Source of the DNA: Prevotellaceae bacterium
Lineage (GTDB): Bacteria; Bacteroidota; Bacteroidia; Bacteroidales; Muribaculaceae
Direction: 5' to 3'
Length of the DNA stretch: 64,000 nucleotides
Assembly (NCBI GenBank): GCA_021772015.1
Contig: JAETNS010000003.1
Coordinates: 124,001-188,000, forward strand
The notes below the pieces were generated by a model that was not told where the DNA came from, searched no databases, and worked only from the letters and a program-made list of their open reading frames with translations. The position numbers and the translations under genes were made by a program. Positions 1-64,000 of the stretch are shown one piece after another; within the stretch, counting starts at the first letter, position 1, and each line of letters opens with the position of its first letter.

Positions 1-727
1 TCCAATAAGAGAACCCCGCATAAAGCGATCCGGAGCTTTTTACCTGTATCTTGGAGTAGGAGAAGGCTGCCGCCTGGGAGTAATGCCTGTGATTGAAAAA
101 ATAATACAGGTTGATGCCCCAGCTGTCGGAATGGAACCCGTGGAAGGGGATATCCACATGGCGTGTTTCTCCGGGATAGCCGAGACGGTTGATTTTCATG
201 TAGGAGTCATTGGTTATCGAGTAGTATTCAGCCCCGAACAATGAGCAGTTGAACTGAAATCCGAATCGCTTTCTGGCCCCGGTGTCAGCGTTGAAAAACT
301 TGCTGACATTCATATCATAGCCCACAGACACAGCCATGTATGTAAGCCAGAGACCCATTGATGTCGACGGTCTTGAGTCGAAGCCCATCTTGTAGTCGTC
401 GGTGAATCTGAAATCATATGAGTCGAGCCAGCTGTCGGTCTTGAACTTGACATTGAAGCGGTAGCCCGACCCCTGGACATACGTCGAGTCGTAATTGTTG
501 AAGAAATGATCTCCCCAGCGGTATGTGTTCACGCAGAAGCGCGGGAATTTGCCCCACGACGCTATCGAGTCGAGATTAAGAAACACCGCTGATGCCTGTT
601 GCGTACCCGCCGTGGCGAGCGCCAGCCATAACAATATGGAGGTCAGGAATTTCCCGAAAGGTCTGCGGCGAAATTCTTGTGCCGTCTTCCGGCATGTGTG
701 TAATGTGTATATGGGCGGCTTGGGCAT
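1..727 (-). CDS. DUF4421-type outer-membrane protein, 3' end cut by window edge
   Basis: The reading frame starts at the ATG whose first base is 727 and stays open to base 1, so about 242 codons are visible and the C-terminus is missing. The N-terminus is basic and then hydrophobic, ending near an Ala-Ser-Ala site around residue 49, which fits a signal peptide. The rest is rich in aromatic residues and in alternating strands such as RFNVKFKTDSWLD and LWLTYMAVSVGYDM, as expected of an outer-membrane beta-barrel. I assign DUF4421 from remembered family features (the YRWGDHFFN region and the FGAEYYS stretch). Function is unknown. A TAACTTTG box lies only about 10 bases before the ATG, so either the mRNA is nearly leaderless or the true start is further in. 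Confidence 0.7.
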   Translation of the reverse strand, partial: MPKPPIYTLHTCRKTAQEFRRRPFGKFLTSILLWLALATAGTQQASAVFLNLDSIASWGKFPRFCVNTYRWGDHFFNNYDSTYVQGSGYRFNVKFKTDSWLDSYDFRFTDDYKMGFDSRPSTSMGLWLTYMAVSVGYDMNVSKFFNADTGARKRFGFQFNCSLFGAEYYSITNDSYMKINRLGYPGETRHVDIPFHGFHSDSWGINLYYFFNHRHYSQAAAFSYSKIQVKSSGSLYAGFSYW

Positions 728-736
728 AATTTTCTG

Positions 737-744
737 CAAAGTTA
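737..744 (-). promoter_or_regulatory. Possible -7 box before the DUF4421 gene
   Basis: Read on the minus strand this is TAACTTTG, a full match to the Bacteroidetes -7 box TAnnTTTG. No clear TTTG -33 box is seen at the usual distance. The box sits so close to the annotated start that it would give a leader of only a few bases. Confidence 0.35.
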
Positions 745-811
745 CGAATTATCGGTGATTTTTACTGAATTTCGCTCCGCCAAGCTGTAAAGATATGACA
801 AATACGCCAAA

Positions 812-851
812 AAATAGGACCTGAATCCAAATTTGGATTCAGGTCCTATTT
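812..851 (-). terminator. Perfect 40-base palindrome, terminator of the protease gene
   Basis: Two 20-base arms are exactly complementary, with no separate loop (the centre reads CCAAATTTGG). On the minus strand the stem runs into six T residues, so it should end the transcript of the protease gene that stops at 948. The symmetry would allow it to act from the other side too, but no gene points at it from the left. Confidence 0.75.
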
Positions 852-947
852 AAGTTTGATTTCCCGTGAGGGATTCCAATCACTGACAGTCAGGCTTTTT
901 CTCAAAGATGGCTGTCTGCGGCAGTTGTTTATAGAGGGGACGCGTCG

Positions 948-3182
948 TTATTTGATGACCAGCTTGCGGGAAAGCTTCTGACCGGCGGCGTTGACCGACA
1001 GCACATAGACTCCGTTGTGAAGCGATGACGCGTCAAGGTCGATGGTGTCGCTTGAGGAACCGGCTGTTGCCACGGCAGCTCCCTGCATGTTGTAGAGCGA
1101 GCAGGCGAGGTTGTTGACTCCGGGGCAGCTTACCTCAAACTGTTTGCCGCCTTTTGACACGACGATCAGGTTCTGGTCGGCATTGTCGACAAGAGTGCTT
1201 TCGATTGACGCGCTCATTTTGATCGCCTCTTTGAGGCCGGCGAGGACATTGATCTTGCCTGCGCCCCAACGTTCTGCGTCAGTGGTGTATGCATCCTTGG
1301 TCGAGGTGGCGGCTATGATCTGCTGCGCCTCTGTGCCACGCATTCCGGGACATGCCTCAAGCCACAGGGCGAGAGTCCCCGAGACAAAGGGGCATGCCAT
1401 CGATGTCCCTTGCATGTAGTACCAGGGATGGGTCGCTCCGTTGTGCTGGGCTTTTGCGCTCCATGTGTTTTCCTTGGGTCCCTTTGCGGTTTCCACCCAA
1501 TAGCGGCTTACAGATGAGATGATCTGTGCGCCGGGGGCACATACGATGGGGAGCTGGCGGCCGTCGCCTGATTTGCCGTAGGAGGAGAAGTTGGCGATTG
1601 ATCCTACACCTTCGCCGGCGTTATGTGTTGTCTTTCCCCCGGCGAGGTTGGGGACAGCGGTGCGCGATACCCATGCTCCCACGGAGATGGTGTTCACACC
1701 GCATGCCATGCCGTTGATCGAGCCGACATCTGTGCCGGTCACTGATCCGGGCCATCCTGTCGCGCTTGCGAAGCGTACCTCCGACTGTGAAAGCCCGTTG
1801 TAAGCGTCACAGTAGCCGTTGATTCTCATGCCTGTTGTGCCGTTGATGCTGACACCGAAGATTATGTCGCCGGTCTTGGACTGGGTGCGGTTGCTCATTG
1901 ACAGGTTGAATCGGCCTGTGGAGGGGTCTTTCCCCCATCTTGCGGAGATGGATGACCCGCTCTCAAAGCCGGATGCGAAGACGGGGTCTGAGTTGCCGTT
2001 CCAGGTCAGGCTGCCTGATTCGCCGGTGATATTCTGGGAAGAAACTACTTTGCGCGATACTTTGTCGAACAGCACGAGCTGGCCTGTGAAGGGGGTGCCG
2101 TCGTTGTTCCAGAACTCCGCGCTGTAATAGATCTGGTCTTTGGGGGTGCTGTTGTATCCGTCCGGCACAAGAGTGGTGCGGAGCGTTGTCGCGCGGGTGA
2201 ATTCCCTCTCCACCGACATCTGTGATCCTCCCTCGTTGCCGGCAGCCACTACGATTATCGCGTCGCGGGCGCGTGAGTCAAGATACTGGTTGACAGTCTC
2301 GCGTGGGTCGTGGCTGCCTCGGTTATGGCCGAGCGACAGATTGACGATCACCGGTTTGCCGTCTTGTTTGGCCCGGTCGATCACAGCACCGATGCCGGCG
2401 TTGATTGACGCGTCGTCGAAGTCGCCGCAGCCGACAAGGATAGTCGCGTCAGGGGCGATTCCGTAGTAGGGGATTGCGCCTTCGGCGAGACGGGTGGTGG
2501 TCCCTTCTGAGTAGGCGTAGTTGCCGTTTACATCGTCACGTCCGGCGATGGTGCCCAGCACGTGGGTCCCGTGGCTCTCGTCGCGCGCGTCGGTTGTGAA
2601 GCGTGAGACAGCGTCGGGTGTGTCGTAGGGAGACACCTTGCCGCCGGTTGACAGATAGACGGCTTTCACGCGGGATTTTCCCGAATGATCGGTGAAATTC
2701 ACGTGGTTGGGGTCAAGGCCCATGTCGTAAAGCCCGACATACACGCCGGCTCCACGATAACCCTTTGTCAGGCCCTGGGCGGTGCCTTCATGCACCCCGG
2801 CCATGAATGAGAGTTCGCGGGCCTGGTCCATCATGGGCGCGGCCTGGTAGCCGAAATCGATATACTTCACAAACTCCTCTTTGGCCAGGGCCTCCACCTG
2901 AGAGATGGGGAGGGAGATGATGGCCATGTTGGCTGTCGAGTCAAGGACGTTTATTCCCATTGCCTCGAGGTCGGCAGTGGTGGCTCCGTCGGCAAGGGTG
3001 ACGTAGACGGTCACATTCTTGTTGAGAGCCGCGGCGCGTTGTGGCGAGACCTTGGCCATCTCCTGACGGACTTGGTTGAACTCGTCAATCTGGAGATAAC
3101 CGGCGTTGTTGATCTTGCTTTGGGCCGCTGAGGCCAGGCAACACCCGGTCGCCAGAGCCCCGCAGAGTAAAAGTTTCTTCAT
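948..3182 (-). CDS. Secreted subtilisin-like serine protease (peptidase S8)
   Basis: This is a 744-residue secreted endopeptidase of family S8. A signal peptide covers about residues 1-20. The catalytic triad is visible: Asp153 in LYDMG, His204 in ESHGTHVLG and Ser594 in GTSMACP, with the oxyanion Asn316 in AAGNEGG. Between Asn316 and the serine lies a long insertion (about 330-480), common in Bacteroidales S8 enzymes. The last 70 residues end in LSRKLVIK, like a T9SS type A sorting tail, so export through the outer membrane is inferred. It is transcribed away from the SusC/SusD operon at 3829; a role in feeding peptides to that transporter is only a guess. Family assignment is firm, substrate unknown. 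Confidence 0.93.
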   Translation of the reverse strand: MKKLLLCGALATGCCLASAAQSKINNAGYLQIDEFNQVRQEMAKVSPQRAAALNKNVTVYVTLADGATTADLEAMGINVLDSTANMAIISLPISQVEALAKEEFVKYIDFGYQAAPMMDQARELSFMAGVHEGTAQGLTKGYRGAGVYVGLYDMGLDPNHVNFTDHSGKSRVKAVYLSTGGKVSPYDTPDAVSRFTTDARDESHGTHVLGTIAGRDDVNGNYAYSEGTTTRLAEGAIPYYGIAPDATILVGCGDFDDASINAGIGAVIDRAKQDGKPVIVNLSLGHNRGSHDPRETVNQYLDSRARDAIIVVAAGNEGGSQMSVEREFTRATTLRTTLVPDGYNSTPKDQIYYSAEFWNNDGTPFTGQLVLFDKVSRKVVSSQNITGESGSLTWNGNSDPVFASGFESGSSISARWGKDPSTGRFNLSMSNRTQSKTGDIIFGVSINGTTGMRINGYCDAYNGLSQSEVRFASATGWPGSVTGTDVGSINGMACGVNTISVGAWVSRTAVPNLAGGKTTHNAGEGVGSIANFSSYGKSGDGRQLPIVCAPGAQIISSVSRYWVETAKGPKENTWSAKAQHNGATHPWYYMQGTSMACPFVSGTLALWLEACPGMRGTEAQQIIAATSTKDAYTTDAERWGAGKINVLAGLKEAIKMSASIESTLVDNADQNLIVVSKGGKQFEVSCPGVNNLACSLYNMQGAAVATAGSSSDTIDLDASSLHNGVYVLSVNAAGQKLSRKLVIK

Positions 3183-3408
3183 CCTGTTGTTTATAATGTT
3201 TGTTTTTTCTTTTTTCCAATGTGATATCGCTATGGTCTCACCGCTGGCGGGCGGGTTGTCAGGCGCGTAGCGAATGAGATGCGTTCTCTGTGAATTCTCT
3301 TCGAGGGGAATATATATTAATTGGAATATATTATTAATGTGTCTTGATTTGAAATGTGAGGTCTGATAAGACTATGAGATGCCGGCAAGCAATCGACACC
3401 TTGATTGG

Positions 3409-3416
3409 CAAAGTTA
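3409..3416 (-). promoter_or_regulatory. Possible -7 box of the S8 protease
   Basis: TAACTTTG on the minus strand matches TAnnTTTG exactly. No TTTG is present at the -33 distance. It would give a leader of about 220 bases. Confidence 0.35.
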
Positions 3417-3616
3417 GTAAATTCCTGCATAATAACCATGCCGCGACGATTAAAAATGCAAAAATGACAGGATTTTTAATGTTTGATGACAGTTTGCATG
3501 TGATACATGATGGGTAATCTGCAAATATTTAGGGGGTTAATGTCCGGGAGCTGTCTGGCGGCCTGCCGCAATGACAAGATTTTTTGTTAACTGCGGTGAA
3601 ATTTGTTTACCAAATG

Positions 3617-3647
3617 TTTGTTTTTTTGACATTTTGTCGTACCTTTG
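3617..3647 (+). promoter_or_regulatory. Bacteroidetes-type promoter of the first susC operon
   Basis: TTTG at 3617-3620 is followed after 19 bases by TACCTTTG at 3640-3647, a full match to the Bacteroidetes consensus. Transcription should start near 3654, leaving about 175 bases of leader before the susC start codon. Confidence 0.75.
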
Positions 3648-3828
3648 CAAAATACCAGTGGCAAATAGGTGTGCTTTTTGCCGAATGATGGTTTCAGATG
3701 TTAAGATGAAGAGAAAGATTTTACTCTGATAATAAGTGTTTATTGCCAAAGGGCTTAAAACGTGGTTTTTGCCCCTTGGCCACGGATAAGGAAATTTATC
3801 AAAATTTATGTTTAATAATCTTTAGTGT

Positions 3829-6800
3829 ATGAAAAAGCTGTTTCTATTGATGACGACAGTGCTTCTCATGACCGTGTGCGCGATCGCGCAGACCAAGGTC
3901 GTGTCCGGCACGGTCGTTTATGCCGGCGATGACGAGCCTCTTCCCGGGGCGACCATCCTTCCGGTTGGCGGCGGTCATGGTACTTCGACTGACCTTGACG
4001 GTAAGTTCACTCTGACTGTTCCATCTTCGGTGACCAAGCTTAAGATTTCTTACGTCGGGATGATCGAGCAGACGGTTCCCGCCGGACAGGACATCACTGT
4101 CAAGCTCGACAATTCAGAAAACAACCTTGACGAGGTCATGGTCGTCGCTTACGGTACGGCCAAGAAGAGCGCCTACACCGGGTCTGCCTCGGTGGTTAAG
4201 GCCGAGCAGATCGAACAGCGCCAGGTGACCAACGCTGTCAGTGCCCTCGCAGGTGCTGTCGCCGGCGCGCAGATCATCACAACCAACGGTCAGCCGGGTG
4301 AGTCCCCCATGGTATACATCCGTGGTGTCGGGTCGCTCAACGCCGGCACCCAGCCTCTTTATGTGGTTGACGGCATGCCGTTCAACGGTGACATCGCTTC
4401 CCTCAATACCAACGATATCGAGTCAATGACCGTCCTCAAGGACGCAGCCTCCGCAGCCCTCTATGGTGCCCGTGGTGCCAATGGTGTCATCCTTATCACC
4501 ACCAAGTCAGGTAAGGAAGGTGACGCGAAGGTCACTGTCGATGCAAAATGGGGAGGCAACTCACGCGAGCTCGGCTCATATGACGTGATCAAGGATCCCG
4601 CCATGTATACCGAGATGGCTTACCAGGCCCTCCGCAACGGCTACCTCTATCATCAGGGTGTTGACGCTGCCACAGCCCATACGCTTGCCAACAAGGACAT
4701 GTACAGCGCTTTCGGCCCCGGATACCAGATCTGGAACATCCCTGCCGGACAGCAGATGATCGGCACCAACGGGAAACTCAACCCCGCCGCGACCCTCGGC
4801 TATTCCAACGGCAAGAACTATTTCATCCCCGATGACTGGGCCAACGAGACATTCCGCACCGGTCTGCGTCAGGAATACAATGTGACTGTTTCAGGCGGTA
4901 CTGACCGCTTCAAATTCTACGGCAGCTTCGGTTATCTCGGAGACGAAGGTATCGTGAATGGTTCTAACTACAACCGTATCTCCGGTCGTGTGTCGGCCGA
5001 TTATCAGGCTAAGAAATGGCTCACTGTCGGTGCGAGCATCGGCTACAACCATGTCAAGTCAGGATGGCCTTCGGGTCAGGATACCGACGGCGGTACAGCC
5101 AACAACGCGTTCCAGTTCTGCGATTTCGTGGCTCCCGTGTACCCCATGTATGTCCGCAACGCCGACGGATCCCTGATGCGCGATCCCCGCAACGGGCGTC
5201 CCATCTATGATTATGGTGATGGCAAATACGCTCTCGACACCAACCGTCGTTACATGTCAGGCGGTAACGCTGCCAGCTCGTTCATATATGACACATCCAC
5301 TGTCCTTATGGATATCCTCAATGCCAAATGGTATGCTACCGTGACCCCCATCGAGAACCTTAACATCACAGGTAACGTGGGATACTTCCTCGACAACACC
5401 CGTAACCATGACATAGGCTCTCCCTATTACGGCTCTACGGAGGCTTTTGGAGGTATGGCCGCCCAGACTTTTGCCCGCACCCGCGCCCTGAACCTCCAGG
5501 CTCTCGCTTCTTATCGCCACACTCTGTTTGATGTTCATCATCTCGACTACCTTCTCGGTTACGAGAGCTATGATCTGAACGCAGAGTCCCTTTACGCCGT
5601 AGGCTATAACTTGTACAATCCTGACAGCTGGGCGGTTAACAATACCCTTAACAACTCGCAGCGTCGTTCTGCCGGTGGCAATCCCACCAACTACACCACC
5701 CGTGGTATCTTCGGCCGTATCAACTATGACTACGACTCACGTTACTTCTTCAGTGTGTCATATCGTCGTGACGCGTCTTCACGCTTCGCTCCCGACAAAC
5801 GCTGGGGTAACTTCTACTCCCTCTCAGCTGCCTGGGACATGTCAAAAGAGAAATTCATGCAGTCAACCGCCACATGGCTCGATCTGCTGAAAGTCAAGTT
5901 CTCTTTCGGACAGCAGGGTAACGACGCACTCCTCCACAATGGCTACCAGATGTATTATCCTTATCAGGACCAGTACAACGTTGTGGGAGAAAATTCCTGG
6001 TCTGACGGAGAGCTTTATTACAAGGGTAATCCCGATATCACATGGGAGACATCCAACGCGCTCAATGCCGGTGTCGACTTCAGCTTCTTCCAGGGCAAGA
6101 TCGCCGGTACCGTAGAGTATTTCCAGCGTCAGACCTCCGACATGCTTTACAACAAGCCCACCGCTCCGTCGCTCGGATACTCCAGCTATCCTATGAATGT
6201 CGGCTCTATGAAGAACTACGGTATCGAGGTCGAGCTTAACTACCGCCCGATCAGCAACCGTCATATCACCTGGGACATCAATGCCAACCTTACCTGGATC
6301 CGCAACAAGATCCTCAAGCTCAACAAAGACTGTCATGGCAAGATCCTCAACGGCATGACCATCTGGAAAGAGGGTGAGTCTCGTTACAACTACTACCTCG
6401 TGCAGTATGCCGGTGTGAATCCTGAAAACGGTGAGCCTCTTTACTGGACCCGTGATCCCATTCTTGACGCTGAAGGAAATGCTGTCAAGGACGCTAACGG
6501 CGACAATCTCTACAAGGATGAGCAGTACAAGACCAACAACTACGATCACGCTTTCGCAAACAACCGTAAGGCTTCCGGCAACAACATGCCCCCGATCTAC
6601 GGTGGTTTCGGAACAACGGTCAAGTTCTACGGCTTTGATCTGGGCGTGCAGTTCAGCTACCAGATCGGTGGACGCACATTCGACCAGGGCTACGGTACTC
6701 TGACCCATCCCGGAGAGATCGGTTCGCTGGGTACCAACTTCCACACCGACATGCTCAACGCGTGGACTCCCGAGAACCGTAACACCAACATCCCCAAGCT

Positions 6801-7086
6801 TGACGCGCAGGCTGCCTACAACCTTGGCGATCAGTGGACGGATTTCAACCTTGTAAGTTCAAACTACCTGTCACTCAACAATATCACCATCGGCTACACA
6901 ATACCGTCAAAATGGACTACCAAGCTCGGCATCGAGTCTGTCCGCATCTATGGCGTGGCCGACAACGTGGCCCTGTGGAGCAAACGTAAAGGTCTGGATC
7001 CCCGTATGAGCATGACCGCAACCGGCACATATGCTTCATATTCAGTGGTCCGCACTATCTCGGGTGGTATCAAGGTTGTTTTCTAA
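3829..7086 (+). CDS. SusC-like TonB-dependent outer-membrane transporter (locus 1)
   Basis: This 1085-residue outer-membrane importer draws bulky nutrients through the barrel using TonB energy. In order it shows a signal peptide (1-20), a carboxypeptidase-regulatory-like beta-sandwich (about 24-95, with GTVVYAGDDEPLPGATI), a TonB box (LDEVMVVAYG, about 100-109), a plug with the IRGVGSL and DAASAALYGARGANGVI signatures, and a beta-barrel ending in ISGGIKVVF with the terminal aromatic expected for barrel insertion. SusD and a third lipoprotein follow within 65 bases each, so they form one operon. No glycosidase or sulfatase is nearby and a secreted protease sits on the other side, so the cargo could be peptide as well as glycan. 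Family certain, substrate not known. Confidence 0.95.
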   Translation: MKKLFLLMTTVLLMTVCAIAQTKVVSGTVVYAGDDEPLPGATILPVGGGHGTSTDLDGKFTLTVPSSVTKLKISYVGMIEQTVPAGQDITVKLDNSENNLDEVMVVAYGTAKKSAYTGSASVVKAEQIEQRQVTNAVSALAGAVAGAQIITTNGQPGESPMVYIRGVGSLNAGTQPLYVVDGMPFNGDIASLNTNDIESMTVLKDAASAALYGARGANGVILITTKSGKEGDAKVTVDAKWGGNSRELGSYDVIKDPAMYTEMAYQALRNGYLYHQGVDAATAHTLANKDMYSAFGPGYQIWNIPAGQQMIGTNGKLNPAATLGYSNGKNYFIPDDWANETFRTGLRQEYNVTVSGGTDRFKFYGSFGYLGDEGIVNGSNYNRISGRVSADYQAKKWLTVGASIGYNHVKSGWPSGQDTDGGTANNAFQFCDFVAPVYPMYVRNADGSLMRDPRNGRPIYDYGDGKYALDTNRRYMSGGNAASSFIYDTSTVLMDILNAKWYATVTPIENLNITGNVGYFLDNTRNHDIGSPYYGSTEAFGGMAAQTFARTRALNLQALASYRHTLFDVHHLDYLLGYESYDLNAESLYAVGYNLYNPDSWAVNNTLNNSQRRSAGGNPTNYTTRGIFGRINYDYDSRYFFSVSYRRDASSRFAPDKRWGNFYSLSAAWDMSKEKFMQSTATWLDLLKVKFSFGQQGNDALLHNGYQMYYPYQDQYNVVGENSWSDGELYYKGNPDITWETSNALNAGVDFSFFQGKIAGTVEYFQRQTSDMLYNKPTAPSLGYSSYPMNVGSMKNYGIEVELNYRPISNRHITWDINANLTWIRNKILKLNKDCHGKILNGMTIWKEGESRYNYYLVQYAGVNPENGEPLYWTRDPILDAEGNAVKDANGDNLYKDEQYKTNNYDHAFANNRKASGNNMPPIYGGFGTTVKFYGFDLGVQFSYQIGGRTFDQGYGTLTHPGEIGSLGTNFHTDMLNAWTPENRNTNIPKLDAQAAYNLGDQWTDFNLVSSNYLSLNNITIGYTIPSKWTTKLGIESVRIYGVADNVALWSKRKGLDPRMSMTATGTYASYSVVRTISGGIKVVF

Positions 7087-7111
7087 AAACGATTTAACAC
7101 GACTTTTCATT

Positions 7112-8755
7112 ATGAAAACCATAAAATCCCTTTTTGCCCTCTCGGTCGCCGCAGTAGCCCTTTCGGCCTGTAACGACCTCCAGCAGGAACCATTGTCCAC
7201 CTATGTCACAGCCGACCAGAAGAAGCAGATCATCGAGGACAACCCCGACATGATATCTGCGTCGGTCAACGCGCTGCCAAACATGGTGTCATCCTCGTTG
7301 GCCATCTGGAACGGTGACCCGCGCGTGGACTCCGATTTCGGTGTTCCTTCTATCTTTATGATCCTCGATCACAGATGTCAGGACATGCCTTCGGCTCTCC
7401 TCGGCTACCAGTGGTACACCGCTGCCATGGAGATGAGTGACTTCGCCGGAAACTACTTTGACAATTATATCGTGTGGAACACTTTCTACAATATGATTGC
7501 CTCATGTAATTCCGTATGCGCTCTGATTGATCCCGCGATCGAGGATGCCAAGATGCAGTATTTCCGCGCGCAGGCTCTTGCTTACCGTGGTTACGCATAC
7601 CTCAACCTCGCGCAGCTCTGCCAGTTCACATACGCTAAGAATCCCGAGGCTCCGACCGTGCCTGTGATCACCGACCTCAACCTTGACGAGGCTTCACAGA
7701 ATGGTATGCCCCGTGCAACCGGCACACAGATCTATGCCCAGATCATCGGTGACTTCACCGAGGCGATCAGCCTTCTTGACAAGGCAGAAGCTGCCCAGGT
7801 AACCCGTGGCACGATGGCTTCCGGATCACAGATCAAGACCTTCGTGAACCAGGCTGTCGTGTATGGCTTGCGCACCCGCGCCAACCTGCTTATTCAGGAT
7901 TATGCCGCCGCCGAGCAGGATGTCCTCAAAGCTATCGACCTCGCCGGCAAAGAAGGACTTGCTCCCTATTCACAGGAGGATGTCTCCAAGCCCGGTATCG
8001 TGAATATCAATGACAAGGCCTGGATGTGGGGCTTCTACACAGATCCTAACTCGGGCCTCACGAAATTGATCGGTTGGGGCGGACAGATGTTGCCCTGGCA
8101 CGGCTCTTTGTGCTATCCCGGTGCAGGCGCATACCGTTGCATCAACAAGAAACTCTACGAGTCTATCTCCTCCGCCGATGTTCGCAAGAACTGGTGGTTC
8201 AACGGCACAACCGCTCCCAAGACGCTACCGTCGAATTACGCCGAGTATCTTAACAAGCGCACTGAATACAAACTGGCTGAGTACTCCCCCTACATGCAGG
8301 TCAAGTTCGGAGCTTACAATGACGAGCCCGGCGGTACAATCAATGCCGAGGATGTCCCGATGATGCGTGTCGAGGAACTTTACCTCATGCTCGCAGAGGC
8401 ACAGGGCATGCGCAATCCGACCGCCGGCGGCCAGACTCTGACCAACTTTGTCGCAGCTTACCGTCAGCCCGGTTACACCTGCAACGCCCAGTCAAAGGAA
8501 ATCTTCCTTGACGAACTTTGGAAACAGCGTCGTATCGAGCTTTGGGGTGAAGGCTTCAGCTACTTTGACATGATGCGTTTCCAGAAAGGTGTCGACCGCC
8601 GAGGCGGAGGCTATGATCCCTCGTTGGTTTTTGTAGTGGCTCCTGATGACCCCGTTCTGCTTTACGAGATCAACGTCCGTGAGGCTCAGGCCAATCCTGC
8701 CATCGGTAACGTGAGCAACAGTGCTTCCGTACCTGTAGCCGTTCCTGACATTTGA
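7112..8755 (+). CDS. SusD-like nutrient-binding lipoprotein (locus 1)
   Basis: This 547-residue surface lipoprotein is the lid partner of the SusC-like transporter just upstream. The ATG at 7112 is chosen because it begins a signal sequence ending in the lipobox LSAC (Cys20); the open frame extends upstream only by overlapping susC. The N-terminal TPR-like helices include YFRAQALAYRGYAYLNLAQL, typical of SusD/RagB proteins, and near the C-terminus the stretch ELWKQRRIELWGEGFSYFD is the usual family hallmark. Spacing to susC is 25 bases. The ligand cannot be read from the sequence. Confidence 0.94.
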   Translation: MKTIKSLFALSVAAVALSACNDLQQEPLSTYVTADQKKQIIEDNPDMISASVNALPNMVSSSLAIWNGDPRVDSDFGVPSIFMILDHRCQDMPSALLGYQWYTAAMEMSDFAGNYFDNYIVWNTFYNMIASCNSVCALIDPAIEDAKMQYFRAQALAYRGYAYLNLAQLCQFTYAKNPEAPTVPVITDLNLDEASQNGMPRATGTQIYAQIIGDFTEAISLLDKAEAAQVTRGTMASGSQIKTFVNQAVVYGLRTRANLLIQDYAAAEQDVLKAIDLAGKEGLAPYSQEDVSKPGIVNINDKAWMWGFYTDPNSGLTKLIGWGGQMLPWHGSLCYPGAGAYRCINKKLYESISSADVRKNWWFNGTTAPKTLPSNYAEYLNKRTEYKLAEYSPYMQVKFGAYNDEPGGTINAEDVPMMRVEELYLMLAEAQGMRNPTAGGQTLTNFVAAYRQPGYTCNAQSKEIFLDELWKQRRIELWGEGFSYFDMMRFQKGVDRRGGGYDPSLVFVVAPDDPVLLYEINVREAQANPAIGNVSNSASVPVAVPDI

Positions 8756-8817
8756 TCCGTGATTGATCGGTTTAGACAACGTTAACAGAAATTTCCTAAT
8801 TTCGACAATTCAAAGAT

Positions 8818-10488
8818 ATGAAACTCTATAAATCAACCATGGGCCTTGGCTTGCTCGCCCTGATGTTCTCGGCGTGTGACAAAGCCGCAGAGCAGGACTA
8901 CACGCCGGCCGCGCCGGTGGCCACTCCTCCGGCCTACTTCTCCATGGACTATGATGGCTCGGTCATCATAGACGAGAACCAGACATCTTTCTCGGTGCCT
9001 GTCTACCGCGCGAACACTTCGGGCGAGGAGACAGTGAATATCGATTGCAAGGTCAACGGTGACTTCTTCTCTTACAAGCTCGCCAATGGCCAGACTGTCG
9101 CTTTCCAGGCGCAGAACGGCCAGGGTTCGGCTGCCATTCCCGTGACATTCCCCGCCGGGGAGGGATCTGCAGTGATCGAGATCGTGTACCCCTGGGAGAC
9201 GATGGCGGCCAACGCAGGTACGGAATACAAGTTTGACTTCACCACCCAGGGTGCTCCGAGCGAGTATTTCATCACCCAGGCAGAATACATCGCCCTCTAC
9301 GTTCCCTGGCAGGCTGTCGTGGGACCCAAGGGTGAGACATCCGCGACTTGGAAGGATGACGCTCTTTATTCCGGCTTCAATGTGACAGGCGCAGATCCCG
9401 TATGGGAGGTGGATATACAGGGCAATCCTCTGAAACCCGGTATGTACCGTATCCTCAATCCGTATGCCGGTGCTCCCCAGAACTCGACCGGCGATGACTT
9501 CCAGTATCATGGCACAGGCGATATCTACATGTATATCAATGCCACCGATCCTGAGAATGTCTACCTGTCTGACAAGTTGGGCAACCCGCTTCCCAATTTC
9601 AACACTTACTACACCCTCAGCGCGGATTACAGCGATATCTCCCTGTTTGACCGTGCTGCCGGTACGATCCTCAATGAGACGCTTGATGGCGAATCCAATG
9701 CCGGATATGGTCTTGGCACCAGGACAGACTTTGTATCGGGCGGTGTCACATATGTAGACTATATCGAGTTTGCTCCCGACCACTTCTACGTCTACACCGA
9801 CGGGTATACCACAGGCAGCGATGGCTCTCTGGTGATCATCTTCCCCGGCGGCCAGGGTAAACGTGAATGGAATGACCTGGGCATGTGCTCATACAGCGAC
9901 GCGATGATCTCCGTTGCCAACGGAATGGATCCTGTGACCTATGAGGTTCCCGTGCAGCAGAATGTCGACAATCCTTACCTCTACCGTATGGTCAATCCCT
10001 ACACCAACTATTGGGTTGAGCCGAATCCCCAGGATGAGGACTTTGACATCCAGATCGACTGCTCCGATGCCGAATTCGTTCTTGTGAAACCTGCTGACAC
10101 CGGTAACTGGATGGAACTCGACGGTGAATTCCTGGCAGCTTACATGACCAATGCAGGATACTACTACACTACTGTTGTATCAGAGCAGTACCGTAAGACA
10201 AAGGCTCAGCTGATTGCCGCCGGACAGAATGACACGTTCGTCAATGGCGTGATCAACATGCCTAACGCAATGGCTCTCGCGGTTGACTCGGAAGGCTATT
10301 CAGTCGGTGGTTTCGACTGCGCCGTCGAAGGCACTCCCGGATGTAAGCTTGTGCTTACCTCCCCGGCCGCCGCTCCCGCCAACTATGTCACTGCCGCAGC
10401 CGTAAATCCGGCCAAGGGTCTTGACTACCGTAAGAACAAGAGCGGTAAGATGAAAGCCGTCAAGCTTTTCGACATGAACCGCAAGTAA
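8818..10488 (+). CDS. Surface lipoprotein of unknown function in SusE position
   Basis: The 556-residue product begins with a lipoprotein signal ending MFSAC (Cys20), and the Asp-Lys following fits surface export. Residues about 40-150 form an all-beta segment (FSVPVYRANTSGEETVNI) resembling a Calx-beta-like fold. The remainder is rich in Tyr, Asp and Gly with repeated phrases of the form YRILNPYAGAP (about 205) and YRMVNPYTNYW (about 390), suggesting two related beta domains. It is the third gene of the susC/susD operon and ends before a strong terminator, so it probably is an accessory binding protein of that transporter. I do not recognise a named family. Confidence 0.75.
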   Translation: MKLYKSTMGLGLLALMFSACDKAAEQDYTPAAPVATPPAYFSMDYDGSVIIDENQTSFSVPVYRANTSGEETVNIDCKVNGDFFSYKLANGQTVAFQAQNGQGSAAIPVTFPAGEGSAVIEIVYPWETMAANAGTEYKFDFTTQGAPSEYFITQAEYIALYVPWQAVVGPKGETSATWKDDALYSGFNVTGADPVWEVDIQGNPLKPGMYRILNPYAGAPQNSTGDDFQYHGTGDIYMYINATDPENVYLSDKLGNPLPNFNTYYTLSADYSDISLFDRAAGTILNETLDGESNAGYGLGTRTDFVSGGVTYVDYIEFAPDHFYVYTDGYTTGSDGSLVIIFPGGQGKREWNDLGMCSYSDAMISVANGMDPVTYEVPVQQNVDNPYLYRMVNPYTNYWVEPNPQDEDFDIQIDCSDAEFVLVKPADTGNWMELDGEFLAAYMTNAGYYYTTVVSEQYRKTKAQLIAAGQNDTFVNGVINMPNAMALAVDSEGYSVGGFDCAVEGTPGCKLVLTSPAAAPANYVTAAAVNPAKGLDYRKNKSGKMKAVKLFDMNRK

Positions 10489-10519
10489 TATAGATCACAA
10501 TAAGATCAAACACTGATTC

Positions 10520-10560
10520 AACCCGGATCGCAGCTTTGTCTGCGATCCGGGTTTTGTTTT
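10520..10560 (+). terminator. Rho-independent terminator of the first Sus operon
   Basis: Fourteen-base arms (10520-10533 and 10540-10553) enclose a six-base loop, followed by a T-rich tail. It closes the susC-susD-lipoprotein operon. Confidence 0.9.
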
Positions 10561-10652
10561 CGGGGGCGTTCAGGCTACGGACCTGTCAAGAGGACATATC
10601 TCCACCTTTCCAGAAAAGCACTGCTGATTTTCTGTGAAAATCGTGGTGATGT

Positions 10653-10684
10653 TTTGTCAGGTTGTGAAAAAATTAGTAACTTTG
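10653..10684 (+). promoter_or_regulatory. Promoter of tRNA-Thr
   Basis: TTTG at 10653-10656, a 20-base spacer and TAACTTTG at 10677-10684 match the Bacteroidetes consensus. The tRNA starts 42 bases beyond the -7 box. Confidence 0.75.
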
Positions 10685-10726
10685 CAGTGTGAAAACGGAG
10701 CGCGATGATGGCTCCGGTCCATTCCA

Positions 10727-10799
10727 GCCGCAATAGCTCAGTCGGTAGAGCATTTCATTCGTAACGAAAAGGTCGTGGGTTCGAGTCCCACTCGCGGCT
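10727..10799 (+). tRNA. tRNA-Thr (anticodon CGT)
   Basis: The 73-base sequence folds as a full cloverleaf: acceptor arm, D arm GCTC/GAGC, anticodon loop TTCGTAA with anticodon CGT, a five-base variable region and a T arm GTGGG/CCCAC around TTCGAGT. The 3' CCA is not encoded, as usual in Bacteroidota. Two A.C mismatches are present, at 6.67 in the acceptor stem and at 31.39 closing the anticodon loop. Confidence 0.95.
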
Positions 10800-10901
10800 C
10801 CTGACGAGGACGGCCAGTGCAGAATGCGCTGGCTTTTTCTTTTCACGGGGTGTTAATATATTTTAACATCGCGGCTGCAATTATTTGTGGAAATAAAACG
10901 T

Positions 10902-10909
10902 TAAATTTG
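10902..10909 (+). promoter_or_regulatory. Possible -7 box of rpoD
   Basis: TAAATTTG matches TAnnTTTG. The nearest TTTG upstream (10884-10887) is only 14 bases away, shorter than usual, so the -33 part is uncertain. It would place the start about 90 bases before the rpoD ATG. Confidence 0.4.
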
Positions 10910-10998
10910 CAAATTGAGAGGTATGGCCCTGCCGCCGGGGTCTGCTTTTTCGTGTATGGTGTCCCGGCTTACGGGGCGTTCAGACTACAATACAGAGC

Positions 10999-11859
10999 AT
11001 GAGACAATTAAAGATATCCAAATCGATCACCAATCGAGAGAGCGCGTCGCTCGACAAGTATCTTCAGGAGATTGGACGTGAAGACCTTATCACTGTTGAA
11101 CAGGAGGTAGAACTGGCCCAGCGCATCCGCGAGGGGGACCAGGCCGCGCTGGAAAAGCTGACCCGTGCGAACCTGCGGTTCGTTGTGTCGGTCGCCAAGC
11201 AGTACCAGAACCAGGGTCTAAGTCTTCCCGACTTGATCAATGAGGGGAATCTCGGCTTGATCAAGGCGGCCCAGAAGTTTGACGAGACCCGAGGCTTCAA
11301 ATTCATATCCTATGCCGTGTGGTGGATCCGTCAGTCGATACTCCAGGCGCTTGCCGAGCAGAGCCGCATCGTGCGCCTGCCGCTGAACCAGGTAGGGTCG
11401 CTCAACAAGATCTCAAAGGCCTTATCCAAATTTGAGCAGGAGAATGAGCGCCGCCCCTCCCCGGAGGAACTGGCCGAGACGCTTGATGTCCCTGTCGACA
11501 AGGTGGCTGACACATTGAAAGTTTCCGGACGGCATATTTCCGTTGACGCGCCGTTTGTCGAGGGTGAGGACAACTCGCTTCTTGACGTGCTCACCAATGA
11601 TGACAGTCCGATGGCCGACGCTACACTCAACCAGGAATCGTTGTCAAAGGAGGTCGACAGGGCGTTGCGTCAGCTTCATGAGCGCGAGCGCGAGATACTG
11701 AAGATGTTCTTCGGCATAGGGTGTCAGGAGATGACGCTTGAGGAGATCGGGGCTAAATTCGACCTAACGCGTGAACGTGTCCGTCAGATAAAGGAAAAAG
11801 CCATCCGTCGGCTGAAAGGGCAGAAGTCGCGCCTGTTGAAGACCTATCTCGGTCAATGA
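10999..11859 (+). CDS. rpoD: Primary RNA polymerase sigma factor
   Basis: The 286-residue protein is the housekeeping sigma-70 factor that directs RNA polymerase to the TTTG/TAnnTTTG promoters seen through this window. It starts almost directly at region 1.2 ([16 protein letters not shown]), lacking region 1.1, which is the normal form in Bacteroidota. Region 2 carries [20 protein letters not shown] and the -10-reading segment [15 protein letters not shown]; region 3 follows; region 4 has the helix-turn-helix [27 protein letters not shown]. It is monocistronic, between tRNA-Thr and a strong terminator. Identification is firm. Confidence 0.97.
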
Positions 11860-11936
11860 CATGTCAGCGGTTGCCGTAGGGTTGCTGTGTTGAAAGTTTC
11901 AGTGGCTTTGTGGCGGCATTCAAATGATATTTTTAG

Positions 11937-11974
11937 GCGGGAGTCGCAGAACGCGACTCCCGCTGTTTTTTTAG
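11937..11974 (+). terminator. Terminator of rpoD
   Basis: An 11-base perfect stem (11937-11947 with 11953-11963), a five-base loop and a run of seven T residues. Confidence 0.9.
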
Positions 11975-11980
11975 TTTTTA

Positions 11981-12012
11981 TTTGCAAGTTTGATTTTTTT
12001 TACATTACTTTG
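11981..12012 (+). promoter_or_regulatory. Possible promoter of the 12130 operon
   Basis: TTTG at 11981-11984, 20 bases of AT-rich spacer, then TTACTTTG at 12005-12012, which differs from TAnnTTTG at one position. The leader to the ATG at 12130 would be about 110 bases. Confidence 0.45.
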
Positions 12013-12129
12013 CATGTACGTTTGTATTTTATCAAAGGTATATATGCTTATTTATGGCTTTAAGGGATTATCTTAGACGACATCCATGAATTTAAAGCTT
12101 CAGTATCTCTAATCATTAAATATTTCTGA

Positions 12130-13848
12130 ATGAAAAAATCTTTACTTTTCTTGTCAATGGCTGCCGCAGCCGTCGCAGTGTGCGGGGCTGAGCAGAAAGA
12201 ACCGGCATTCTATAGCAATACCGCTATCCAGAATGTGTCGCCCAATGGGAAATGGGCTGTCTCCGAAGTGTATGGGACAGTTGTGCTGATCAACATCGAG
12301 ACAGGCGAGGAAGTAGTTTTTCAGGCCGGAGAGGTCGGCTCCCCGTATTACAATCTGGGGATGGGCAATGTCCTGAGCGATGACGGATTGCTCCTGTGTC
12401 AGACTGAAGCCACCGGAAAGGCATGCTATTACCATAATGGCGAGTGGAAAGAGCTTTACAACGGCGATGCCGGAGATGTCAATGGCAGCGCCAACGGTAT
12501 CACTCCGGATGGCAGCCGCATATGCGGCAATCTCGACATTGTCGAGATGACAATGGAGGATGTCACTATGGTCTTGCCTGCCGTATGGGACCGTCAGGCC
12601 GACGGCTCGTATGGGGAGTATGTAATCCTGCCCCATCCGGAGCTGGATTTCACAGGCCGTGCTCCGCAGTATATCACGGCTGTGGCCATCAGTGATGACG
12701 GTCGCACAGTGGTCGGACAGATCGTCGATTGCCGTGGAACTTTCCACTATCCGATTGTCTACACTCAGGGCGCTGACGGAGAGTGGAGCTACACCCTTCC
12801 TACCGAGAGCCTCATTAATCCCAACCATGTTGTCATGCCGGAGAACCCCGGCGAATCCCCCGAACGTCCCCAGCCGACCTCGTACCTCAATGATGAGGAA
12901 AAGGCCGCTTATCAGGAGGCATTTGATGCTTGGGTCGCTTCAGGTTATGACCCGGAGCTTTACCCCGAGTATGTCGATTTCATGTCGCCCGAGAACCGCG
13001 CTGAATATGAGGCTGCCAAGGAAGCTTATGACGCTGCTTATCTTGTGTGGTCTGAAAAATACAATGCTTTCGACGAGGCTTACTGGCAGATTTATGACTC
13101 GTCGCCCAACTTCGAGTTCAACCAGATCGCTCTTAGCCCGGACGGCAAAGCTTTCGCCATGACCAACTTCTATGAGGATGACTCCGATCCGACAAGCTGG
13201 ATGCCTGTCCCTGTTGACTATGTATGGGTCATCAGCCTGGAAGGCGATGAGATCACCAAATACGACAGCCTCCAGCTAAGCGCGAAGGCATGGGCCGACG
13301 GCTATGTGCTGGCAGCGGATGTTGATCCCGATTCGAGATGTTTTAACGGCTACCTGCTGAAGGATGGCGAGTATATCAGCTTATATGACTATCTTTGTGG
13401 CAAGGGTGAGTCGATCAAGGAATGGGTTGATCTCAACATGACCCATGAGACTGAAGTATATGACTGGGAGACAGATCAGGTTGTAATCAAGACCGTGACT
13501 TTCACCGGGCTGCCGGTTGCGTCGCGCGACATGAAAGTGATCGCTTCCTGGACCAACTCGACCTGGGGCGACTTTGCCCCCGAGAGCTACCTGTTTGACT
13601 TCCGTGATTCCGCAGGTATATCCTCTGTGAAGGCTGACAACAAGGGTGTGGTCGCTTTTGAAGCCAATGGTGACCTCACTGTCGGAGAGGGTGTGGCCGA
13701 GCTTGCCGTTTATGATCTCGGCGGTGTATGCCTGCTCCGTGTCGCCAATCCCGGAGCCAACGTCTCCTGTGATTTCGCCCGTGGAGTCTATGTCATCAAG
13801 GCCACCTATGCCGATGGCAGCGTGACCGCGATCAAGGCTGTGAAGTAA
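12130..13848 (+). CDS. Secreted beta-propeller-like protein with T9SS-type tail
   Basis: I do not recognise a named family. The 572-residue product has a signal peptide (about 1-19) and then repeats of the form SPNGKWAVSE, TPDGSRICG, SDDGRTVVG and SPDGKAFAM at about residues 36, 121, 195 and 334, which is the look of propeller blades. A charged helical insertion rich in Glu, Ala and Tyr lies at about 250-320 and interrupts the repeats. The last 75 residues (LAVYDLGGVCLLR, then GVYVIKATYADG) resemble a T9SS type A sorting domain, so outer-surface or extracellular location is inferred. It heads a run of envelope genes ending at 19690. Confidence 0.7.
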   Translation: MKKSLLFLSMAAAAVAVCGAEQKEPAFYSNTAIQNVSPNGKWAVSEVYGTVVLINIETGEEVVFQAGEVGSPYYNLGMGNVLSDDGLLLCQTEATGKACYYHNGEWKELYNGDAGDVNGSANGITPDGSRICGNLDIVEMTMEDVTMVLPAVWDRQADGSYGEYVILPHPELDFTGRAPQYITAVAISDDGRTVVGQIVDCRGTFHYPIVYTQGADGEWSYTLPTESLINPNHVVMPENPGESPERPQPTSYLNDEEKAAYQEAFDAWVASGYDPELYPEYVDFMSPENRAEYEAAKEAYDAAYLVWSEKYNAFDEAYWQIYDSSPNFEFNQIALSPDGKAFAMTNFYEDDSDPTSWMPVPVDYVWVISLEGDEITKYDSLQLSAKAWADGYVLAADVDPDSRCFNGYLLKDGEYISLYDYLCGKGESIKEWVDLNMTHETEVYDWETDQVVIKTVTFTGLPVASRDMKVIASWTNSTWGDFAPESYLFDFRDSAGISSVKADNKGVVAFEANGDLTVGEGVAELAVYDLGGVCLLRVANPGANVSCDFARGVYVIKATYADGSVTAIKAVK

Positions 13849-13866
13849 AACAGACTTTCATACTGA

Positions 13867-13902
13867 TTCACCGCAAGGGTGCGAGACATCCCTTGCGGTG
13901 AA
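13867..13902 (+). terminator. Stem-loop after the propeller-like gene
   Basis: A perfect 13-base stem (13867-13879 with 13890-13902) and a ten-base loop. No T-run follows, so it may be a weak terminator or an mRNA-stabilising element between the first and second genes of the cluster. Confidence 0.5.
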
Positions 13903-13940
13903 TACCTGCTATAAATAACACCGATCAAAAAAACATATCC

Positions 13941-14432
13941 ATGAACCGTCTTGTAATTCTGTTGCTCGGATTGTTGTCCATGACATTCGCGTCACGCGTT
14001 TCCGCCCAGCTCCCGTCTATCCAGTTGAAGGACATCCACGGTAAGACCGTGAACATGTCTGAGATATCAAATGACGGGAACCCGGTAATAATAAGTTTCT
14101 TCGCCACCTGGTGCAAGCCCTGCATGAGGGAGCTGAAAGCCATCCATGAGGTTTATCCCGACTGGCAGGATGAGACCGGAGTGAAAATGTACATAGTGAG
14201 CATCGACGATGCCCAGAACTCGTCAAAGGTGCGTCCATTGGTTGATGCCGAAGGATGGGAGTATGTGACGCTGCTTGATCCCAACAGCGAATTTTTCAAG
14301 GCTCTGGGGCTTCAGGCTGTTCCTCACGTGCTCGTCCTTGACGGTCAGGGGAAAGTGGTGATGTCACATTCGGGATATACAGACGGCTCGGAGAGCGAGA
14401 TAATCGAGACAATCCGCAACCTCGGAAAATAA
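13941..14432 (+). CDS. TlpA-like periplasmic thioredoxin
   Basis: This 163-residue exported thiol-disulfide protein has a signal peptide ending RVSA before Gln23 and a thioredoxin fold of the TlpA/ResA class. The redox motif is TWCKPC with Cys58 and Cys61, and the cis-proline is in QAVPHVLVLD. It would reduce or exchange disulfides outside the cytoplasm. It is followed after nine bases by the DUF6029 barrel gene and then an Omp28-like CxxC lipoprotein, so these probably share a transcript. The physiological partner is unknown. Confidence 0.9.
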   Translation: MNRLVILLLGLLSMTFASRVSAQLPSIQLKDIHGKTVNMSEISNDGNPVIISFFATWCKPCMRELKAIHEVYPDWQDETGVKMYIVSIDDAQNSSKVRPLVDAEGWEYVTLLDPNSEFFKALGLQAVPHVLVLDGQGKVVMSHSGYTDGSESEIIETIRNLGK

Positions 14433-14441
14433 GGAAGAGTG

Positions 14442-16106
14442 ATGAAACCACGCAAACTGTTCACCACCGCGGCTGTCTGCGCGACCGCTCTCTCTTCATA
14501 CGCGATCAATATCGGGGGGGACAACGGTGTCGCCCTTCACGGCAGTGTGCAGGCCGATGTGCTTTTCCCCCAGGAGGATGAAACTATCAATACCGGCAAA
14601 TATGACCACGACATCCTGTTCAACACCTACGCTGATCTTAACATGATAAGCCGTTATGTCGACGCAGGTGTCAGGTTTGAGTTCATGAAATGGCCGTTAC
14701 CGGGCTATGAGAAGGACTTCAGCGGCTGGGGTGTGCCCCATATCTATGCCAAAGGCCGCTACAAGGGCTTCGAGCTTACGGCCGGTGACTTCTACGAGCA
14801 GTTTGGCAGCGGTTTCATACTGCGTACTTACGAGGAACGTTCTCTGGGTATCGACAATGCCATCCGTGGAGGTCGCCTGCGTGTGACTGCGGTCCCGGGC
14901 CTGCGTGTGACAGCCCTTGGCGGTGTGCAGCGTCATTACTGGGACTGGAAGACATCCTCTCAGGTGTACGGCGCGGATGCCGAACTGTCGCTTGAGCAGG
15001 TTTTCAAAGGGCTGGGCAATCGTAACCTGACATGGACCTTCGGCGCGTCATATGTGCTCAAGCGCGAGACCACTCCCGGCCAGACCATCTCGGGTGTCGA
15101 CTACAGGCTGAACGCTCCGGAGAATGTGAGCGCGTTTGATTTGCGTTCCCACTTCCGCAAAGGTAACTTCGACGTGATGGGGGAATTTGCCTGGAAAGGC
15201 CAGGACCCTTCGTTTGACAATGACTACACGTATGGCAAAGGGACGGCTGTGATGCTGAGCGCGTCATGGTCCAAATCAGGGATCAGTGCGCTGTTGCAGG
15301 CCAAACGCAGTGAGAACATGGCCTTCCGAAGCCAGCGCATGATGTCAGGTACCTCATGTTTCCTCAACAACATGCCTGCTTTCGCATATCTCCATACATA
15401 CGCCTTGCCGGCATTGTATCCTTACGCCACCCAGGCGGCTCCCGGAGAATGGGCTTTCCAGGGGACGTTCGCTTACAATTTCAAGCGTCATACCCCCTTC
15501 GGAGGCCGTTATGGCACTAAAGTGAAATTGAATTTCAGCTATATCCGCGGTCTTGACAGGAAGTTCCCCGAACCATTGGTGGGCAACACGATTATCGGCA
15601 CTGATGGTCCGAAGACTACTTTCTTCGGCATGGGGGAGGCTTATTACCATGATGTCAATCTCCAGGTCGAGAAGAAATGGTCACAGAGTGTCACCCAGAA
15701 TTTCATGTACATGAACCAGATGTACAACAAGACCGTGATCGAAGGGGAGGGTGGACGCGTCAAGTCAAACATATTCGTAGTCGACACCAAATGGAAAATC
15801 GACAGGCGTTTCACTCTTCGCAACGAGTTGCAATACCTGCAGACTTGCCAGGATGAACGCGACTGGCTTTATGGTCTGCTCGAGCTGTCGGTCGCTCCTT
15901 ACATTATGGTTACGGTGAGCGACATGTGGAACTGCGGCTCCACCGGTACCCATTATTATAATTTCGGAGTCACCGGCAATTACCGGTCAAACCGCCTTAT
16001 GGTGAGCTATGGCCGAACCCGAGAAGGGTTCAACTGCTCCGGCGGTGTATGCCGCAAGGTTCCTGCCACTCATGGCTTCCAGATATCCTATTCTTACACT
16101 TTCTAA
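14442..16106 (+). CDS. DUF6029 outer-membrane beta-barrel protein
   Basis: The 554-residue product starts at ATG 14442; a GTG directly before it at 14439 is an alternative. A signal peptide ends near SSYA (about residue 21). The rest is an aromatic-rich run of beta strands ending in GFQISYSYTF, with a terminal Phe suited to outer-membrane assembly. Phrases such as GDFYEQFGSGFILRTYEERSLGIDNAIRGG match what I remember of DUF6029, a Bacteroidales family of unknown function. It lies between a TlpA-like thioredoxin and an Omp28-like lipoprotein with gaps of about ten bases, which points to a common envelope task. No transport substrate can be named. Confidence 0.8.
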   Translation: MKPRKLFTTAAVCATALSSYAINIGGDNGVALHGSVQADVLFPQEDETINTGKYDHDILFNTYADLNMISRYVDAGVRFEFMKWPLPGYEKDFSGWGVPHIYAKGRYKGFELTAGDFYEQFGSGFILRTYEERSLGIDNAIRGGRLRVTAVPGLRVTALGGVQRHYWDWKTSSQVYGADAELSLEQVFKGLGNRNLTWTFGASYVLKRETTPGQTISGVDYRLNAPENVSAFDLRSHFRKGNFDVMGEFAWKGQDPSFDNDYTYGKGTAVMLSASWSKSGISALLQAKRSENMAFRSQRMMSGTSCFLNNMPAFAYLHTYALPALYPYATQAAPGEWAFQGTFAYNFKRHTPFGGRYGTKVKLNFSYIRGLDRKFPEPLVGNTIIGTDGPKTTFFGMGEAYYHDVNLQVEKKWSQSVTQNFMYMNQMYNKTVIEGEGGRVKSNIFVVDTKWKIDRRFTLRNELQYLQTCQDERDWLYGLLELSVAPYIMVTVSDMWNCGSTGTHYYNFGVTGNYRSNRLMVSYGRTREGFNCSGGVCRKVPATHGFQISYSYTF

Positions 16107-16115
16107 TCGTATTCT

Positions 16116-16913
16116 ATGATAAAGAAATTCTTTCTCTCCCTTCTGACATTCCTCCCTCTGGTATCATGCTCGGATATCAGCGAGGATGAACGGTTCATTC
16201 CCATAGAGAGCGTCACGCCCCAACGCGCGGTCTTGCTGGAAGATTTCACGGGTCAGAACTGTGTGAATTGCCCGGCAGCCCATCGTGAGATCGAGACTTT
16301 GACAAGACAATATCCCGACGCACTTATACCGGTCAGCATACATGCCGGTGGTTTCGGCATATCGAGCACGGCGCGTCGTCCCGGCCTGATGCAGCCTGAA
16401 GGCAACACCTATAATGACCGATATGGCATTGACGAATGGCCCAAGGGTGTCGTCAATGGCCGCAGTGGAGCTCTCAATACAGGGGAATGGAGCGACGCAG
16501 TCAGGGAAGAGCTGAAACGCGACGCATCGGTCGCCATCGAGCTTTCGGCCGCGATTGATCCCGATACCCCTACGATGATCGACATCGAATGTGTCTTGCG
16601 GCCTGTGGCCGACATGCAGGGGACGCTCCAGCTATGGGTAATTGAGGATGGCATAGTGGCGCGTCAGCTTGACAAGGATCTCGGCACCATTCCCGATTAC
16701 GTCCATAACCATGTATACCGCGCTGCGGTAAACGGGATTGACGGAGAGAATGTCAATCTCCAGGCCAATGTCAGGAAAGAGAATTCCTACAAGATGGCCA
16801 TACGCGATACCGAAAAGGAGAAATGGGTGGCCGCCAATCTGTCGATCGTGGCTTTCATACGCCAGGCTGACGGTGGTATAGCCCAGGTCGCCAGATGCAA
16901 GGTGCAGCCCTGA
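16116..16913 (+). CDS. Omp28-like lipoprotein with CxxC motif
   Basis: The 265-residue product has a lipoprotein signal with lipobox LVSC (Cys18). Right after comes VLLEDFTGQNCVNCP, the Omp28 signature, a thioredoxin-like fold with Cys49 and Cys52 in the place of a redox pair. The Omp28 family is named after a Porphyromonas surface antigen; enzymatic function is not established. The gene follows the DUF6029 barrel by nine bases. A second, larger Omp28-like protein is encoded at 17720. Confidence 0.85.
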   Translation: MIKKFFLSLLTFLPLVSCSDISEDERFIPIESVTPQRAVLLEDFTGQNCVNCPAAHREIETLTRQYPDALIPVSIHAGGFGISSTARRPGLMQPEGNTYNDRYGIDEWPKGVVNGRSGALNTGEWSDAVREELKRDASVAIELSAAIDPDTPTMIDIECVLRPVADMQGTLQLWVIEDGIVARQLDKDLGTIPDYVHNHVYRAAVNGIDGENVNLQANVRKENSYKMAIRDTEKEKWVAANLSIVAFIRQADGGIAQVARCKVQP

Positions 16914-16997
16914 CAGGCTGTCTTACCGAGAGATTTCGTGAGAATGCCCTCATCCGCTCAAATGTTTGAACGCAAATCAAAACAATATTCATAAGAT

Positions 16998-17678
16998 ATG
17001 AGAAAACTCTACCTGTTTCTGGCCTGTCTCGCGGCTTTTTCCGCGCAGGCCGTCTCCCTGAAAGTCTATATGGGTGACAAAGAGATCACTCCCGGCTCCA
17101 CGGCTTATTTTTCCGACTACCAGGCCGAGGAATATGAATCGGGAGTGTGGGATATCAAAATGGATCCCAAACTGTATGTCGAAAGCGATTTCACCACAAA
17201 CAACGTATCCGTTACTGCGGTTTGCACGTCGGGCCATAATATCCAGATGTGTGCCGGCACCAATTGCCAGATAGGAGAGACCGTCGTCAAAGATAACCTT
17301 ACCTTGCGCAAAGGCCAGAAGTTCGCTCTTGAGTTTGAGTACATGAACATGGAGTATGAGGGGGCGACCGTTCCCGACGTGGTGACAAAATTCACTGTCA
17401 CAGGTGCTGATTCGGGACCGATCGAGTTTACTGTCGTCATGGGGCCTTCCGCAGCCTTGGTAAGCCGGGTGGAGATGTCGGATGAGATCCGCCTCACATC
17501 AGCCGGCATAGAGTATGGTCTGACTTCCGCTAAGGATTTCGCTCTCTACACAGTAGATGGAATCTGTGTGATGAAAGCTTCTCTTGAAGGGAATGGACTT
17601 CTTCCCACCAATGGTCTGGTCAAGGGTGTCTATCTTTATACGCTTGACGGACATTCCGGCAAAATATTCGTGAAATAA
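16998..17678 (+). CDS. Small secreted protein with T9SS-like tail
   Basis: No named family is recognised. The 226-residue product has a signal peptide ending SAQA (about residue 18), a beta-rich body (about 20-150) with two cysteines in the stretch HNIQMCAGTNCQIG, and a C-terminal segment (ALYTVDGICVMKA, then GVYLYTLDGHSGKIFVK) like a T9SS sorting tail. Cys-rich secreted cargo beside TlpA and Omp28 proteins may be their client, which is inference. Confidence 0.65.
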   Translation: MRKLYLFLACLAAFSAQAVSLKVYMGDKEITPGSTAYFSDYQAEEYESGVWDIKMDPKLYVESDFTTNNVSVTAVCTSGHNIQMCAGTNCQIGETVVKDNLTLRKGQKFALEFEYMNMEYEGATVPDVVTKFTVTGADSGPIEFTVVMGPSAALVSRVEMSDEIRLTSAGIEYGLTSAKDFALYTVDGICVMKASLEGNGLLPTNGLVKGVYLYTLDGHSGKIFVK

Positions 17679-17719
17679 TTTAACAGGGGTTATTCAATGC
17701 CCTATTACATCGAACAATT

Positions 17720-19690
17720 ATGAAAAAAACTTTACTGACATTATTGACGGCGATAGTGGCTTTCGGCTCATCGGCTTTGTCTTTGTCTGTGGAACCTCAG
17801 CGTATCGCGGTTCCTCTCGGCCCCGGTTTCCAGTCAGGTGGCGCGTTCCCTGAAGCCAACATCGTCATGGACGGCCCGCGCAGAGCTGCGGATGAGGCTT
17901 CCTCGATGCATTACACCCCGGCCTATTCCCCTTATACCTATCTTGGTTTCAATAACCAGAAAGTAGGGATGAAAATAGCCCAGGCATTCCAGATGACTCC
18001 CGAGTTGGTACAGAAATTCGCCGGCAACAATATCGACGGTGTCTTTTTCTACACCGGCATGAATGAGGCGGAATCATCCTCGCAGGTAGCGGTCAACACG
18101 ATCAAAAAAGCGACGCTCTTCCTGACATATGACTTGCAGAATTTCGAGCCGTTCTATACCCAGACCGTCGATCTTCCCGCCGACGGGCTTATACTGGTGG
18201 AGTTTGACCTTACTACTCCCTATACCATCGAGGCTGGCAAGCCTTTCTATGTAGGCTATTATTATCCATTGACATCTGCCAATGATCTTACCATAATTGT
18301 CGATGCCGCTGATCATGGCAATGACATGTCGGGCGGATGGATCGGCTTGCAGGCTCCCAAGACTTCGGCGGATGACAACCCCGAGTGGGAGTTTGACAAT
18401 TTTGCAAACCAGGTAGGTTTCCCTTGCCTCGGCGCGGTTATTTCAGGCGACAATCTGCCGAAGGATGAGGTTGATGTCTCAATGCTTGAGGTGCAGCCCA
18501 GCGCCTACCAGGGAGAGGACTTCTCTCTGTCGTTTGTTGTGGGCAACAACGCTTCCAACGGAGTGTCATCATTTGAGGCAGAGGTCGTGGTTGGTGAGAA
18601 CGCACCTGAGACAGTGGAATTCTCTGTCCCCAAACCGTTGAACTATGGCAGCCAAGGCATGGCGACGATCGACAATATAAGCTATGCCATACCTTCTCTT
18701 GAGAAAGTCCCTGTCACCGTGACTGTAACCAAGGTCAATGGTAACACCAACAACTCGCAATCAGCTACGGCAACTTCTGAAATCCAGATAATCCCTACCG
18801 GCAAAGGATTCCTGCGCAATGTTGTCGTCGAGGAGTTCACCGGCACATGGTGCCCGAACTGTCCCCGAGGTCTGGTCATGATGGAGGCTATACGTGAGGC
18901 ATACACTGACGGTTCGGTAATCCCTGTCGGTATCCACAATGGTGATCAAATGGTATCTCCCTCCTATTCTGCCATCGATCAGGTTTATGGCGGCTCATAT
19001 CCTACAGCGATAATGAACCGTCTGACCTACATAGAGACCATGTATCCCACCGACAAATGTTTTGCGGAGATCGAGAAATTCCAGTCTTATCCCGCTCCCG
19101 CGAAGGTGACAGCGACAGCCCGCTTCAACTCCGCCAAGAGCGGAATTATCTTCGACACCAAGACAAGCTTCTCGTTTGACAACGACAAGGCGGCCGAAGA
19201 TTACATCCTGGCCTTCGGTGTCACTGAAGACCATGTAGGTCCTTATGAGCAGAAAAACGGTGCCTCCGGTTCGACGCTGCCCGGTTGGGGAAACAAACCT
19301 TCGGTAGTCGAGACCATGTATAATGACGTGGCCCGTCAGTACAACACAAGCCGCGGTATCACCGGATCGATTCCCGAGGCGGTTGAACAGGGCAAGGAAT
19401 ATGACTTCAGCTACGAGATGAAATTCCTCGCTGCGAGCAAGATCTCCAACAAGGATAATCTCAATGCGATCGTTTACCTTATCAACCGTAAGACCCAGGT
19501 TGTCGAGAACGCCTGCATGATCAACGCGACCCAGCTTGGCGGCATTGATGATGTCATGGCAGACAGCGAGTTTGATGCCAATGCTCCCGTGGAGTATTTC
19601 AATCTCCAGGGAATCCGCGTCGCAGAGCCTCAGGACGGGCTTTACATACGCCGCCAGGGTAACACTGCCAAGGTTGTGATGGTGAAATAA
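17720..19690 (+). CDS. Large Omp28-like protein with CxxC and T9SS-like tail
   Basis: The 656-residue protein has a signal peptide (about 1-20) and an N-terminal beta region (60-240) with jelly-roll look. An Ig-like segment covers 250-355. The Omp28 thioredoxin-like domain follows from about 363, beginning NVVVEEFTGTWCPNCPRG with Cys378 and Cys381. The end (YFNLQGIRVAEPQDGLYIRRQG, abbreviated here to its first and last parts) is of the common Bacteroidales secreted-protein tail type. It is the last gene of the envelope cluster before a bidirectional terminator. Its architecture suggests a secreted or surface thiol-active adhesin-like protein; the role is not known. Confidence 0.8.
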   Translation: MKKTLLTLLTAIVAFGSSALSLSVEPQRIAVPLGPGFQSGGAFPEANIVMDGPRRAADEASSMHYTPAYSPYTYLGFNNQKVGMKIAQAFQMTPELVQKFAGNNIDGVFFYTGMNEAESSSQVAVNTIKKATLFLTYDLQNFEPFYTQTVDLPADGLILVEFDLTTPYTIEAGKPFYVGYYYPLTSANDLTIIVDAADHGNDMSGGWIGLQAPKTSADDNPEWEFDNFANQVGFPCLGAVISGDNLPKDEVDVSMLEVQPSAYQGEDFSLSFVVGNNASNGVSSFEAEVVVGENAPETVEFSVPKPLNYGSQGMATIDNISYAIPSLEKVPVTVTVTKVNGNTNNSQSATATSEIQIIPTGKGFLRNVVVEEFTGTWCPNCPRGLVMMEAIREAYTDGSVIPVGIHNGDQMVSPSYSAIDQVYGGSYPTAIMNRLTYIETMYPTDKCFAEIEKFQSYPAPAKVTATARFNSAKSGIIFDTKTSFSFDNDKAAEDYILAFGVTEDHVGPYEQKNGASGSTLPGWGNKPSVVETMYNDVARQYNTSRGITGSIPEAVEQGKEYDFSYEMKFLAASKISNKDNLNAIVYLINRKTQVVENACMINATQLGGIDDVMADSEFDANAPVEYFNLQGIRVAEPQDGLYIRRQGNTAKVVMVK

Positions 19691-19745
19691 TTAAAAAGAT
19701 CCATCAAGGGCCGCTACGGCTTCAGTAGGGCCTGATGATAGAAAA

Positions 19746-19789
19746 AAGACACTGTGTCAAAATCAAATTTGGCGCAGTGTCTTGTTTTT
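19746..19789 (+). terminator. Bidirectional terminator between convergent operons
   Basis: The arms AAGACACTG and CAGTGTCTT with flanking G.T pairs enclose an A/T-rich loop. Plus-strand reading ends in TTGTTTTT and minus-strand reading ends in TTTTTT. It separates the envelope cluster from the convergent trkA gene. Confidence 0.8.
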
Positions 19790-19849
19790 CGCCCCATAGG
19801 GCGGGGGGGTGATATTTTTAGATGGGGTAGCCGTTCGGCCCGGTTTTCG

Positions 19850-20572
19850 TCAGTTTAGGGCGCGGAACAGGGATTTGTAAGCCGCGGTTGTCCCCAGACA
19901 AAGCAGCATGTCGCCCGGTTCCACCCTGATGTCATTGCCGGATGTGGAGTCACGTGTGGAGTCGGCAGGATCCGGAAGAGTAAGCGACTCCATCACGTCG
20001 TGGGATATGCCGAGGATATTGTCATGGGATGACGGGCGCGCGGCGGCGATCAACCGCAGGCCATGCAATGTGTCAGGAGTGATATCGGAATATCTCATGT
20101 GATGGAATATATCCGGGGCGCGGAAACGCATGGCGAAAGTGTCGCGGCCAATCCGGAGCGTAGCGACGGTGGAACTAAGTTCCATTTCATTCACAAGGTC
20201 ATGAGCCGCGCGTTGCTCCGGCGTGAGGATCCGTTCGACTTTCAATCCTTCGAGGATTGACTGATGAAGCTCGTCGATGGCGCGGGCGTATATTTTCCTT
20301 ACCCCGATTTTTCGTAGGAGAGCCACAGTCTTGACGCTTGCGCCGAAATTCTCTCCTATGGCCACTATTACAAGGTCTACATTTTTGAGGGGCAACGCCG
20401 AAAGCGATGCCTCGTCGGTCGAATCGAGGATGTAGGCTGTGGAGATATACTCCTTTATGGCCTCCACATTAGTGGCGCGAAGGTCTGCTCCGATTACCTC
20501 ATGGCCCATGTCTGTAAGATCACGGGCAAGGTTTGAGCCATATATTCCAAGTCCGATGATAAGGTAGCGCAT
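19850..20572 (-). CDS. trkA: Potassium uptake regulator TrkA/KtrA (RCK protein)
   Basis: The 240-residue cytoplasmic protein gates the TrkH/KtrB channel encoded just upstream in the operon. The N-terminal Rossmann fold shows GLGIYGSNLARDL (residues 7-19) and an acidic residue at the end of the second strand (GADLRA), the usual NAD(H)/nucleotide site. A TrkA-C domain follows at about 140-238. It holds an unusually polar insertion, PDPADSTRDSTSGND, at about 200-214. The size fits the single-RCK KtrA class rather than the tandem TrkA of enterobacteria. The gap to trkH is seven bases. Confidence 0.92.
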   Translation of the reverse strand: MRYLIIGLGIYGSNLARDLTDMGHEVIGADLRATNVEAIKEYISTAYILDSTDEASLSALPLKNVDLVIVAIGENFGASVKTVALLRKIGVRKIYARAIDELHQSILEGLKVERILTPEQRAAHDLVNEMELSSTVATLRIGRDTFAMRFRAPDIFHHMRYSDITPDTLHGLRLIAAARPSSHDNILGISHDVMESLTLPDPADSTRDSTSGNDIRVEPGDMLLCLGTTAAYKSLFRALN

Positions 20573-20579
20573 GTTGGGT

Positions 20580-22436
20580 TCAGTTTATGATTATATTGTC
20601 AGATGGACGACGGAAAGGGGGATCGTTGTGGGTTCCCACAACTCCGATCAGCAAGGATATTATGCCTACCCGGCCAAGAAACATGGCGGTGCATAACAGG
20701 ATTTTCGACGGCATTGACAGTTCTCCGGTGATTCCAAGTGACGATCCGACCGTGAAAAGGGCGGATGTCGCCTCATAGACCAGTGCTTTCGGAGACAGCC
20801 CAGGTTCGAATCCGACGAGCAGGATCGAGTATGAAAACAAGGTGATTATCGACAGGCCTATCACGGCGTGGGCGCGCCGGACAGAAGGGATGGCGATCTC
20901 GCGGTCATATACCGTCACGCGGTCACGTCCGAGTATTATGGCTTTCAGGTTTAAAAGCATGGTGGCGAAGGTGTTGACCTTGATACCACCGGCCGTAGAC
21001 TGTGACGCGCCGCCAATCCACATTAGCAGGAGGAACATCAGTATGGTGACATTCATGAATCCTGCCGGATTTACAGAGGAGAATCCTGAAGAGCGGGGCA
21101 CGGAGGAGTTGAACCAGGATTGGATCAGCTTGTCGGTCATCGACATCCCTTCAAGGGTGTTGTCATACTCGAATAGGAAAAACAACAGTGTCGAGACCAC
21201 GGTAAGCCATGCCGAGGTGACCAGGACGATCTTAGTGTTCAGGTCGTAGACATGGACCGGCATACGGGGAATGGCGCGGCGGCGCAGCCAACACCACGCC
21301 CGTTTCAATCTGCGTACGAACGCCTGCCGGAAATTCATCAGTATCGGGAAGCCGATTCCTCCGGCTGTCACAAGCAATGTGATGATGACATATATCCATT
21401 GGTTTGACCTTAACAGAAGCGGACTGGACAGCCCTCCCTCCACGTTTGAGAATCCGGCGTTGCAGAAAGCCGACAAGGAGTGGAAACCGGAAAATATCAG
21501 TTCCTCCTCGATGGTCATTCCGAGGGTATCATGTACTGATAGAAATATCGCCGCCGCTCCAATTAGCTCTATTGCCAGGGTGAATCCGAGGATATACAGC
21601 AATGTAGGGATCAATGAACTGAGGGTCTTGGAATAGATCATGTCGCGGACCATGAGCTGGCTGTAGATGGATGTGCTGCCGCTGAAAAACAATGCGAAGA
21701 AACTGGTGAACGTCATGACCCCAAGTCCTCCGGTCTGTATCAACACTGCCAATACAAGAAGGCCGGTAGGAGTGAATGTCGACGGTAGGTCGACAGATGT
21801 CAGTCCGGTTATGCAGACGGCTGATGTCGAGACAAACAGCGCGTCGACATACTCGATCCCGCCATAAGTGCAACGGGGCATCATCAGCAGCAATGAGCCG
21901 ATCAGTATGAACAACAGGAAGCTTGCCGACAATATCAGCGAAGGATTGGTGCGCCGGCCAAGTATCTTGATTATGCCGAATGATACGTCGACAACGGAAT
22001 ATGCGCCCAAGACCGTGAACAGCAGCTTGTTGGAGTATAGAATGCTGTCGAGTATCCCGATCCACGGATGTTCAGGACGAGGATATGCCAAAGGGAGCAG
22101 GGTCACGAGGACCGCCAGGTCGACAATCCATTTTATTATCTTTGTCTGGCGCAATGTCTGGCGCGCCATCAGCGTCAATCCGTAGATGACATTGATGATG
22201 AAGACTATCTGGCAGGCGCGCAGGATTCGCGAGAGTATGCGGAAATCAGCCTCCGTGTGGTCGAATCCGAAATATACCACAAGACCTGTCAGGCATATGA
22301 GTGATGCGATGAATGCCAGCACGGCGAGGATATTGCCGCCAAGACGGATCGCCGGCACGAACCGGGCATTGAATCGCATATAGGCGTGTTTCGCCCGTTG
22401 CCATCGCCGTCTTATTCCTGCCAATCCTTCTGACAT
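20580..22436 (-). CDS. trkH: TrkH/KtrB family potassium transporter
   Basis: This 618-residue inner-membrane protein is the K+-translocating subunit. I choose the ATG at 22436; an in-frame TTG at 22451 is possible. After a basic N-terminus there are three or four extra hydrophobic segments (about 35-150) before the TrkH core. The core has repeated pore-loop/helix units with filter-like phrases: TSAVCITGLTSVD, HSLSAFCNAGFSNVE, SVPRSSGFSS and TSALFTVGSSLGITGELS. The C-terminus is GRVGIISLLIGVVG. It lies between the DUF4923 gene (29 bases upstream) and trkA, so all three should be co-transcribed. Confidence 0.92.
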   Translation of the reverse strand: MSEGLAGIRRRWQRAKHAYMRFNARFVPAIRLGGNILAVLAFIASLICLTGLVVYFGFDHTEADFRILSRILRACQIVFIINVIYGLTLMARQTLRQTKIIKWIVDLAVLVTLLPLAYPRPEHPWIGILDSILYSNKLLFTVLGAYSVVDVSFGIIKILGRRTNPSLILSASFLLFILIGSLLLMMPRCTYGGIEYVDALFVSTSAVCITGLTSVDLPSTFTPTGLLVLAVLIQTGGLGVMTFTSFFALFFSGSTSIYSQLMVRDMIYSKTLSSLIPTLLYILGFTLAIELIGAAAIFLSVHDTLGMTIEEELIFSGFHSLSAFCNAGFSNVEGGLSSPLLLRSNQWIYVIITLLVTAGGIGFPILMNFRQAFVRRLKRAWCWLRRRAIPRMPVHVYDLNTKIVLVTSAWLTVVSTLLFFLFEYDNTLEGMSMTDKLIQSWFNSSVPRSSGFSSVNPAGFMNVTILMFLLLMWIGGASQSTAGGIKVNTFATMLLNLKAIILGRDRVTVYDREIAIPSVRRAHAVIGLSIITLFSYSILLVGFEPGLSPKALVYEATSALFTVGSSLGITGELSMPSKILLCTAMFLGRVGIISLLIGVVGTHNDPPFRRPSDNIIIN

Positions 22437-22465
22437 CTGTCTGTATGACAAGTCCGGTTATGTGA

Positions 22466-23266
22466 TCAACGTCGTTTTAGCATTTCCAGCAAAGAGCCGA
22501 GGCCGCCGGAGCCGGTCGAGTCGGATGAGGCCGGGGTGGACTTTCCGTCATTTCCGGCAGGCGTGGTTGCTCCGGAAGCCGGATTCACATTCGCCGTCTT
22601 TGTCAGGGAGAATCCGCAGTTCAGCCCGTCATAACTGTTGAGGAATCCTGCGGCCGCCTGAAGGGTCTGCTTGCCTGTCAGCTTTGCCACTGCATTCATC
22701 AGTGTCAGCAGCTTGGATGCATCGAAGGTTATGATTATGCCGTTGCCGGAACGTTGAACATCGGCGGCGATCGTGCCTATGCCTATCTTTCCCAATGCCT
22801 TGAATGTGAATATGAAGGAATTCGACGAGGTCTGTGTGGAGTCGCGGTGGAAAGTTCCTGAAAGCTTGACTCGTCCCAACGCGAACTCGAAATTCTTTTC
22901 GGGGGTAAGAGTGACCACGAGATTCTGCATTCCGGCGCGGTCGTAATATGGGGCAAGCTTGTTGACGATTGTTGCTGCCATTGCCACACCTCCGGCTTTC
23001 TGGAGGAGATTGTCGCTTTTGAAAGTGATGGCAGGCTCCTTGTACTTGTATATTCCCGCCAAGTCAGTCTCCGACAGCTTACCTCCGCCAAGAAGCCCTG
23101 ATACAAGGCTTCCCAACGCGTCGCCCAAGGCATTGCCCGACTGTGAGGAGTCGGAGGATGATCCTCCAGCGAGGCCGCCGAGCAAGTCGCGTATGTCGGG
23201 TTCGGCCCGCATCACGGGCACCGAGAGGATGAAGAGAGCCAGAAGAGTCATTACAATCTTTTTCAT
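22466..23266 (-). CDS. DUF4923 exported protein
   Basis: The 266-residue product has a signal peptide (about 1-21, ending VMRA). A low-complexity Gly/Ser segment follows (about 28-62), then a body with DLAGIYKYKEPAITFKSDNLL that I associate with DUF4923, a Bacteroidales family of unknown function, and a Ser/Gly/Pro-rich C-terminus. It is the first gene of the operon with trkH and trkA; any link to potassium is only from that position. Confidence 0.8.
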   Translation of the reverse strand: MKKIVMTLLALFILSVPVMRAEPDIRDLLGGLAGGSSSDSSQSGNALGDALGSLVSGLLGGGKLSETDLAGIYKYKEPAITFKSDNLLQKAGGVAMAATIVNKLAPYYDRAGMQNLVVTLTPEKNFEFALGRVKLSGTFHRDSTQTSSNSFIFTFKALGKIGIGTIAADVQRSGNGIIITFDASKLLTLMNAVAKLTGKQTLQAAAGFLNSYDGLNCGFSLTKTANVNPASGATTPAGNDGKSTPASSDSTGSGGLGSLLEMLKRR

Positions 23267-23312
23267 ACCTTATATAACATTAAAGAATAGAGTAAAGTAG
23301 GGAAATCATCGA

Positions 23313-23320
23313 CAAAATTA
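23313..23320 (-). promoter_or_regulatory. Possible -7 box of the DUF4923-trkH-trkA operon
   Basis: TAATTTTG on the minus strand matches TAnnTTTG and would give a leader of about 40 bases. No -33 TTTG is visible at the right spacing. Confidence 0.4.
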
Positions 23321-23570
23321 ACAAATTCTTTTTCAACACAGGCATAAAAGTCGTGGAGTTGGGCGACAAAGCATTGTTAAAAACTTTAACATTGGCTTGC
23401 TTCCTCCTTCCGCCAAAAAGACGTAACTTTACGGAAATTTTGTATGTGCAGTCGGGATGATTATGTTCTGACCAATACAATAGTTTGATTTTTAGGATAT
23501 TGTGACTAATATTAAGCTAAAAATCATTAAAGCCGGCAACCATCGGCAAGTCACGTTTCAAGGAACATTG

Positions 23571-24317
23571 ATGAAAACAATGGTAAAAAAGATATTGATA
23601 ATCCTCGTCATGGCTGTCGTTTCGGCCGGTGGCGCGATATGCGCCCAGGTTGAGTTCAAGCGCGGACTGGAGCAGATATCCTTCATACCCAAAGGACAAT
23701 GGATCACAGGTGTGAGTGTGAGTTTCTCACAATCAAACCAGGAGAACTATCAGTTCTTTATAATTGAGGATGTGTCAGGAGACGCGTACACATTCAAGGT
23801 CAGCCCGATGCTGATGTATTGTTTCAAAGACAATCTTTGCGCCGGAGGGAAAATGGCTTACACAAGAACGCGTACCCGTCTTGACCAGGCGCGGGTGGTC
23901 ATTGATTCGGAGAATGATTATTCGATGGACAATCTCTACCAGATATCCCATAATTATTCCGCCATGGCATGTTTCCGCAATTACATAAGTCTGGGGCGCA
24001 GCCATCGGTTCGGCTTCTTCAACGAAGTCCAGCTACAGTTTGGAGGAGGAGAGTCAAAGATCATAAACGGCCGGGGCAAGGATCTGACCGGCACGTTCGA
24101 CAAGAGCTGGAACATGAATGTCGGGCTTGCCCCCGGCATGGTCATGTTTCTTAACAACTATTCCGCCATAGAGGTCAATGTAGGGGTGCTCGGATTCAAT
24201 TACTCCCACACCACCTCCAAGACCGATCAGGTCTATATCGCCTCGCGGGAGTCGAAACAGGCCAATTTCAAAATAAATCTGTTTTCGATAACCTTCGGGG
24301 TGGCCTTCTACCTGTAA
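23571..24317 (+). CDS. Outer-membrane beta-barrel protein, paralogue 1
   Basis: The frame is open from 23502, but the ATG at 23571 begins a proper signal peptide (MKTMVKKI... ending ICA before Gln), so I take it as the start, giving 248 residues. The mature part consists of alternating strands with aromatic girdles and ends SITFGVAFYL, as expected of a small outer-membrane barrel. It shares the phrase FIPKGQW and the general layout (SPMLMYCFKDN / SYRNYVGLGRDRRFG-like segments) with the next gene, so the two are tandem paralogues. Function unknown. Confidence 0.78.
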   Translation: MKTMVKKILIILVMAVVSAGGAICAQVEFKRGLEQISFIPKGQWITGVSVSFSQSNQENYQFFIIEDVSGDAYTFKVSPMLMYCFKDNLCAGGKMAYTRTRTRLDQARVVIDSENDYSMDNLYQISHNYSAMACFRNYISLGRSHRFGFFNEVQLQFGGGESKIINGRGKDLTGTFDKSWNMNVGLAPGMVMFLNNYSAIEVNVGVLGFNYSHTTSKTDQVYIASRESKQANFKINLFSITFGVAFYL

Positions 24318-24331
24318 AAACCGTGACATTC

Positions 24332-25237
24332 ATGATAAGGAAACTGATTCTGATTATATTTGGCCTGATTGTCGCGGTGCTGGCCTTCGCGACAGGCTCC
24401 AAAGCCTCCGACCGCGGATTTGCCGACGCGATCCCTTTGCTTGGCTCCCTGACCAAAGGGGAGAAGATACCGGTGGACTCGACGGTCGTTGACAGTGATG
24501 AAATCGACGAGACGGTCATAGTAGGTGGCGACACCGTGTCGATCATCATTCCCCAGAATAATTACGGACGATACAACCGCGGACTTTACAATTATCTGTT
24601 TATACCGAAAGGGCAGTGGTCGTTCGGCCTGATGGCCTCCTACGGCCAGTTCTCCACTGATGATGTGCAGCTCCTGTCTGTGATCAAAGATCTCGATTTC
24701 AACATCAAGGCCTATTCTCTCCAGCCATCCATCACATATTTTTTCCGTAACAACCAGTCGATAGGGTTGAAATTCATTTATGTGCGCCGTAACCTTGACC
24801 TTCCGAGCATGGGGGTCGATTTCAGTGACGACATGAATTTCAATCTGAAAGACATCAGCTATTATGAGCAAAGTTATTCGACATCCGTGTCATACCGCAA
24901 TTATGTGGGGCTTGGCCGCGACAGGCGTTTCGGGGTGTTCAATGATGTCGATCTGTCGTTTGGATCCGGTTCCTCCCGTTTCAAGCGCTATTATGCCGGA
25001 GAGCTGCGCGATACCAGGACCAACTCGATGACAGCCGCCCTGAACTTTTCTCCCGGAGTTTGTGTCTTCATAATGGATTATGTGAGCTTCAACGTAAGTT
25101 TCGGTGTTTTCGGAATCAAGGTCCACCATGAGAAGCAACAGACCAACGGAGTGGAGGAGGGAACCCGTTTTACCTCCGGAGCCAATTTCAAATTCAACAT
25201 CTTCAACATCAATTTCGGCATGGCCGTCTTCATCTGA
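24332..25237 (+). CDS. Outer-membrane beta-barrel protein, paralogue 2
   Basis: The ATG at 24332 opens a signal peptide (MIRKLILIIFGL); a GTG at 24323 is the alternative. The 301-residue product has a polar linker of about 50 residues (30-80) and then the same barrel pattern as the preceding gene: FIPKGQW, QPSITYFFRNNQSIGLKF, YRNYVGLGRDRRFGVFNDV and a final FNINFGMAVFI. The gap to the previous gene is 14 bases. Tandem duplication followed by divergence is the simplest reading. Substrate or partner unknown. Confidence 0.78.
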   Translation: MIRKLILIIFGLIVAVLAFATGSKASDRGFADAIPLLGSLTKGEKIPVDSTVVDSDEIDETVIVGGDTVSIIIPQNNYGRYNRGLYNYLFIPKGQWSFGLMASYGQFSTDDVQLLSVIKDLDFNIKAYSLQPSITYFFRNNQSIGLKFIYVRRNLDLPSMGVDFSDDMNFNLKDISYYEQSYSTSVSYRNYVGLGRDRRFGVFNDVDLSFGSGSSRFKRYYAGELRDTRTNSMTAALNFSPGVCVFIMDYVSFNVSFGVFGIKVHHEKQQTNGVEEGTRFTSGANFKFNIFNINFGMAVFI

Positions 25238-25243
25238 TTCATA

Positions 25244-26857
25244 ATGGGAGCAAGAATGAAAAGAATGCCACGAACCGGTAGATCCATATGCCGTCTCTTG
25301 CGCAGCCTGATGATCTCGGCCTCTCTGGCTTTTGTCTTTGCCGGCTGCCTGAAGAATGACATCCCTTATCCCCGCATACAGCCTGATTTCCTGACAATGG
25401 AGGCGGATGGGCTGACAAAACCGGCGGAGATAAATGTAAATGACAGGATGGTCACCCTGACTTTCGGAGAGGAGGTAAACATAAAGGCAGTAGACATAAC
25501 TTCTTACACGATCACAGAGGGGGCGCAACTGTCCAAGGGAAACTTCGACAGCCCGATCAATCTGGCTGATTATTATATCTGCACTCTTTCGCTTTACCAG
25601 GATTATGACTGGGTGATAAAAGGGATCCAGACAATAGAGCGGTATTTCACGGTCGAGAATCAGGTGGGAGCCGCGATAATAGATGTCGGAGGCCGTCGTG
25701 TGAAAGTGAATGTCTCATCAAGAGACGGCGGCTTGAAGAATGTAAAGGTGCTGACAATGAAACTCGGACCGGTCAATTCGCTGACCACCCCGGCTCTGGA
25801 GGGGGAGACGATAGATCTTACCCGGCCGGTGGAGGTGAAAGTGGTGGCTTATGGCGAGGAAAGTATCTGGACTATCATCGGAGAGGAGGTCAAGTCAAAT
25901 GTGCAGACCCTCCGGGCCGATGCCTGGACAAATGTAGCGTGGGTTTATGGAAACGGAATAGATGGAGCGGACAATGGCGTGGAGTATCGTCTGCGCGGAA
26001 CACAGGAGTGGATAAAAGCTCCTGCCGCCTGGGTGACAAACACTGGGGCAACCTTCAACGCGCGCCTCGTCAACCTTAATCCCGACACGGAATATGAGGC
26101 CCGCACTTACAGCGGCGAGGAGTATGGTGACGAAGTGAGGTTCACCACCGGCTCTATCGTCCAGGTGCCCAATACCTCCCTTTCATCCTGGTCAAAGAAC
26201 GGATCGGTATGGCAGCCCTGGGGAGAAGGGGAGACCCCGTATTGGGACACAGGAAACAAGGGGGCGGCCACTCTTGGCCAGAGCAATGTGATCCCGACAA
26301 ATTCCACCTCATCCGGGACGGGGCAGGCGGCGATGCTGCAGACAAAATTTGTCGGTGTCGGCGTGATCGGCAAGATTGCCGCCGGCAGTGTGTTCATCGG
26401 CTCTTATCTGCGTACTGACGGCACAAACGGCGTGTTGCAGTTCGGCAGGGAGTTTACCGAACGCCCCACGCGACTTCGCGGATACTTCAATTACAAGACC
26501 GCTCCCATCAACAAGGCGAGCGCGGAATATCAGAATCTGATAGGAGAGCCTGACACTTGCATAGTCTGGTGTGCGTTGATTGATTCACCGGAGCCGTTCG
26601 AGTGTCGTACCAATCCTAAAAACAAAAACCTCTTTGACCCATCCGCCTCATACGTTGTGGCCTATGGCAAAATGCAATGCGGGGAAGATGTGCCACAATA
26701 CATCCCGTTCGACATCACACTTGAATACACTGCCACCGACCGTAGGCCACGTTATCTTCTGGTAGTAGCTTCTTCAAGCAAATACGGAGACTATTTCACC
26801 GGAGGTGACGGCGCGGTGATGTGTCTTGATGATCTCGAACTTATGTATGATTACTGA
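25244..26857 (+). CDS. PCMD-domain surface lipoprotein
   Basis: The 537-residue product starts at ATG 25244 (or ATG 25256). Its long basic leader ends with lipobox FAGC (Cys35). Residues 40-230 are two or three Ig-like beta segments, a fibronectin-like stretch containing LNPDTEYEARTYSG lies near 280, and the C-terminal 220 residues (from VPNTSLSSWSKNGSVWQPWGEG) match the PCMD domain, proposed for carbohydrate metabolism or binding. It sits between outer-membrane barrel genes with small gaps. Role in binding glycans at the surface is inferred, not shown. Confidence 0.82.
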   Translation: MGARMKRMPRTGRSICRLLRSLMISASLAFVFAGCLKNDIPYPRIQPDFLTMEADGLTKPAEINVNDRMVTLTFGEEVNIKAVDITSYTITEGAQLSKGNFDSPINLADYYICTLSLYQDYDWVIKGIQTIERYFTVENQVGAAIIDVGGRRVKVNVSSRDGGLKNVKVLTMKLGPVNSLTTPALEGETIDLTRPVEVKVVAYGEESIWTIIGEEVKSNVQTLRADAWTNVAWVYGNGIDGADNGVEYRLRGTQEWIKAPAAWVTNTGATFNARLVNLNPDTEYEARTYSGEEYGDEVRFTTGSIVQVPNTSLSSWSKNGSVWQPWGEGETPYWDTGNKGAATLGQSNVIPTNSTSSGTGQAAMLQTKFVGVGVIGKIAAGSVFIGSYLRTDGTNGVLQFGREFTERPTRLRGYFNYKTAPINKASAEYQNLIGEPDTCIVWCALIDSPEPFECRTNPKNKNLFDPSASYVVAYGKMQCGEDVPQYIPFDITLEYTATDRRPRYLLVVASSSKYGDYFTGGDGAVMCLDDLELMYDY

Positions 26858-26910
26858 TCGGCGCATCCCTTCATGGCAAGTAAAAACTGACACTATCCAA
26901 GAACGTTATC

Positions 26911-27657
26911 ATGATCTTTAAGAAAACTCTCATGGCTCTCTCCTTGGCGGCGGTAGCCTCCACAATGGCCGTTGATGCCCAGAGCTACATGTTCGACAAC
27001 CCTGAAAACCGCACTTTCTTCGGTGTCAGGGCCGGCCTTGACATATCATCGGCCGCCAATGGCGGCGCGATGTTCAGCAACAAGCCGGGATTTGCCGTCG
27101 GGGCGGTCTACGACATCCCCGTCGTGGCGAATCTCTACTTTGAGCCAGCCCTTTATCTGTTCTACAACACTTTCGGGACTGTCCATCTTGAAAATTATTC
27201 CTACACCCAGACTGATTCCGAAGGCAATGAGAACGAGTATAACAAGCTGTATCAGGTAGATGGTACGCTGCGCAACTTCGGTTTCCGTGTGCCATTGAAT
27301 ATCGGTTATCATTTCGACCTCGCCGGAGATCTGTCGCTCCATGCTTTCACCGGGCCGCAGTTCAATCTCAGCCTTGTCGCCCGCTACCATCAGAATGAGG
27401 TCATCACCCCTGGAGGCCAGACGGTAAAATCCACCTCGGTAGACGCGTTCGGGACCGGAGGTTTCAAGCATTTCGACCTGCAATGGAACTTCGGGGTCGG
27501 TATCACCTATCAGCGTTACTACATGAGCATCGGCGGATCTGTCGGCATAACCAAGATGAAAAGCGCGTCGGTCATCCAGGCCGGTCCATACGCTGTGGAC
27601 CTTCGCCGTAATATCCGCCGCAACCTCTTCAACCTCTCGGTAGGCTACAACTTCTGA
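26911..27657 (+). CDS. Porin-like outer-membrane beta-barrel protein
   Basis: The 248-residue product has a signal peptide ending VDA before Gln24 and the OMP_b-brl type pattern: FFGVRAGLDISSAANGG at the start of the barrel, LYFEPALYLFYN, FRVPLNIGYHFDL and a terminal LFNLSVGYNF. It is the fourth gene of the run beginning at 23571 (53-base gap after the PCMD gene). No specific function can be given. Confidence 0.85.
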   Translation: MIFKKTLMALSLAAVASTMAVDAQSYMFDNPENRTFFGVRAGLDISSAANGGAMFSNKPGFAVGAVYDIPVVANLYFEPALYLFYNTFGTVHLENYSYTQTDSEGNENEYNKLYQVDGTLRNFGFRVPLNIGYHFDLAGDLSLHAFTGPQFNLSLVARYHQNEVITPGGQTVKSTSVDAFGTGGFKHFDLQWNFGVGITYQRYYMSIGGSVGITKMKSASVIQAGPYAVDLRRNIRRNLFNLSVGYNF

Positions 27658-27692
27658 CGCTTTCGGCTTGATATGAGAAATCCGACGTGAGA

Positions 27693-28448
27693 ATGGATAC
27701 TATCGTGTTGTTATGTGCCGGGGGGCTGGGGTTGTCCTCGTTGCTGGGATCTGCCGTCGGATTGTTGTTCAGGCGGATTCCCCATAAATGGAATGACATA
27801 TTCCTGGGGTTCTGCGCGGGAATGATGCTTGCCGCGGCATTGGTGTGCCTGATTCTGCCCGGTTTTGAGGCGGTAGGCGGGTATGATGTGTGGCAGGTGG
27901 TGGCCGGAGTCGTGTCCGGAGTCGTTCTGGTCGGTTTCCTTGACTTTTTTACTCCTCATCTGCATAATTTCTCGGGGATAGATCCGGAAGCTCATCGCGG
28001 TTCCTCGACAGTCAACAAGGTGTTGTTGTTCGTCATGGCGATAGCCATACATAAATTCCCCGAAGGAATCGCCACGGGGATTGCTCTCGGGGGAACCAAT
28101 ACGGGCAATTCACTTGCCATTACCCTCGCTATCGCTTTGCAGAATATCCCTGAAGGGATGGTTGTCGTCACTCCCCTTATGGTTGTCGGGGCGAAATTCA
28201 TGAGAGTCGTTTTTATCGCTCTCGCGATAGCATTGCTTGAGATCGCAGGGGTGTTCGCCGGATATTTCCTCGGAAACATTTCCGAATTGCTTCTACCCGC
28301 GATGCTCGGTATGGCTGGTGGCGCGATGTTGTATGTGATATCCGACGAGATGATCCCTGAAACTCATTCCCATGGATTTCAGAAAGAATCCACCTATGCT
28401 TTGGTGGCCGGTGTCGTGATGATGTTGATCATACAGAAATTCGTATGA
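27693..28448 (+). CDS. ZIP-family metal transporter
   Basis: The 251-residue inner-membrane protein has about eight hydrophobic segments. The two metal-site helices are clear: HKFPEGIATGIALG and ALQNIPEGMVVVTPL, as in the GufA/ZupT branch of ZIP transporters that import Zn2+ and other divalent ions. A third His-rich spot, DEMIPETHSHG, lies near the end. I take ATG 27693; a GTG at 27687 is possible. The stop codon overlaps the start of the umuC-like gene by four bases (ATGA), so translation of the two is probably coupled. Confidence 0.92.
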   Translation: MDTIVLLCAGGLGLSSLLGSAVGLLFRRIPHKWNDIFLGFCAGMMLAAALVCLILPGFEAVGGYDVWQVVAGVVSGVVLVGFLDFFTPHLHNFSGIDPEAHRGSSTVNKVLLFVMAIAIHKFPEGIATGIALGGTNTGNSLAITLAIALQNIPEGMVVVTPLMVVGAKFMRVVFIALAIALLEIAGVFAGYFLGNISELLLPAMLGMAGGAMLYVISDEMIPETHSHGFQKESTYALVAGVVMMLIIQKFV

Positions 28449-29674
28449 AGCTCGTCGGACTGATCGACTGCAACAACTTCTTCGTGTCGTGTGAGCGGGT
28501 GTTCGCCCCGGCGCTTGTCGGCCGGCCGGTTGTGGTGGCCGGGAACAATGGCGGATGCGTCGTGGCGATGTCAGGCGAGGCCAAGGCTCTTGGTATCATG
28601 AGGGGATTGCCGGTTTTCAAGGCCCGCGATCTTATGCGTCGTCATGATGTCGTGGTCATCCCCGGCAATCACCGTCTGTATGGAGACCTGTCAGCGCGGG
28701 TAATGTCGACAATAGAGTCGGTCGGAACTGATATCGAGGTATATTCCATCGACGAGGCTTTCATACATTTCCCCGACATGGAGCCGGAGAATGTGGAGAA
28801 GATGGCCCGTGAGATAGTCATAAAGGTCAGACGTGATGTGGGGATCCCGACATCTCTTGGAATCGCTCCTACAAAAACGTTGGCCAAAGTCGCGGCACGT
28901 GTCGCGAAAAAGAATCCCGCCCAAAGGGCAGTATACATGATCGACTCCGAGGAGCGCCGTCGTGATGCTCTCCGAAAGATGGAAGTGGGCGACATCTGGG
29001 GTATCGGCCGTCATCTTGTGGCGAGATTGAAAAAAATCGGGATAGGATCGGCTCTGGAATTTGCCGATATGCCTGAATCTGACATCCGACGGGTTGTCAA
29101 TGTCACCGGACAGCGGACTTGGCGCGAGCTGAACGGAGTGGCTTGTGTCGAGAAAGATCCGGAGGCTGATGTGAAAAAACAGATCTGCACCACAAGGACA
29201 TTCGCCTCTTCTGTAAGCGATCTCCCGCAACTTCGTGAATTGGTGTCGCTCTTCATGTCAAAAGCTTCGCTCAAACTACGGCGACAGCGTTCGGCCGCGA
29301 AAGGGATATCTGTTTTCATTCAGACGAATTCATATCTGAAAGATTCGCGGCAATACTGTAATTCAGTATATCGGCAACTGGAGGAGCCTACCAATGACCA
29401 GCTTACTCTGGTCAGCCAATCCATTGATGCGCTTGATGATATATATCGGGAAGGATTGTCATATCGTAGGGCCGGAGTGATCATAACCGACATTATCCCG
29501 CAAGAAGCCATACAGCCCACGCTGTTTTCATCGGCGGATGACAGGGCAAAACGCAATAGGTTGAATGATAGTGTCGACCATATAAATTCCATGTCTGAAA
29601 TTCATGACAAGATACGTGTGGCGGCCACCAGCCATGAGAATTACCTGATACCGGGCCTGTCGATCCCTCTTTGA
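28445..29674 (+). CDS. umuC: UmuC-type Y-family DNA polymerase
   Basis: The 409-residue protein is a translesion polymerase of the UmuC branch. Catalytic carboxylates are present in LIDCNNFFVSCERVF (Asp8) and YSIDEAF. Helix-hairpin-helix and little-finger regions follow, and a C-terminal UmuC-type segment holds RRAGVIITDIIPQ. No umuD-like protease/subunit gene is found next to it, unlike the usual umuDC order; its neighbour is a ZIP transporter with which it overlaps by four bases. No LexA-like operator was recognised. Confidence 0.92.
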   Translation: MKLVGLIDCNNFFVSCERVFAPALVGRPVVVAGNNGGCVVAMSGEAKALGIMRGLPVFKARDLMRRHDVVVIPGNHRLYGDLSARVMSTIESVGTDIEVYSIDEAFIHFPDMEPENVEKMAREIVIKVRRDVGIPTSLGIAPTKTLAKVAARVAKKNPAQRAVYMIDSEERRRDALRKMEVGDIWGIGRHLVARLKKIGIGSALEFADMPESDIRRVVNVTGQRTWRELNGVACVEKDPEADVKKQICTTRTFASSVSDLPQLRELVSLFMSKASLKLRRQRSAAKGISVFIQTNSYLKDSRQYCNSVYRQLEEPTNDQLTLVSQSIDALDDIYREGLSYRRAGVIITDIIPQEAIQPTLFSSADDRAKRNRLNDSVDHINSMSEIHDKIRVAATSHENYLIPGLSIPL

Positions 29675-29693
29675 ACTGACATAATAAATTAAA

Positions 29694-29721
29694 TCGCCTG
29701 AAACTTTTGAGAATCAGGCGA
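29694..29721 (-). terminator. Stem-loop between umuC and tRNA-Pro
   Basis: Eight-base arms (TCGCCTGA/TCAGGCGA) around a 12-base loop. On the minus strand it is followed by a T-rich stretch, so it best fits the end of the tRNA-Pro transcript; it may also stop umuC readthrough. Confidence 0.55.
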
Positions 29722-29741
29722 ATATGGTTGATCTGAAAAGG

Positions 29742-29815
29742 TCGGGGTGACTGGATTCGAACCAGCGACCACCTGGTCCCAAACCAGGTGCGCTACCGGA
29801 CTGCGCTACGCCCCG
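29742..29815 (-). tRNA. tRNA-Pro (anticodon TGG)
   Basis: The 74-base minus-strand sequence folds as a cloverleaf: anticodon stem CCTGG/CCAGG with loop TTTGGGA (anticodon TGG), T loop TTCGAAT and discriminator A. No CCA is encoded. The acceptor stem has a C6.A67 mismatch, the same position as the mismatch in tRNA-Thr of this window. Confidence 0.95.
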
Positions 29816-29847
29816 AATCGCTCCCCTTTGTAAATCGGAAAGCGGTG

Positions 29848-29878
29848 CAAAGTTACATATTTTTTTTCTAATTGCAAA
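29848..29878 (-). promoter_or_regulatory. Promoter of tRNA-Pro
   Basis: Minus-strand TTTG (29878-29875), a 19-base spacer and TAACTTTG (29855-29848) match the consensus fully. The tRNA begins 32 bases beyond the -7 box. Confidence 0.75.
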
Positions 29879-30015
29879 ATTTATTTTTTTTCAAGAGCCT
29901 GAAAAAACTGTGTGTAGACTTAAGTATGTGATATGGAGTGCGAGACTGCCGGCATGAAGAGGGGTGTGACTAAAATTACTTCGTTATTGTGTCAAATACG
30001 CAACATTAGCGGTGT

Positions 30016-30045
30016 TTTGTATATTGGATAAAAATCGTACCTTTG
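30016..30045 (+). promoter_or_regulatory. Promoter of the candidate small RNA
   Basis: TTTG at 30016-30019, an 18-base spacer and TACCTTTG at 30038-30045. No protein-coding frame begins downstream before a terminator at 30261. Confidence 0.65.
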
Positions 30046-30051
30046 CAGTAC

Positions 30052-30290
30052 GCAAGCCATGATGGCAGTCGGATGGCGATATGGACTTCCCGAAGTTGTA
30101 TGGCCCCTGTCTATTGGGTTGTGTAAAGAATAACTGATCGTAAGGGAATCAAAATGGTGCTTCATGCACCGAATTATTTTATTCATTGTGTGTAAATTTC
30201 GGTCAGGATATGAAAAGAGGGGTACTCTCTTGTAGACCAGACCGAAAATAAATGTGAGAAGTCCGCGTCGTGATGACGCGGGCTTTTCAT
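30052..30290 (+). ncRNA. Candidate small RNA of about 235 bases
   Basis: A promoter at 30016-30045 and a terminator hairpin at 30261-30287 bracket about 235 bases with no credible reading frame. The next gene has its own promoter at 30407, so this is not its leader. Visible structure: a GCCATGATGGC hairpin near 30057, a GGTGC/GCACC hairpin near 30154, TTTCGGTC (30197-30204) pairing with GACCGAAA (30240-30247) around a small inner hairpin, and GGACTTC (30083-30089) complementary to GAAGTCC (30258-30264), which would compete with the terminator. It lacks tmRNA and SRP hallmarks; a 6S-like RNA was considered but no closing stem is seen. Confidence 0.5.
30261..30287 (+). terminator. Terminator of the candidate small RNA
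   Basis: Nine-base arms (30261-30269 with 30275-30283, one G.T pair) around a five-base loop, then TTTT. Confidence 0.8.
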
Positions 30291-30405
30291 TTATGGGGCA
30301 AACCCGCTCTTCCGAGAATCCCATGTAAAAAAGACTTCCTAACTTCAATAAGATCTTTAATCAAAGGGGCGTGGCGCAATTTCAGAGACAACTTTTTAGG
30401 TGTGA

Positions 30406-32109
<1,704 letters not shown>

Positions 32110-32175
32110 GACATGAATCCATTTTTAGAGTCAAGCCTTTAAATCCAAACCGAAAACATCAAAATCCCAACTCTT

Positions 32176-32469
32176 ATGGTAAAACATATAGTGATGTTCA
32201 AACTTTCAGGGACTCCCCAGGAGAGGCGCGAAGTAGCTTCCGCTTTCCGTGACGCCCTGTTGAAACTCCCCTCCGAGATCGATGTCCTTCAGTCGATGGA
32301 GGTGGGGTTGAATGAAAATCCTGCCGAGTCGTGGGATGTTGTGCTGACCGCTGTCGTGCCCTCAATGGCAGATGTCGACACCTATGCCAGGCATCCGTCA
32401 CATATGGCTGCTGCCGGGCTTCTGGCCGGCCACAAGGAGTCAAGGGCATGCGTGGATTATGAGTTTTAA
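32176..32469 (+). CDS. Dabb family (stress-responsive A/B barrel) protein
   Basis: The 97-residue protein begins MVKHIVMFKL and continues with LQSMEVGLNENPAESWDVVLTA-type strands (shortened here) and YARHPSHMAA, the classic single-domain Dabb ferredoxin-like fold that forms dimers. Biochemical activity is usually unknown. It lies 66 bases after the ABC-F gene and 33 before purL. Confidence 0.88.
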   Translation: MVKHIVMFKLSGTPQERREVASAFRDALLKLPSEIDVLQSMEVGLNENPAESWDVVLTAVVPSMADVDTYARHPSHMAAAGLLAGHKESRACVDYEF

Positions 32470-32502
32470 GACCATTCGGAAACATTTCATATAACTATAC
32501 AT

Positions 32503-35500
32503 ATGGTTCAATTCTTCAAGAAGGGGGCGAACACCTTCTTCGCCGTAGAGACAGACCACAAGCTCTCTTCGGCTGAATTAGAGAAACTTGCATGGGCTTT
32601 TTCCGGAGCCAAAGCCCTGTCGGCCACTTCAGTGAAGGGACGCTTCGTCGGTCCTCGCCGTGAGATGATCACTCCGTGGAGTACCAACGCTGTCGAGATC
32701 ACCCAGAACATGGGGTTGGCAGGAATCTCCCGTATCGAGCAGTTCGAGCGCGTTGCCGACGGCGAGGAGCCTGTTTATGACAGGATGCTCTCACGCCTAT
32801 ATGACGGCCTCAATTCAAAAGTGTTCGCGATCAATCGCAAGCCTGATCCCATCGTCAGAATTGATAACATCCATGAGTATAATCTTCGTGAAGGATTGGC
32901 TCTTAGCCCGGATGAGGAGGCATACCTGGAATCTTTGGCCAAGAAATTGGGCCGCCCGTTGACTGATTCCGAGGTCTTCGGTTTCTCGCAGGTCAATTCA
33001 GAGCATTGCCGTCACAAGATCTTCAACGGCACATTCGTCATTGACGGGGAAGAGAAGCCCATGTCGCTGTTCAAGCTCATCAAGAAGACTTCCCAGGAAA
33101 ATCCCAACGGGCTTGTATCGGCATACAAAGACAATGTCGCATTCCTTGAAGGCCCGAAGGTTGATCAGTTCTATCCGGTCAATCCCGACCGTCCGGATTA
33201 TTTCGAAGTCAAGGATGTCAATACCGTCATCTCCCTCAAGGCAGAGACACATAATTTCCCGACCACAGTTGAGCCGTTCAACGGGGCCGCAACCGGTACC
33301 GGTGGTGAGATCCGCGACCGTCTTGGTGGAGGAAAGGCTTCCCTCCCGATTGCGGGAACGGCTGTCTACATGACCTCATATCCCCGTCTCAGCCCCGAAC
33401 ACCGTTGGGAGCTGATGATGAATCCCCGCGTATGGCTCTATCAGACTCCCGCCGAAATCCTTATCAAAGCCTCAAACGGCGCATCAGATTTCGGCAACAA
33501 GTTCGGTCAGCCGCTCATCTGCGGTTCACTGCTGACATTCGAGCATGAGGAGAATGAGCGCAAATACGCCTATGACAAGGTGATAATGCTTGCCGGAGGT
33601 GTGGGCTTCGCCGCAAAGAAAGATGCCATAAAAGGTACTCCCGTCGCCGGAGAGAAAGTTGTTGTCATGGGTGGCGACAACTACCGTATCGGTATGGGCG
33701 GAGGAGCGGTCTCGTCAGTTGAGACAGGCCAGTATGACAACTCCATCGAGCTTAACGCCGTACAGCGCGCCAACCCCGAGATGCAGAAACGAGTCGCCAA
33801 TGTCATCCGCGCCCTTGCCGAAAGTGATTCAAACCCTGTCGTGTCAATCCATGACCACGGTGCCGGCGGCCATCTCAATGCCCTTTCGGAGCTTGTTGAA
33901 GCCACCGGAGGTCGCATAGACATAGACGCTCTGCCGGTGGGGGATCCAACCTTGTCGGCCAAGGAGATTGTCGGCAACGAGAGCCAGGAGCGCATGGGCT
34001 TGGTCATCAAGGCAGAAGATATACCTTATGTCGAGCGTGTCGCCCAACGCGAACGCGCTCCGATGTATGTCGTAGGGGAGACCACCGGCGATGACCGTTT
34101 TGTATTCTCTGACAGCAAAGGTGTCAAACCTATTGACCTTGAGATGGCCGACATGTTCGGCAATTCCCCCAAGACGGTCATGACCGATACGACAGTGGAT
34201 CTGATCTACAAAGATCCTGAATACAACGAGGCTAATCTCCTTCAATATGTCGAGGATGTCCTGTCTTTAGAGGCAGTCGCCTGCAAAGACTGGCTGACCA
34301 ACAAGGTCGACCGCTCTGTCACCGGCAAGGTCGCCCGTCAGCAATGTCAGGGTGAGTTGCAGTTGCCGTTGAGCGACTGCGGTGTCGTCGCTCTTGATTA
34401 CACCGGGCGCAGCGGTATCGCCACTTCGATCGGCCATGCTCCTCAGGTTGCTCTCGCCGACTCCGCGAAAGGATCTGTCATGGCTGTGGCCGAGGCGTTG
34501 ACAAATATCGTCGGCGCGCAGCTCGACAAGGGATTGAAGAGCGTCTCATTGTCGGCCAACTGGATGTGGCCATGCAAGAATGCAGGCGAGGATGCAGCCC
34601 TATACAAGGCCGTGGAGGCTTGTTCGGATTTCGCCTGCGCCCTCGGTATCAATATCCCCACAGGCAAGGACTCCCTCTCCATGACGCAGAAATACGGGGA
34701 AGACAAGGTCTTCGCTCCCGGCACCGTCATCATTTCCGCTGCCGGACAGACCGGGGATGTGCGCCGTACCGTAAGCCCTGTGCTTAAAAACAAAAAGAAC
34801 ACATTACTATATTATATAGACTTCTCTTCCGACTCGTTGCGTCTGGGGGGATCGGCATTCGCCCAGGCATTGAACCGCATCGGTTCGGACGCTCCGACGG
34901 TGAAGGATCCCGTGAAATTCGCCGCCGCTTTCGCCGCCGTCCAGAAGCTTGTGAAAGGACGTAAGCTGTTGGCTCTTCATGATGTCTCTGCCGGAGGTCT
35001 TGTGACCGCCATGCTGGAGATGCTGTTCTCCAACACAGCCGGAGGCCTGGAGTTCACCACTGCCGGATTCCTGCTCAACGGTGAGACAGATCTTGTGAAG
35101 ATACTTTTCGCCGAGAACCCTGCTGTCCTGATCCAGTTTGAGGAATCAAAGAAAGAATCTGTCGAGAAGATACTCAAAGATGCCGGAGTAAAGCACTTCC
35201 TCATTGGTAAACCCTCTGATGAGAGAGTATTGTTGATCGAGCATTATGGGGAAGAACGCCTCCTTGGTGTGGATCATCTGCGTGACCGCTGGTTTGAGCC
35301 GTCATATCTGCTTGACCGCATCCAGAGCGGCAAGGAATGCGCCGCTTCGCGCTTCGAGAATTACAAGAAGCAACCGTTGCGTTATGCCATTCCCGCCTCA
35401 TTCGACGGATCGTTGGCCTCCCGCGGACTTGCTTACCGCCGTGACGGCATGACAGGAATCAAAGCCGCGATAATCAGGGAGAAAGGTGTCAACGGAGACC

Positions 35501-36210
35501 GTGAGATGGCTTATTCGCTGTATCTCGCCGGCTTTGATGTAAAGGATGTGCATATGACAGACCTGATGAGCGGCCGCGAGACCCTGGAGGATGTCAACAT
35601 GATTGTATTCTGTGGTGGATTCTCCAACTCCGACGTGCTCGGTTCTGCCAAAGGATGGGCTTCAGGATTCCTCTGGAACGATACCGCCAAGGCTACTCTC
35701 AAGATATTCTATGACCGCGACGACACCCTTTCGCTCGGTATCTGCAACGGCTGTCAGCTGATGGTCGAGCTCGGCCTCATACCTTCAGCAGGAAAAGGCC
35801 GTCCGTCGATGGAACACAATGTCAGCCACAAGTTCGAGTCACAGTTCCTCGGCCTTACAATCCCGAAAAACAACTCTGTGATGCTTGGATCTCTCGCAGG
35901 AATGAAACTCGGTATCTGGGTTGCCCATGGAGAGGGCCGGTTCAACCTGCCCGGTTCGTTGAAGGATTACAACATCGCCGCCAAGTACAACTATGCCTCA
36001 TATCCGGCAAATCCCAACGGCAGTCGTGGAGCAGTCGCTGCTATTGCCTCTCCTGATGGCCGTCACTTAGCGATGATGCCCCACCTCGAAAGAGCGATCT
36101 TCCCCTGGCAGTGTGGCTTCTATCCCCACAACCGCCGCAACAACGAGGTCACTCCCTGGATCGACGCGTTTGTCAATGCCCGCAAATGGATCGAGTCGAA
36201 AACCCGTTGA
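32503..36210 (+). CDS. purL: Phosphoribosylformylglycinamidine synthase
   Basis: The 1235-residue single-chain enzyme converts FGAR, glutamine and ATP to FGAM in purine synthesis. It is the large one-polypeptide type. In order come the N-terminal PurS-like part; the FGAM synthetase core with QVNSEHCRHKIF, ETHNFPTTVEPFNGAATGTGGEIRD and HDHGAGGHLNALSE; a second AIRS-like half with GKDSLSMT and HDVSAGGLVTAMLEM; and a C-terminal class I glutaminase with nucleophile Cys in LGICNGCQLM and the His-Glu pair in WVAHGEGRF. All key motifs are intact. No purine riboswitch or operator was recognised upstream. Confidence 0.97.
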   Translation: MVQFFKKGANTFFAVETDHKLSSAELEKLAWAFSGAKALSATSVKGRFVGPRREMITPWSTNAVEITQNMGLAGISRIEQFERVADGEEPVYDRMLSRLYDGLNSKVFAINRKPDPIVRIDNIHEYNLREGLALSPDEEAYLESLAKKLGRPLTDSEVFGFSQVNSEHCRHKIFNGTFVIDGEEKPMSLFKLIKKTSQENPNGLVSAYKDNVAFLEGPKVDQFYPVNPDRPDYFEVKDVNTVISLKAETHNFPTTVEPFNGAATGTGGEIRDRLGGGKASLPIAGTAVYMTSYPRLSPEHRWELMMNPRVWLYQTPAEILIKASNGASDFGNKFGQPLICGSLLTFEHEENERKYAYDKVIMLAGGVGFAAKKDAIKGTPVAGEKVVVMGGDNYRIGMGGGAVSSVETGQYDNSIELNAVQRANPEMQKRVANVIRALAESDSNPVVSIHDHGAGGHLNALSELVEATGGRIDIDALPVGDPTLSAKEIVGNESQERMGLVIKAEDIPYVERVAQRERAPMYVVGETTGDDRFVFSDSKGVKPIDLEMADMFGNSPKTVMTDTTVDLIYKDPEYNEANLLQYVEDVLSLEAVACKDWLTNKVDRSVTGKVARQQCQGELQLPLSDCGVVALDYTGRSGIATSIGHAPQVALADSAKGSVMAVAEALTNIVGAQLDKGLKSVSLSANWMWPCKNAGEDAALYKAVEACSDFACALGINIPTGKDSLSMTQKYGEDKVFAPGTVIISAAGQTGDVRRTVSPVLKNKKNTLLYYIDFSSDSLRLGGSAFAQALNRIGSDAPTVKDPVKFAAAFAAVQKLVKGRKLLALHDVSAGGLVTAMLEMLFSNTAGGLEFTTAGFLLNGETDLVKILFAENPAVLIQFEESKKESVEKILKDAGVKHFLIGKPSDERVLLIEHYGEERLLGVDHLRDRWFEPSYLLDRIQSGKECAASRFENYKKQPLRYAIPASFDGSLASRGLAYRRDGMTGIKAAIIREKGVNGDREMAYSLYLAGFDVKDVHMTDLMSGRETLEDVNMIVFCGGFSNSDVLGSAKGWASGFLWNDTAKATLKIFYDRDDTLSLGICNGCQLMVELGLIPSAGKGRPSMEHNVSHKFESQFLGLTIPKNNSVMLGSLAGMKLGIWVAHGEGRFNLPGSLKDYNIAAKYNYASYPANPNGSRGAVAAIASPDGRHLAMMPHLERAIFPWQCGFYPHNRRNNEVTPWIDAFVNARKWIESKTR

Positions 36211-36224
36211 CAATCTACAAGAAA

Positions 36225-36240
36225 TATATTTCGAAATATA
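36225..36240. promoter_or_regulatory. 16-base perfect palindrome upstream of etfB
   Basis: TATATTTCGAAATATA is exactly self-complementary and sits 13 bases before the etfB start in the 42-base purL-etfB gap. It has no T-run, so it is not a terminator; a dimeric repressor site for the etf/acyl-CoA dehydrogenase operon is a reasonable guess. It could also be chance in an AT-rich gap. Confidence 0.35.
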
Positions 36241-36252
36241 ATAAATACAATC

Positions 36253-37125
36253 ATGAGTTTAAACATCATTGTTCTTGCCAAGCAGGTGCCTGACACCCGC
36301 AACGTGGGAAAAGATGCCATGAAAGAAGACGGCACCATCAACCGCGCAGCGTTGCCCGCCATCTTCAACCCCGAGGACCTCAACGCCCTTGAGCAGGCTT
36401 TGCGCCTGAAGGACGAGAATCCCGGATCCACCATCACAATGCTCACCATGGGTCTGCCCCGTGCGGCCGAAGTTGTGCGCGAGGGGATCTTCCGCGGTGC
36501 TGACAACGGCATTGTCCTCACAGACCGTCTCCTCGGAGGTGCCGACACACTGGCAACTTCCTACTCTCTGGCTCAGGCAGTCAAGAAAATAGGCAATTAC
36601 GACATCGTGCTTTGCGGTCGTCAGGCCATTGACGGCGACACCGCCCAGGTAGGTCCCCAGATCGCCGAGAAGCTTGGTATTCCCCAGGTTACATATGCCG
36701 AGGAAATCCTCGACATCAAAGATGGAAAAGTCATCGTAAAGCGTCGTCTGGAGTCAGGAGTGGAGACCGTCAAGGCCCCGCTGCCCTGTGTGGTGACTGT
36801 CAACGGTTCGGCCGCCGAATGCCGTCCGCGCAACGCCAAGCGTGTGATGCAATACAAGTATGCCGTTTCTCCCTCCGAGAAGGCGAAACTCGACGACAAG
36901 CAGAAAGCCATCGTGGAGAAACGTCCCAACCTCAATATCCAGGAATGGGGCGCAGCCTTCGTCGAGGCTGATCCCCAGCAGATCGGCATGGCCGGATCTC
37001 CCACAAAGGTGAAAGCCATCGAGAATGTGGTCTTCACAGCCAAACAGAGCCTCTCGCTGGAAAACAATGACGAGCAGATCGAACAGCTCATCAAGGAGCT
37101 TATCGCCAACCATACCATCGGCTAA
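36253..37125 (+). CDS. etfB: Electron transfer flavoprotein beta subunit
   Basis: The 290-residue protein is the AMP/FAD-cradling small subunit of ETF. It begins with NIIVLAKQVPDTRNVG and has the ETF-beta landmarks YDIVLCGRQAIDGDTAQVGP and AEILDIKDGKVIVKRRLESGVE-like strands (abbreviated). It pairs with EtfA encoded 20 bases downstream and passes electrons from the acyl-CoA dehydrogenase encoded next. It is somewhat longer than the common 250-260 residues. Confidence 0.94.
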   Translation: MSLNIIVLAKQVPDTRNVGKDAMKEDGTINRAALPAIFNPEDLNALEQALRLKDENPGSTITMLTMGLPRAAEVVREGIFRGADNGIVLTDRLLGGADTLATSYSLAQAVKKIGNYDIVLCGRQAIDGDTAQVGPQIAEKLGIPQVTYAEEILDIKDGKVIVKRRLESGVETVKAPLPCVVTVNGSAAECRPRNAKRVMQYKYAVSPSEKAKLDDKQKAIVEKRPNLNIQEWGAAFVEADPQQIGMAGSPTKVKAIENVVFTAKQSLSLENNDEQIEQLIKELIANHTIG

Positions 37126-37145
37126 TCCAAAAAAAGAACATCCCA

Positions 37146-38177
37146 ATGCAAAAAGATAAGAACAACCTCATCGTCTATTGCGAATATGAGGACGGCAAGG
37201 TGGCCGATGTCAGCCTTGAGCTCCTGACCAAGGGGCGTCAGCTCGCCACCGAACTCGGTGTGAAGCTTGAAGCCGTGGTCATCGGCGACAAGCTCGCAGG
37301 CATCGAGAAGCAGCTTTTCCCCTATGGTGTCGACATGGTCTACAAGGTAGAGGACAAACGTCTCTATCCCTATACCTCCAATCCCCATGCGGCAGTGCTG
37401 ATCAACCTCTTCCGTGAGATAGAGCCACAGATCTGTCTGATGGGAGCTACCTGCATCGGCCGCGATCTCGGTCCCCGTGTCAGCTCATGTCTCCACAGCG
37501 GTCTGACCGCCGACTGCACCTCGCTTGTGATCGGTGACCACAAAGATCCCAAGACCGGCAAGGAATACCAGAACCTTCTCTATCAGATCCGCCCTGCATT
37601 CGGCGGAAATATCGTCGCCACGATCGTCAATCCCGACTGTCGTCCGCAGATGGCCACAGTCCGCGAGGGCGTTATGAAGAAAGAGGTCTTCAACCCCAAT
37701 CACAAAGGGGAGGTTGTCAAGCTTGACGCGAAGAAATATGTCAAGGATGAGGACTTCGTGGTGGAGATCATCGACCGTCATATCGAGAAATCCAAGATAA
37801 ACATCAAGAACGCGTCGATAATCGTTGCCGGCGGTTATGGAGTTGGATCCAAAGAAGGATTCGACATGCTTCATGAGCTTGCGTCGGTACTTGGCGCGGA
37901 GGTGGGCGCGACCCGCGCGGCTGTCGACGCAGGGTTTACCGAACATGCCCGTCAGGTCGGCCAGACCGGCGTGACCGTGCGTCCCAAGCTTTATATCGCT
38001 TGCGGTATCTCCGGTCAGATCCAGCATATCGCCGGAATGCAGGACAGCTCGATCATCATCTCCATCAACAACGATCCCAATGCCCCGATCAACACGATCG
38101 CCGACTATGTCATCACAGGCAACTATGAGGAGATCGTTCCCAAACTCATCAAGTATTATAAGAAAAACTCGAAGTAA
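37146..38177 (+). CDS. etfA: Electron transfer flavoprotein alpha subunit
   Basis: The 343-residue protein carries the FAD domain of ETF. The N-terminal part has the alpha/beta domain (LELLTKGRQLATELGVKLEAVV). The C-terminal FAD-binding part shows IVAGGYGVGSKEGFDML, GATRAAVDAGF, GQTGVTVRPKLYIACGISG and QHIAGMQDSSIIISINNDPNAPI, trimmed here to keep each short. The stop codon overlaps the start of the acyl-CoA dehydrogenase gene (TAATG), indicating coupled expression and a dedicated electron path. Confidence 0.95.
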   Translation: MQKDKNNLIVYCEYEDGKVADVSLELLTKGRQLATELGVKLEAVVIGDKLAGIEKQLFPYGVDMVYKVEDKRLYPYTSNPHAAVLINLFREIEPQICLMGATCIGRDLGPRVSSCLHSGLTADCTSLVIGDHKDPKTGKEYQNLLYQIRPAFGGNIVATIVNPDCRPQMATVREGVMKKEVFNPNHKGEVVKLDAKKYVKDEDFVVEIIDRHIEKSKINIKNASIIVAGGYGVGSKEGFDMLHELASVLGAEVGATRAAVDAGFTEHARQVGQTGVTVRPKLYIACGISGQIQHIAGMQDSSIIISINNDPNAPINTIADYVITGNYEEIVPKLIKYYKKNSK

Positions 38178-39913
38178 TGGCTAACTTCTATACAGACAAC
38201 AAGGCGCTGAAGCTCCATCTCCAGCACCCGCTGATGCAGAAAATCGTCAGCCTGAAGGAGCGTGACTTCGCCGACGCAGACAAGTTTGATTATGCGCCTG
38301 TCGATTTCGCCGACGCTATGGACAACTATGACCGCGTGCTTGAAATCGTGGGTGAACTCTGCGGCACGACAATCGCGGAGAACGCCGAAGGGGTCGACCA
38401 TGAAGGCCCGAAGGTTGAGAACGGACGTGTCTCTTATGCATCCGGCACACAGCAGAATCTTGATGCCTGCCGCAAGGCCGGCTTGATGGGGATGTCTATG
38501 CCCCGCCGTTACGGTGGCCTGAATTTCCCCATCACTCCCTATATCATGGCTGCTGACATCGTCAGCCGCGCCGACACCGGCTTTGAGAACCTCTGGGGTC
38601 TCCAGGATTGCGCCGAGACCCTGTATGAGTTCGGTTCTGAAGAGCAGCGCGAGCGTTACATACCCCGCGTGTGTCAGGGAGAGACCATGTCGATGGACCT
38701 CACCGAGCCGGATGCCGGATCCGACCTCCAGTCGGTGATGCTGAAGGCCACCGAAATGCCTGACGGATCATGGCGGCTCAACGGTGTTAAGCGTTTCATC
38801 ACCAACGGTGACGCTGACATCCATCTGGTGCTGGCCCGTTCGGAGAACGGCACAAAGGATGGCCGCGGACTGTCGATGTTCATCTATGACAAACGTCAGG
38901 GTGGAGTGGATGTACGCCGCATCGAGAACAAAATGGGAATCAAGGGATCCCCGACATGCGAGCTTGTCTACAAGAACGCCAAGGCCGAGCTTTGCGGCTC
39001 CCGCCGTCTGGGCCTTATCAAGTATGTCATGGCCCTGATGAACGGTGCGCGTCTCGGTATCGCCGCCCAGAGCGTAGGTGTCAGCGAGATCGCCTACCGC
39101 GAGGCCGACGCGTATGCCCGCGACCGCAAGCAGTTCGGCAAGGCAATAATCGAGTTCCCGGCTGTCCGCGAGATTCTCGCCACAATGAAAGCCAAACTCG
39201 ACGCTTCACGCTGTCTGCTTTATGAGACCGCGCGTTATGTAGACCTCTACAAGGCTTACGAGGATATCGCCCGCGAGCGTTCGCTCACTCCCGACGAGCG
39301 CAAGGAGATGAAACTCTACAACAAGCTTGCCGACGCATGCACTCCGCTCGCCAAGGGGCTGACTTCCGAATACTGCAACCAGAACGCATATGATTGCATC
39401 CAGATTCATGGCGGCTCAGGTTTCATGAAGGATTACGCCTGTGAGCGTGTCTACCGTGATGCCCGTATCACCTCCATCTATGAGGGTACCACTCAGCTTC
39501 AGGTCGTTGCTGCCATCCGCCACGTCCTGACCGGCACCTACGCCCAGCTCATTGAAGGATATCAGGCAATGGAGATCGCTCCGCAGCTTGCTACCCAGAA
39601 GAAGATGCTCGATGTGATGTTCTCCAAGTATCAGGAAGCCGTCGAGGCTGTCAAGGCTGTCAATGAGACCGAGTACACTGATTTCATGGCTCGTCGTCTG
39701 GTAGAGATGGCCGGTGATTGCGTAATGGGTTATCTTCTTGTGACCGACGCTTCCCGTAATCTATCATCCGAGAATGAGGCTGTCAAGGAAGCCGCAGAGG
39801 AGCTGGTCAAGAGTGCCAAGGTCTATGTTAACCTCGGAATGGCTGACGTGGCCCGTAATGCCGCTTTCGTAGCAACAGTGAAACCTGCCGATATGTCGGA
39901 ATACCAGGGCTGA
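38177..39913 (+). CDS. Acyl-CoA dehydrogenase family protein
   Basis: The 578-residue FAD enzyme oxidises an acyl-CoA thioester and hands electrons to the ETF encoded immediately before. Landmarks are MSMDLTEPDAGSDLQSV, RFITNGDADIHLVLAR, ARDRKQFGKAI and the C-terminal GGSGFMKDYACERVYRD followed by ITSIYEGTTQLQ, where the Glu is the expected catalytic base. A helical C-terminal extension of about 120 residues beyond that motif marks the longer Bacteroidota type. Chain length or branched-chain specificity cannot be read. In anaerobes such etf-linked enzymes may also run as reductases. Confidence 0.94.
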   Translation: MANFYTDNKALKLHLQHPLMQKIVSLKERDFADADKFDYAPVDFADAMDNYDRVLEIVGELCGTTIAENAEGVDHEGPKVENGRVSYASGTQQNLDACRKAGLMGMSMPRRYGGLNFPITPYIMAADIVSRADTGFENLWGLQDCAETLYEFGSEEQRERYIPRVCQGETMSMDLTEPDAGSDLQSVMLKATEMPDGSWRLNGVKRFITNGDADIHLVLARSENGTKDGRGLSMFIYDKRQGGVDVRRIENKMGIKGSPTCELVYKNAKAELCGSRRLGLIKYVMALMNGARLGIAAQSVGVSEIAYREADAYARDRKQFGKAIIEFPAVREILATMKAKLDASRCLLYETARYVDLYKAYEDIARERSLTPDERKEMKLYNKLADACTPLAKGLTSEYCNQNAYDCIQIHGGSGFMKDYACERVYRDARITSIYEGTTQLQVVAAIRHVLTGTYAQLIEGYQAMEIAPQLATQKKMLDVMFSKYQEAVEAVKAVNETEYTDFMARRLVEMAGDCVMGYLLVTDASRNLSSENEAVKEAAEELVKSAKVYVNLGMADVARNAAFVATVKPADMSEYQG

Positions 39914-39971
39914 GATTAGACTTTATGGATTTGATGGCAATGTCATCAAACACCCCGTTTAACAACGATTT

Positions 39972-40006
39972 GCGATGTGCCGTGATCATGGCACATCGCT
40001 TTTTTT
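39972..40006 (+). terminator. Terminator of the etf/acyl-CoA dehydrogenase operon
   Basis: A ten-base perfect stem (39972-39981 with 39990-39999), an eight-base loop and seven T residues. Confidence 0.9.
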
Positions 40007-40097
40007 GTCATAGGCAGTCGAATAACTGTTACTGAAAAATAATTTACCGAGACCGGTACGCAGGCAATAAGCGGGATTTCTCCTCGTTGTATGATTG

Positions 40098-41759
40098 ATG
40101 GGAAGAATCGTTTCTCTCATATTGTGTCTGGTGTTCGTGGCCGGCGTGAAGATGCAAGGCCGGGGAGCTACGCGTATTGACTCATTGATGGCCCAGCTTG
40201 ACACCGTGGTCGCAAACCGGAGCCATTATTTCGAGATCAAGGAGAACCGCTTGTCAGGCCTGAAAAGAGATTATTTCTCTGCCAGAAATGACATATCGAG
40301 ATTTGATATCCTCGGCACACTCATTGATGAGTATATCCCTTACAATACCGACTCGGCACTGGTGTACAGTCTGGAGCGCGAGTCGGTGGCGCGTCGTATC
40401 GGGGATCCGGTCAGGATCTGCACGGCCCGCATGAATCGCGCTGTTGCTCTCAGTGCCATAGGAATGTATTCCGAAGTGATAGAAATAATGGAAGGTGTCT
40501 CAAAAGAGGAGCTGCCCGATTACCTTGTTCCCTTCTATTATTATGTGATGAGGACATTGTACGGCAGGTTATCGGATTATTCCGCTTTCGAGCCGGAACG
40601 CAAGCGTTATCTGCAGCTCACGGATGCTTACCGCGACTCCCTTATGATGGTCAATGACCCCGGATCACTGGCGTTTGCCATTTCAAGGGCCGACCAGCTT
40701 AATATACATGGCCGTCCGGCGGAGGCGGTCTCCGTGATGACGGAGTTCATGGACAGCCATGAACTTTCCGAGCATGACAAGGCCATATGCGCCTGGACGT
40801 TGTCGGAATCATATGGGATAATGGGGGAGACCAAATCACAGAAAGAGCAGTTGTTGGTGTCATCTATCTCCGACATGAAGAGCGCGGTCAGGGAGTATAT
40901 ATCGCTTCGGGAGCTGGCGTTGCTGCTCTACCGCGAAGGGGATCTCGACAGGGCATACAACTTCCTGAATGTTTGTGTCGATGACGCGACCAAGAGCAAT
41001 GCCCGCCATCGTATCATTGAGCTTAACGAAACCTATCCGATGGTCAACGGCATTTACCTCAATGCCATAAAGGACCAGAAAAGGTCGCTGCAATGGGCTT
41101 TGGCCATAATCACGGTCATATCGCTGTCGTTGCTTGCCGCGATATTTTTCATACGCAAGCAGATGAGAAACATAGCTGCAGCGAAGAAGACCATCGAAGA
41201 AAACAATCAACGGCTCGACATACTTAACTCAAAGCTCACGGAATCCAACCGGGAATTGTGTGAGGCCAACCGTTCGATTGCCGAGAACTCCCGTGTGAAA
41301 GAGACATACATCGGCCGTTACATGGATCAATGTCTGGAGTATATCGAGCGTCTTGACACCTACCGCAAGTCGATCTCCAAGATGGCCTCTTCGGGCAAAA
41401 CCGATGAGCTTAAGAAAATGGTCAAATCTTCGGCAGCGATAGATGACGAGTTGAAATCTTTCTATGGCAATTTCGACGAGACTTTCCTCAAGTTGTTCCC
41501 GACTTTTGTTGAGGATTTCAACAAACTGCTTTTGCCCGAGGAAGCCATTATCCCCAAGAGGCCGGGTTCGCTTAATACCGAATTACGGATTTTCGCCCTC
41601 ATACGTCTGGGTATAACCGACAGTGACCGCATAGCCAAATTCCTGCGATATTCCCTCACGACCATCTATAATTATCGTACCAGAGTCCGCAACAAGGCTG
41701 CCGGAGACCGTTCGCAACTGGAGAAACAAGTCTTGTTGATCGGTCGCTCCGAACGATGA
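40098..41759 (+). CDS. SusR-like / DUF6377 membrane-spanning regulator
   Basis: The 553-residue product (ATG 40098) has an N-terminal signal or anchor (1-20), a helical, TPR-like periplasmic part (25-325) and one membrane helix (about 331-352). A coiled coil follows (355-400), then a cytoplasmic C-terminal domain. Its end has LRIFALIRLGITDSDRIAKFL and SLTTIYNYRTRVRNKA, a LuxR-like helix-turn-helix. I place it in DUF6377 from memory; this is also the plan of SusR, the maltose-responsive activator of starch utilization. It lies directly upstream of, and in line with, the alpha-glucan locus, so it probably senses an alpha-gluco-oligosaccharide and activates the susC promoter at 41942. Confidence 0.82.
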   Translation: MGRIVSLILCLVFVAGVKMQGRGATRIDSLMAQLDTVVANRSHYFEIKENRLSGLKRDYFSARNDISRFDILGTLIDEYIPYNTDSALVYSLERESVARRIGDPVRICTARMNRAVALSAIGMYSEVIEIMEGVSKEELPDYLVPFYYYVMRTLYGRLSDYSAFEPERKRYLQLTDAYRDSLMMVNDPGSLAFAISRADQLNIHGRPAEAVSVMTEFMDSHELSEHDKAICAWTLSESYGIMGETKSQKEQLLVSSISDMKSAVREYISLRELALLLYREGDLDRAYNFLNVCVDDATKSNARHRIIELNETYPMVNGIYLNAIKDQKRSLQWALAIITVISLSLLAAIFFIRKQMRNIAAAKKTIEENNQRLDILNSKLTESNRELCEANRSIAENSRVKETYIGRYMDQCLEYIERLDTYRKSISKMASSGKTDELKKMVKSSAAIDDELKSFYGNFDETFLKLFPTFVEDFNKLLLPEEAIIPKRPGSLNTELRIFALIRLGITDSDRIAKFLRYSLTTIYNYRTRVRNKAAGDRSQLEKQVLLIGRSER

Positions 41760-41941
41760 CTCTATAATACTTCAGATTGAAAAACTCGCTATATATCTCC
41801 TGCATTTGTGGGGGAAGCAGGGGTGAAAAACGACTTTTCGGGTTTAAAATCCACTATATTATTTACCCCCCCCGTTTATAATTAATATATTGATTACCAG
41901 TTAAGTAATACTCGAAAATCGCTACTTTTTTTGTATAGGCC

Positions 41942-41973
41942 ATTGACAACCTTTTTTTCTATGTATAACTTTG
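41942..41973 (+). promoter_or_regulatory. Promoter of the alpha-glucan susC operon
   Basis: ATTG at 41942-41945 (one mismatch to TTTG), 20 bases, then TAACTTTG at 41966-41973. A weak -33 box is what an activator-dependent promoter would show. The 258-base gap upstream also holds a C-run near 41867 and AT-rich sequence where the SusR-like protein might bind; no clear repeat was found. Confidence 0.65.
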
Positions 41974-42017
41974 CAGAAAAACTTGCCTAACGATTATTTA
42001 ACCAAAAAATCTTATCA

Positions 42018-45005
42018 ATGAAAAAATGCAGGAATCATGTCAGGAAACTGATTTCCTTTTTGCTGTTGGCATTAGGGCTACAGTTTGTGACAGCCCAGCA
42101 GCTTAATGTTAAAGGAACGGTTACCGATCCCGACGGGGAGCCTATCATAGGCGCGAGCGTCATCGTCGAGGGAACCAAGACCGGCACTTCCACTGATATC
42201 GATGGAAATTTCGCAGTGACTGCTGATGCCAAAAGCAAACTGAGAGTATCTTATATCGGTTATGAGACTCAGTCAGTGGCTGTGAATGGCCGTAGTGATA
42301 TCAAGGTCATAATGAAAGAGAATTCCGCCGTTCTTGACGAGGTGGTGGTCATCGGTTACGGCACCATGGACAAGAAGGAGCTGACCTCGGCTATCTCCCA
42401 TGTGAGCGAGAAGGATTTCCTTTCGGTAAGCTCCCTTGATCCCTCAATGATGATCCAGGGAAAGGTGCCCGGAGTCTCGATTACCAATACGGGTGCAGGC
42501 GATCCCAACAATCAGGCCAGCATACAGATCCGAGGTGTCTCCTCCCGCTCGGCCGGTCTCGGCCCGCTGATCGTTATCGACGGAGTCCCCGGCGGCAATC
42601 TGACCAACATCAACCCCAATGATATCGCCTCTTTCGACATATTAAAGGATGGCGCGGCATCGGCCATCTATGGTACACGCGGTTCAAACGGTGTCATCCT
42701 TGTCACCACCAAGAAAGGCAGCAAGGACGGCGCGACCCATACATCCTATTCCGGGACTTTGGCTTGGGATGTTGTCAATAAAGAACTCGACATGATGACC
42801 GCGCAGGATTACCGTGAGGTGCGTCTGGGCTGGGGTGATCGCGGTGTCGACCTCGGTGGCAATGAAGATTGGCTTGATGCAGTCACCCGTACAGGTTTCA
42901 CCCAGCAACATACCCTGACCATAAGTGGCGGCAACGAGCGCAGCAATTACCGTGTCAGTGCCGACTACCGCAGGGCCAATGGTATCGACCTCCGTTCGAG
43001 CCGAGAGGAATACGGCGCGCGTGCGTCGGTGATGCATACCACCAAGGGTGGCCTGTTCACGATAAATATCAATGTCGCTCCCCGTATCATCTACCGCAAC
43101 AATGCCGACTGGTCGGTGTTCCGCAACGCCATCGAGGCCAACCCTACGACTCCGATCATGGATCCCGAGAATCCCAACATGTATTACAATTTCCAGGGAC
43201 AGGTCGTCGGCAGCAACCCGGTAGAGTTGATGAAGCTTGAGAAGGACCAGGCTGACACCAAGCTCCTTGACTGGGACGGAACACTCAAGCTCAATCTCCT
43301 GCCTCTTTTTGCGAAGGACGGCCAGAGCATCCATCACCTGACAACCCAGGTGATGTTCGCCGACCATCAATACAGCAACAACAACACATGGTTCCGTCCG
43401 TCGACTTCCACATTGGCTGTCAACAACGGTTATGAAGGTGAGGCCAGCCGCTCTTATTCAAAGGAGCGCCAATATGTTGTCGAATGGCTGACCAATTACA
43501 ACACCCATATCGACAAGCACAATATCAAGGCAATGGTGGGTTATTCCTATCAATATTCCCAATATTCCGGTTTCAACGCCGAGAACAAGGATTTCCCCAA
43601 TGACGGTCTGGGAGCAGACAATCTTGGTTCGGGCGAGCTGGCCAAGGAGGAGGGTGAGGTCTTGATGGGAAGCTATCGCAATGACTCCAAGCTGATTTCA
43701 TTTTTCGGGCGTGTCAGCTATGACTTTGACGGGAAATATCTTCTGACCGCCTCCCTGCGTCATGAAGGATCCTCGAAATTCGGAAAGAACCACAAGTGGG
43801 GCAACTTCCCCGCCGTGTCTGCCGGATGGCGTATCTCGCAGGAGAAGTTCATGAGCGGGCTGCGTTGGATCGACGACCTGAAAATCCGCGCCGACTACGG
43901 TGTGACCGGTAATCAGGACTTCGACAGCTATCTTTCGCTCAACACCATGGGCGGTTTCGGTTACTACTATTACAACGGGAAATATTTCCAGGTATGGGGC
44001 CCGGGCAAGAATGTCAATCCCGATCTCCGCTGGGAGAAGGGAAAGAACTGGAACATAGGCCTTGACTTCTCGCTCTTCAACAACCGTCTTTATGGTTCGC
44101 TCAACTACTTCAACCGCCGTCAGCAGGATCTGTTGGGTAACTACAAAGTGTCGGTGCCTCCCTATCTGTTCGACGAGACCTTTGTCAATGTCGGGACGAT
44201 GAAGAATACCGGATTTGAGTTCGACATCACCTTCAACGCTGTCAACACCAAGGATTTTTCCTACAGCTTCAATGTCATAGGGACGGCGATGAGCAACAAG
44301 TTTGTCGATTTCAGCAACTCGCAGTATATCGGGCAGGATTTCTACAACGTCTGCTCGACAGAAGATCCCTATCCTTTCTACAACCTCCAGCGTATCGAGA
44401 AGGGGGAGTCGCTCGGTAATTTCTATATGTGGAAATATGCCGGGATAACTCCGGAAGGGGAGTGGCTGGTCTACGACAAGGACAATGATATCATCCGCGC
44501 CTCGCAGGCTACTGACGAAGACCGTCGTATCGTGGGCAACGGTATGCCGAAATTCACATTGTCTACAAGCCATAACTTCCGTTACAAGAACTTCGACCTG
44601 GCCCTGTTCTTCAGGGGAGCATTCGGATTTGACATCTTCAACATCCATGATTTCTATTACGGGACACGTAATTTCTCCGGCAATATGCTCCGCAAGGCTT
44701 ACGGCAAGAACTTCGACATATCGCCTGATGTCAACCCGGTTGTCACAGACTATTTCCTGGAGCGCGGGGACTACTTCAAGCTCGACATGCTGACCTTGGG
44801 CTACACCTTGCCGACTCCGAAGCTCCGGTTCCTTGACCGTGTGAGAGTCTACGGGACGGTGAAGAATGTCTTCACTATCACCAAGTTCAGCGGTGTGGAT
44901 CCCTCCACCTACCAGGTCAACGGACTGACCCCCGGCGGCCAAGGCTCGAGGACATATTATCCGTCGACACGACAGTTTATTGTCGGACTGCAGCTTGATT
45001 TCTAA
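42018..45005 (+). CDS. susC: SusC-like TonB-dependent transporter (alpha-glucan locus)
   Basis: The 995-residue outer-membrane importer has a signal peptide (1-26), a carboxypeptidase-regulatory-like domain (28-100; VKGTVTDPDGEPIIGASVIV), a TonB box (LDEVVVIGYG, 106-115), a plug with IQIRGVSSRSAG and GAASAIYGTRGSNGVILVT, and a barrel ending in STRQFIVGLQLDF. It is led by a promoter 45 bases upstream and followed by SusD. With GH66, GH97 and GH31 genes downstream it should import alpha-1,6-linked gluco-oligosaccharides, which is inference from context. The symbol is used in the sense of a homologue. Confidence 0.94.
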   Translation: MKKCRNHVRKLISFLLLALGLQFVTAQQLNVKGTVTDPDGEPIIGASVIVEGTKTGTSTDIDGNFAVTADAKSKLRVSYIGYETQSVAVNGRSDIKVIMKENSAVLDEVVVIGYGTMDKKELTSAISHVSEKDFLSVSSLDPSMMIQGKVPGVSITNTGAGDPNNQASIQIRGVSSRSAGLGPLIVIDGVPGGNLTNINPNDIASFDILKDGAASAIYGTRGSNGVILVTTKKGSKDGATHTSYSGTLAWDVVNKELDMMTAQDYREVRLGWGDRGVDLGGNEDWLDAVTRTGFTQQHTLTISGGNERSNYRVSADYRRANGIDLRSSREEYGARASVMHTTKGGLFTININVAPRIIYRNNADWSVFRNAIEANPTTPIMDPENPNMYYNFQGQVVGSNPVELMKLEKDQADTKLLDWDGTLKLNLLPLFAKDGQSIHHLTTQVMFADHQYSNNNTWFRPSTSTLAVNNGYEGEASRSYSKERQYVVEWLTNYNTHIDKHNIKAMVGYSYQYSQYSGFNAENKDFPNDGLGADNLGSGELAKEEGEVLMGSYRNDSKLISFFGRVSYDFDGKYLLTASLRHEGSSKFGKNHKWGNFPAVSAGWRISQEKFMSGLRWIDDLKIRADYGVTGNQDFDSYLSLNTMGGFGYYYYNGKYFQVWGPGKNVNPDLRWEKGKNWNIGLDFSLFNNRLYGSLNYFNRRQQDLLGNYKVSVPPYLFDETFVNVGTMKNTGFEFDITFNAVNTKDFSYSFNVIGTAMSNKFVDFSNSQYIGQDFYNVCSTEDPYPFYNLQRIEKGESLGNFYMWKYAGITPEGEWLVYDKDNDIIRASQATDEDRRIVGNGMPKFTLSTSHNFRYKNFDLALFFRGAFGFDIFNIHDFYYGTRNFSGNMLRKAYGKNFDISPDVNPVVTDYFLERGDYFKLDMLTLGYTLPTPKLRFLDRVRVYGTVKNVFTITKFSGVDPSTYQVNGLTPGGQGSRTYYPSTRQFIVGLQLDF

Positions 45006-45039
45006 ACCTTACCTTATTCTTAAACCATCTGAAATTAAA

Positions 45040-46776
45040 ATGAAATTTCTCAGACATATAGCGTCCGCGACCCTGGGACTTGTGGCTCTCGCCGGTTGCA
45101 CCAATCTGGACGAGACTCTCTACGATCAGGTCGGCACGCAAAACTACTACAACACCAAGAATGATGTCATCCGCGCGGCGTTCCGTCCGTTTGAACATGC
45201 CTATTGGAGCATCCAGAGCCGTCATGTGCTCAATGAGCTGTCGGCTGACCAGCTGATCACACCGACTCGCGACGGCTGGTGGGATGACGGCGGAAAATGG
45301 CGCAGGCTACATTACCATGACTGGAATGTCGAGGATGGCGGTGACGCGCAGACCGAGTGGAACGGCTGTTTCCAGGGAATCATGCAATGTAATTACGTCA
45401 TCGAGGACCTTGCCACACTTGATCCGGCGAAATTCGGCTTTTCCCAGCCTGAATTCGACAATATCAACGCCCAGTGTCGCGCTCTCCGCGCATGGTTCTA
45501 TATCCGCCTGCTTGACGCGTTCCGCAACATTCCCCTGGCTGTGAGCTTCAATGATGTCTCTCTGAACTCCGACGGGCAGGTGGAGCCGAAAGTTGTCTTT
45601 GATTTCGTGGAGAATGAGCTTAAAGACTGTCTGTCTCTTCTCACCAAGAAGGAAAGCCTTGGCACCAACGCCAATATCCAGGGGCAATGGACCCAGGCCG
45701 GAGCCGCCGCGCTTCTTGTCCGTCTTTACCTCAACGCGGAGGTGTATATCGGTGAGAACCGCTATTCCGATTGCGAGAAAGTCGCCCAGGATATCCTTGA
45801 CGGGGTCTATGGAGCCTATCAGGTCGCAGACCGGTGGGATGCGGCTTTCGACTGGAACAACGACACCTGTGACGAGGTGATTTTCGGGTTCCCCGGCTCG
45901 CAGGGTTATTCCTACTGGCATTATCAGGGCGACACCTACTGGTGGACCGTGCCGGCCCGCGCCCGTTACTATTTCAACGACCGCAAGGCCAAAGGTGGCG
46001 ACCATAATACCAAATATGCCGCTTCTCCCAGCTATGACCTCAATGGTGACCTCTATACTTATGAGCTGGGAATGCCGATCCAGAATTTCCGCAAGTATCC
46101 TGGTGACGAGCGCATGAAACTATACCGCAACCTCGGCGACAACAAAAGGGAGGGTATGTTCCTCTTCGGCTATCTTGAATATATCGACGAGGATGGCCAG
46201 AAGAAACGTGTCCGTGCTCCCGAGCAGCCCTATGATCTCTATATCCGTGACGCTGTCGGCAACTTCCAGGCAATGGCCCCCGACAAATGGCCGGCCAACA
46301 AGACCAGCAACCTCATGAACGGAGACCACAATTCAGGCTGGCATTTCGCCAAATATCCTTTCTACAGTGATGACGATTCCCATCAGATGGAGAGCGACTA
46401 CACCGAGATCCGCCTCCCGGAGGTAATCTATTCGTTGGCGGAATGCAAACTCCGCTCGGGCAAGAAATCCGACGCGGCCAAATTGCTCAACAGTGTGCGT
46501 CGCCGCAACTATCCCGCAGAGAATCTTCAGGATGTATTGTATGCTCCTGAAGGAAAAGCAGAACTCAACGAGAAGGAGATGCTCGACGAGTGGGGCCGCG
46601 AGTTTTTCGCCGAGAGCCGCCGTCGTATCGATCTGATACGTTTCGGAAAGTTCTCCACCGGCACATGGTGGGACAAGACACCAGATGCAGGTCGTCACAC
46701 CGAGATTTTCCCGATCATGCGTCCTATTCTCAACTCCAACCCGGCGTTGAAACAGAATCCCGGTTACAGCAACTGA
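45040..46776 (+). CDS. susD: SusD-like glycan-binding lipoprotein (alpha-glucan locus)
   Basis: The 578-residue lipoprotein starts at ATG 45040, giving a signal with lipobox ALAGC (Cys20). The frame also runs upstream into susC, which I discount. Family landmarks are CRALRAWFYIRLLDAFRNIPL, EVIYSLAECKLRSGKKSDAA and the C-terminal ELNEKEMLDEWGREFFAES. It should cap the SusC barrel and bind alpha-glucan on the cell surface. The gap to susC is 34 bases. Confidence 0.94.
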   Translation: MKFLRHIASATLGLVALAGCTNLDETLYDQVGTQNYYNTKNDVIRAAFRPFEHAYWSIQSRHVLNELSADQLITPTRDGWWDDGGKWRRLHYHDWNVEDGGDAQTEWNGCFQGIMQCNYVIEDLATLDPAKFGFSQPEFDNINAQCRALRAWFYIRLLDAFRNIPLAVSFNDVSLNSDGQVEPKVVFDFVENELKDCLSLLTKKESLGTNANIQGQWTQAGAAALLVRLYLNAEVYIGENRYSDCEKVAQDILDGVYGAYQVADRWDAAFDWNNDTCDEVIFGFPGSQGYSYWHYQGDTYWWTVPARARYYFNDRKAKGGDHNTKYAASPSYDLNGDLYTYELGMPIQNFRKYPGDERMKLYRNLGDNKREGMFLFGYLEYIDEDGQKKRVRAPEQPYDLYIRDAVGNFQAMAPDKWPANKTSNLMNGDHNSGWHFAKYPFYSDDDSHQMESDYTEIRLPEVIYSLAECKLRSGKKSDAAKLLNSVRRRNYPAENLQDVLYAPEGKAELNEKEMLDEWGREFFAESRRRIDLIRFGKFSTGTWWDKTPDAGRHTEIFPIMRPILNSNPALKQNPGYSN

Positions 46777-46823
46777 TGACGGCGACACCGGTCACTATAT
46801 AACAACATTGAACAGTCGTATCC

Positions 46824-48395
46824 ATGAAACTCAAAAACATATTTCCCGCTTTGGCCGCGATCACGATGACCGTGACATTGGCCTCATGTGACGGTGAGAA
46901 AGATCTGGTCATAATCGACGGGAACCTTCCTATAAAGACTTCGACCCTTTATATGGTCGGCGACGCGACTCCGAATGGCTGGAGCATCGACTCACCGACT
47001 CCGTTGACTCCCACTGCAGAAGATCCCCTTGTGTTTACTTGGGAGGGCACGCTCAACACCGGTGAGATGAAGCTATGCCTGACCACCGGCAGCTGGGATG
47101 CCGGTTTCATCCGCCCGCTTTCCAACGGCACGGAAATCAATTCCACGCCGATTGTAGCCGCTACTTTCCAGATGCACGCCGGCGATCCTGACGAGAAGTG
47201 GAAAGTCACGGAAGCAGGTGTCTATCAATTGACCTTCGATCTGCGCAACTGGAACATGTCGACAGCCTATCTTGGCGGTCAGCCTGCTCCGGAGATCGAG
47301 CCTATCGTTGCCGAGGCATTGTTCCTTGTGGGTGATGCGACAGCCAACGGCTGGAACATAGATGCTCCCGTACAGGCTGAGAAGAAATCGGAGTTCATAT
47401 ATGAATACACCGGCCCTCTGACAGGCGGAGATTTCAAAGCCTGCACATCGACCGGCAGCTGGGATGTGCCTTTCGTCCGTCCTGCTTCCGATGGCCAGAA
47501 ACTGACCAAAGATGGTTTCGAGGAGGACGGTTTCGTTTACACGACCGCTCCCGACAATAAATGGAAGGTCGCCGATCCCGGTATATACCATCTGACTTTC
47601 GACCTTGAGAAATGGACTGTCAAGGGTGAGTTTGTCGAAGAGATCGTCAATGAGAAGAATCCGATCGAGACCCCGACCCTCTATATGATCGGCGACGCTA
47701 CCCCCGGCGGATGGAGCATGGATGACGCTACGGCGTTTACCGTTTCCTCCTCAAACAAATATATCTTCACTTGGGAAGGTGATCTTGTGACCGGGTCGAT
47801 GAAAGCCTGTCTGGAGCCTGACGGCACATTCTCTTGTCCGTTTATCCGTCCGGCATCGGCTGATGTGGAGATCTCCTCCAATGGAGTGGCTTCCCCGGAT
47901 TTTGTCTACACCACTGCGCCTGATGACCAGTGGAAGATCACTGAAGCAGGCCGTTACCGCATAGTTTTTGATCTTGAGAACTGGAAAATCGCCGTCACAA
48001 AGCTTGATGGAGATGAGCCGGGACCGGGTGATGACGAGAAGGATCCTATTGAGAGCGCGACCCTCTATATGATCGGCGACGCGACTCCCGGAGGATGGAG
48101 CATGGATGACGCCACGGCGTTTACCCGCTCTGCCGACAATGGCTATATCTTCATATGGGAGGGGAATCTCTCGACAGGGGAGATGAAAGCCTGTCTGGAG
48201 CCTGACGGCACATTCTCCTGTCCTTTCCTCCGTCCGTCATACAATGGCTGTGAGATTTCCCGCCAGGGTGTCGCTTCCCCCGATTTCGTCTACACGACGG
48301 ATCCTGACGACAAATGGAAAGTCACCGAGGCCGGACATTACCGCCTGACTTTTGACTTGCAGAACCTGACTATCGCCGTCACTTCACTTGACTGA
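46824..48395 (+). CDS. SusE/SusF-like lipoprotein with four glycan-binding modules
   Basis: The 523-residue lipoprotein (lipobox LASC, Cys22) contains four tandem modules of the SusE/SusF starch-binding type, at about 41-150, 165-270, 284-395 and 413-523. Each opens with a phrase like LYMVGDATPNGWSID and has a WKV/WKI strand near its end. Each offers Trp residues suited to stacking on glucose rings. Modules 3 and 4 are nearly identical and so arose by recent duplication. It is third in the operon, where SusE usually lies, and should hold alpha-glucan at the cell surface. Confidence 0.9.
   Translation: MKLKNIFPALAAITMTVTLASCDGEKDLVIIDGNLPIKTSTLYMVGDATPNGWSIDSPTPLTPTAEDPLVFTWEGTLNTGEMKLCLTTGSWDAGFIRPLSNGTEINSTPIVAATFQMHAGDPDEKWKVTEAGVYQLTFDLRNWNMSTAYLGGQPAPEIEPIVAEALFLVGDATANGWNIDAPVQAEKKSEFIYEYTGPLTGGDFKACTSTGSWDVPFVRPASDGQKLTKDGFEEDGFVYTTAPDNKWKVADPGIYHLTFDLEKWTVKGEFVEEIVNEKNPIETPTLYMIGDATPGGWSMDDATAFTVSSSNKYIFTWEGDLVTGSMKACLEPDGTFSCPFIRPASADVEISSNGVASPDFVYTTAPDDQWKITEAGRYRIVFDLENWKIAVTKLDGDEPGPGDDEKDPIESATLYMIGDATPGGWSMDDATAFTRSADNGYIFIWEGNLSTGEMKACLEPDGTFSCPFLRPSYNGCEISRQGVASPDFVYTTDPDDKWKVTEAGHYRLTFDLQNLTIAVTSLD
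47673..48008 (+). repeat. Intragenic repeat, SusF-like module 3
   Basis: This 336-base unit is closely similar to 48060-48392 over nearly its whole length, in DNA and in protein (both read ATLYMIGDATPGGWSMDD-like, then ACLEPDGTFSCPF and VASPDFVYTT). An acidic Pro/Gly linker separates the copies. Confidence 0.85.
48060..48392 (+). repeat. Intragenic repeat, SusF-like module 4
   Basis: Second copy of the unit at 47673-48008. Differences cluster in the loop after AFT (VSSSNK against RSADNG) and in the stretch before the shared VASPDFVYTT. Confidence 0.85.
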
Positions 48396-48452
48396 TGTGA
48401 TTTGTCTTTCTGATTGTAAAAATAATTTTGAACGATTATTCCAAAGATACTG

Positions 48453-49868
48453 ATGAAAAAGATCATGATATCGGCCGGCGTGGCTGTCTCGATGCTTTTT
48501 GCGTCGTGTAGCGATGAGATCGAGATGCGCCGTCCTCCCGTTTACGAGCTTCCGGAACTTCCCGTCGTGGAGGGTATCCACAAAAACAAGGCTCCCCTCT
48601 ATTGGAGCGTATATGAATACTGCTATGAGCAGGAGCTGGCAGGTGTATCCAATGGAGACATGGACATCACCCCCGCCCAGTGGGATGAGATCATCGACTG
48701 GGTGGCCACCGAGCTGAAGCCTCACGGATATGACATGGTCTGCACAGACGGCTTCATTCCGATGCTCGCCAAAGATGAGACAGGATACATGACCCATTAC
48801 GGGTCGACTTCGCTCAAAGATCTTGTGGCCAGGGCGAAAGCCAAAGGTTTGAAAGTCGGGGTGTATGACAATCCTCTCTGGATCCACGGGCCGTCAGAGA
48901 CCAAGATCGAAGGCACGGACTATACTTTCGGTGGACTCACCTACAATGGGACTACCACAGTACTCAATCCGTCGACGGAGGATATGTGGTTTCAGTGGGT
49001 TGTGGCTGAGAATCCCGGAGCAAGAGAGTATATCGACGGTTTCTTCAAACATTATGCCGACCTTGGCATTGATTACATCCGTATGGACTTCCTGTCATGG
49101 TATGAGGATGGCAAAGACCGCAATATCGGTGTGGTCGGCCGTGGCTATGGCCGCCCCTCTTATGCCCGTGCATTGGCCTATATCGCGGAGTCTGCCAAAA
49201 AATATGGGATCTTCACCTCTCTGGTAATGCCCCATATGTATAATGACGCGGAGCTTGAGGCAGCTTACGGAAACATGGTGAGGATCGTGGCCGATACCGG
49301 CGGTGGTGGCTGGTGGCACTGCTCGGCTGCCGACAAAGGGAAGGTCTACGCCAATTGGCCCAACTGTATGAATATGTTTGACGGGTTCGTCTACTGGTCG
49401 CATATATCCGGCCGTGAAAGGGTGATACTCGACGGTGACTTCATCAGGCTTAACAAGTTCGACACCGACGCGGAGAAGGAGACCGTAATATCCCTCCAGC
49501 TGATGGCCGGCGGTCCGGTGACGGTGGCTGACCAGGAGTCTACTATCGGAAACGATATGAAGTTCTACACCAATGACGAGATCCTTGCCCTTAACGCTGA
49601 CCGTTTTGTCGGGAAGCCGCTTAGCCCGAATGTGACAGATGCCAACAATCAGATCTGGTATGGCCAGATGTCAAACGGTGATTGGGTCGTGGGACTCTTC
49701 AACCGTGGTGACAATTCTGTTGCGTATAATGTCAAATTCTCGGATCTCGGTATCCAGGGAGAATGGAAAATCCGTGATCTCTGGCGGCATGCCGATGAAG
49801 GTACCGCGAATCTGGTGTCGGCTACGGTTCCAGCCCACGGGTGTAAAATCATCCGCCTTTCAAAATAA
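48453..49868 (+). CDS. GH27-like glycoside hydrolase lipoprotein
   Basis: The 471-residue lipoprotein (lipobox FASC, Cys19) folds as a clan GH-D barrel by motif. The presumed nucleophile is Asp212 in GIDYIRMDFLSW, and the presumed acid/base Asp281 lies in VRIVADTGGGGWWH. The C-terminal part has the GH27-like run LMAGGPVTVADQES, TNDEILALNADRFVG, WVVGLFNRGD and a beta-sandwich ending in AHGCKIIRLSK. GH27 is best known for alpha-galactosidases, but also contains isomalto-dextranases. In this locus, between SusE/F and GH97 and near GH66, an alpha-1,6-glucan activity such as isomalto-dextranase is more likely than alpha-galactosidase. Exact family and substrate remain to be shown. Confidence 0.72.
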   Translation: MKKIMISAGVAVSMLFASCSDEIEMRRPPVYELPELPVVEGIHKNKAPLYWSVYEYCYEQELAGVSNGDMDITPAQWDEIIDWVATELKPHGYDMVCTDGFIPMLAKDETGYMTHYGSTSLKDLVARAKAKGLKVGVYDNPLWIHGPSETKIEGTDYTFGGLTYNGTTTVLNPSTEDMWFQWVVAENPGAREYIDGFFKHYADLGIDYIRMDFLSWYEDGKDRNIGVVGRGYGRPSYARALAYIAESAKKYGIFTSLVMPHMYNDAELEAAYGNMVRIVADTGGGGWWHCSAADKGKVYANWPNCMNMFDGFVYWSHISGRERVILDGDFIRLNKFDTDAEKETVISLQLMAGGPVTVADQESTIGNDMKFYTNDEILALNADRFVGKPLSPNVTDANNQIWYGQMSNGDWVVGLFNRGDNSVAYNVKFSDLGIQGEWKIRDLWRHADEGTANLVSATVPAHGCKIIRLSK

Positions 49869-49896
49869 CTCCAACTTTTACGCAATAGCTTAATAA

Positions 49897-52041
<2,145 letters not shown>

Positions 52042-52095
52042 TTTTCAAGATAGTTTGAATTGAAAAAACATAAACCATTCATATATTTTACCGAC

Positions 52096-53001
52096 ATGAA
52101 AATCTTTACCAAAATTGCTATCGCAGCCGCTTGCGTCGTGACTGCCGCCAACGTTTCAGCTCAAGGAAGAACCGACCTGCTCTGGGTGCTCGGAGATGCA
52201 ACCCCTTCAGGTTGGAGCACCGACGATGCTACCGCCCTTCTCGCACCGGCCGATGACTCGAAAATCTATTCCGGGACAATGTATCTGGAGGCTGACAAGG
52301 ACTTCAAGTTCCTTACCACCTATGATTTCGGCAATATGGAATACCGCGCAGCGACGGCTGATGCCACTCCTGACGCGGATGGGAAAGTAGCTCTCGTGCT
52401 GACCGGCGATGGAGATGACTTCAAGATACATGTGACCGAGTCGGCCAATTATCTCATCACAGTGGACACAGAGTCGCTTGAGGCCACTATTGTCAAATCG
52501 GCTTATCAGGAGACACAGGTTCGTTATGCTTCGATCTTTATCGTCGGGTCGGCTTTGTCGACAGGGTATGCCGTCGACAAGGGACTGGCTATGCTGCAGA
52601 ACCCCGCCGCGCCGTATGAATTCAGTGTTTCCAACGCCTCCATGCAGGAGGGCTCTTTCAAAATAGCCACCGCCCTCAAAGGATCCGGCACCTGGGATGC
52701 CCGATACTGGTACTTCGCCGATCCCGCCGATCCCACGAAGATGATGCCGAATGCTGATGGAGACAACCAGTGGAGCATTTCTACCGCAGGCAATTATGAC
52801 GTGAAAGCCAATCTGGCAACCAATGTGATCTCTATCACCGAAGCCGGCCAGTCTGGTATATCGGAAATTACTGCCGGCGCTGTTGAAGATCTCCCGGTTG
52901 CATATTATACCATCGAAGGCCGTCGTGTTGATGCTCCTGTGGCCGGAAGCCTGGTGATCAAGGTCTCCGCTGACGGAACCGCTACCAAAGTACGTTTCTG
53001 A
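52096..53001 (+). CDS. Two-module SusE/F-like protein with secretion tail
   Basis: The ATG at 52096 opens a signal peptide ending NVSA before Gln; the frame extends 12 codons upstream to a TTG that I discount. The 301-residue product has two SusE/F-like modules, opening LWVLGDATPSGWSTDD (about 28) and IFIVGSALSTGYAVDKG (about 150). Its tail, YYTIEGRRVDAPVAG then SADGTATKVRF, is like that of other secreted Bacteroidales proteins, including the Omp28-like gene at 17720. There is no convincing lipobox. It should be an extracellular or T9SS-anchored alpha-glucan-binding protein. Confidence 0.78.
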   Translation: MKIFTKIAIAAACVVTAANVSAQGRTDLLWVLGDATPSGWSTDDATALLAPADDSKIYSGTMYLEADKDFKFLTTYDFGNMEYRAATADATPDADGKVALVLTGDGDDFKIHVTESANYLITVDTESLEATIVKSAYQETQVRYASIFIVGSALSTGYAVDKGLAMLQNPAAPYEFSVSNASMQEGSFKIATALKGSGTWDARYWYFADPADPTKMMPNADGDNQWSISTAGNYDVKANLATNVISITEAGQSGISEITAGAVEDLPVAYYTIEGRRVDAPVAGSLVIKVSADGTATKVRF

Positions 53002-53052
53002 TCCACTCCACATTAATCCTTAAAACGCCTTAAGATTCCTGCAAATCAAGAG

Positions 53053-53091
53053 TGTGCCGGGAGGGAGGCTCCGACGTTCTCTCCCGACACA
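53053..53091 (+). promoter_or_regulatory. Hairpin inside the alpha-glucan operon
   Basis: TGTGCCGGGAG (53053-53063) pairs with CTCCCGACACA (53081-53091) except for one C.A mismatch, with a 17-base loop and no T-run. It lies in the largest internal gap of the operon (125 bases) and may lower readthrough or protect the upstream mRNA. Confidence 0.4.
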
Positions 53092-53126
53092 TTCCTATCT
53101 TTCGTATGCTTTAACCTGACCATATA

Positions 53127-56100
53127 ATGAAAAGAATACTGCGTAGAAACATGATATCAGTCATGGCCTCTCTGGCGTTTATGCCAGCTATGGCCTGGGA
53201 TCATCTATACCTGATCGGCGAGGGGACTCCCACGGGGTGGTCTCTCGACAACATGATAGAGATGAAGGAGACTGCAGCCGGGTCTAATGTCTATGTGACA
53301 GTCTGTTATCTCGACAATGAGAAGGGCGGCACTTTCCGTCTGCAACCTGACAAGGATTGGGTCGAGGAGAATTATTATGGAGCCGCATTTTCCGGAGAGA
53401 CCATCGCCAATGACCAATGGATGACATTGAACCGAGGAAAAGGAGATCAGTTCAAGGTCGCTACTCCCGGTATATATTATTTAGAGGCCAATCTCAATGA
53501 CAATCAAGTAAAGATCAATCGTATGGATGCCCTTTACATGGTCGGAAGCGCGACACCGGCCGGTTGGAGCATTGATGACGCTTTCGCTCTAAGGAATTCA
53601 AACGATTATCCTGACCATTATTGGGGCAGTATGGCTTTGACGGGAGGCGATTTTGATCACCCCGACAGTTTCAAGATGTTTGTCGATAAAGGAGGAGCGC
53701 AAGGATTCGATTCCCGTTTCTTCCTTTTCAAAAAATCCAAAGGGGAGTTCATGACGTCCTCCGATGGTGATTCGCAATGGACGGTGGGAGACCCCAACCA
53801 GTCCACCCATGAAGAGCGTGATCTCGTCGCGGGAACTTACAATGTATTTGTCGATGCGGCCACCAAGGCTGTCAAGTTTTTCCTTCATGCAAAGTCTGTG
53901 TTTCTTGTCGGTCCCGGTGTGCTTTCGTCATGGAGCAATGACGGTCAGAATCCGGTCCTTACTTCGGAAGGAGATGGTCGGTACTCACGCAAGCATGTCT
54001 TTTTCCGTAGCGGCAATGACAATCTTTTCAAGGTGGTGGCCGACGGGAAATATTACGGTTCAGACAGTTGGGAGAACACAACTCTGGCCGATAATTCCAC
54101 TGCTTATATGCGGGTGATAAATACCGGGGCCGATTTCAGGGTTGACGCTTCCGGTTTCAGAAATGTGGTTGTACGTCCCAGCGATGCCGGTGACGGCACT
54201 CTTTGTATGGAACTTTCAGGCCGTCAAAGCGTCTGGTACGAGGGCTTATGCGCTCTTGACTATGATGAATCCTCTCTTTCTTATGTCGACAATAACGGTT
54301 TAAACTGGTTGTCTTCAGGATTTTCAACGGAAGTGAAGATTGACGGGGATGTGGTCTCCACCCTACGTTCTGACAAAACCGGATGGTACTCGGCCTCTGT
54401 CACTTTCAATGGCCCCAATCCTTCATACAATCTTGTATGGCAGGCTCCCATTCTTGAGGGGGACGCGGCAGGGACAGCCATTGAATTCGCTCAGCAGGAT
54501 GCGGAGGATGGCCGTTTCATACGCCGGAGGGTCTACTTGAATGGAGGACAGACGATAAGGGGACGAATCGGCTCGCTTGTGTCTGCTGATGTCAATGTTT
54601 CCGCTTCGGGATATTACACGGTTGTCCTTGAGATGACTGACGGCTCTCCTCGTGTTTCTGTCTCCGGACCGTTTGATGCCCACATGCCTCTGACGGAGAC
54701 TGATTTCAATGATGGCCGCAAACATTATTTCCTTGTCGGACAGCGTATGGGCGCATGGCGATTACAGCCTGAATGGGAGTTCATACCCAGAGGAGACGGT
54801 ACATTCGCTATCCCCACGCGTGCCCTTTACAATGGGTATGTCATGGTCGGTGAGGTAGATAATTATGAAGATTATGTGATGCAGACCTACAGGGGATATT
54901 CCCATACAGATCTGGGCGTGGAGTCAAAGATCGATCCCCGCAACAATGACCAGGAGGTTACGCGTGAGTTACCCCTTGCGCTTCTTCCTTCGACCGGCAA
55001 GAACGGCTGTCTCGACGGCAAGTACACCGATACCCGTTACAATGACATAAAGCGTACCTCACCGAATGTGCAGCATGGAGGCTGGGATGCGATGAAGCTC
55101 CGTCTGATCCATATCCTTACCCCTGACGGCTACAATGATGTGGAGCATATACAGTCTTTGCCTTCACGCGTCAACTCCATCGTATTGTCTGTAGACGAAG
55201 AGGGCCATCCCTCCCATATCAGGTTTGAGGGACTTAACACCTCGGCCCGTGCTTTGGCTGAGATCAGAACTTTCTCGCTTGTCGGAGGGGGCATCAAGAA
55301 CCGCCATGTCACATATGGCGAGAACGGTGTGACTTCCCCGCTTAACAATCAGCCCGGTTACAATGGCTCGGAATGGAGTGAATCATGGATCCAGTATGAC
55401 AATTCCGCAAGACCGTATGTCGACGGCAATGGAGAGTATATATATCATACGAGTTTTACGCGTGACTGGCTCCGTCCTCATCCGTCATATTTCAATTTCG
55501 GGGATGATTTCGAATATACTTCCAACAATATCACTTTCGTGTATAATCCCGACATCACTCATGCCGATCAATTCGGACAGCGTATCGGTATTGACAGCGG
55601 CGGCGATGAACGCCCCGAAGTCTTGCATACTTATTTCCGTGAACCGTCAGGCGATGAGAGCATAGGGCGCAATGACATGGCGGCTAACAGTCTTGACGAT
55701 GTCATTTCAATACCGTCGGAAGACCGGGCATGTTTTGTCGTGGAAGACATGTGGATGGAAGGAATGTTCAAGATCTGGTGTGGCTGGGGAGGCTCTGCCA
55801 CTAATTATGAGTTTGAAGACAACGGTACAAACTATACCCGCTGGTTCCGCAGCAATGGCGGTCATGGCAGAAACGCAGAGGATTGCACGGCATATTTTCA
55901 GGCAGACAAGATCCTGGCCTACACGATTTTCGAGGATGTCCCTGCGGCCAACTTCGGCATAGGTTACGGACTGCCTTCTACCGACACCTTCACCAATCCG
56001 AAAGTAGACAAGAACGGTGTGATCAGGGATGAATACAAGGAGCACCCCGAACGCCGTTACTTCAAACGGGTTGAGATATGGTTCAATCTCAAAAACGGTT

Positions 56101-56777
56101 TCGCATACAAGGGTAATGAAGGGGCTTCCGTGATCATTTTCTATCAGGAGGAGAGCGGCCCTAACATTACAATCACCAAATCAGGGGAAAACCATGCAAG
56201 CTATAATTTCTATATTCCCCTGATAGGAATGACAGAGGATGTCGACAACAGGGTGTATGGCAACGTTACAGCCTACAAGGTATATCGTATAGCTATTGAT
56301 GATGAAGGAGTGGAGGGTGATCCGGTTCTTGTCGAGTCAAAGGATCTCGGGGAGGAAGGTGTGCCCAGGAAAGATTTCGGAAACATAGACATCGTCGATC
56401 CGACCTCTCTACCTGCCGGGCGTTACCGTTACAAGATAGAAACCACCCGCAAGAACACGGCAGACAACAAATGGTTGAGCGCGAAATCCAATATCATACG
56501 TATAAACTCCGAGGACATACCGAGCGGAGTGGAGAATGTCGGACAGGAAGAATCTGATGATTTCAGTCTCAGGGTAAACGCAACTCCGTCGGAAGGGACA
56601 CTTAAAGTCAGCGCGAATGGAGAGATCGGCTGGTTGACCATATATTCCGTCAACGGGTCTGTCGTCAACCGTCTGCGTGTCGCTGCCAATGCCGCCACTG
56701 TTGATATCTCCGCGCTGCCCGTGGGGGTGTATGTGGCCAATGCGAATAACAAATCAGTAAGATTCGTCAAACGATGA
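53127..56777 (+). CDS. Giant multimodular SusE/F-like surface protein with T9SS tail
   Basis: The 1216-residue product has a signal peptide ending AMA before Trp24. Three SusE/F-like modules follow: 25-132 (LYLIGEGTPTGWSLDN), 135-252 (LYMVGSATPAGWSIDD) and 256-365 (VFLVGPGVLSSWSNDG). A fourth, related unit opens HYFLVGQRMGAWRLQPEW near 533. Residues 366-530 and about 600-1090 are large regions I do not recognise, rich in Tyr, Trp, Asp and Asn. A fibronectin-like part (1060-1130) precedes a T9SS type A tail (LTIYSVNGSVV, then LPVGVYVANANN, ending VRFVKR). Its stop overlaps the next start by four bases. It is likely a cell-surface or released alpha-glucan-binding scaffold; an enzymatic centre in the unknown region cannot be excluded. 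Confidence 0.75.
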   Translation: MKRILRRNMISVMASLAFMPAMAWDHLYLIGEGTPTGWSLDNMIEMKETAAGSNVYVTVCYLDNEKGGTFRLQPDKDWVEENYYGAAFSGETIANDQWMTLNRGKGDQFKVATPGIYYLEANLNDNQVKINRMDALYMVGSATPAGWSIDDAFALRNSNDYPDHYWGSMALTGGDFDHPDSFKMFVDKGGAQGFDSRFFLFKKSKGEFMTSSDGDSQWTVGDPNQSTHEERDLVAGTYNVFVDAATKAVKFFLHAKSVFLVGPGVLSSWSNDGQNPVLTSEGDGRYSRKHVFFRSGNDNLFKVVADGKYYGSDSWENTTLADNSTAYMRVINTGADFRVDASGFRNVVVRPSDAGDGTLCMELSGRQSVWYEGLCALDYDESSLSYVDNNGLNWLSSGFSTEVKIDGDVVSTLRSDKTGWYSASVTFNGPNPSYNLVWQAPILEGDAAGTAIEFAQQDAEDGRFIRRRVYLNGGQTIRGRIGSLVSADVNVSASGYYTVVLEMTDGSPRVSVSGPFDAHMPLTETDFNDGRKHYFLVGQRMGAWRLQPEWEFIPRGDGTFAIPTRALYNGYVMVGEVDNYEDYVMQTYRGYSHTDLGVESKIDPRNNDQEVTRELPLALLPSTGKNGCLDGKYTDTRYNDIKRTSPNVQHGGWDAMKLRLIHILTPDGYNDVEHIQSLPSRVNSIVLSVDEEGHPSHIRFEGLNTSARALAEIRTFSLVGGGIKNRHVTYGENGVTSPLNNQPGYNGSEWSESWIQYDNSARPYVDGNGEYIYHTSFTRDWLRPHPSYFNFGDDFEYTSNNITFVYNPDITHADQFGQRIGIDSGGDERPEVLHTYFREPSGDESIGRNDMAANSLDDVISIPSEDRACFVVEDMWMEGMFKIWCGWGGSATNYEFEDNGTNYTRWFRSNGGHGRNAEDCTAYFQADKILAYTIFEDVPAANFGIGYGLPSTDTFTNPKVDKNGVIRDEYKEHPERRYFKRVEIWFNLKNGFAYKGNEGASVIIFYQEESGPNITITKSGENHASYNFYIPLIGMTEDVDNRVYGNVTAYKVYRIAIDDEGVEGDPVLVESKDLGEEGVPRKDFGNIDIVDPTSLPAGRYRYKIETTRKNTADNKWLSAKSNIIRINSEDIPSGVENVGQEESDDFSLRVNATPSEGTLKVSANGEIGWLTIYSVNGSVVNRLRVAANAATVDISALPVGVYVANANNKSVRFVKR

Positions 56778-58114
56778 GTGTCAGACGCTTTTTGATCATG
56801 GTCTTGGCCGTGGCAGGCATCTTAACGGTGCCTGTCAGGGCTGAGATAAATTACCTCCGGTTGTATCTGGTCGGAGACGCGACTCCCGGAGGTTGGAATG
56901 AGAAATTGCCGGAAGAGATGGTTGCTATCGGCAACAACTGCTTCCTTTGGGACGGCTGGCTTGGAAAAGGAGAGCTTAAGTTCCTGAACACGCGCGGAGA
57001 CTGGGACAGCTCGATAGTCACCTCGTCGCCCGGACTGGTGTTTGATACCGGGGTCAAATATGACCTTTATTATAAGCATTGGTCTGACAATAAGTTTGTC
57101 AATGAGACCCCTGGATATGTGAGGATCATTGTCGATCTCGGCAATATGAAGGTCAATTTCCGTCGTCCGGCTCTTGCCTTTGTCGGGCCTGCTGCAAAGG
57201 GATGGTCTCTTGATGATGTCATTCCCGTGTTTGCTGACGATGAGGGGAATGTGAGCTGGAGGGGACAGTTGCGTGCCGGCGAATTGAAAATCCTTGCTGA
57301 CGGGGCGTTTGACTGGACTCCTTGTTACAACGCGCCTTACGAGGGGGACCTCATCACCCCCGGAGGCCATCAAATGATTTTCAACACATCCGATCACGAC
57401 CAAGGAGGTAATTTCGTCGATTTCAAATATTTGGTTCCCAGAGCCGGACTGTATGCGTTCAAGTTCAAGAATGAGGGTGGTGGGCGTTTTTTCGGCATGG
57501 ATGTCACGATGGATGCCGAGCCTGATCTTACGGGAGGCTTCCGCTCGATCCCCGGACGCTATCTCGCGGCTATTGACAGGGGGGCTCGCCGGGTTCATTT
57601 TGGTCCGGTCCCTTCACGCCTCTATATCGGCGAATCCGGTGCGGACTGTATGGAGCTTAATGCGCAGGGTAATGACCGCTTCTCGTCGATCGTGGATCTC
57701 AGGAGAGGGAAATATTACAAATTGTCATCCAATCCTGCATCGTGGGAGGCTTCGGCCATTTCCCCTAATGTAGACACGGACATAACTTCTGCCACTTCCA
57801 ACCTGTCGCCTATGCATGGTTACAGTTATGTTGTCCCCGAAGACGGGCAATATCAGGTTAACGCAGACTTTTCAGGTAATATCCCTTATCTGTCAGCCAA
57901 ACGTCATGTGACATCATCGGTGGAAACGGTGATGGATGTTCTGCCCCGGGTGAAGGCCATCGGCGGGGAGATAACAGTCGAAGGCGACTTCACGAGTGTG
58001 GCCGTTTATGATGTCTCCGGCCGCTTTATGGGGTGTGATTCCCCATGTCGGGTTGCGCCCGGAACCTATATCGTCAGAGTCGACAATAATATTTTCAAGA
58101 TTTCATCCAGATGA
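56774..58114 (+). CDS. SusE/F-like protein with T9SS tail
   Basis: The 446-residue product has a signal peptide ending VRA before Glu24. Modules of SusE/F type begin at about 30 (LYLVGDATPGGWNEK), 133 (LAFVGPAAKGWSLDD) and 282 (LYIGESGADCMELN). The tail, VAVYDVSGRFMGCDSPC then APGTYIVRVDNN, is a clear T9SS type A form. It overlaps both neighbours by four bases (ATGA), so it is translationally coupled to the 1216-residue protein and to the GH66 dextranase. This suggests the three act together at the surface. Confidence 0.8.
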   Translation: MSVRRFLIMVLAVAGILTVPVRAEINYLRLYLVGDATPGGWNEKLPEEMVAIGNNCFLWDGWLGKGELKFLNTRGDWDSSIVTSSPGLVFDTGVKYDLYYKHWSDNKFVNETPGYVRIIVDLGNMKVNFRRPALAFVGPAAKGWSLDDVIPVFADDEGNVSWRGQLRAGELKILADGAFDWTPCYNAPYEGDLITPGGHQMIFNTSDHDQGGNFVDFKYLVPRAGLYAFKFKNEGGGRFFGMDVTMDAEPDLTGGFRSIPGRYLAAIDRGARRVHFGPVPSRLYIGESGADCMELNAQGNDRFSSIVDLRRGKYYKLSSNPASWEASAISPNVDTDITSATSNLSPMHGYSYVVPEDGQYQVNADFSGNIPYLSAKRHVTSSVETVMDVLPRVKAIGGEITVEGDFTSVAVYDVSGRFMGCDSPCRVAPGTYIVRVDNNIFKISSR

Positions 58115-60150
58115 TCTATAAAAATACAATTCTCGTGGCCATAAGCCTTTTGGCCGGATGTGGAAGCGTTGCCGGACAATGGCGTAGCGGCGTATGGATC
58201 GGCACTTCGGCATCGGGAAATGAATGTCCTCCGGCCAATGCGACCCAGATGTGTCAATCTCCATCGGGAGATTTCCATGCCGGTGTGATTGCCATAGGGG
58301 AAGGTGATAAAATAAGTTTCGCCGATTATGGTGATGGGAACGAGCAGGCTGCTCCGCTCGCTCCCCGTGGGCATAAGGATTTCCCATCGTCAGAGAACTG
58401 GGCTTATGATATACAGGACGGCTCGGATATCCATGATTATCCGGCCCGACAGTTGGCATCGTCACAGCCTGATATCGCTGGTTTTGATTTATGGACAGAC
58501 AAGGCTTGCTACAAACCCGGGGAAACCGTATGGATCCAGACGGCTAATTTTGCCGCTTATCCCGGTGCAAGAATCCGTTATCGTCATGGTGTGGAGGTGT
58601 TGAGAGATGATCCCCTTAAACAGGAATGGCGTTCCTGGACACCTCCGGCAACTGATTACAAAGGGTATCTGGTGGATGTTTACCGTCTTGACGGGGAGGG
58701 ACGCGAGCAGATACTCGGGTCGATAGCCGTTGATGTCTCTTCCCATTGGAAACGTTTCCCGCGCAACGGTTATACGGCGTGGTATGAACCCGGCAAGGAG
58801 CAATATATTCCCGGAGATGTCGCTTTCCTGAACCGCCGCCACATCAATGTGGTGCAGTTTCAAGACTGGCATTGGAAACATCATCATCCTTATTGCGGCG
58901 ACGCGGAATATACCGATATCGCCAACAACAAGGTCTCGCTCAATGTCGTCAGGAAATTCATAGAGACACAACATGGTTATAACATGAAGGCTCTTTTCTA
59001 TAACCTTGGTTTCGGGGCATTGGAAAACGCCGGCGCGGCCGCTGACGGAGTCAAGGAGGAATGGTATTATTATTTCGACCAGAACCATTCCAGGAAAGAT
59101 TATCATATGCTGCCTGATGGTTGGAAAAGCAACATAACGTTTGTCGATCCGGGCAACTCCGAATGGCAGAATTATCTGTGTGACCGGAATGATGAAGTCT
59201 ACCGCAACCTTGACTTTGACGGTTTCCAGGTCGATCAGGTAGGGCAGCGGGAGGACGGCTACATATATGATTACTGGGGCAACCGCCATCTTATGGCAGA
59301 CAGGTTCCCGTCATTGTTGAAAGCTTTCAAGCAACGCCATCCGTCGAAGTCGCTTATCATGAACTCCGTCTCCAAACATGGCGCGTCGCAGATCGCTTCC
59401 TCCGGAGTGATCGACGCTTGTTACAGCGAATTATGGGGGGCGGAATCTGATTTCATGGACATATATTGGGTGATTTTCGACAACAAGCAGGCCGGAGGAA
59501 ACGACATGCGGACGATTTTCGCCAATTATATGAATTACGACTACGGGGTGGCCAATCCCGGCAAGACATTCAATACCCCCGGAGTCCTTCTGACAGATGC
59601 CTGCATTTTTGCCCTCGGAGGATCGCATCTTGAACTTGGGACCGGAGGGAACATGCTTTGCAATGAGTATTTCCCCAATACCAACCTTAAGATGGACGCA
59701 GAGCTGACGCAGGCGATCACCCGTTATTATGATTTCATTACCGCATATGAGAACTACATATATGACACCAGCCGCGAGCTTACCCCGACGATAACCTCCA
59801 TTTCCGGCCATCAACTGTCGACATGGAATTATGTGCTCGGTCCACAACCGCGCAAGGTAGTGATACATGGGAAGGAGACCAATCACGGGGCGATGGTCTA
59901 TCATCTGCTGAATTTCAGGAATGTCAATTCGCTGAGCTGGCGAGATGTCAATGCCGACATGCCGCGCCCGGAACGCCAGACTGATATCTCCCTTGACATA
60001 GACTGTGACCGGATGGTGTCGCGTGTATGGGTTGCCACACCCGACATGGATGCCTGTGTGCCGCGATCCCTCGAATTCACCCAGCAGGGACGCTCCCTGA
60101 GGGTAACCGTCCCCTCGCTTGACTACTGGACTATGCTTGTTCTCGAATGA
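58111..60150 (+). CDS. GH66 dextranase lipoprotein
   Basis: The 679-residue lipoprotein has lipobox LLAGC (Cys17), so it is probably displayed on the surface. Conserved GH66 landmarks are VQFQDWHWKHHHP (about 248-260) and DFDGFQVDQVG, with Asp375 as expected nucleophile. SSGVIDACYSELWG carries Glu440 as expected acid/base. An N-terminal beta domain (110-215, FDLWTDKACYKPGETVWI) and a C-terminal beta domain (about 590-679) flank the barrel. GH66 enzymes cut alpha-1,6-glucan inside the chain (dextranase) or cyclise it. No CITase-type insertion was recognised, so dextranase is preferred. This gene is the main evidence for dextran as the substrate of the locus. Confidence 0.92.
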   Translation: MIYKNTILVAISLLAGCGSVAGQWRSGVWIGTSASGNECPPANATQMCQSPSGDFHAGVIAIGEGDKISFADYGDGNEQAAPLAPRGHKDFPSSENWAYDIQDGSDIHDYPARQLASSQPDIAGFDLWTDKACYKPGETVWIQTANFAAYPGARIRYRHGVEVLRDDPLKQEWRSWTPPATDYKGYLVDVYRLDGEGREQILGSIAVDVSSHWKRFPRNGYTAWYEPGKEQYIPGDVAFLNRRHINVVQFQDWHWKHHHPYCGDAEYTDIANNKVSLNVVRKFIETQHGYNMKALFYNLGFGALENAGAAADGVKEEWYYYFDQNHSRKDYHMLPDGWKSNITFVDPGNSEWQNYLCDRNDEVYRNLDFDGFQVDQVGQREDGYIYDYWGNRHLMADRFPSLLKAFKQRHPSKSLIMNSVSKHGASQIASSGVIDACYSELWGAESDFMDIYWVIFDNKQAGGNDMRTIFANYMNYDYGVANPGKTFNTPGVLLTDACIFALGGSHLELGTGGNMLCNEYFPNTNLKMDAELTQAITRYYDFITAYENYIYDTSRELTPTITSISGHQLSTWNYVLGPQPRKVVIHGKETNHGAMVYHLLNFRNVNSLSWRDVNADMPRPERQTDISLDIDCDRMVSRVWVATPDMDACVPRSLEFTQQGRSLRVTVPSLDYWTMLVLE

Positions 60151-60161
60151 GAACCCATCAT

Positions 60162-60201
60162 TTAAGGGGTTTAAGGGCTTTAAAGTTCTTAAACCCCTTA
60201 A
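60162..60201 (+). terminator. Stem-loop at the end of the main operon
   Basis: A perfect 14-base stem (60162-60175 with 60188-60201) and a 12-base loop lie just after the GH66 stop codon. A T-run is lacking on the plus strand, so termination may be partial. The following gene has its own -7 box. Confidence 0.55.
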
Positions 60202-60271
60202 CAGTCAAAAAAACACACATTGAAGGGGCATTTAAACGATGTCAATCGGTTATAAATTTGGAGATAATTTG

Positions 60272-60279
60272 TAATTTTG
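60272..60279 (+). promoter_or_regulatory. Possible -7 box of the GH31 gene
   Basis: TAATTTTG matches TAnnTTTG. A TTTG at 60257-60260 is too near (11 bases) to be a normal -33 box, so activation by a regulator may be needed. The leader to the GH31 start is about 145 bases. Confidence 0.45.
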
Positions 60280-60430
60280 CATTCGGAAAATGTAGAGACA
60301 AGAGTCTTCGACTGTCGTGAGGCACGATGGAATCGATGGCTTTTTGATAATTGTCGGTTTATAAGCCGTGGAAAACTGATAACTCTTATTGAATTTTAGT
60401 AATCTTCATACATTCATTATTTTTCATACA

Positions 60431-63400
60431 ATGATCAAATTTATTTCGCGGTATGTGGTGGTGATGGCCGTCATGCTCGTCACGCACATCCCGTCATTGG
60501 CTTACAGGGTTTACTATGATAATTCCTCGACCCAATGGACTCAGCCCAAGGTTTATTATTGGAATCCGTCAGGTGGTTTCGAAGATCCGGCGTGGCCCGG
60601 AAAAGACATGATTGCCTATACCGGACGACCGGAATTGGTGAATATATGGTATTATGATGTCAACGATGAGACTAAAGGGGTCATCTTCACTGATGGGAAG
60701 GGCAATCAGTCGAAAGATTACATGGGAGACAAAACCAAGTTCGCCGACCAGGTGTTCGGTTATGCCGAAAAAAACTCTACGACAGATGTGGACGATGTGA
60801 TCTATGGCAACATTGACGATTACGATCAGTCCGGAGAATTGACTGATTATAAGATATATTTCCACAACAAGGATTCGTGGGACAATGTGAACGTCAAAAT
60901 CATCGGTTATGGAGAGATCGGAGGGGAGATGGAGTCGTTTCTCAACAGCTCTGTACATGATTTCTCTTTCACCGCGCCCGAACGCGTTTCATTGACATGT
61001 TATTTTTACCTGGAATCGAACGGACAGGAGGTCAATCCGACGGCACGCTTCTCGGTGGTCAACGGGCATGTGTACACCACAAGCGGTGACAAAGGGGATT
61101 ATTCCTCATACGATGTCACCAACACGCTTCCTGAAAAGGAATTTTGGTTTGATCCGGCAACTCCGTCGCAGCTTCAGAAAGTCACTCTGTATTTCAACAA
61201 GACATATGTCGCGGACAGTAAACTGAAAGACACGGATGATATTTACCTCTACGCGGGTCTTGTGGAGAAAGACACTAACGACAGCCAATGGTTCGGTGTC
61301 CCGAACTGGGGCAATCCGGGCGAGAAGTTCAAAATGGAGCGTGATGCGGACAGGCCGAATCTCTATTCGTTGTCATTCGAGCCTTCCCTCGCCCAGTGGT
61401 TTGGTGCCGCGGATGACCAGGTTTTCACCAAATTAGGTTTCATATTCCGTAATGCTGACGGCTCGGTGAAGCAACATAGCGCAGACCAGTTCCTTAATCT
61501 TCGCCAGATCGCAGATCCGACAGAAGGGCTTGGTGCATGCTCGGGCTATACTATAGCCGACGGCTCAGTCCTTTTCTCTGCCGAGAAAGGTACTCTGAAG
61601 CTCACTCCTGTCTCAGAACAGGTCGTCAAGGTTTTCACGCTTCCATCAGGAGCATCGGTGACCACCGAACGTCGTTCAATTTCGGTCAGCGAGGAGAGTT
61701 TCACCAATCCGGATTTCAACATCGAGGAAAACGACCTGGAATATGTTGTCGTGATCGATGGCGGTCTGAAGGTTCATGTAGAGAAGGCGGCATCAAAGGT
61801 CTCATTCCACGACAGATACGACAATCTGTACCTTGCCGAGCTTTCAGGCTTGTCAAATCGCGTCGGCAATATCAAGGCGACTTTCCAAGGGATGGAAGAC
61901 GAGGCTTTTTATGGTGGTGGCTATAATGGCAACCGCACAAACTGGGAGGGAGCCACGATGATAATGAACAATACCCAGACCGGCAACTGGGGGCAGGGGA
62001 CAAGCCATCCCCACAACATCTGCATCCCATTCTATGTCTCGACGAAAGGCTACGGGCTTTATTTCGACGACCATTACCGCAATGCCTCAATCATTCCTAC
62101 CGCTACAGGCTCTTGCTACACCAGCAAAAGCAAGAATCCCATCGCGTATTATTTCATTGGCGGAGGAGATATGACAGACGGTCATGGCTCCATGCGGAAA
62201 GCAGTCGAGAATTACACCCGTCTGACCGGTCTGCAGGAACTTCCCCCATACTGGGCTTTGGGCTACATCACCTCTAAGTTCAGTTTCGAAAGCCGCAACG
62301 AGGCTGAAGAGACCATACGTAAGACAAAGGACATAAATATCCCGATTGATGCCATTGTGTTTGACATACATTGGCAGGGCGGAACACAAAAGATGGGCCG
62401 TATTGACTGGGATACGGATCGTTATAACGCTCCGACGGAGATGATAAGCAATTTCCGGAACCAGAATGTACATTCCATCGTCATCACGGAACCATTCTTC
62501 ACGAGCAATTCCGGCAACTACGAGTATATGAAATCCCATGGATTCTTCTCAGACGATCATGTCGAGGGTATGGGCTGGCTGAATTCAGAGCATGTCGGAC
62601 TCCTTGACGTGACAAACCCGGATGCGGTCAATTGGTTTAAGGATCTTTATAAAAAACGGACGCTCGAGGGTATAGACGGCTGGTGGCTTGACCTTGGAGA
62701 GCCGGAAAAACATGACCCCGAGAGCCAATATCAGGAGGGGGACATCAATCAGGTCCATAACGAGTATGGCAATCTATGGTGTGAATTCGTCCTTGACGCG
62801 CTTAAAGAATGTCGTCCGGACATGCGTCACATGCTCATGCCGCGAGCCGGCACCTCCGGTATGCAGCGGTTCAACACATTCCCGTGGACAGGTGACATTT
62901 CCCGCTCTTGGAATGGTCTCAAGGCTCAGGTCCCTGCCTTGGTCAGCGGAGCGATGTCGGGAGTCAGCTATCTTGGCAGTGACATAGGAGGTTTCTCGAC
63001 CAATGGCGGTTCAAATCCTCAACTCTACCGCAGGTGGGTGCAGCTGGGGGTCTTCTATCCGGCGATGCGTACCCATTCCACCCATGTGCCTGAGGTATGG
63101 CAGGATGTTTACAGAGAAGTCCGTGACGATGTGCGCGACGCCATAAACCTGCGATACGCCTATCTGCCTTATACTTACACTCAGTCATATACCTATAGCC
63201 GCTTTGGAACCCCGATTGCCCGTCCGGCCAATTTTGACGATGCCGACAAGTCTGTGCTCGCCAATTGCATTGATGCTTATTATTGGGGCCCTGACGTGTT
63301 TGTAGCCCCTGTGCTTAGCGAAAACGATTCCAGGACAATAACTTTCCCCGAAGGTGAATGGCTTGATATGAATGATTTCACCACTATCTATCCGGGGCAT

Positions 63401-64000
63401 GTCTCGATGACATATTCGGCTTCGCCGAGCACATTGCCCCACTTCATGCGGCGTGGATCATTCGTTACCCGTTACCGACAAGACACGTTCACCAGCACGG
63501 CTGAGATCGAGACCAATCGTATCACCGTCGATTATTTCCCCTCTTATGGCGACAAGCCAGACCAAGGAATGTTTTATGATGATGATCACATCAGCTCAAC
63601 GTCGATCAAGGACGGGAATTATGTAGTGACCAATTTCACGGCCGGCAAAAGCCTAAGCGGAGAGATGAGCATCAGTATCGAGCGTGAAGGAAACGGTTGG
63701 GACAATATCTACGATGGAGAACCGCAGGACATACTCTTATGCATCCACGACTATCGTGACGGCGTTTCCAGCCCAAGGCTCATATCCCCCAGTGACATCC
63801 ACCGGGCCGAGGTTTCGCTGGGGAGCTACAGCGCGGACGGATTCCAGCAGCTGGCGTCGTTGGATGAGGTCAAGGCCGAGGACAATATTCCGAGCTATGC
63901 CAAGGTCGGAGACAAATTGTATGTCAGGCTACCGAGAATCTCGCCCACTGGCAATTATACGATGATAATAGATAATGATGTCATACTTAGCCAGCTTGAG
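60431..64000 (+). CDS. GH31 alpha-glucosidase with N-terminal starch-binding module, cut by window edge
   Basis: The frame runs from ATG 60431 to the last base without a stop (1190 codons seen). A signal peptide ends SLA before Tyr25. Residues 25-130 (RVYYDNSSTQWTQPKVYYW) look like a CBM26-type starch-binding module. A second beta module covers about 235-385. The GH31 part follows, with an N-terminal sandwich (about 400-590, DEAFYGGGYNGNR) and a catalytic barrel. The nucleophile is Asp754 in DGWWLDLGEPE and the acid/base Asp822 in PWTGDISRSW. The beta-sandwich domains after the barrel continue to the edge. Expected activity is alpha-glucosidase or alpha-1,6-glucosidase on dextran fragments; transglycosylase types exist in this family. 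The missing C-terminus would show whether it also has a T9SS tail. Confidence 0.92.
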   Translation, partial: MIKFISRYVVVMAVMLVTHIPSLAYRVYYDNSSTQWTQPKVYYWNPSGGFEDPAWPGKDMIAYTGRPELVNIWYYDVNDETKGVIFTDGKGNQSKDYMGDKTKFADQVFGYAEKNSTTDVDDVIYGNIDDYDQSGELTDYKIYFHNKDSWDNVNVKIIGYGEIGGEMESFLNSSVHDFSFTAPERVSLTCYFYLESNGQEVNPTARFSVVNGHVYTTSGDKGDYSSYDVTNTLPEKEFWFDPATPSQLQKVTLYFNKTYVADSKLKDTDDIYLYAGLVEKDTNDSQWFGVPNWGNPGEKFKMERDADRPNLYSLSFEPSLAQWFGAADDQVFTKLGFIFRNADGSVKQHSADQFLNLRQIADPTEGLGACSGYTIADGSVLFSAEKGTLKLTPVSEQVVKVFTLPSGASVTTERRSISVSEESFTNPDFNIEENDLEYVVVIDGGLKVHVEKAASKVSFHDRYDNLYLAELSGLSNRVGNIKATFQGMEDEAFYGGGYNGNRTNWEGATMIMNNTQTGNWGQGTSHPHNICIPFYVSTKGYGLYFDDHYRNASIIPTATGSCYTSKSKNPIAYYFIGGGDMTDGHGSMRKAVENYTRLTGLQELPPYWALGYITSKFSFESRNEAEETIRKTKDINIPIDAIVFDIHWQGGTQKMGRIDWDTDRYNAPTEMISNFRNQNVHSIVITEPFFTSNSGNYEYMKSHGFFSDDHVEGMGWLNSEHVGLLDVTNPDAVNWFKDLYKKRTLEGIDGWWLDLGEPEKHDPESQYQEGDINQVHNEYGNLWCEFVLDALKECRPDMRHMLMPRAGTSGMQRFNTFPWTGDISRSWNGLKAQVPALVSGAMSGVSYLGSDIGGFSTNGGSNPQLYRRWVQLGVFYPAMRTHSTHVPEVWQDVYREVRDDVRDAINLRYAYLPYTYTQSYTYSRFGTPIARPANFDDADKSVLANCIDAYYWGPDVFVAPVLSENDSRTITFPEGEWLDMNDFTTIYPGHVSMTYSASPSTLPHFMRRGSFVTRYRQDTFTSTAEIETNRITVDYFPSYGDKPDQGMFYDDDHISSTSIKDGNYVVTNFTAGKSLSGEMSISIEREGNGWDNIYDGEPQDILLCIHDYRDGVSSPRLISPSDIHRAEVSLGSYSADGFQQLASLDEVKAEDNIPSYAKVGDKLYVRLPRISPTGNYTMIIDNDVILSQLE

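Follow-up and report, generated by a model that had tools for sequence, protein, structure and literature searches.

SusE/F-type modules on putative T9SS cargo proteins in a predicted dextran locus of Muribaculaceae

Characterised SusE and SusF are surface glycan-binding lipoproteins, and glycan uptake in gut Bacteroidota is modelled around lipoproteins packed on SusCD. In the dextran utilisome of Bacteroides thetaiotaomicron, BT3088 is described as a lipoprotein component located on SusC (PMC7618045, excerpt); its deletion has been combined with growth tests on dextrans that differ in size (PMC10936149, excerpt). The dextran locus of Flavobacterium johnsoniae likewise holds a SusE/F homolog, FjDusE, and a GH66 enzyme, FjGH66; type II signal peptides are predicted for both, and the eight genes of that locus as listed in the excerpted source include no second SusE/F protein (PMC10316084). 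Secretion through the T9SS is also stated for F. johnsoniae (PMC5127042, excerpt).

Here we analysed a window of 64,000 nucleotides, the whole stretch of DNA under consideration, from a Prevotellaceae bacterium placed in Muribaculaceae, a common gut family. Three of its genes, P1, P2 and P3, encode proteins of the BT3088 module family within a locus of the same kind (SusC, SusD, SGBP, GH66). Whereas BT3088 is described as a lipoprotein and type II signal peptides are predicted for FjDusE and FjGH66, P1-P3 lack a lipobox and carry C-terminal tails. The original prediction held that these adjacent genes place SusE/F-type modules on T9SS-secreted proteins.

Gene content of the locus

All genes of the locus lie on the forward strand. 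It opens with a SusR-type regulator (40095..41759), whose homologs adjoin SusC in other genomes and which by analogy would control the dextran genes. A SusC-like TonB-dependent transporter (42018..45005), a neighbour also conserved in other genomes, and a SusD-like lipoprotein with a strict lipobox at Cys20 (45040..46776) follow. The four-module SusE/F lipoprotein that had been predicted in the operon is real, and lies at 46824..48395, outside the 52096-58114 interval to which the prediction referred. It has a strict lipobox at Cys22, scores 158.7 bits over four stretches with Pfam SusF_SusE (PF16411) and matches PDB entries 9sje (E 5e-34) and 9sji (E 7e-34). It is a relative of BT3088 (SGBPdex), the surface glycan-binding protein for dextran.

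Two enzyme genes separate this lipoprotein from P1: a GH27 isomaltodextranase, probably a lipoprotein (48453..49868; PDB 5awo isomaltodextranase, E 4.8e-85), and a GH97 alpha-glycosidase with Pfam N, catalytic and C domains, probably periplasmic (49900..52041). P1 (52096..53001, 301 aa), P2 (53127..56777, 1216 aa) and P3 (56774..58114, 446 aa) come next, P2 and P3 sharing an ATGA overlap. P3 in turn overlaps by 4 bases with a GH66 endodextranase (58111..60150), which scores 573.9 bits with Pfam GH66 and 676.6 bits with NF052487, below the cut-off of 730 for the latter. The last gene (60431..64000, continuing past the window; 1277 aa in all) encodes a GH31 enzyme with a signal peptide (PDB GH31, E 1e-102); its C-terminus looks tail-like by eye only, and TIGR04183 reports no match there. 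Judged from the GH27, GH97 and GH66 context, positions 40095-64000 represent a predicted dextran utilisation locus.

A surface dextranase had been proposed as the partner of P1-P3, and this part of the prediction is revised. GH66 has a lipobox at Cys17 here; its four closest orthologs have none, and none of the five proteins, including that of the window, has a T9SS tail, so that GH66 may not be surface-bound. The GH27 isomaltodextranase has the motif FASC, compatible with a loose lipobox pattern though not with the strict one, and the loose pattern recurs in 24/26 homolog rows (20/22 after removal of the duplicates of four records). By these patterns the regularly lipid-tagged enzyme of the locus is predicted to be GH27, not GH66.

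Modules, signal peptides and C-terminal tails of P1, P2 and P3

The open reading frames of P1-P3 were as predicted, with type I signal peptides (read by eye together with a lipobox pattern). A pattern scan found no strict lipobox in the three proteins or in 14 P1-like rows. Cys13 of P1 sits within the hydrophobic stretch but is not embedded in a lipobox, and a Cys just ahead of the first module is present in 3 of the 14 rows (L058, L068, L072). We rejected the idea that P1 is a lipoprotein through Cys13, because the lipobox is missing and the residue is not a Cys in the majority of P1-like rows.

All three proteins exceeded the gathering cut-off of PF16411 (27.5 bits), with 50.8 bits for P1, 46.9 for P2 and 51.1 for P3, and 14/14 P1-like members matched the same model. 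P1 holds two modules, P2 about three (two PF16411 stretches and a third recognised by motif) followed by further all-beta domains, and P3 at least two (two stretches). A profile of the P1 family searched against solved structures gave BT3088 as best match by sequence (E 4e-37), and SusF at E 0.0015. The predicted structure of P1 (pLDDT 84.6) had SusF (1.6e-7) and SusE (1.7e-6) as best Foldseek matches, in a range extending to 6.4e-6, with TM-scores of only 0.21-0.37 against them. The P2 model was poor (mean pLDDT 63.1), its best Foldseek match being SusF at E 1.2e-5. Since Pfam, the profile-to-PDB search and, for P1, the predicted fold agree, we ruled out chance or misreading as the source of the modules; the SusE/F modules are supported by sequence for P1-P3 and by modelling for P1. 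A Pfam scan recognised no catalytic domain in the three proteins. The C-terminal half of P2 could be given no family, with neither a Pfam nor a PDB match beyond chance and a poor model; relatives of it occur inside other large ORFs of the same bacterial family.

The claim of T9SS-type tails held at the border of the curated cut-offs for P2 and was weaker for its neighbours. Against cut-offs of 23 bits for TIGR04183 and 27 for the Pfam tail model (PF18962), the P2 tail (56604..56771), which is of type A, scored 27.2 bits with TIGR04183 in a genome search and 22.7 in a protein scan, and 26.9 with the Pfam model; the last 70 residues of P2 were modelled as seven strands. P3 gave 12.0 bits (E 0.15) with TIGR04183, and P1 matched neither model. 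As the P1 and P3 tails thus fall well below the curated cut-offs, P2 alone has a sorting-domain match, and one at the border. HMMs built solely from other proteins of the same genome scored 29.6 bits for P1, 32.8 for P2 and 13.3 for P3, compared with about 5 bits reached by the non-tailed proteins among 193 other ORFs, a set that also includes P1-like and other tailed proteins, which were left out of this comparison.

The tail of P1 (52882..52998), itself one row of the short-tail alignment that it matches, can be aligned with the final 38 columns of the type A alignment from its own genome, the first part of the domain being absent. At least 16 other proteins of this genome with signal peptides, judged by eye, end in the short tail with 0-4 residues left. 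A short-tailed protein of 1264 aa encoded outside the dextran locus shows a weak SusE/F match.

The source genome holds T9SS genes, with matches to SprA (2672 bits), PorU (877 and 423), PorV (409 and 175) and GldM (546), ruling out absence of the system. Across the order, 48/392 genomes searched held the short tail, namely 48/370 of those with SprA versus 0/22 of those without, a statistically weak difference (P 0.05).

These data bear on the alternative that P2 and P3 are T9SS cargo and the short tail of P1 is no T9SS signal, P1 residing in the periplasm or elsewhere in the envelope and binding isomaltooligosaccharides near GH97. Its tail does escape the Pfam model and TIGR04183 (1/14 P1-like members matches the latter, at E 0.058), and its gene directly follows that of the probably periplasmic GH97. 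In addition, one or two weak short-tail matches are present in 9/158 genomes of one genus, of which the two members examined for SprA lack it. However, hhalign placed the short tail in the same C-terminal register as type A tails (probability 94.8, E 5e-8), the 16 other signal-peptide proteins share it, and SprA is found in all 48 short-tail genomes of the order search. We consider a non-exported P1 improbable.

Distribution of P1-like proteins and related loci

The original prediction attributed the arrangement to one lineage. This did not hold: P1-like proteins were found in 26/297 family genomes and in three Prevotella records, so that the arrangement is family-wide and a local innovation is ruled out. 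The 26 genomes all fall within the 36/297 that hold a GH27 isomaltodextranase, and in 14 of them the P1-like gene lies 2.1-6.2 kb from it; the other 10 isomaltodextranase genomes gave no P1-like match of counted strength. On these comparisons P1 is conserved in the predicted dextran clusters of related species. Among 80 loci picked by GH97 alignment, most of which are other GH97 loci and five of which repeat other records (L099=L070, L100=L071, L101=L080, L106=L083, L111=L073), there was no P1-like gene beside GH97 in L106, L113 and L114. Near-full-length P2 was present in 5/297 genomes. P2-P3-GH66 can occur apart from SusCD (L078, L079).

P1-P3 might instead be T9SS-exported adhesins for mucin, host glycans or dextran-producing neighbours, with generic SusE/F modules and a ligand other than dextran. 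Consistent with this are that separation from SusCD, the relatives of the P2 C-terminal half in large ORFs, and the weak SusE/F match on the short-tailed protein outside the locus. Against it, P1 tracks the isomaltodextranase in 26/26 genomes, P2-P3 stay with GH66 in 5/5, and the solved sequence closest to the P1 profile is a dextran SGBP. We give an adhesin role little credence.

Two further loci contain related combinations. In L081 (genome G027), a protein combines GH66, a SusE/F module and a T9SS tail (27.2 bits with TIGR04183), two SusE/F proteins have T9SS tails scoring 29.4 and 26.3 bits against the cut-off of 23, and lipoprotein-like GH66 and SusE/F proteins adjoin the tailed versions. 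The tailed GH66 also fits the strict lipobox pattern, at Cys16 in the middle of the hydrophobic stretch. In L031, a second locus of the source genome, one isomaltodextranase carries a SusE/F module and has a tail-like C-terminus; beside it lies an untailed, lipoprotein-like copy.

Proposed two-layer arrangement and comparison with known systems

We think it likely that P1-P3 and related tailed proteins constitute a second layer, exported by the T9SS, that binds alpha-1,6-glucan and in some cases cuts it. After export by the T9SS and cleavage of their tails by PorU, P1-P3, whether anchored to surface polysaccharide or released, would lie outside the SusCDE lipoprotein complex that the dextran locus also encodes, and hold large dextran chains near the cell surface. 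The held dextran would be cut by the lipid-tagged isomaltodextranase, joined in some species by a dextranase, and the products would enter through SusCD. Evenly balanced, in our judgement, is the broader joint proposal that dextran loci of Muribaculaceae and some Prevotella combine a lipid-anchored SusCD layer with a T9SS layer reusing SusE/F modules, alone or enzyme-fused, and that the shortened type A tail marks a large, overlooked class of T9SS signals in Muribaculaceae. If the short tail is such a signal, many uncounted T9SS substrates would be added in genomes of the family.

A simpler account, which overlaps with the two-layer arrangement, is that P1-P3 are ordinary T9SS cargo with binding modules and form no special layer. 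Precedents are the T9SS-secreted PUL enzyme ChiA of F. johnsoniae (PMC5127042, excerpt) and multi-modular T9SS cellulases with binding modules (PMC5831590, excerpt). Yet none of P1-P3 has a recognised catalytic domain, all three reuse the kind of module found in the operon's lipoprotein SGBP, and L031 and L081 again pair lipoprotein-like with tailed versions. We regard ordinary cargo as somewhat unlikely, and retain the two-layer arrangement as our preferred reading.

A literature search found no published description of SusE/F proteins with T9SS tails, in agreement with the view that the case is undescribed. The bimodular build is shared with an outer membrane glycan-binding protein whose ligand is cellulose and for which the excerpted source makes no claim of T9SS cargo status (PMC12016534). 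With respect to the type A sorting domain (TIGR04183/PF18962), P2 stands at the cut-off, P3 is weak and the P1 tail is negative with the curated models. ChiA, from the chitin locus of F. johnsoniae, is likewise a polysaccharide-locus product exported by the T9SS in parallel with lipoproteins (PMC5127042, excerpt); ChiA is an enzyme, whereas P1-P3 are SusE/F-type predicted binding proteins. If their T9SS export is true, the reach of glycan capture and its sharing with neighbours would differ from the Bacteroides model.

Module content and arrangement of P1-P3

In this 2.86 Mb draft genome, in which the window spans C21:124001-188000, a single dextran-type polysaccharide utilisation locus fills the window from 40095 onward, in the order regulator, SusC, SusD, four-module SusE/F lipoprotein, GH27, GH97, P1 (52096-53001), P2 (53127-56777), P3 (56774-58114), GH66 and GH31, the last extending beyond the window edge. 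The top solved match of the GH27 was an isomaltodextranase (PDB 5awo, E 4.8e-85). Both the P2/P3 and the P3/GH66 junctions are 4-base overlaps, which are kept in 4/4 genomes with both ends called (the window and loci L077, L078 and L079); in L076 the P3 reading frame is open. The 125-base P1-P2 spacer (53002-53126) contains, by eye, a GC-rich inverted repeat, absent from the output of a promoter/terminator scan, at which two transcription units are possibly separated. The corresponding gap in L077 is just 35 bases.

The presence of SusE/F modules in all three genes was borne out by Pfam, with SusF_SusE (PF16411) scores of 50.8 (P1), 46.9 (P2) and 51.1 bits (P3) against a cut-off of 27.5; 14/14 P1-like proteins matched the same family. 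Against solved structures, the P1 profile detected the Bacteroides thetaiotaomicron surface glycan-binding protein for dextran, BT3088, at E 4e-37, and SusF at E 0.0015. The predicted P1 model (mean pLDDT 84.6, 14 sequences used) had SusF and SusE as its top three fold matches (E 1.6e-7, 1.7e-6 and 6.4e-6), followed by the X25 domain of Ruminococcus bromii Sca5; BT3088 was absent among the 50 fold matches listed. TM-scores were low (0.21-0.37), which we attribute to a different placement of the two domains. The P2 model was poor (mean pLDDT 63.1), its top fold match being SusF (E 1.2e-5) and the remaining ones generic beta repeats. The unassigned half of P2, at 54600-56500, has relatives (~30-38% identity) inside ORFs of ~730-2550 aa in the family, and falls in no Pfam family.

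Export signals and the short-tail class

No strict lipobox was found by pattern search in P1, P2 or P3, in line with the original observation, nor in 14 P1-like rows. The genome also encodes the T9SS components looked for, namely SprA, two PorU-like proteins, two PorV-like proteins and GldM, all high-scoring. The PorU-like pair lies at C41:193-3519 and C27:69777-73073, the PorV-like pair on contigs C15 and C16.

The predicted sorting domains were recovered in part: TIGR04183, which models the type A tail, gave 18 matches in the genome, with P2 among the 13 above cut-off; in the protein scan P2 fell just under the cut-off (22.7 against 23 bits), and no call was made for P1 and P3. Type A sorting domains have seven strands, and seven strands were predicted in the last 70 residues of P2. 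We also built leave-out tail HMMs from other proteins of the same genome, one for type A (six proteins: L001, L002, L003, L004, L006 and L008) and one for the shorter tail of P1 (16 proteins). P2 and P3 scored 32.8 and 13.3 bits with the former, P1 scored 29.6 bits with the latter, and all 14 P1-like proteins scored 23 to 70 bits with the short-form HMM; untailed proteins among 193 other ORFs reached about 5 bits. The best TIGR04183 match in the genome (39.5 bits) is a secreted 744 aa protein at 948-3182 on the minus strand of the window.

When aligned with type A, the short form covers the final 38 columns and shares its end point (hhalign probability 94.8). Searching the genome with the short-tail alignment gave at least 18 matches (18/18 scored candidates, out of 55). 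Apart from P1 and a 1264 aa protein of locus L032, 16 of these match within 0-4 residues of the C-terminus, and each of the 16 begins with a signal peptide by eye; one, in L087, has a lipobox-like LAAC early within the hydrophobic stretch. Since at least 16 other proteins end in it, the short tail defines a class spread over the genome and is not peculiar to P1. A secreted 656 aa protein with this tail is encoded at 17720-19690 (plus strand), outside the dextran locus.

Across 392 genomes of the order (completeness of at least 90% asked for; up to 18 candidates scored per genome), SprA was found in 370 and the short tail in 48, all 48 SprA-positive, an association with P 0.05 given just 22 SprA-negative genomes. 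Six genomes of the own family had 7 to 18 short-tail matches each, at up to 72 bits; the seventh, G013, had no match in this search. In the genus of the SprA-negative G348 and G439, 9/158 genomes had matches, 1-2 each and weak (best 34 bits). A tie between the short tail and T9SS has support but falls short of proof.

Paired versions, surface enzymes and distribution

The genome has 11 PF16411 matches on 8 ORFs, one of these ORFs being under cut-off. In six of the 8 the C-terminus is a tail or resembles one: P1, P2, P3, two in a locus on contig C47 and the 1264 aa ORF of L032, whose tail is of the short form. The C47 locus combines a lipoprotein-like one-module SusE/F protein with a tailed 341 aa SusE/F protein (TIGR04183 26.4 bits in the genome search, 21.8 in the protein scan), and an untailed lipoprotein-like GH27 adjoins a second, isomaltodextranase-like GH27 (positions 7460-9877 of L031, the record of this locus). 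The latter includes a SusE/F module (28.3 bits in the genome search; 23.1 against 27.5 in the protein scan) and a weak T9SS-like tail (17.2 bits, cut-off 23).

The curated tail test was passed outright in G027, a genome of another genus whose SusC is 31% alike over the compared stretch. In its dextran locus (L081, 5187-16596), T9SS tails occur on a GH66 with SusE/F modules (27.2 bits) and on two SusE/F proteins, one with four modules (26.3 bits) and one of 326 aa (29.4 bits; 209 bits with the P1 profile). Beside these, the locus encodes a GH66 lipoprotein and a SusE/F protein of lipoprotein-like type. The tailed GH66, however, also matches the strict lipobox pattern at Cys16. In locus L060 (1477-3497), a SusE/F module pair lies N-terminal to an enzyme assigned by eye as GH31-like, in a record that stops before the C-terminus.

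The original prediction had P1-P3 working with a surface dextranase. The window GH66 indeed has a lipobox at Cys 17, but by eye its four closest orthologs (L076-L079) have none. Of the isomaltodextranase rows, 24/26 (20/22 without duplicates) agree with a loose lipobox pattern. By eye, none of the five GH66 proteins has a T9SS tail. In G063 and G293 (L078, L079) the P2-P3-GH66 group is located away from the SusCD genes; P1 therefore goes with the isomaltodextranase locus and P2-P3 with GH66, the two groups being joined in the window.

P1-like proteins, counted as near-full-length profile matches of at least 267 bits among up to 8 candidates per genome (leaving out lower-scoring rows, including SusE/F pairs within 577-1425 aa ORFs), occur in 26/297 family genomes. 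All 26 fall within the 36/297 that have an isomaltodextranase at E 1e-50 or better (Fisher 1.6e-29, the genomes not being independent). The two genes lie 2.1-6.2 kb apart on one contig in 14/26 and on separate contigs in the other 12, all drafts. L082 has no adjacent P1-like gene; its genome has one on another contig.

Among 80 named loci chosen via GH97, 7 contain 8 tailed SusE/F proteins. Four of these loci (L099, L100, L101, L111) repeat records of the family set; Prevotella sp. P2-180, SUG883 and SUG565 are new. P1 is missing from the same-type loci L106/L083, L113 (Prevotella P6B1) and L114 (Hallella multisaccharivorax), and Bacteroides dextran loci (L102, L104, L109, L117) have untailed SusE/F proteins only.

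A proposed second binding layer and known systems

The feature originally noticed in P1-P3 is real. The three proteins would be exported and would bind dextran. The best explanation, which we consider likely, is that they form a second binding layer outside the lipoprotein SusCDE complex; our confidence is slightly reduced because the tailed GH66 of G027 has a lipobox and some records are repeated.

Flavobacterial multimodular enzymes are reportedly the topic of one paper (PMC13235733). In the literature searched, mostly without subscription journals, we recognised no description of SusE/F proteins with T9SS tails. BT3088 mutants grow more weakly on 200 kDa dextran (PMC10936149), and a chitin locus has the T9SS-secreted ChiA (PMC5127042). 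Related accounts concern the dextran utilisome (PMC7618045), the F. johnsoniae dextran locus (PMC10316084), multi-modular cellulases of T9SS (PMC5831590), CHU_1279 (PMC12016534), SusE-like enzymes (PMC8211771) and BAM with SusE (PMC12611786). The combination as a putative recurrent second layer, which we did not find described, joins two elements that are already known: T9SS cargo from polysaccharide loci and SusE/F glycan-binding modules.
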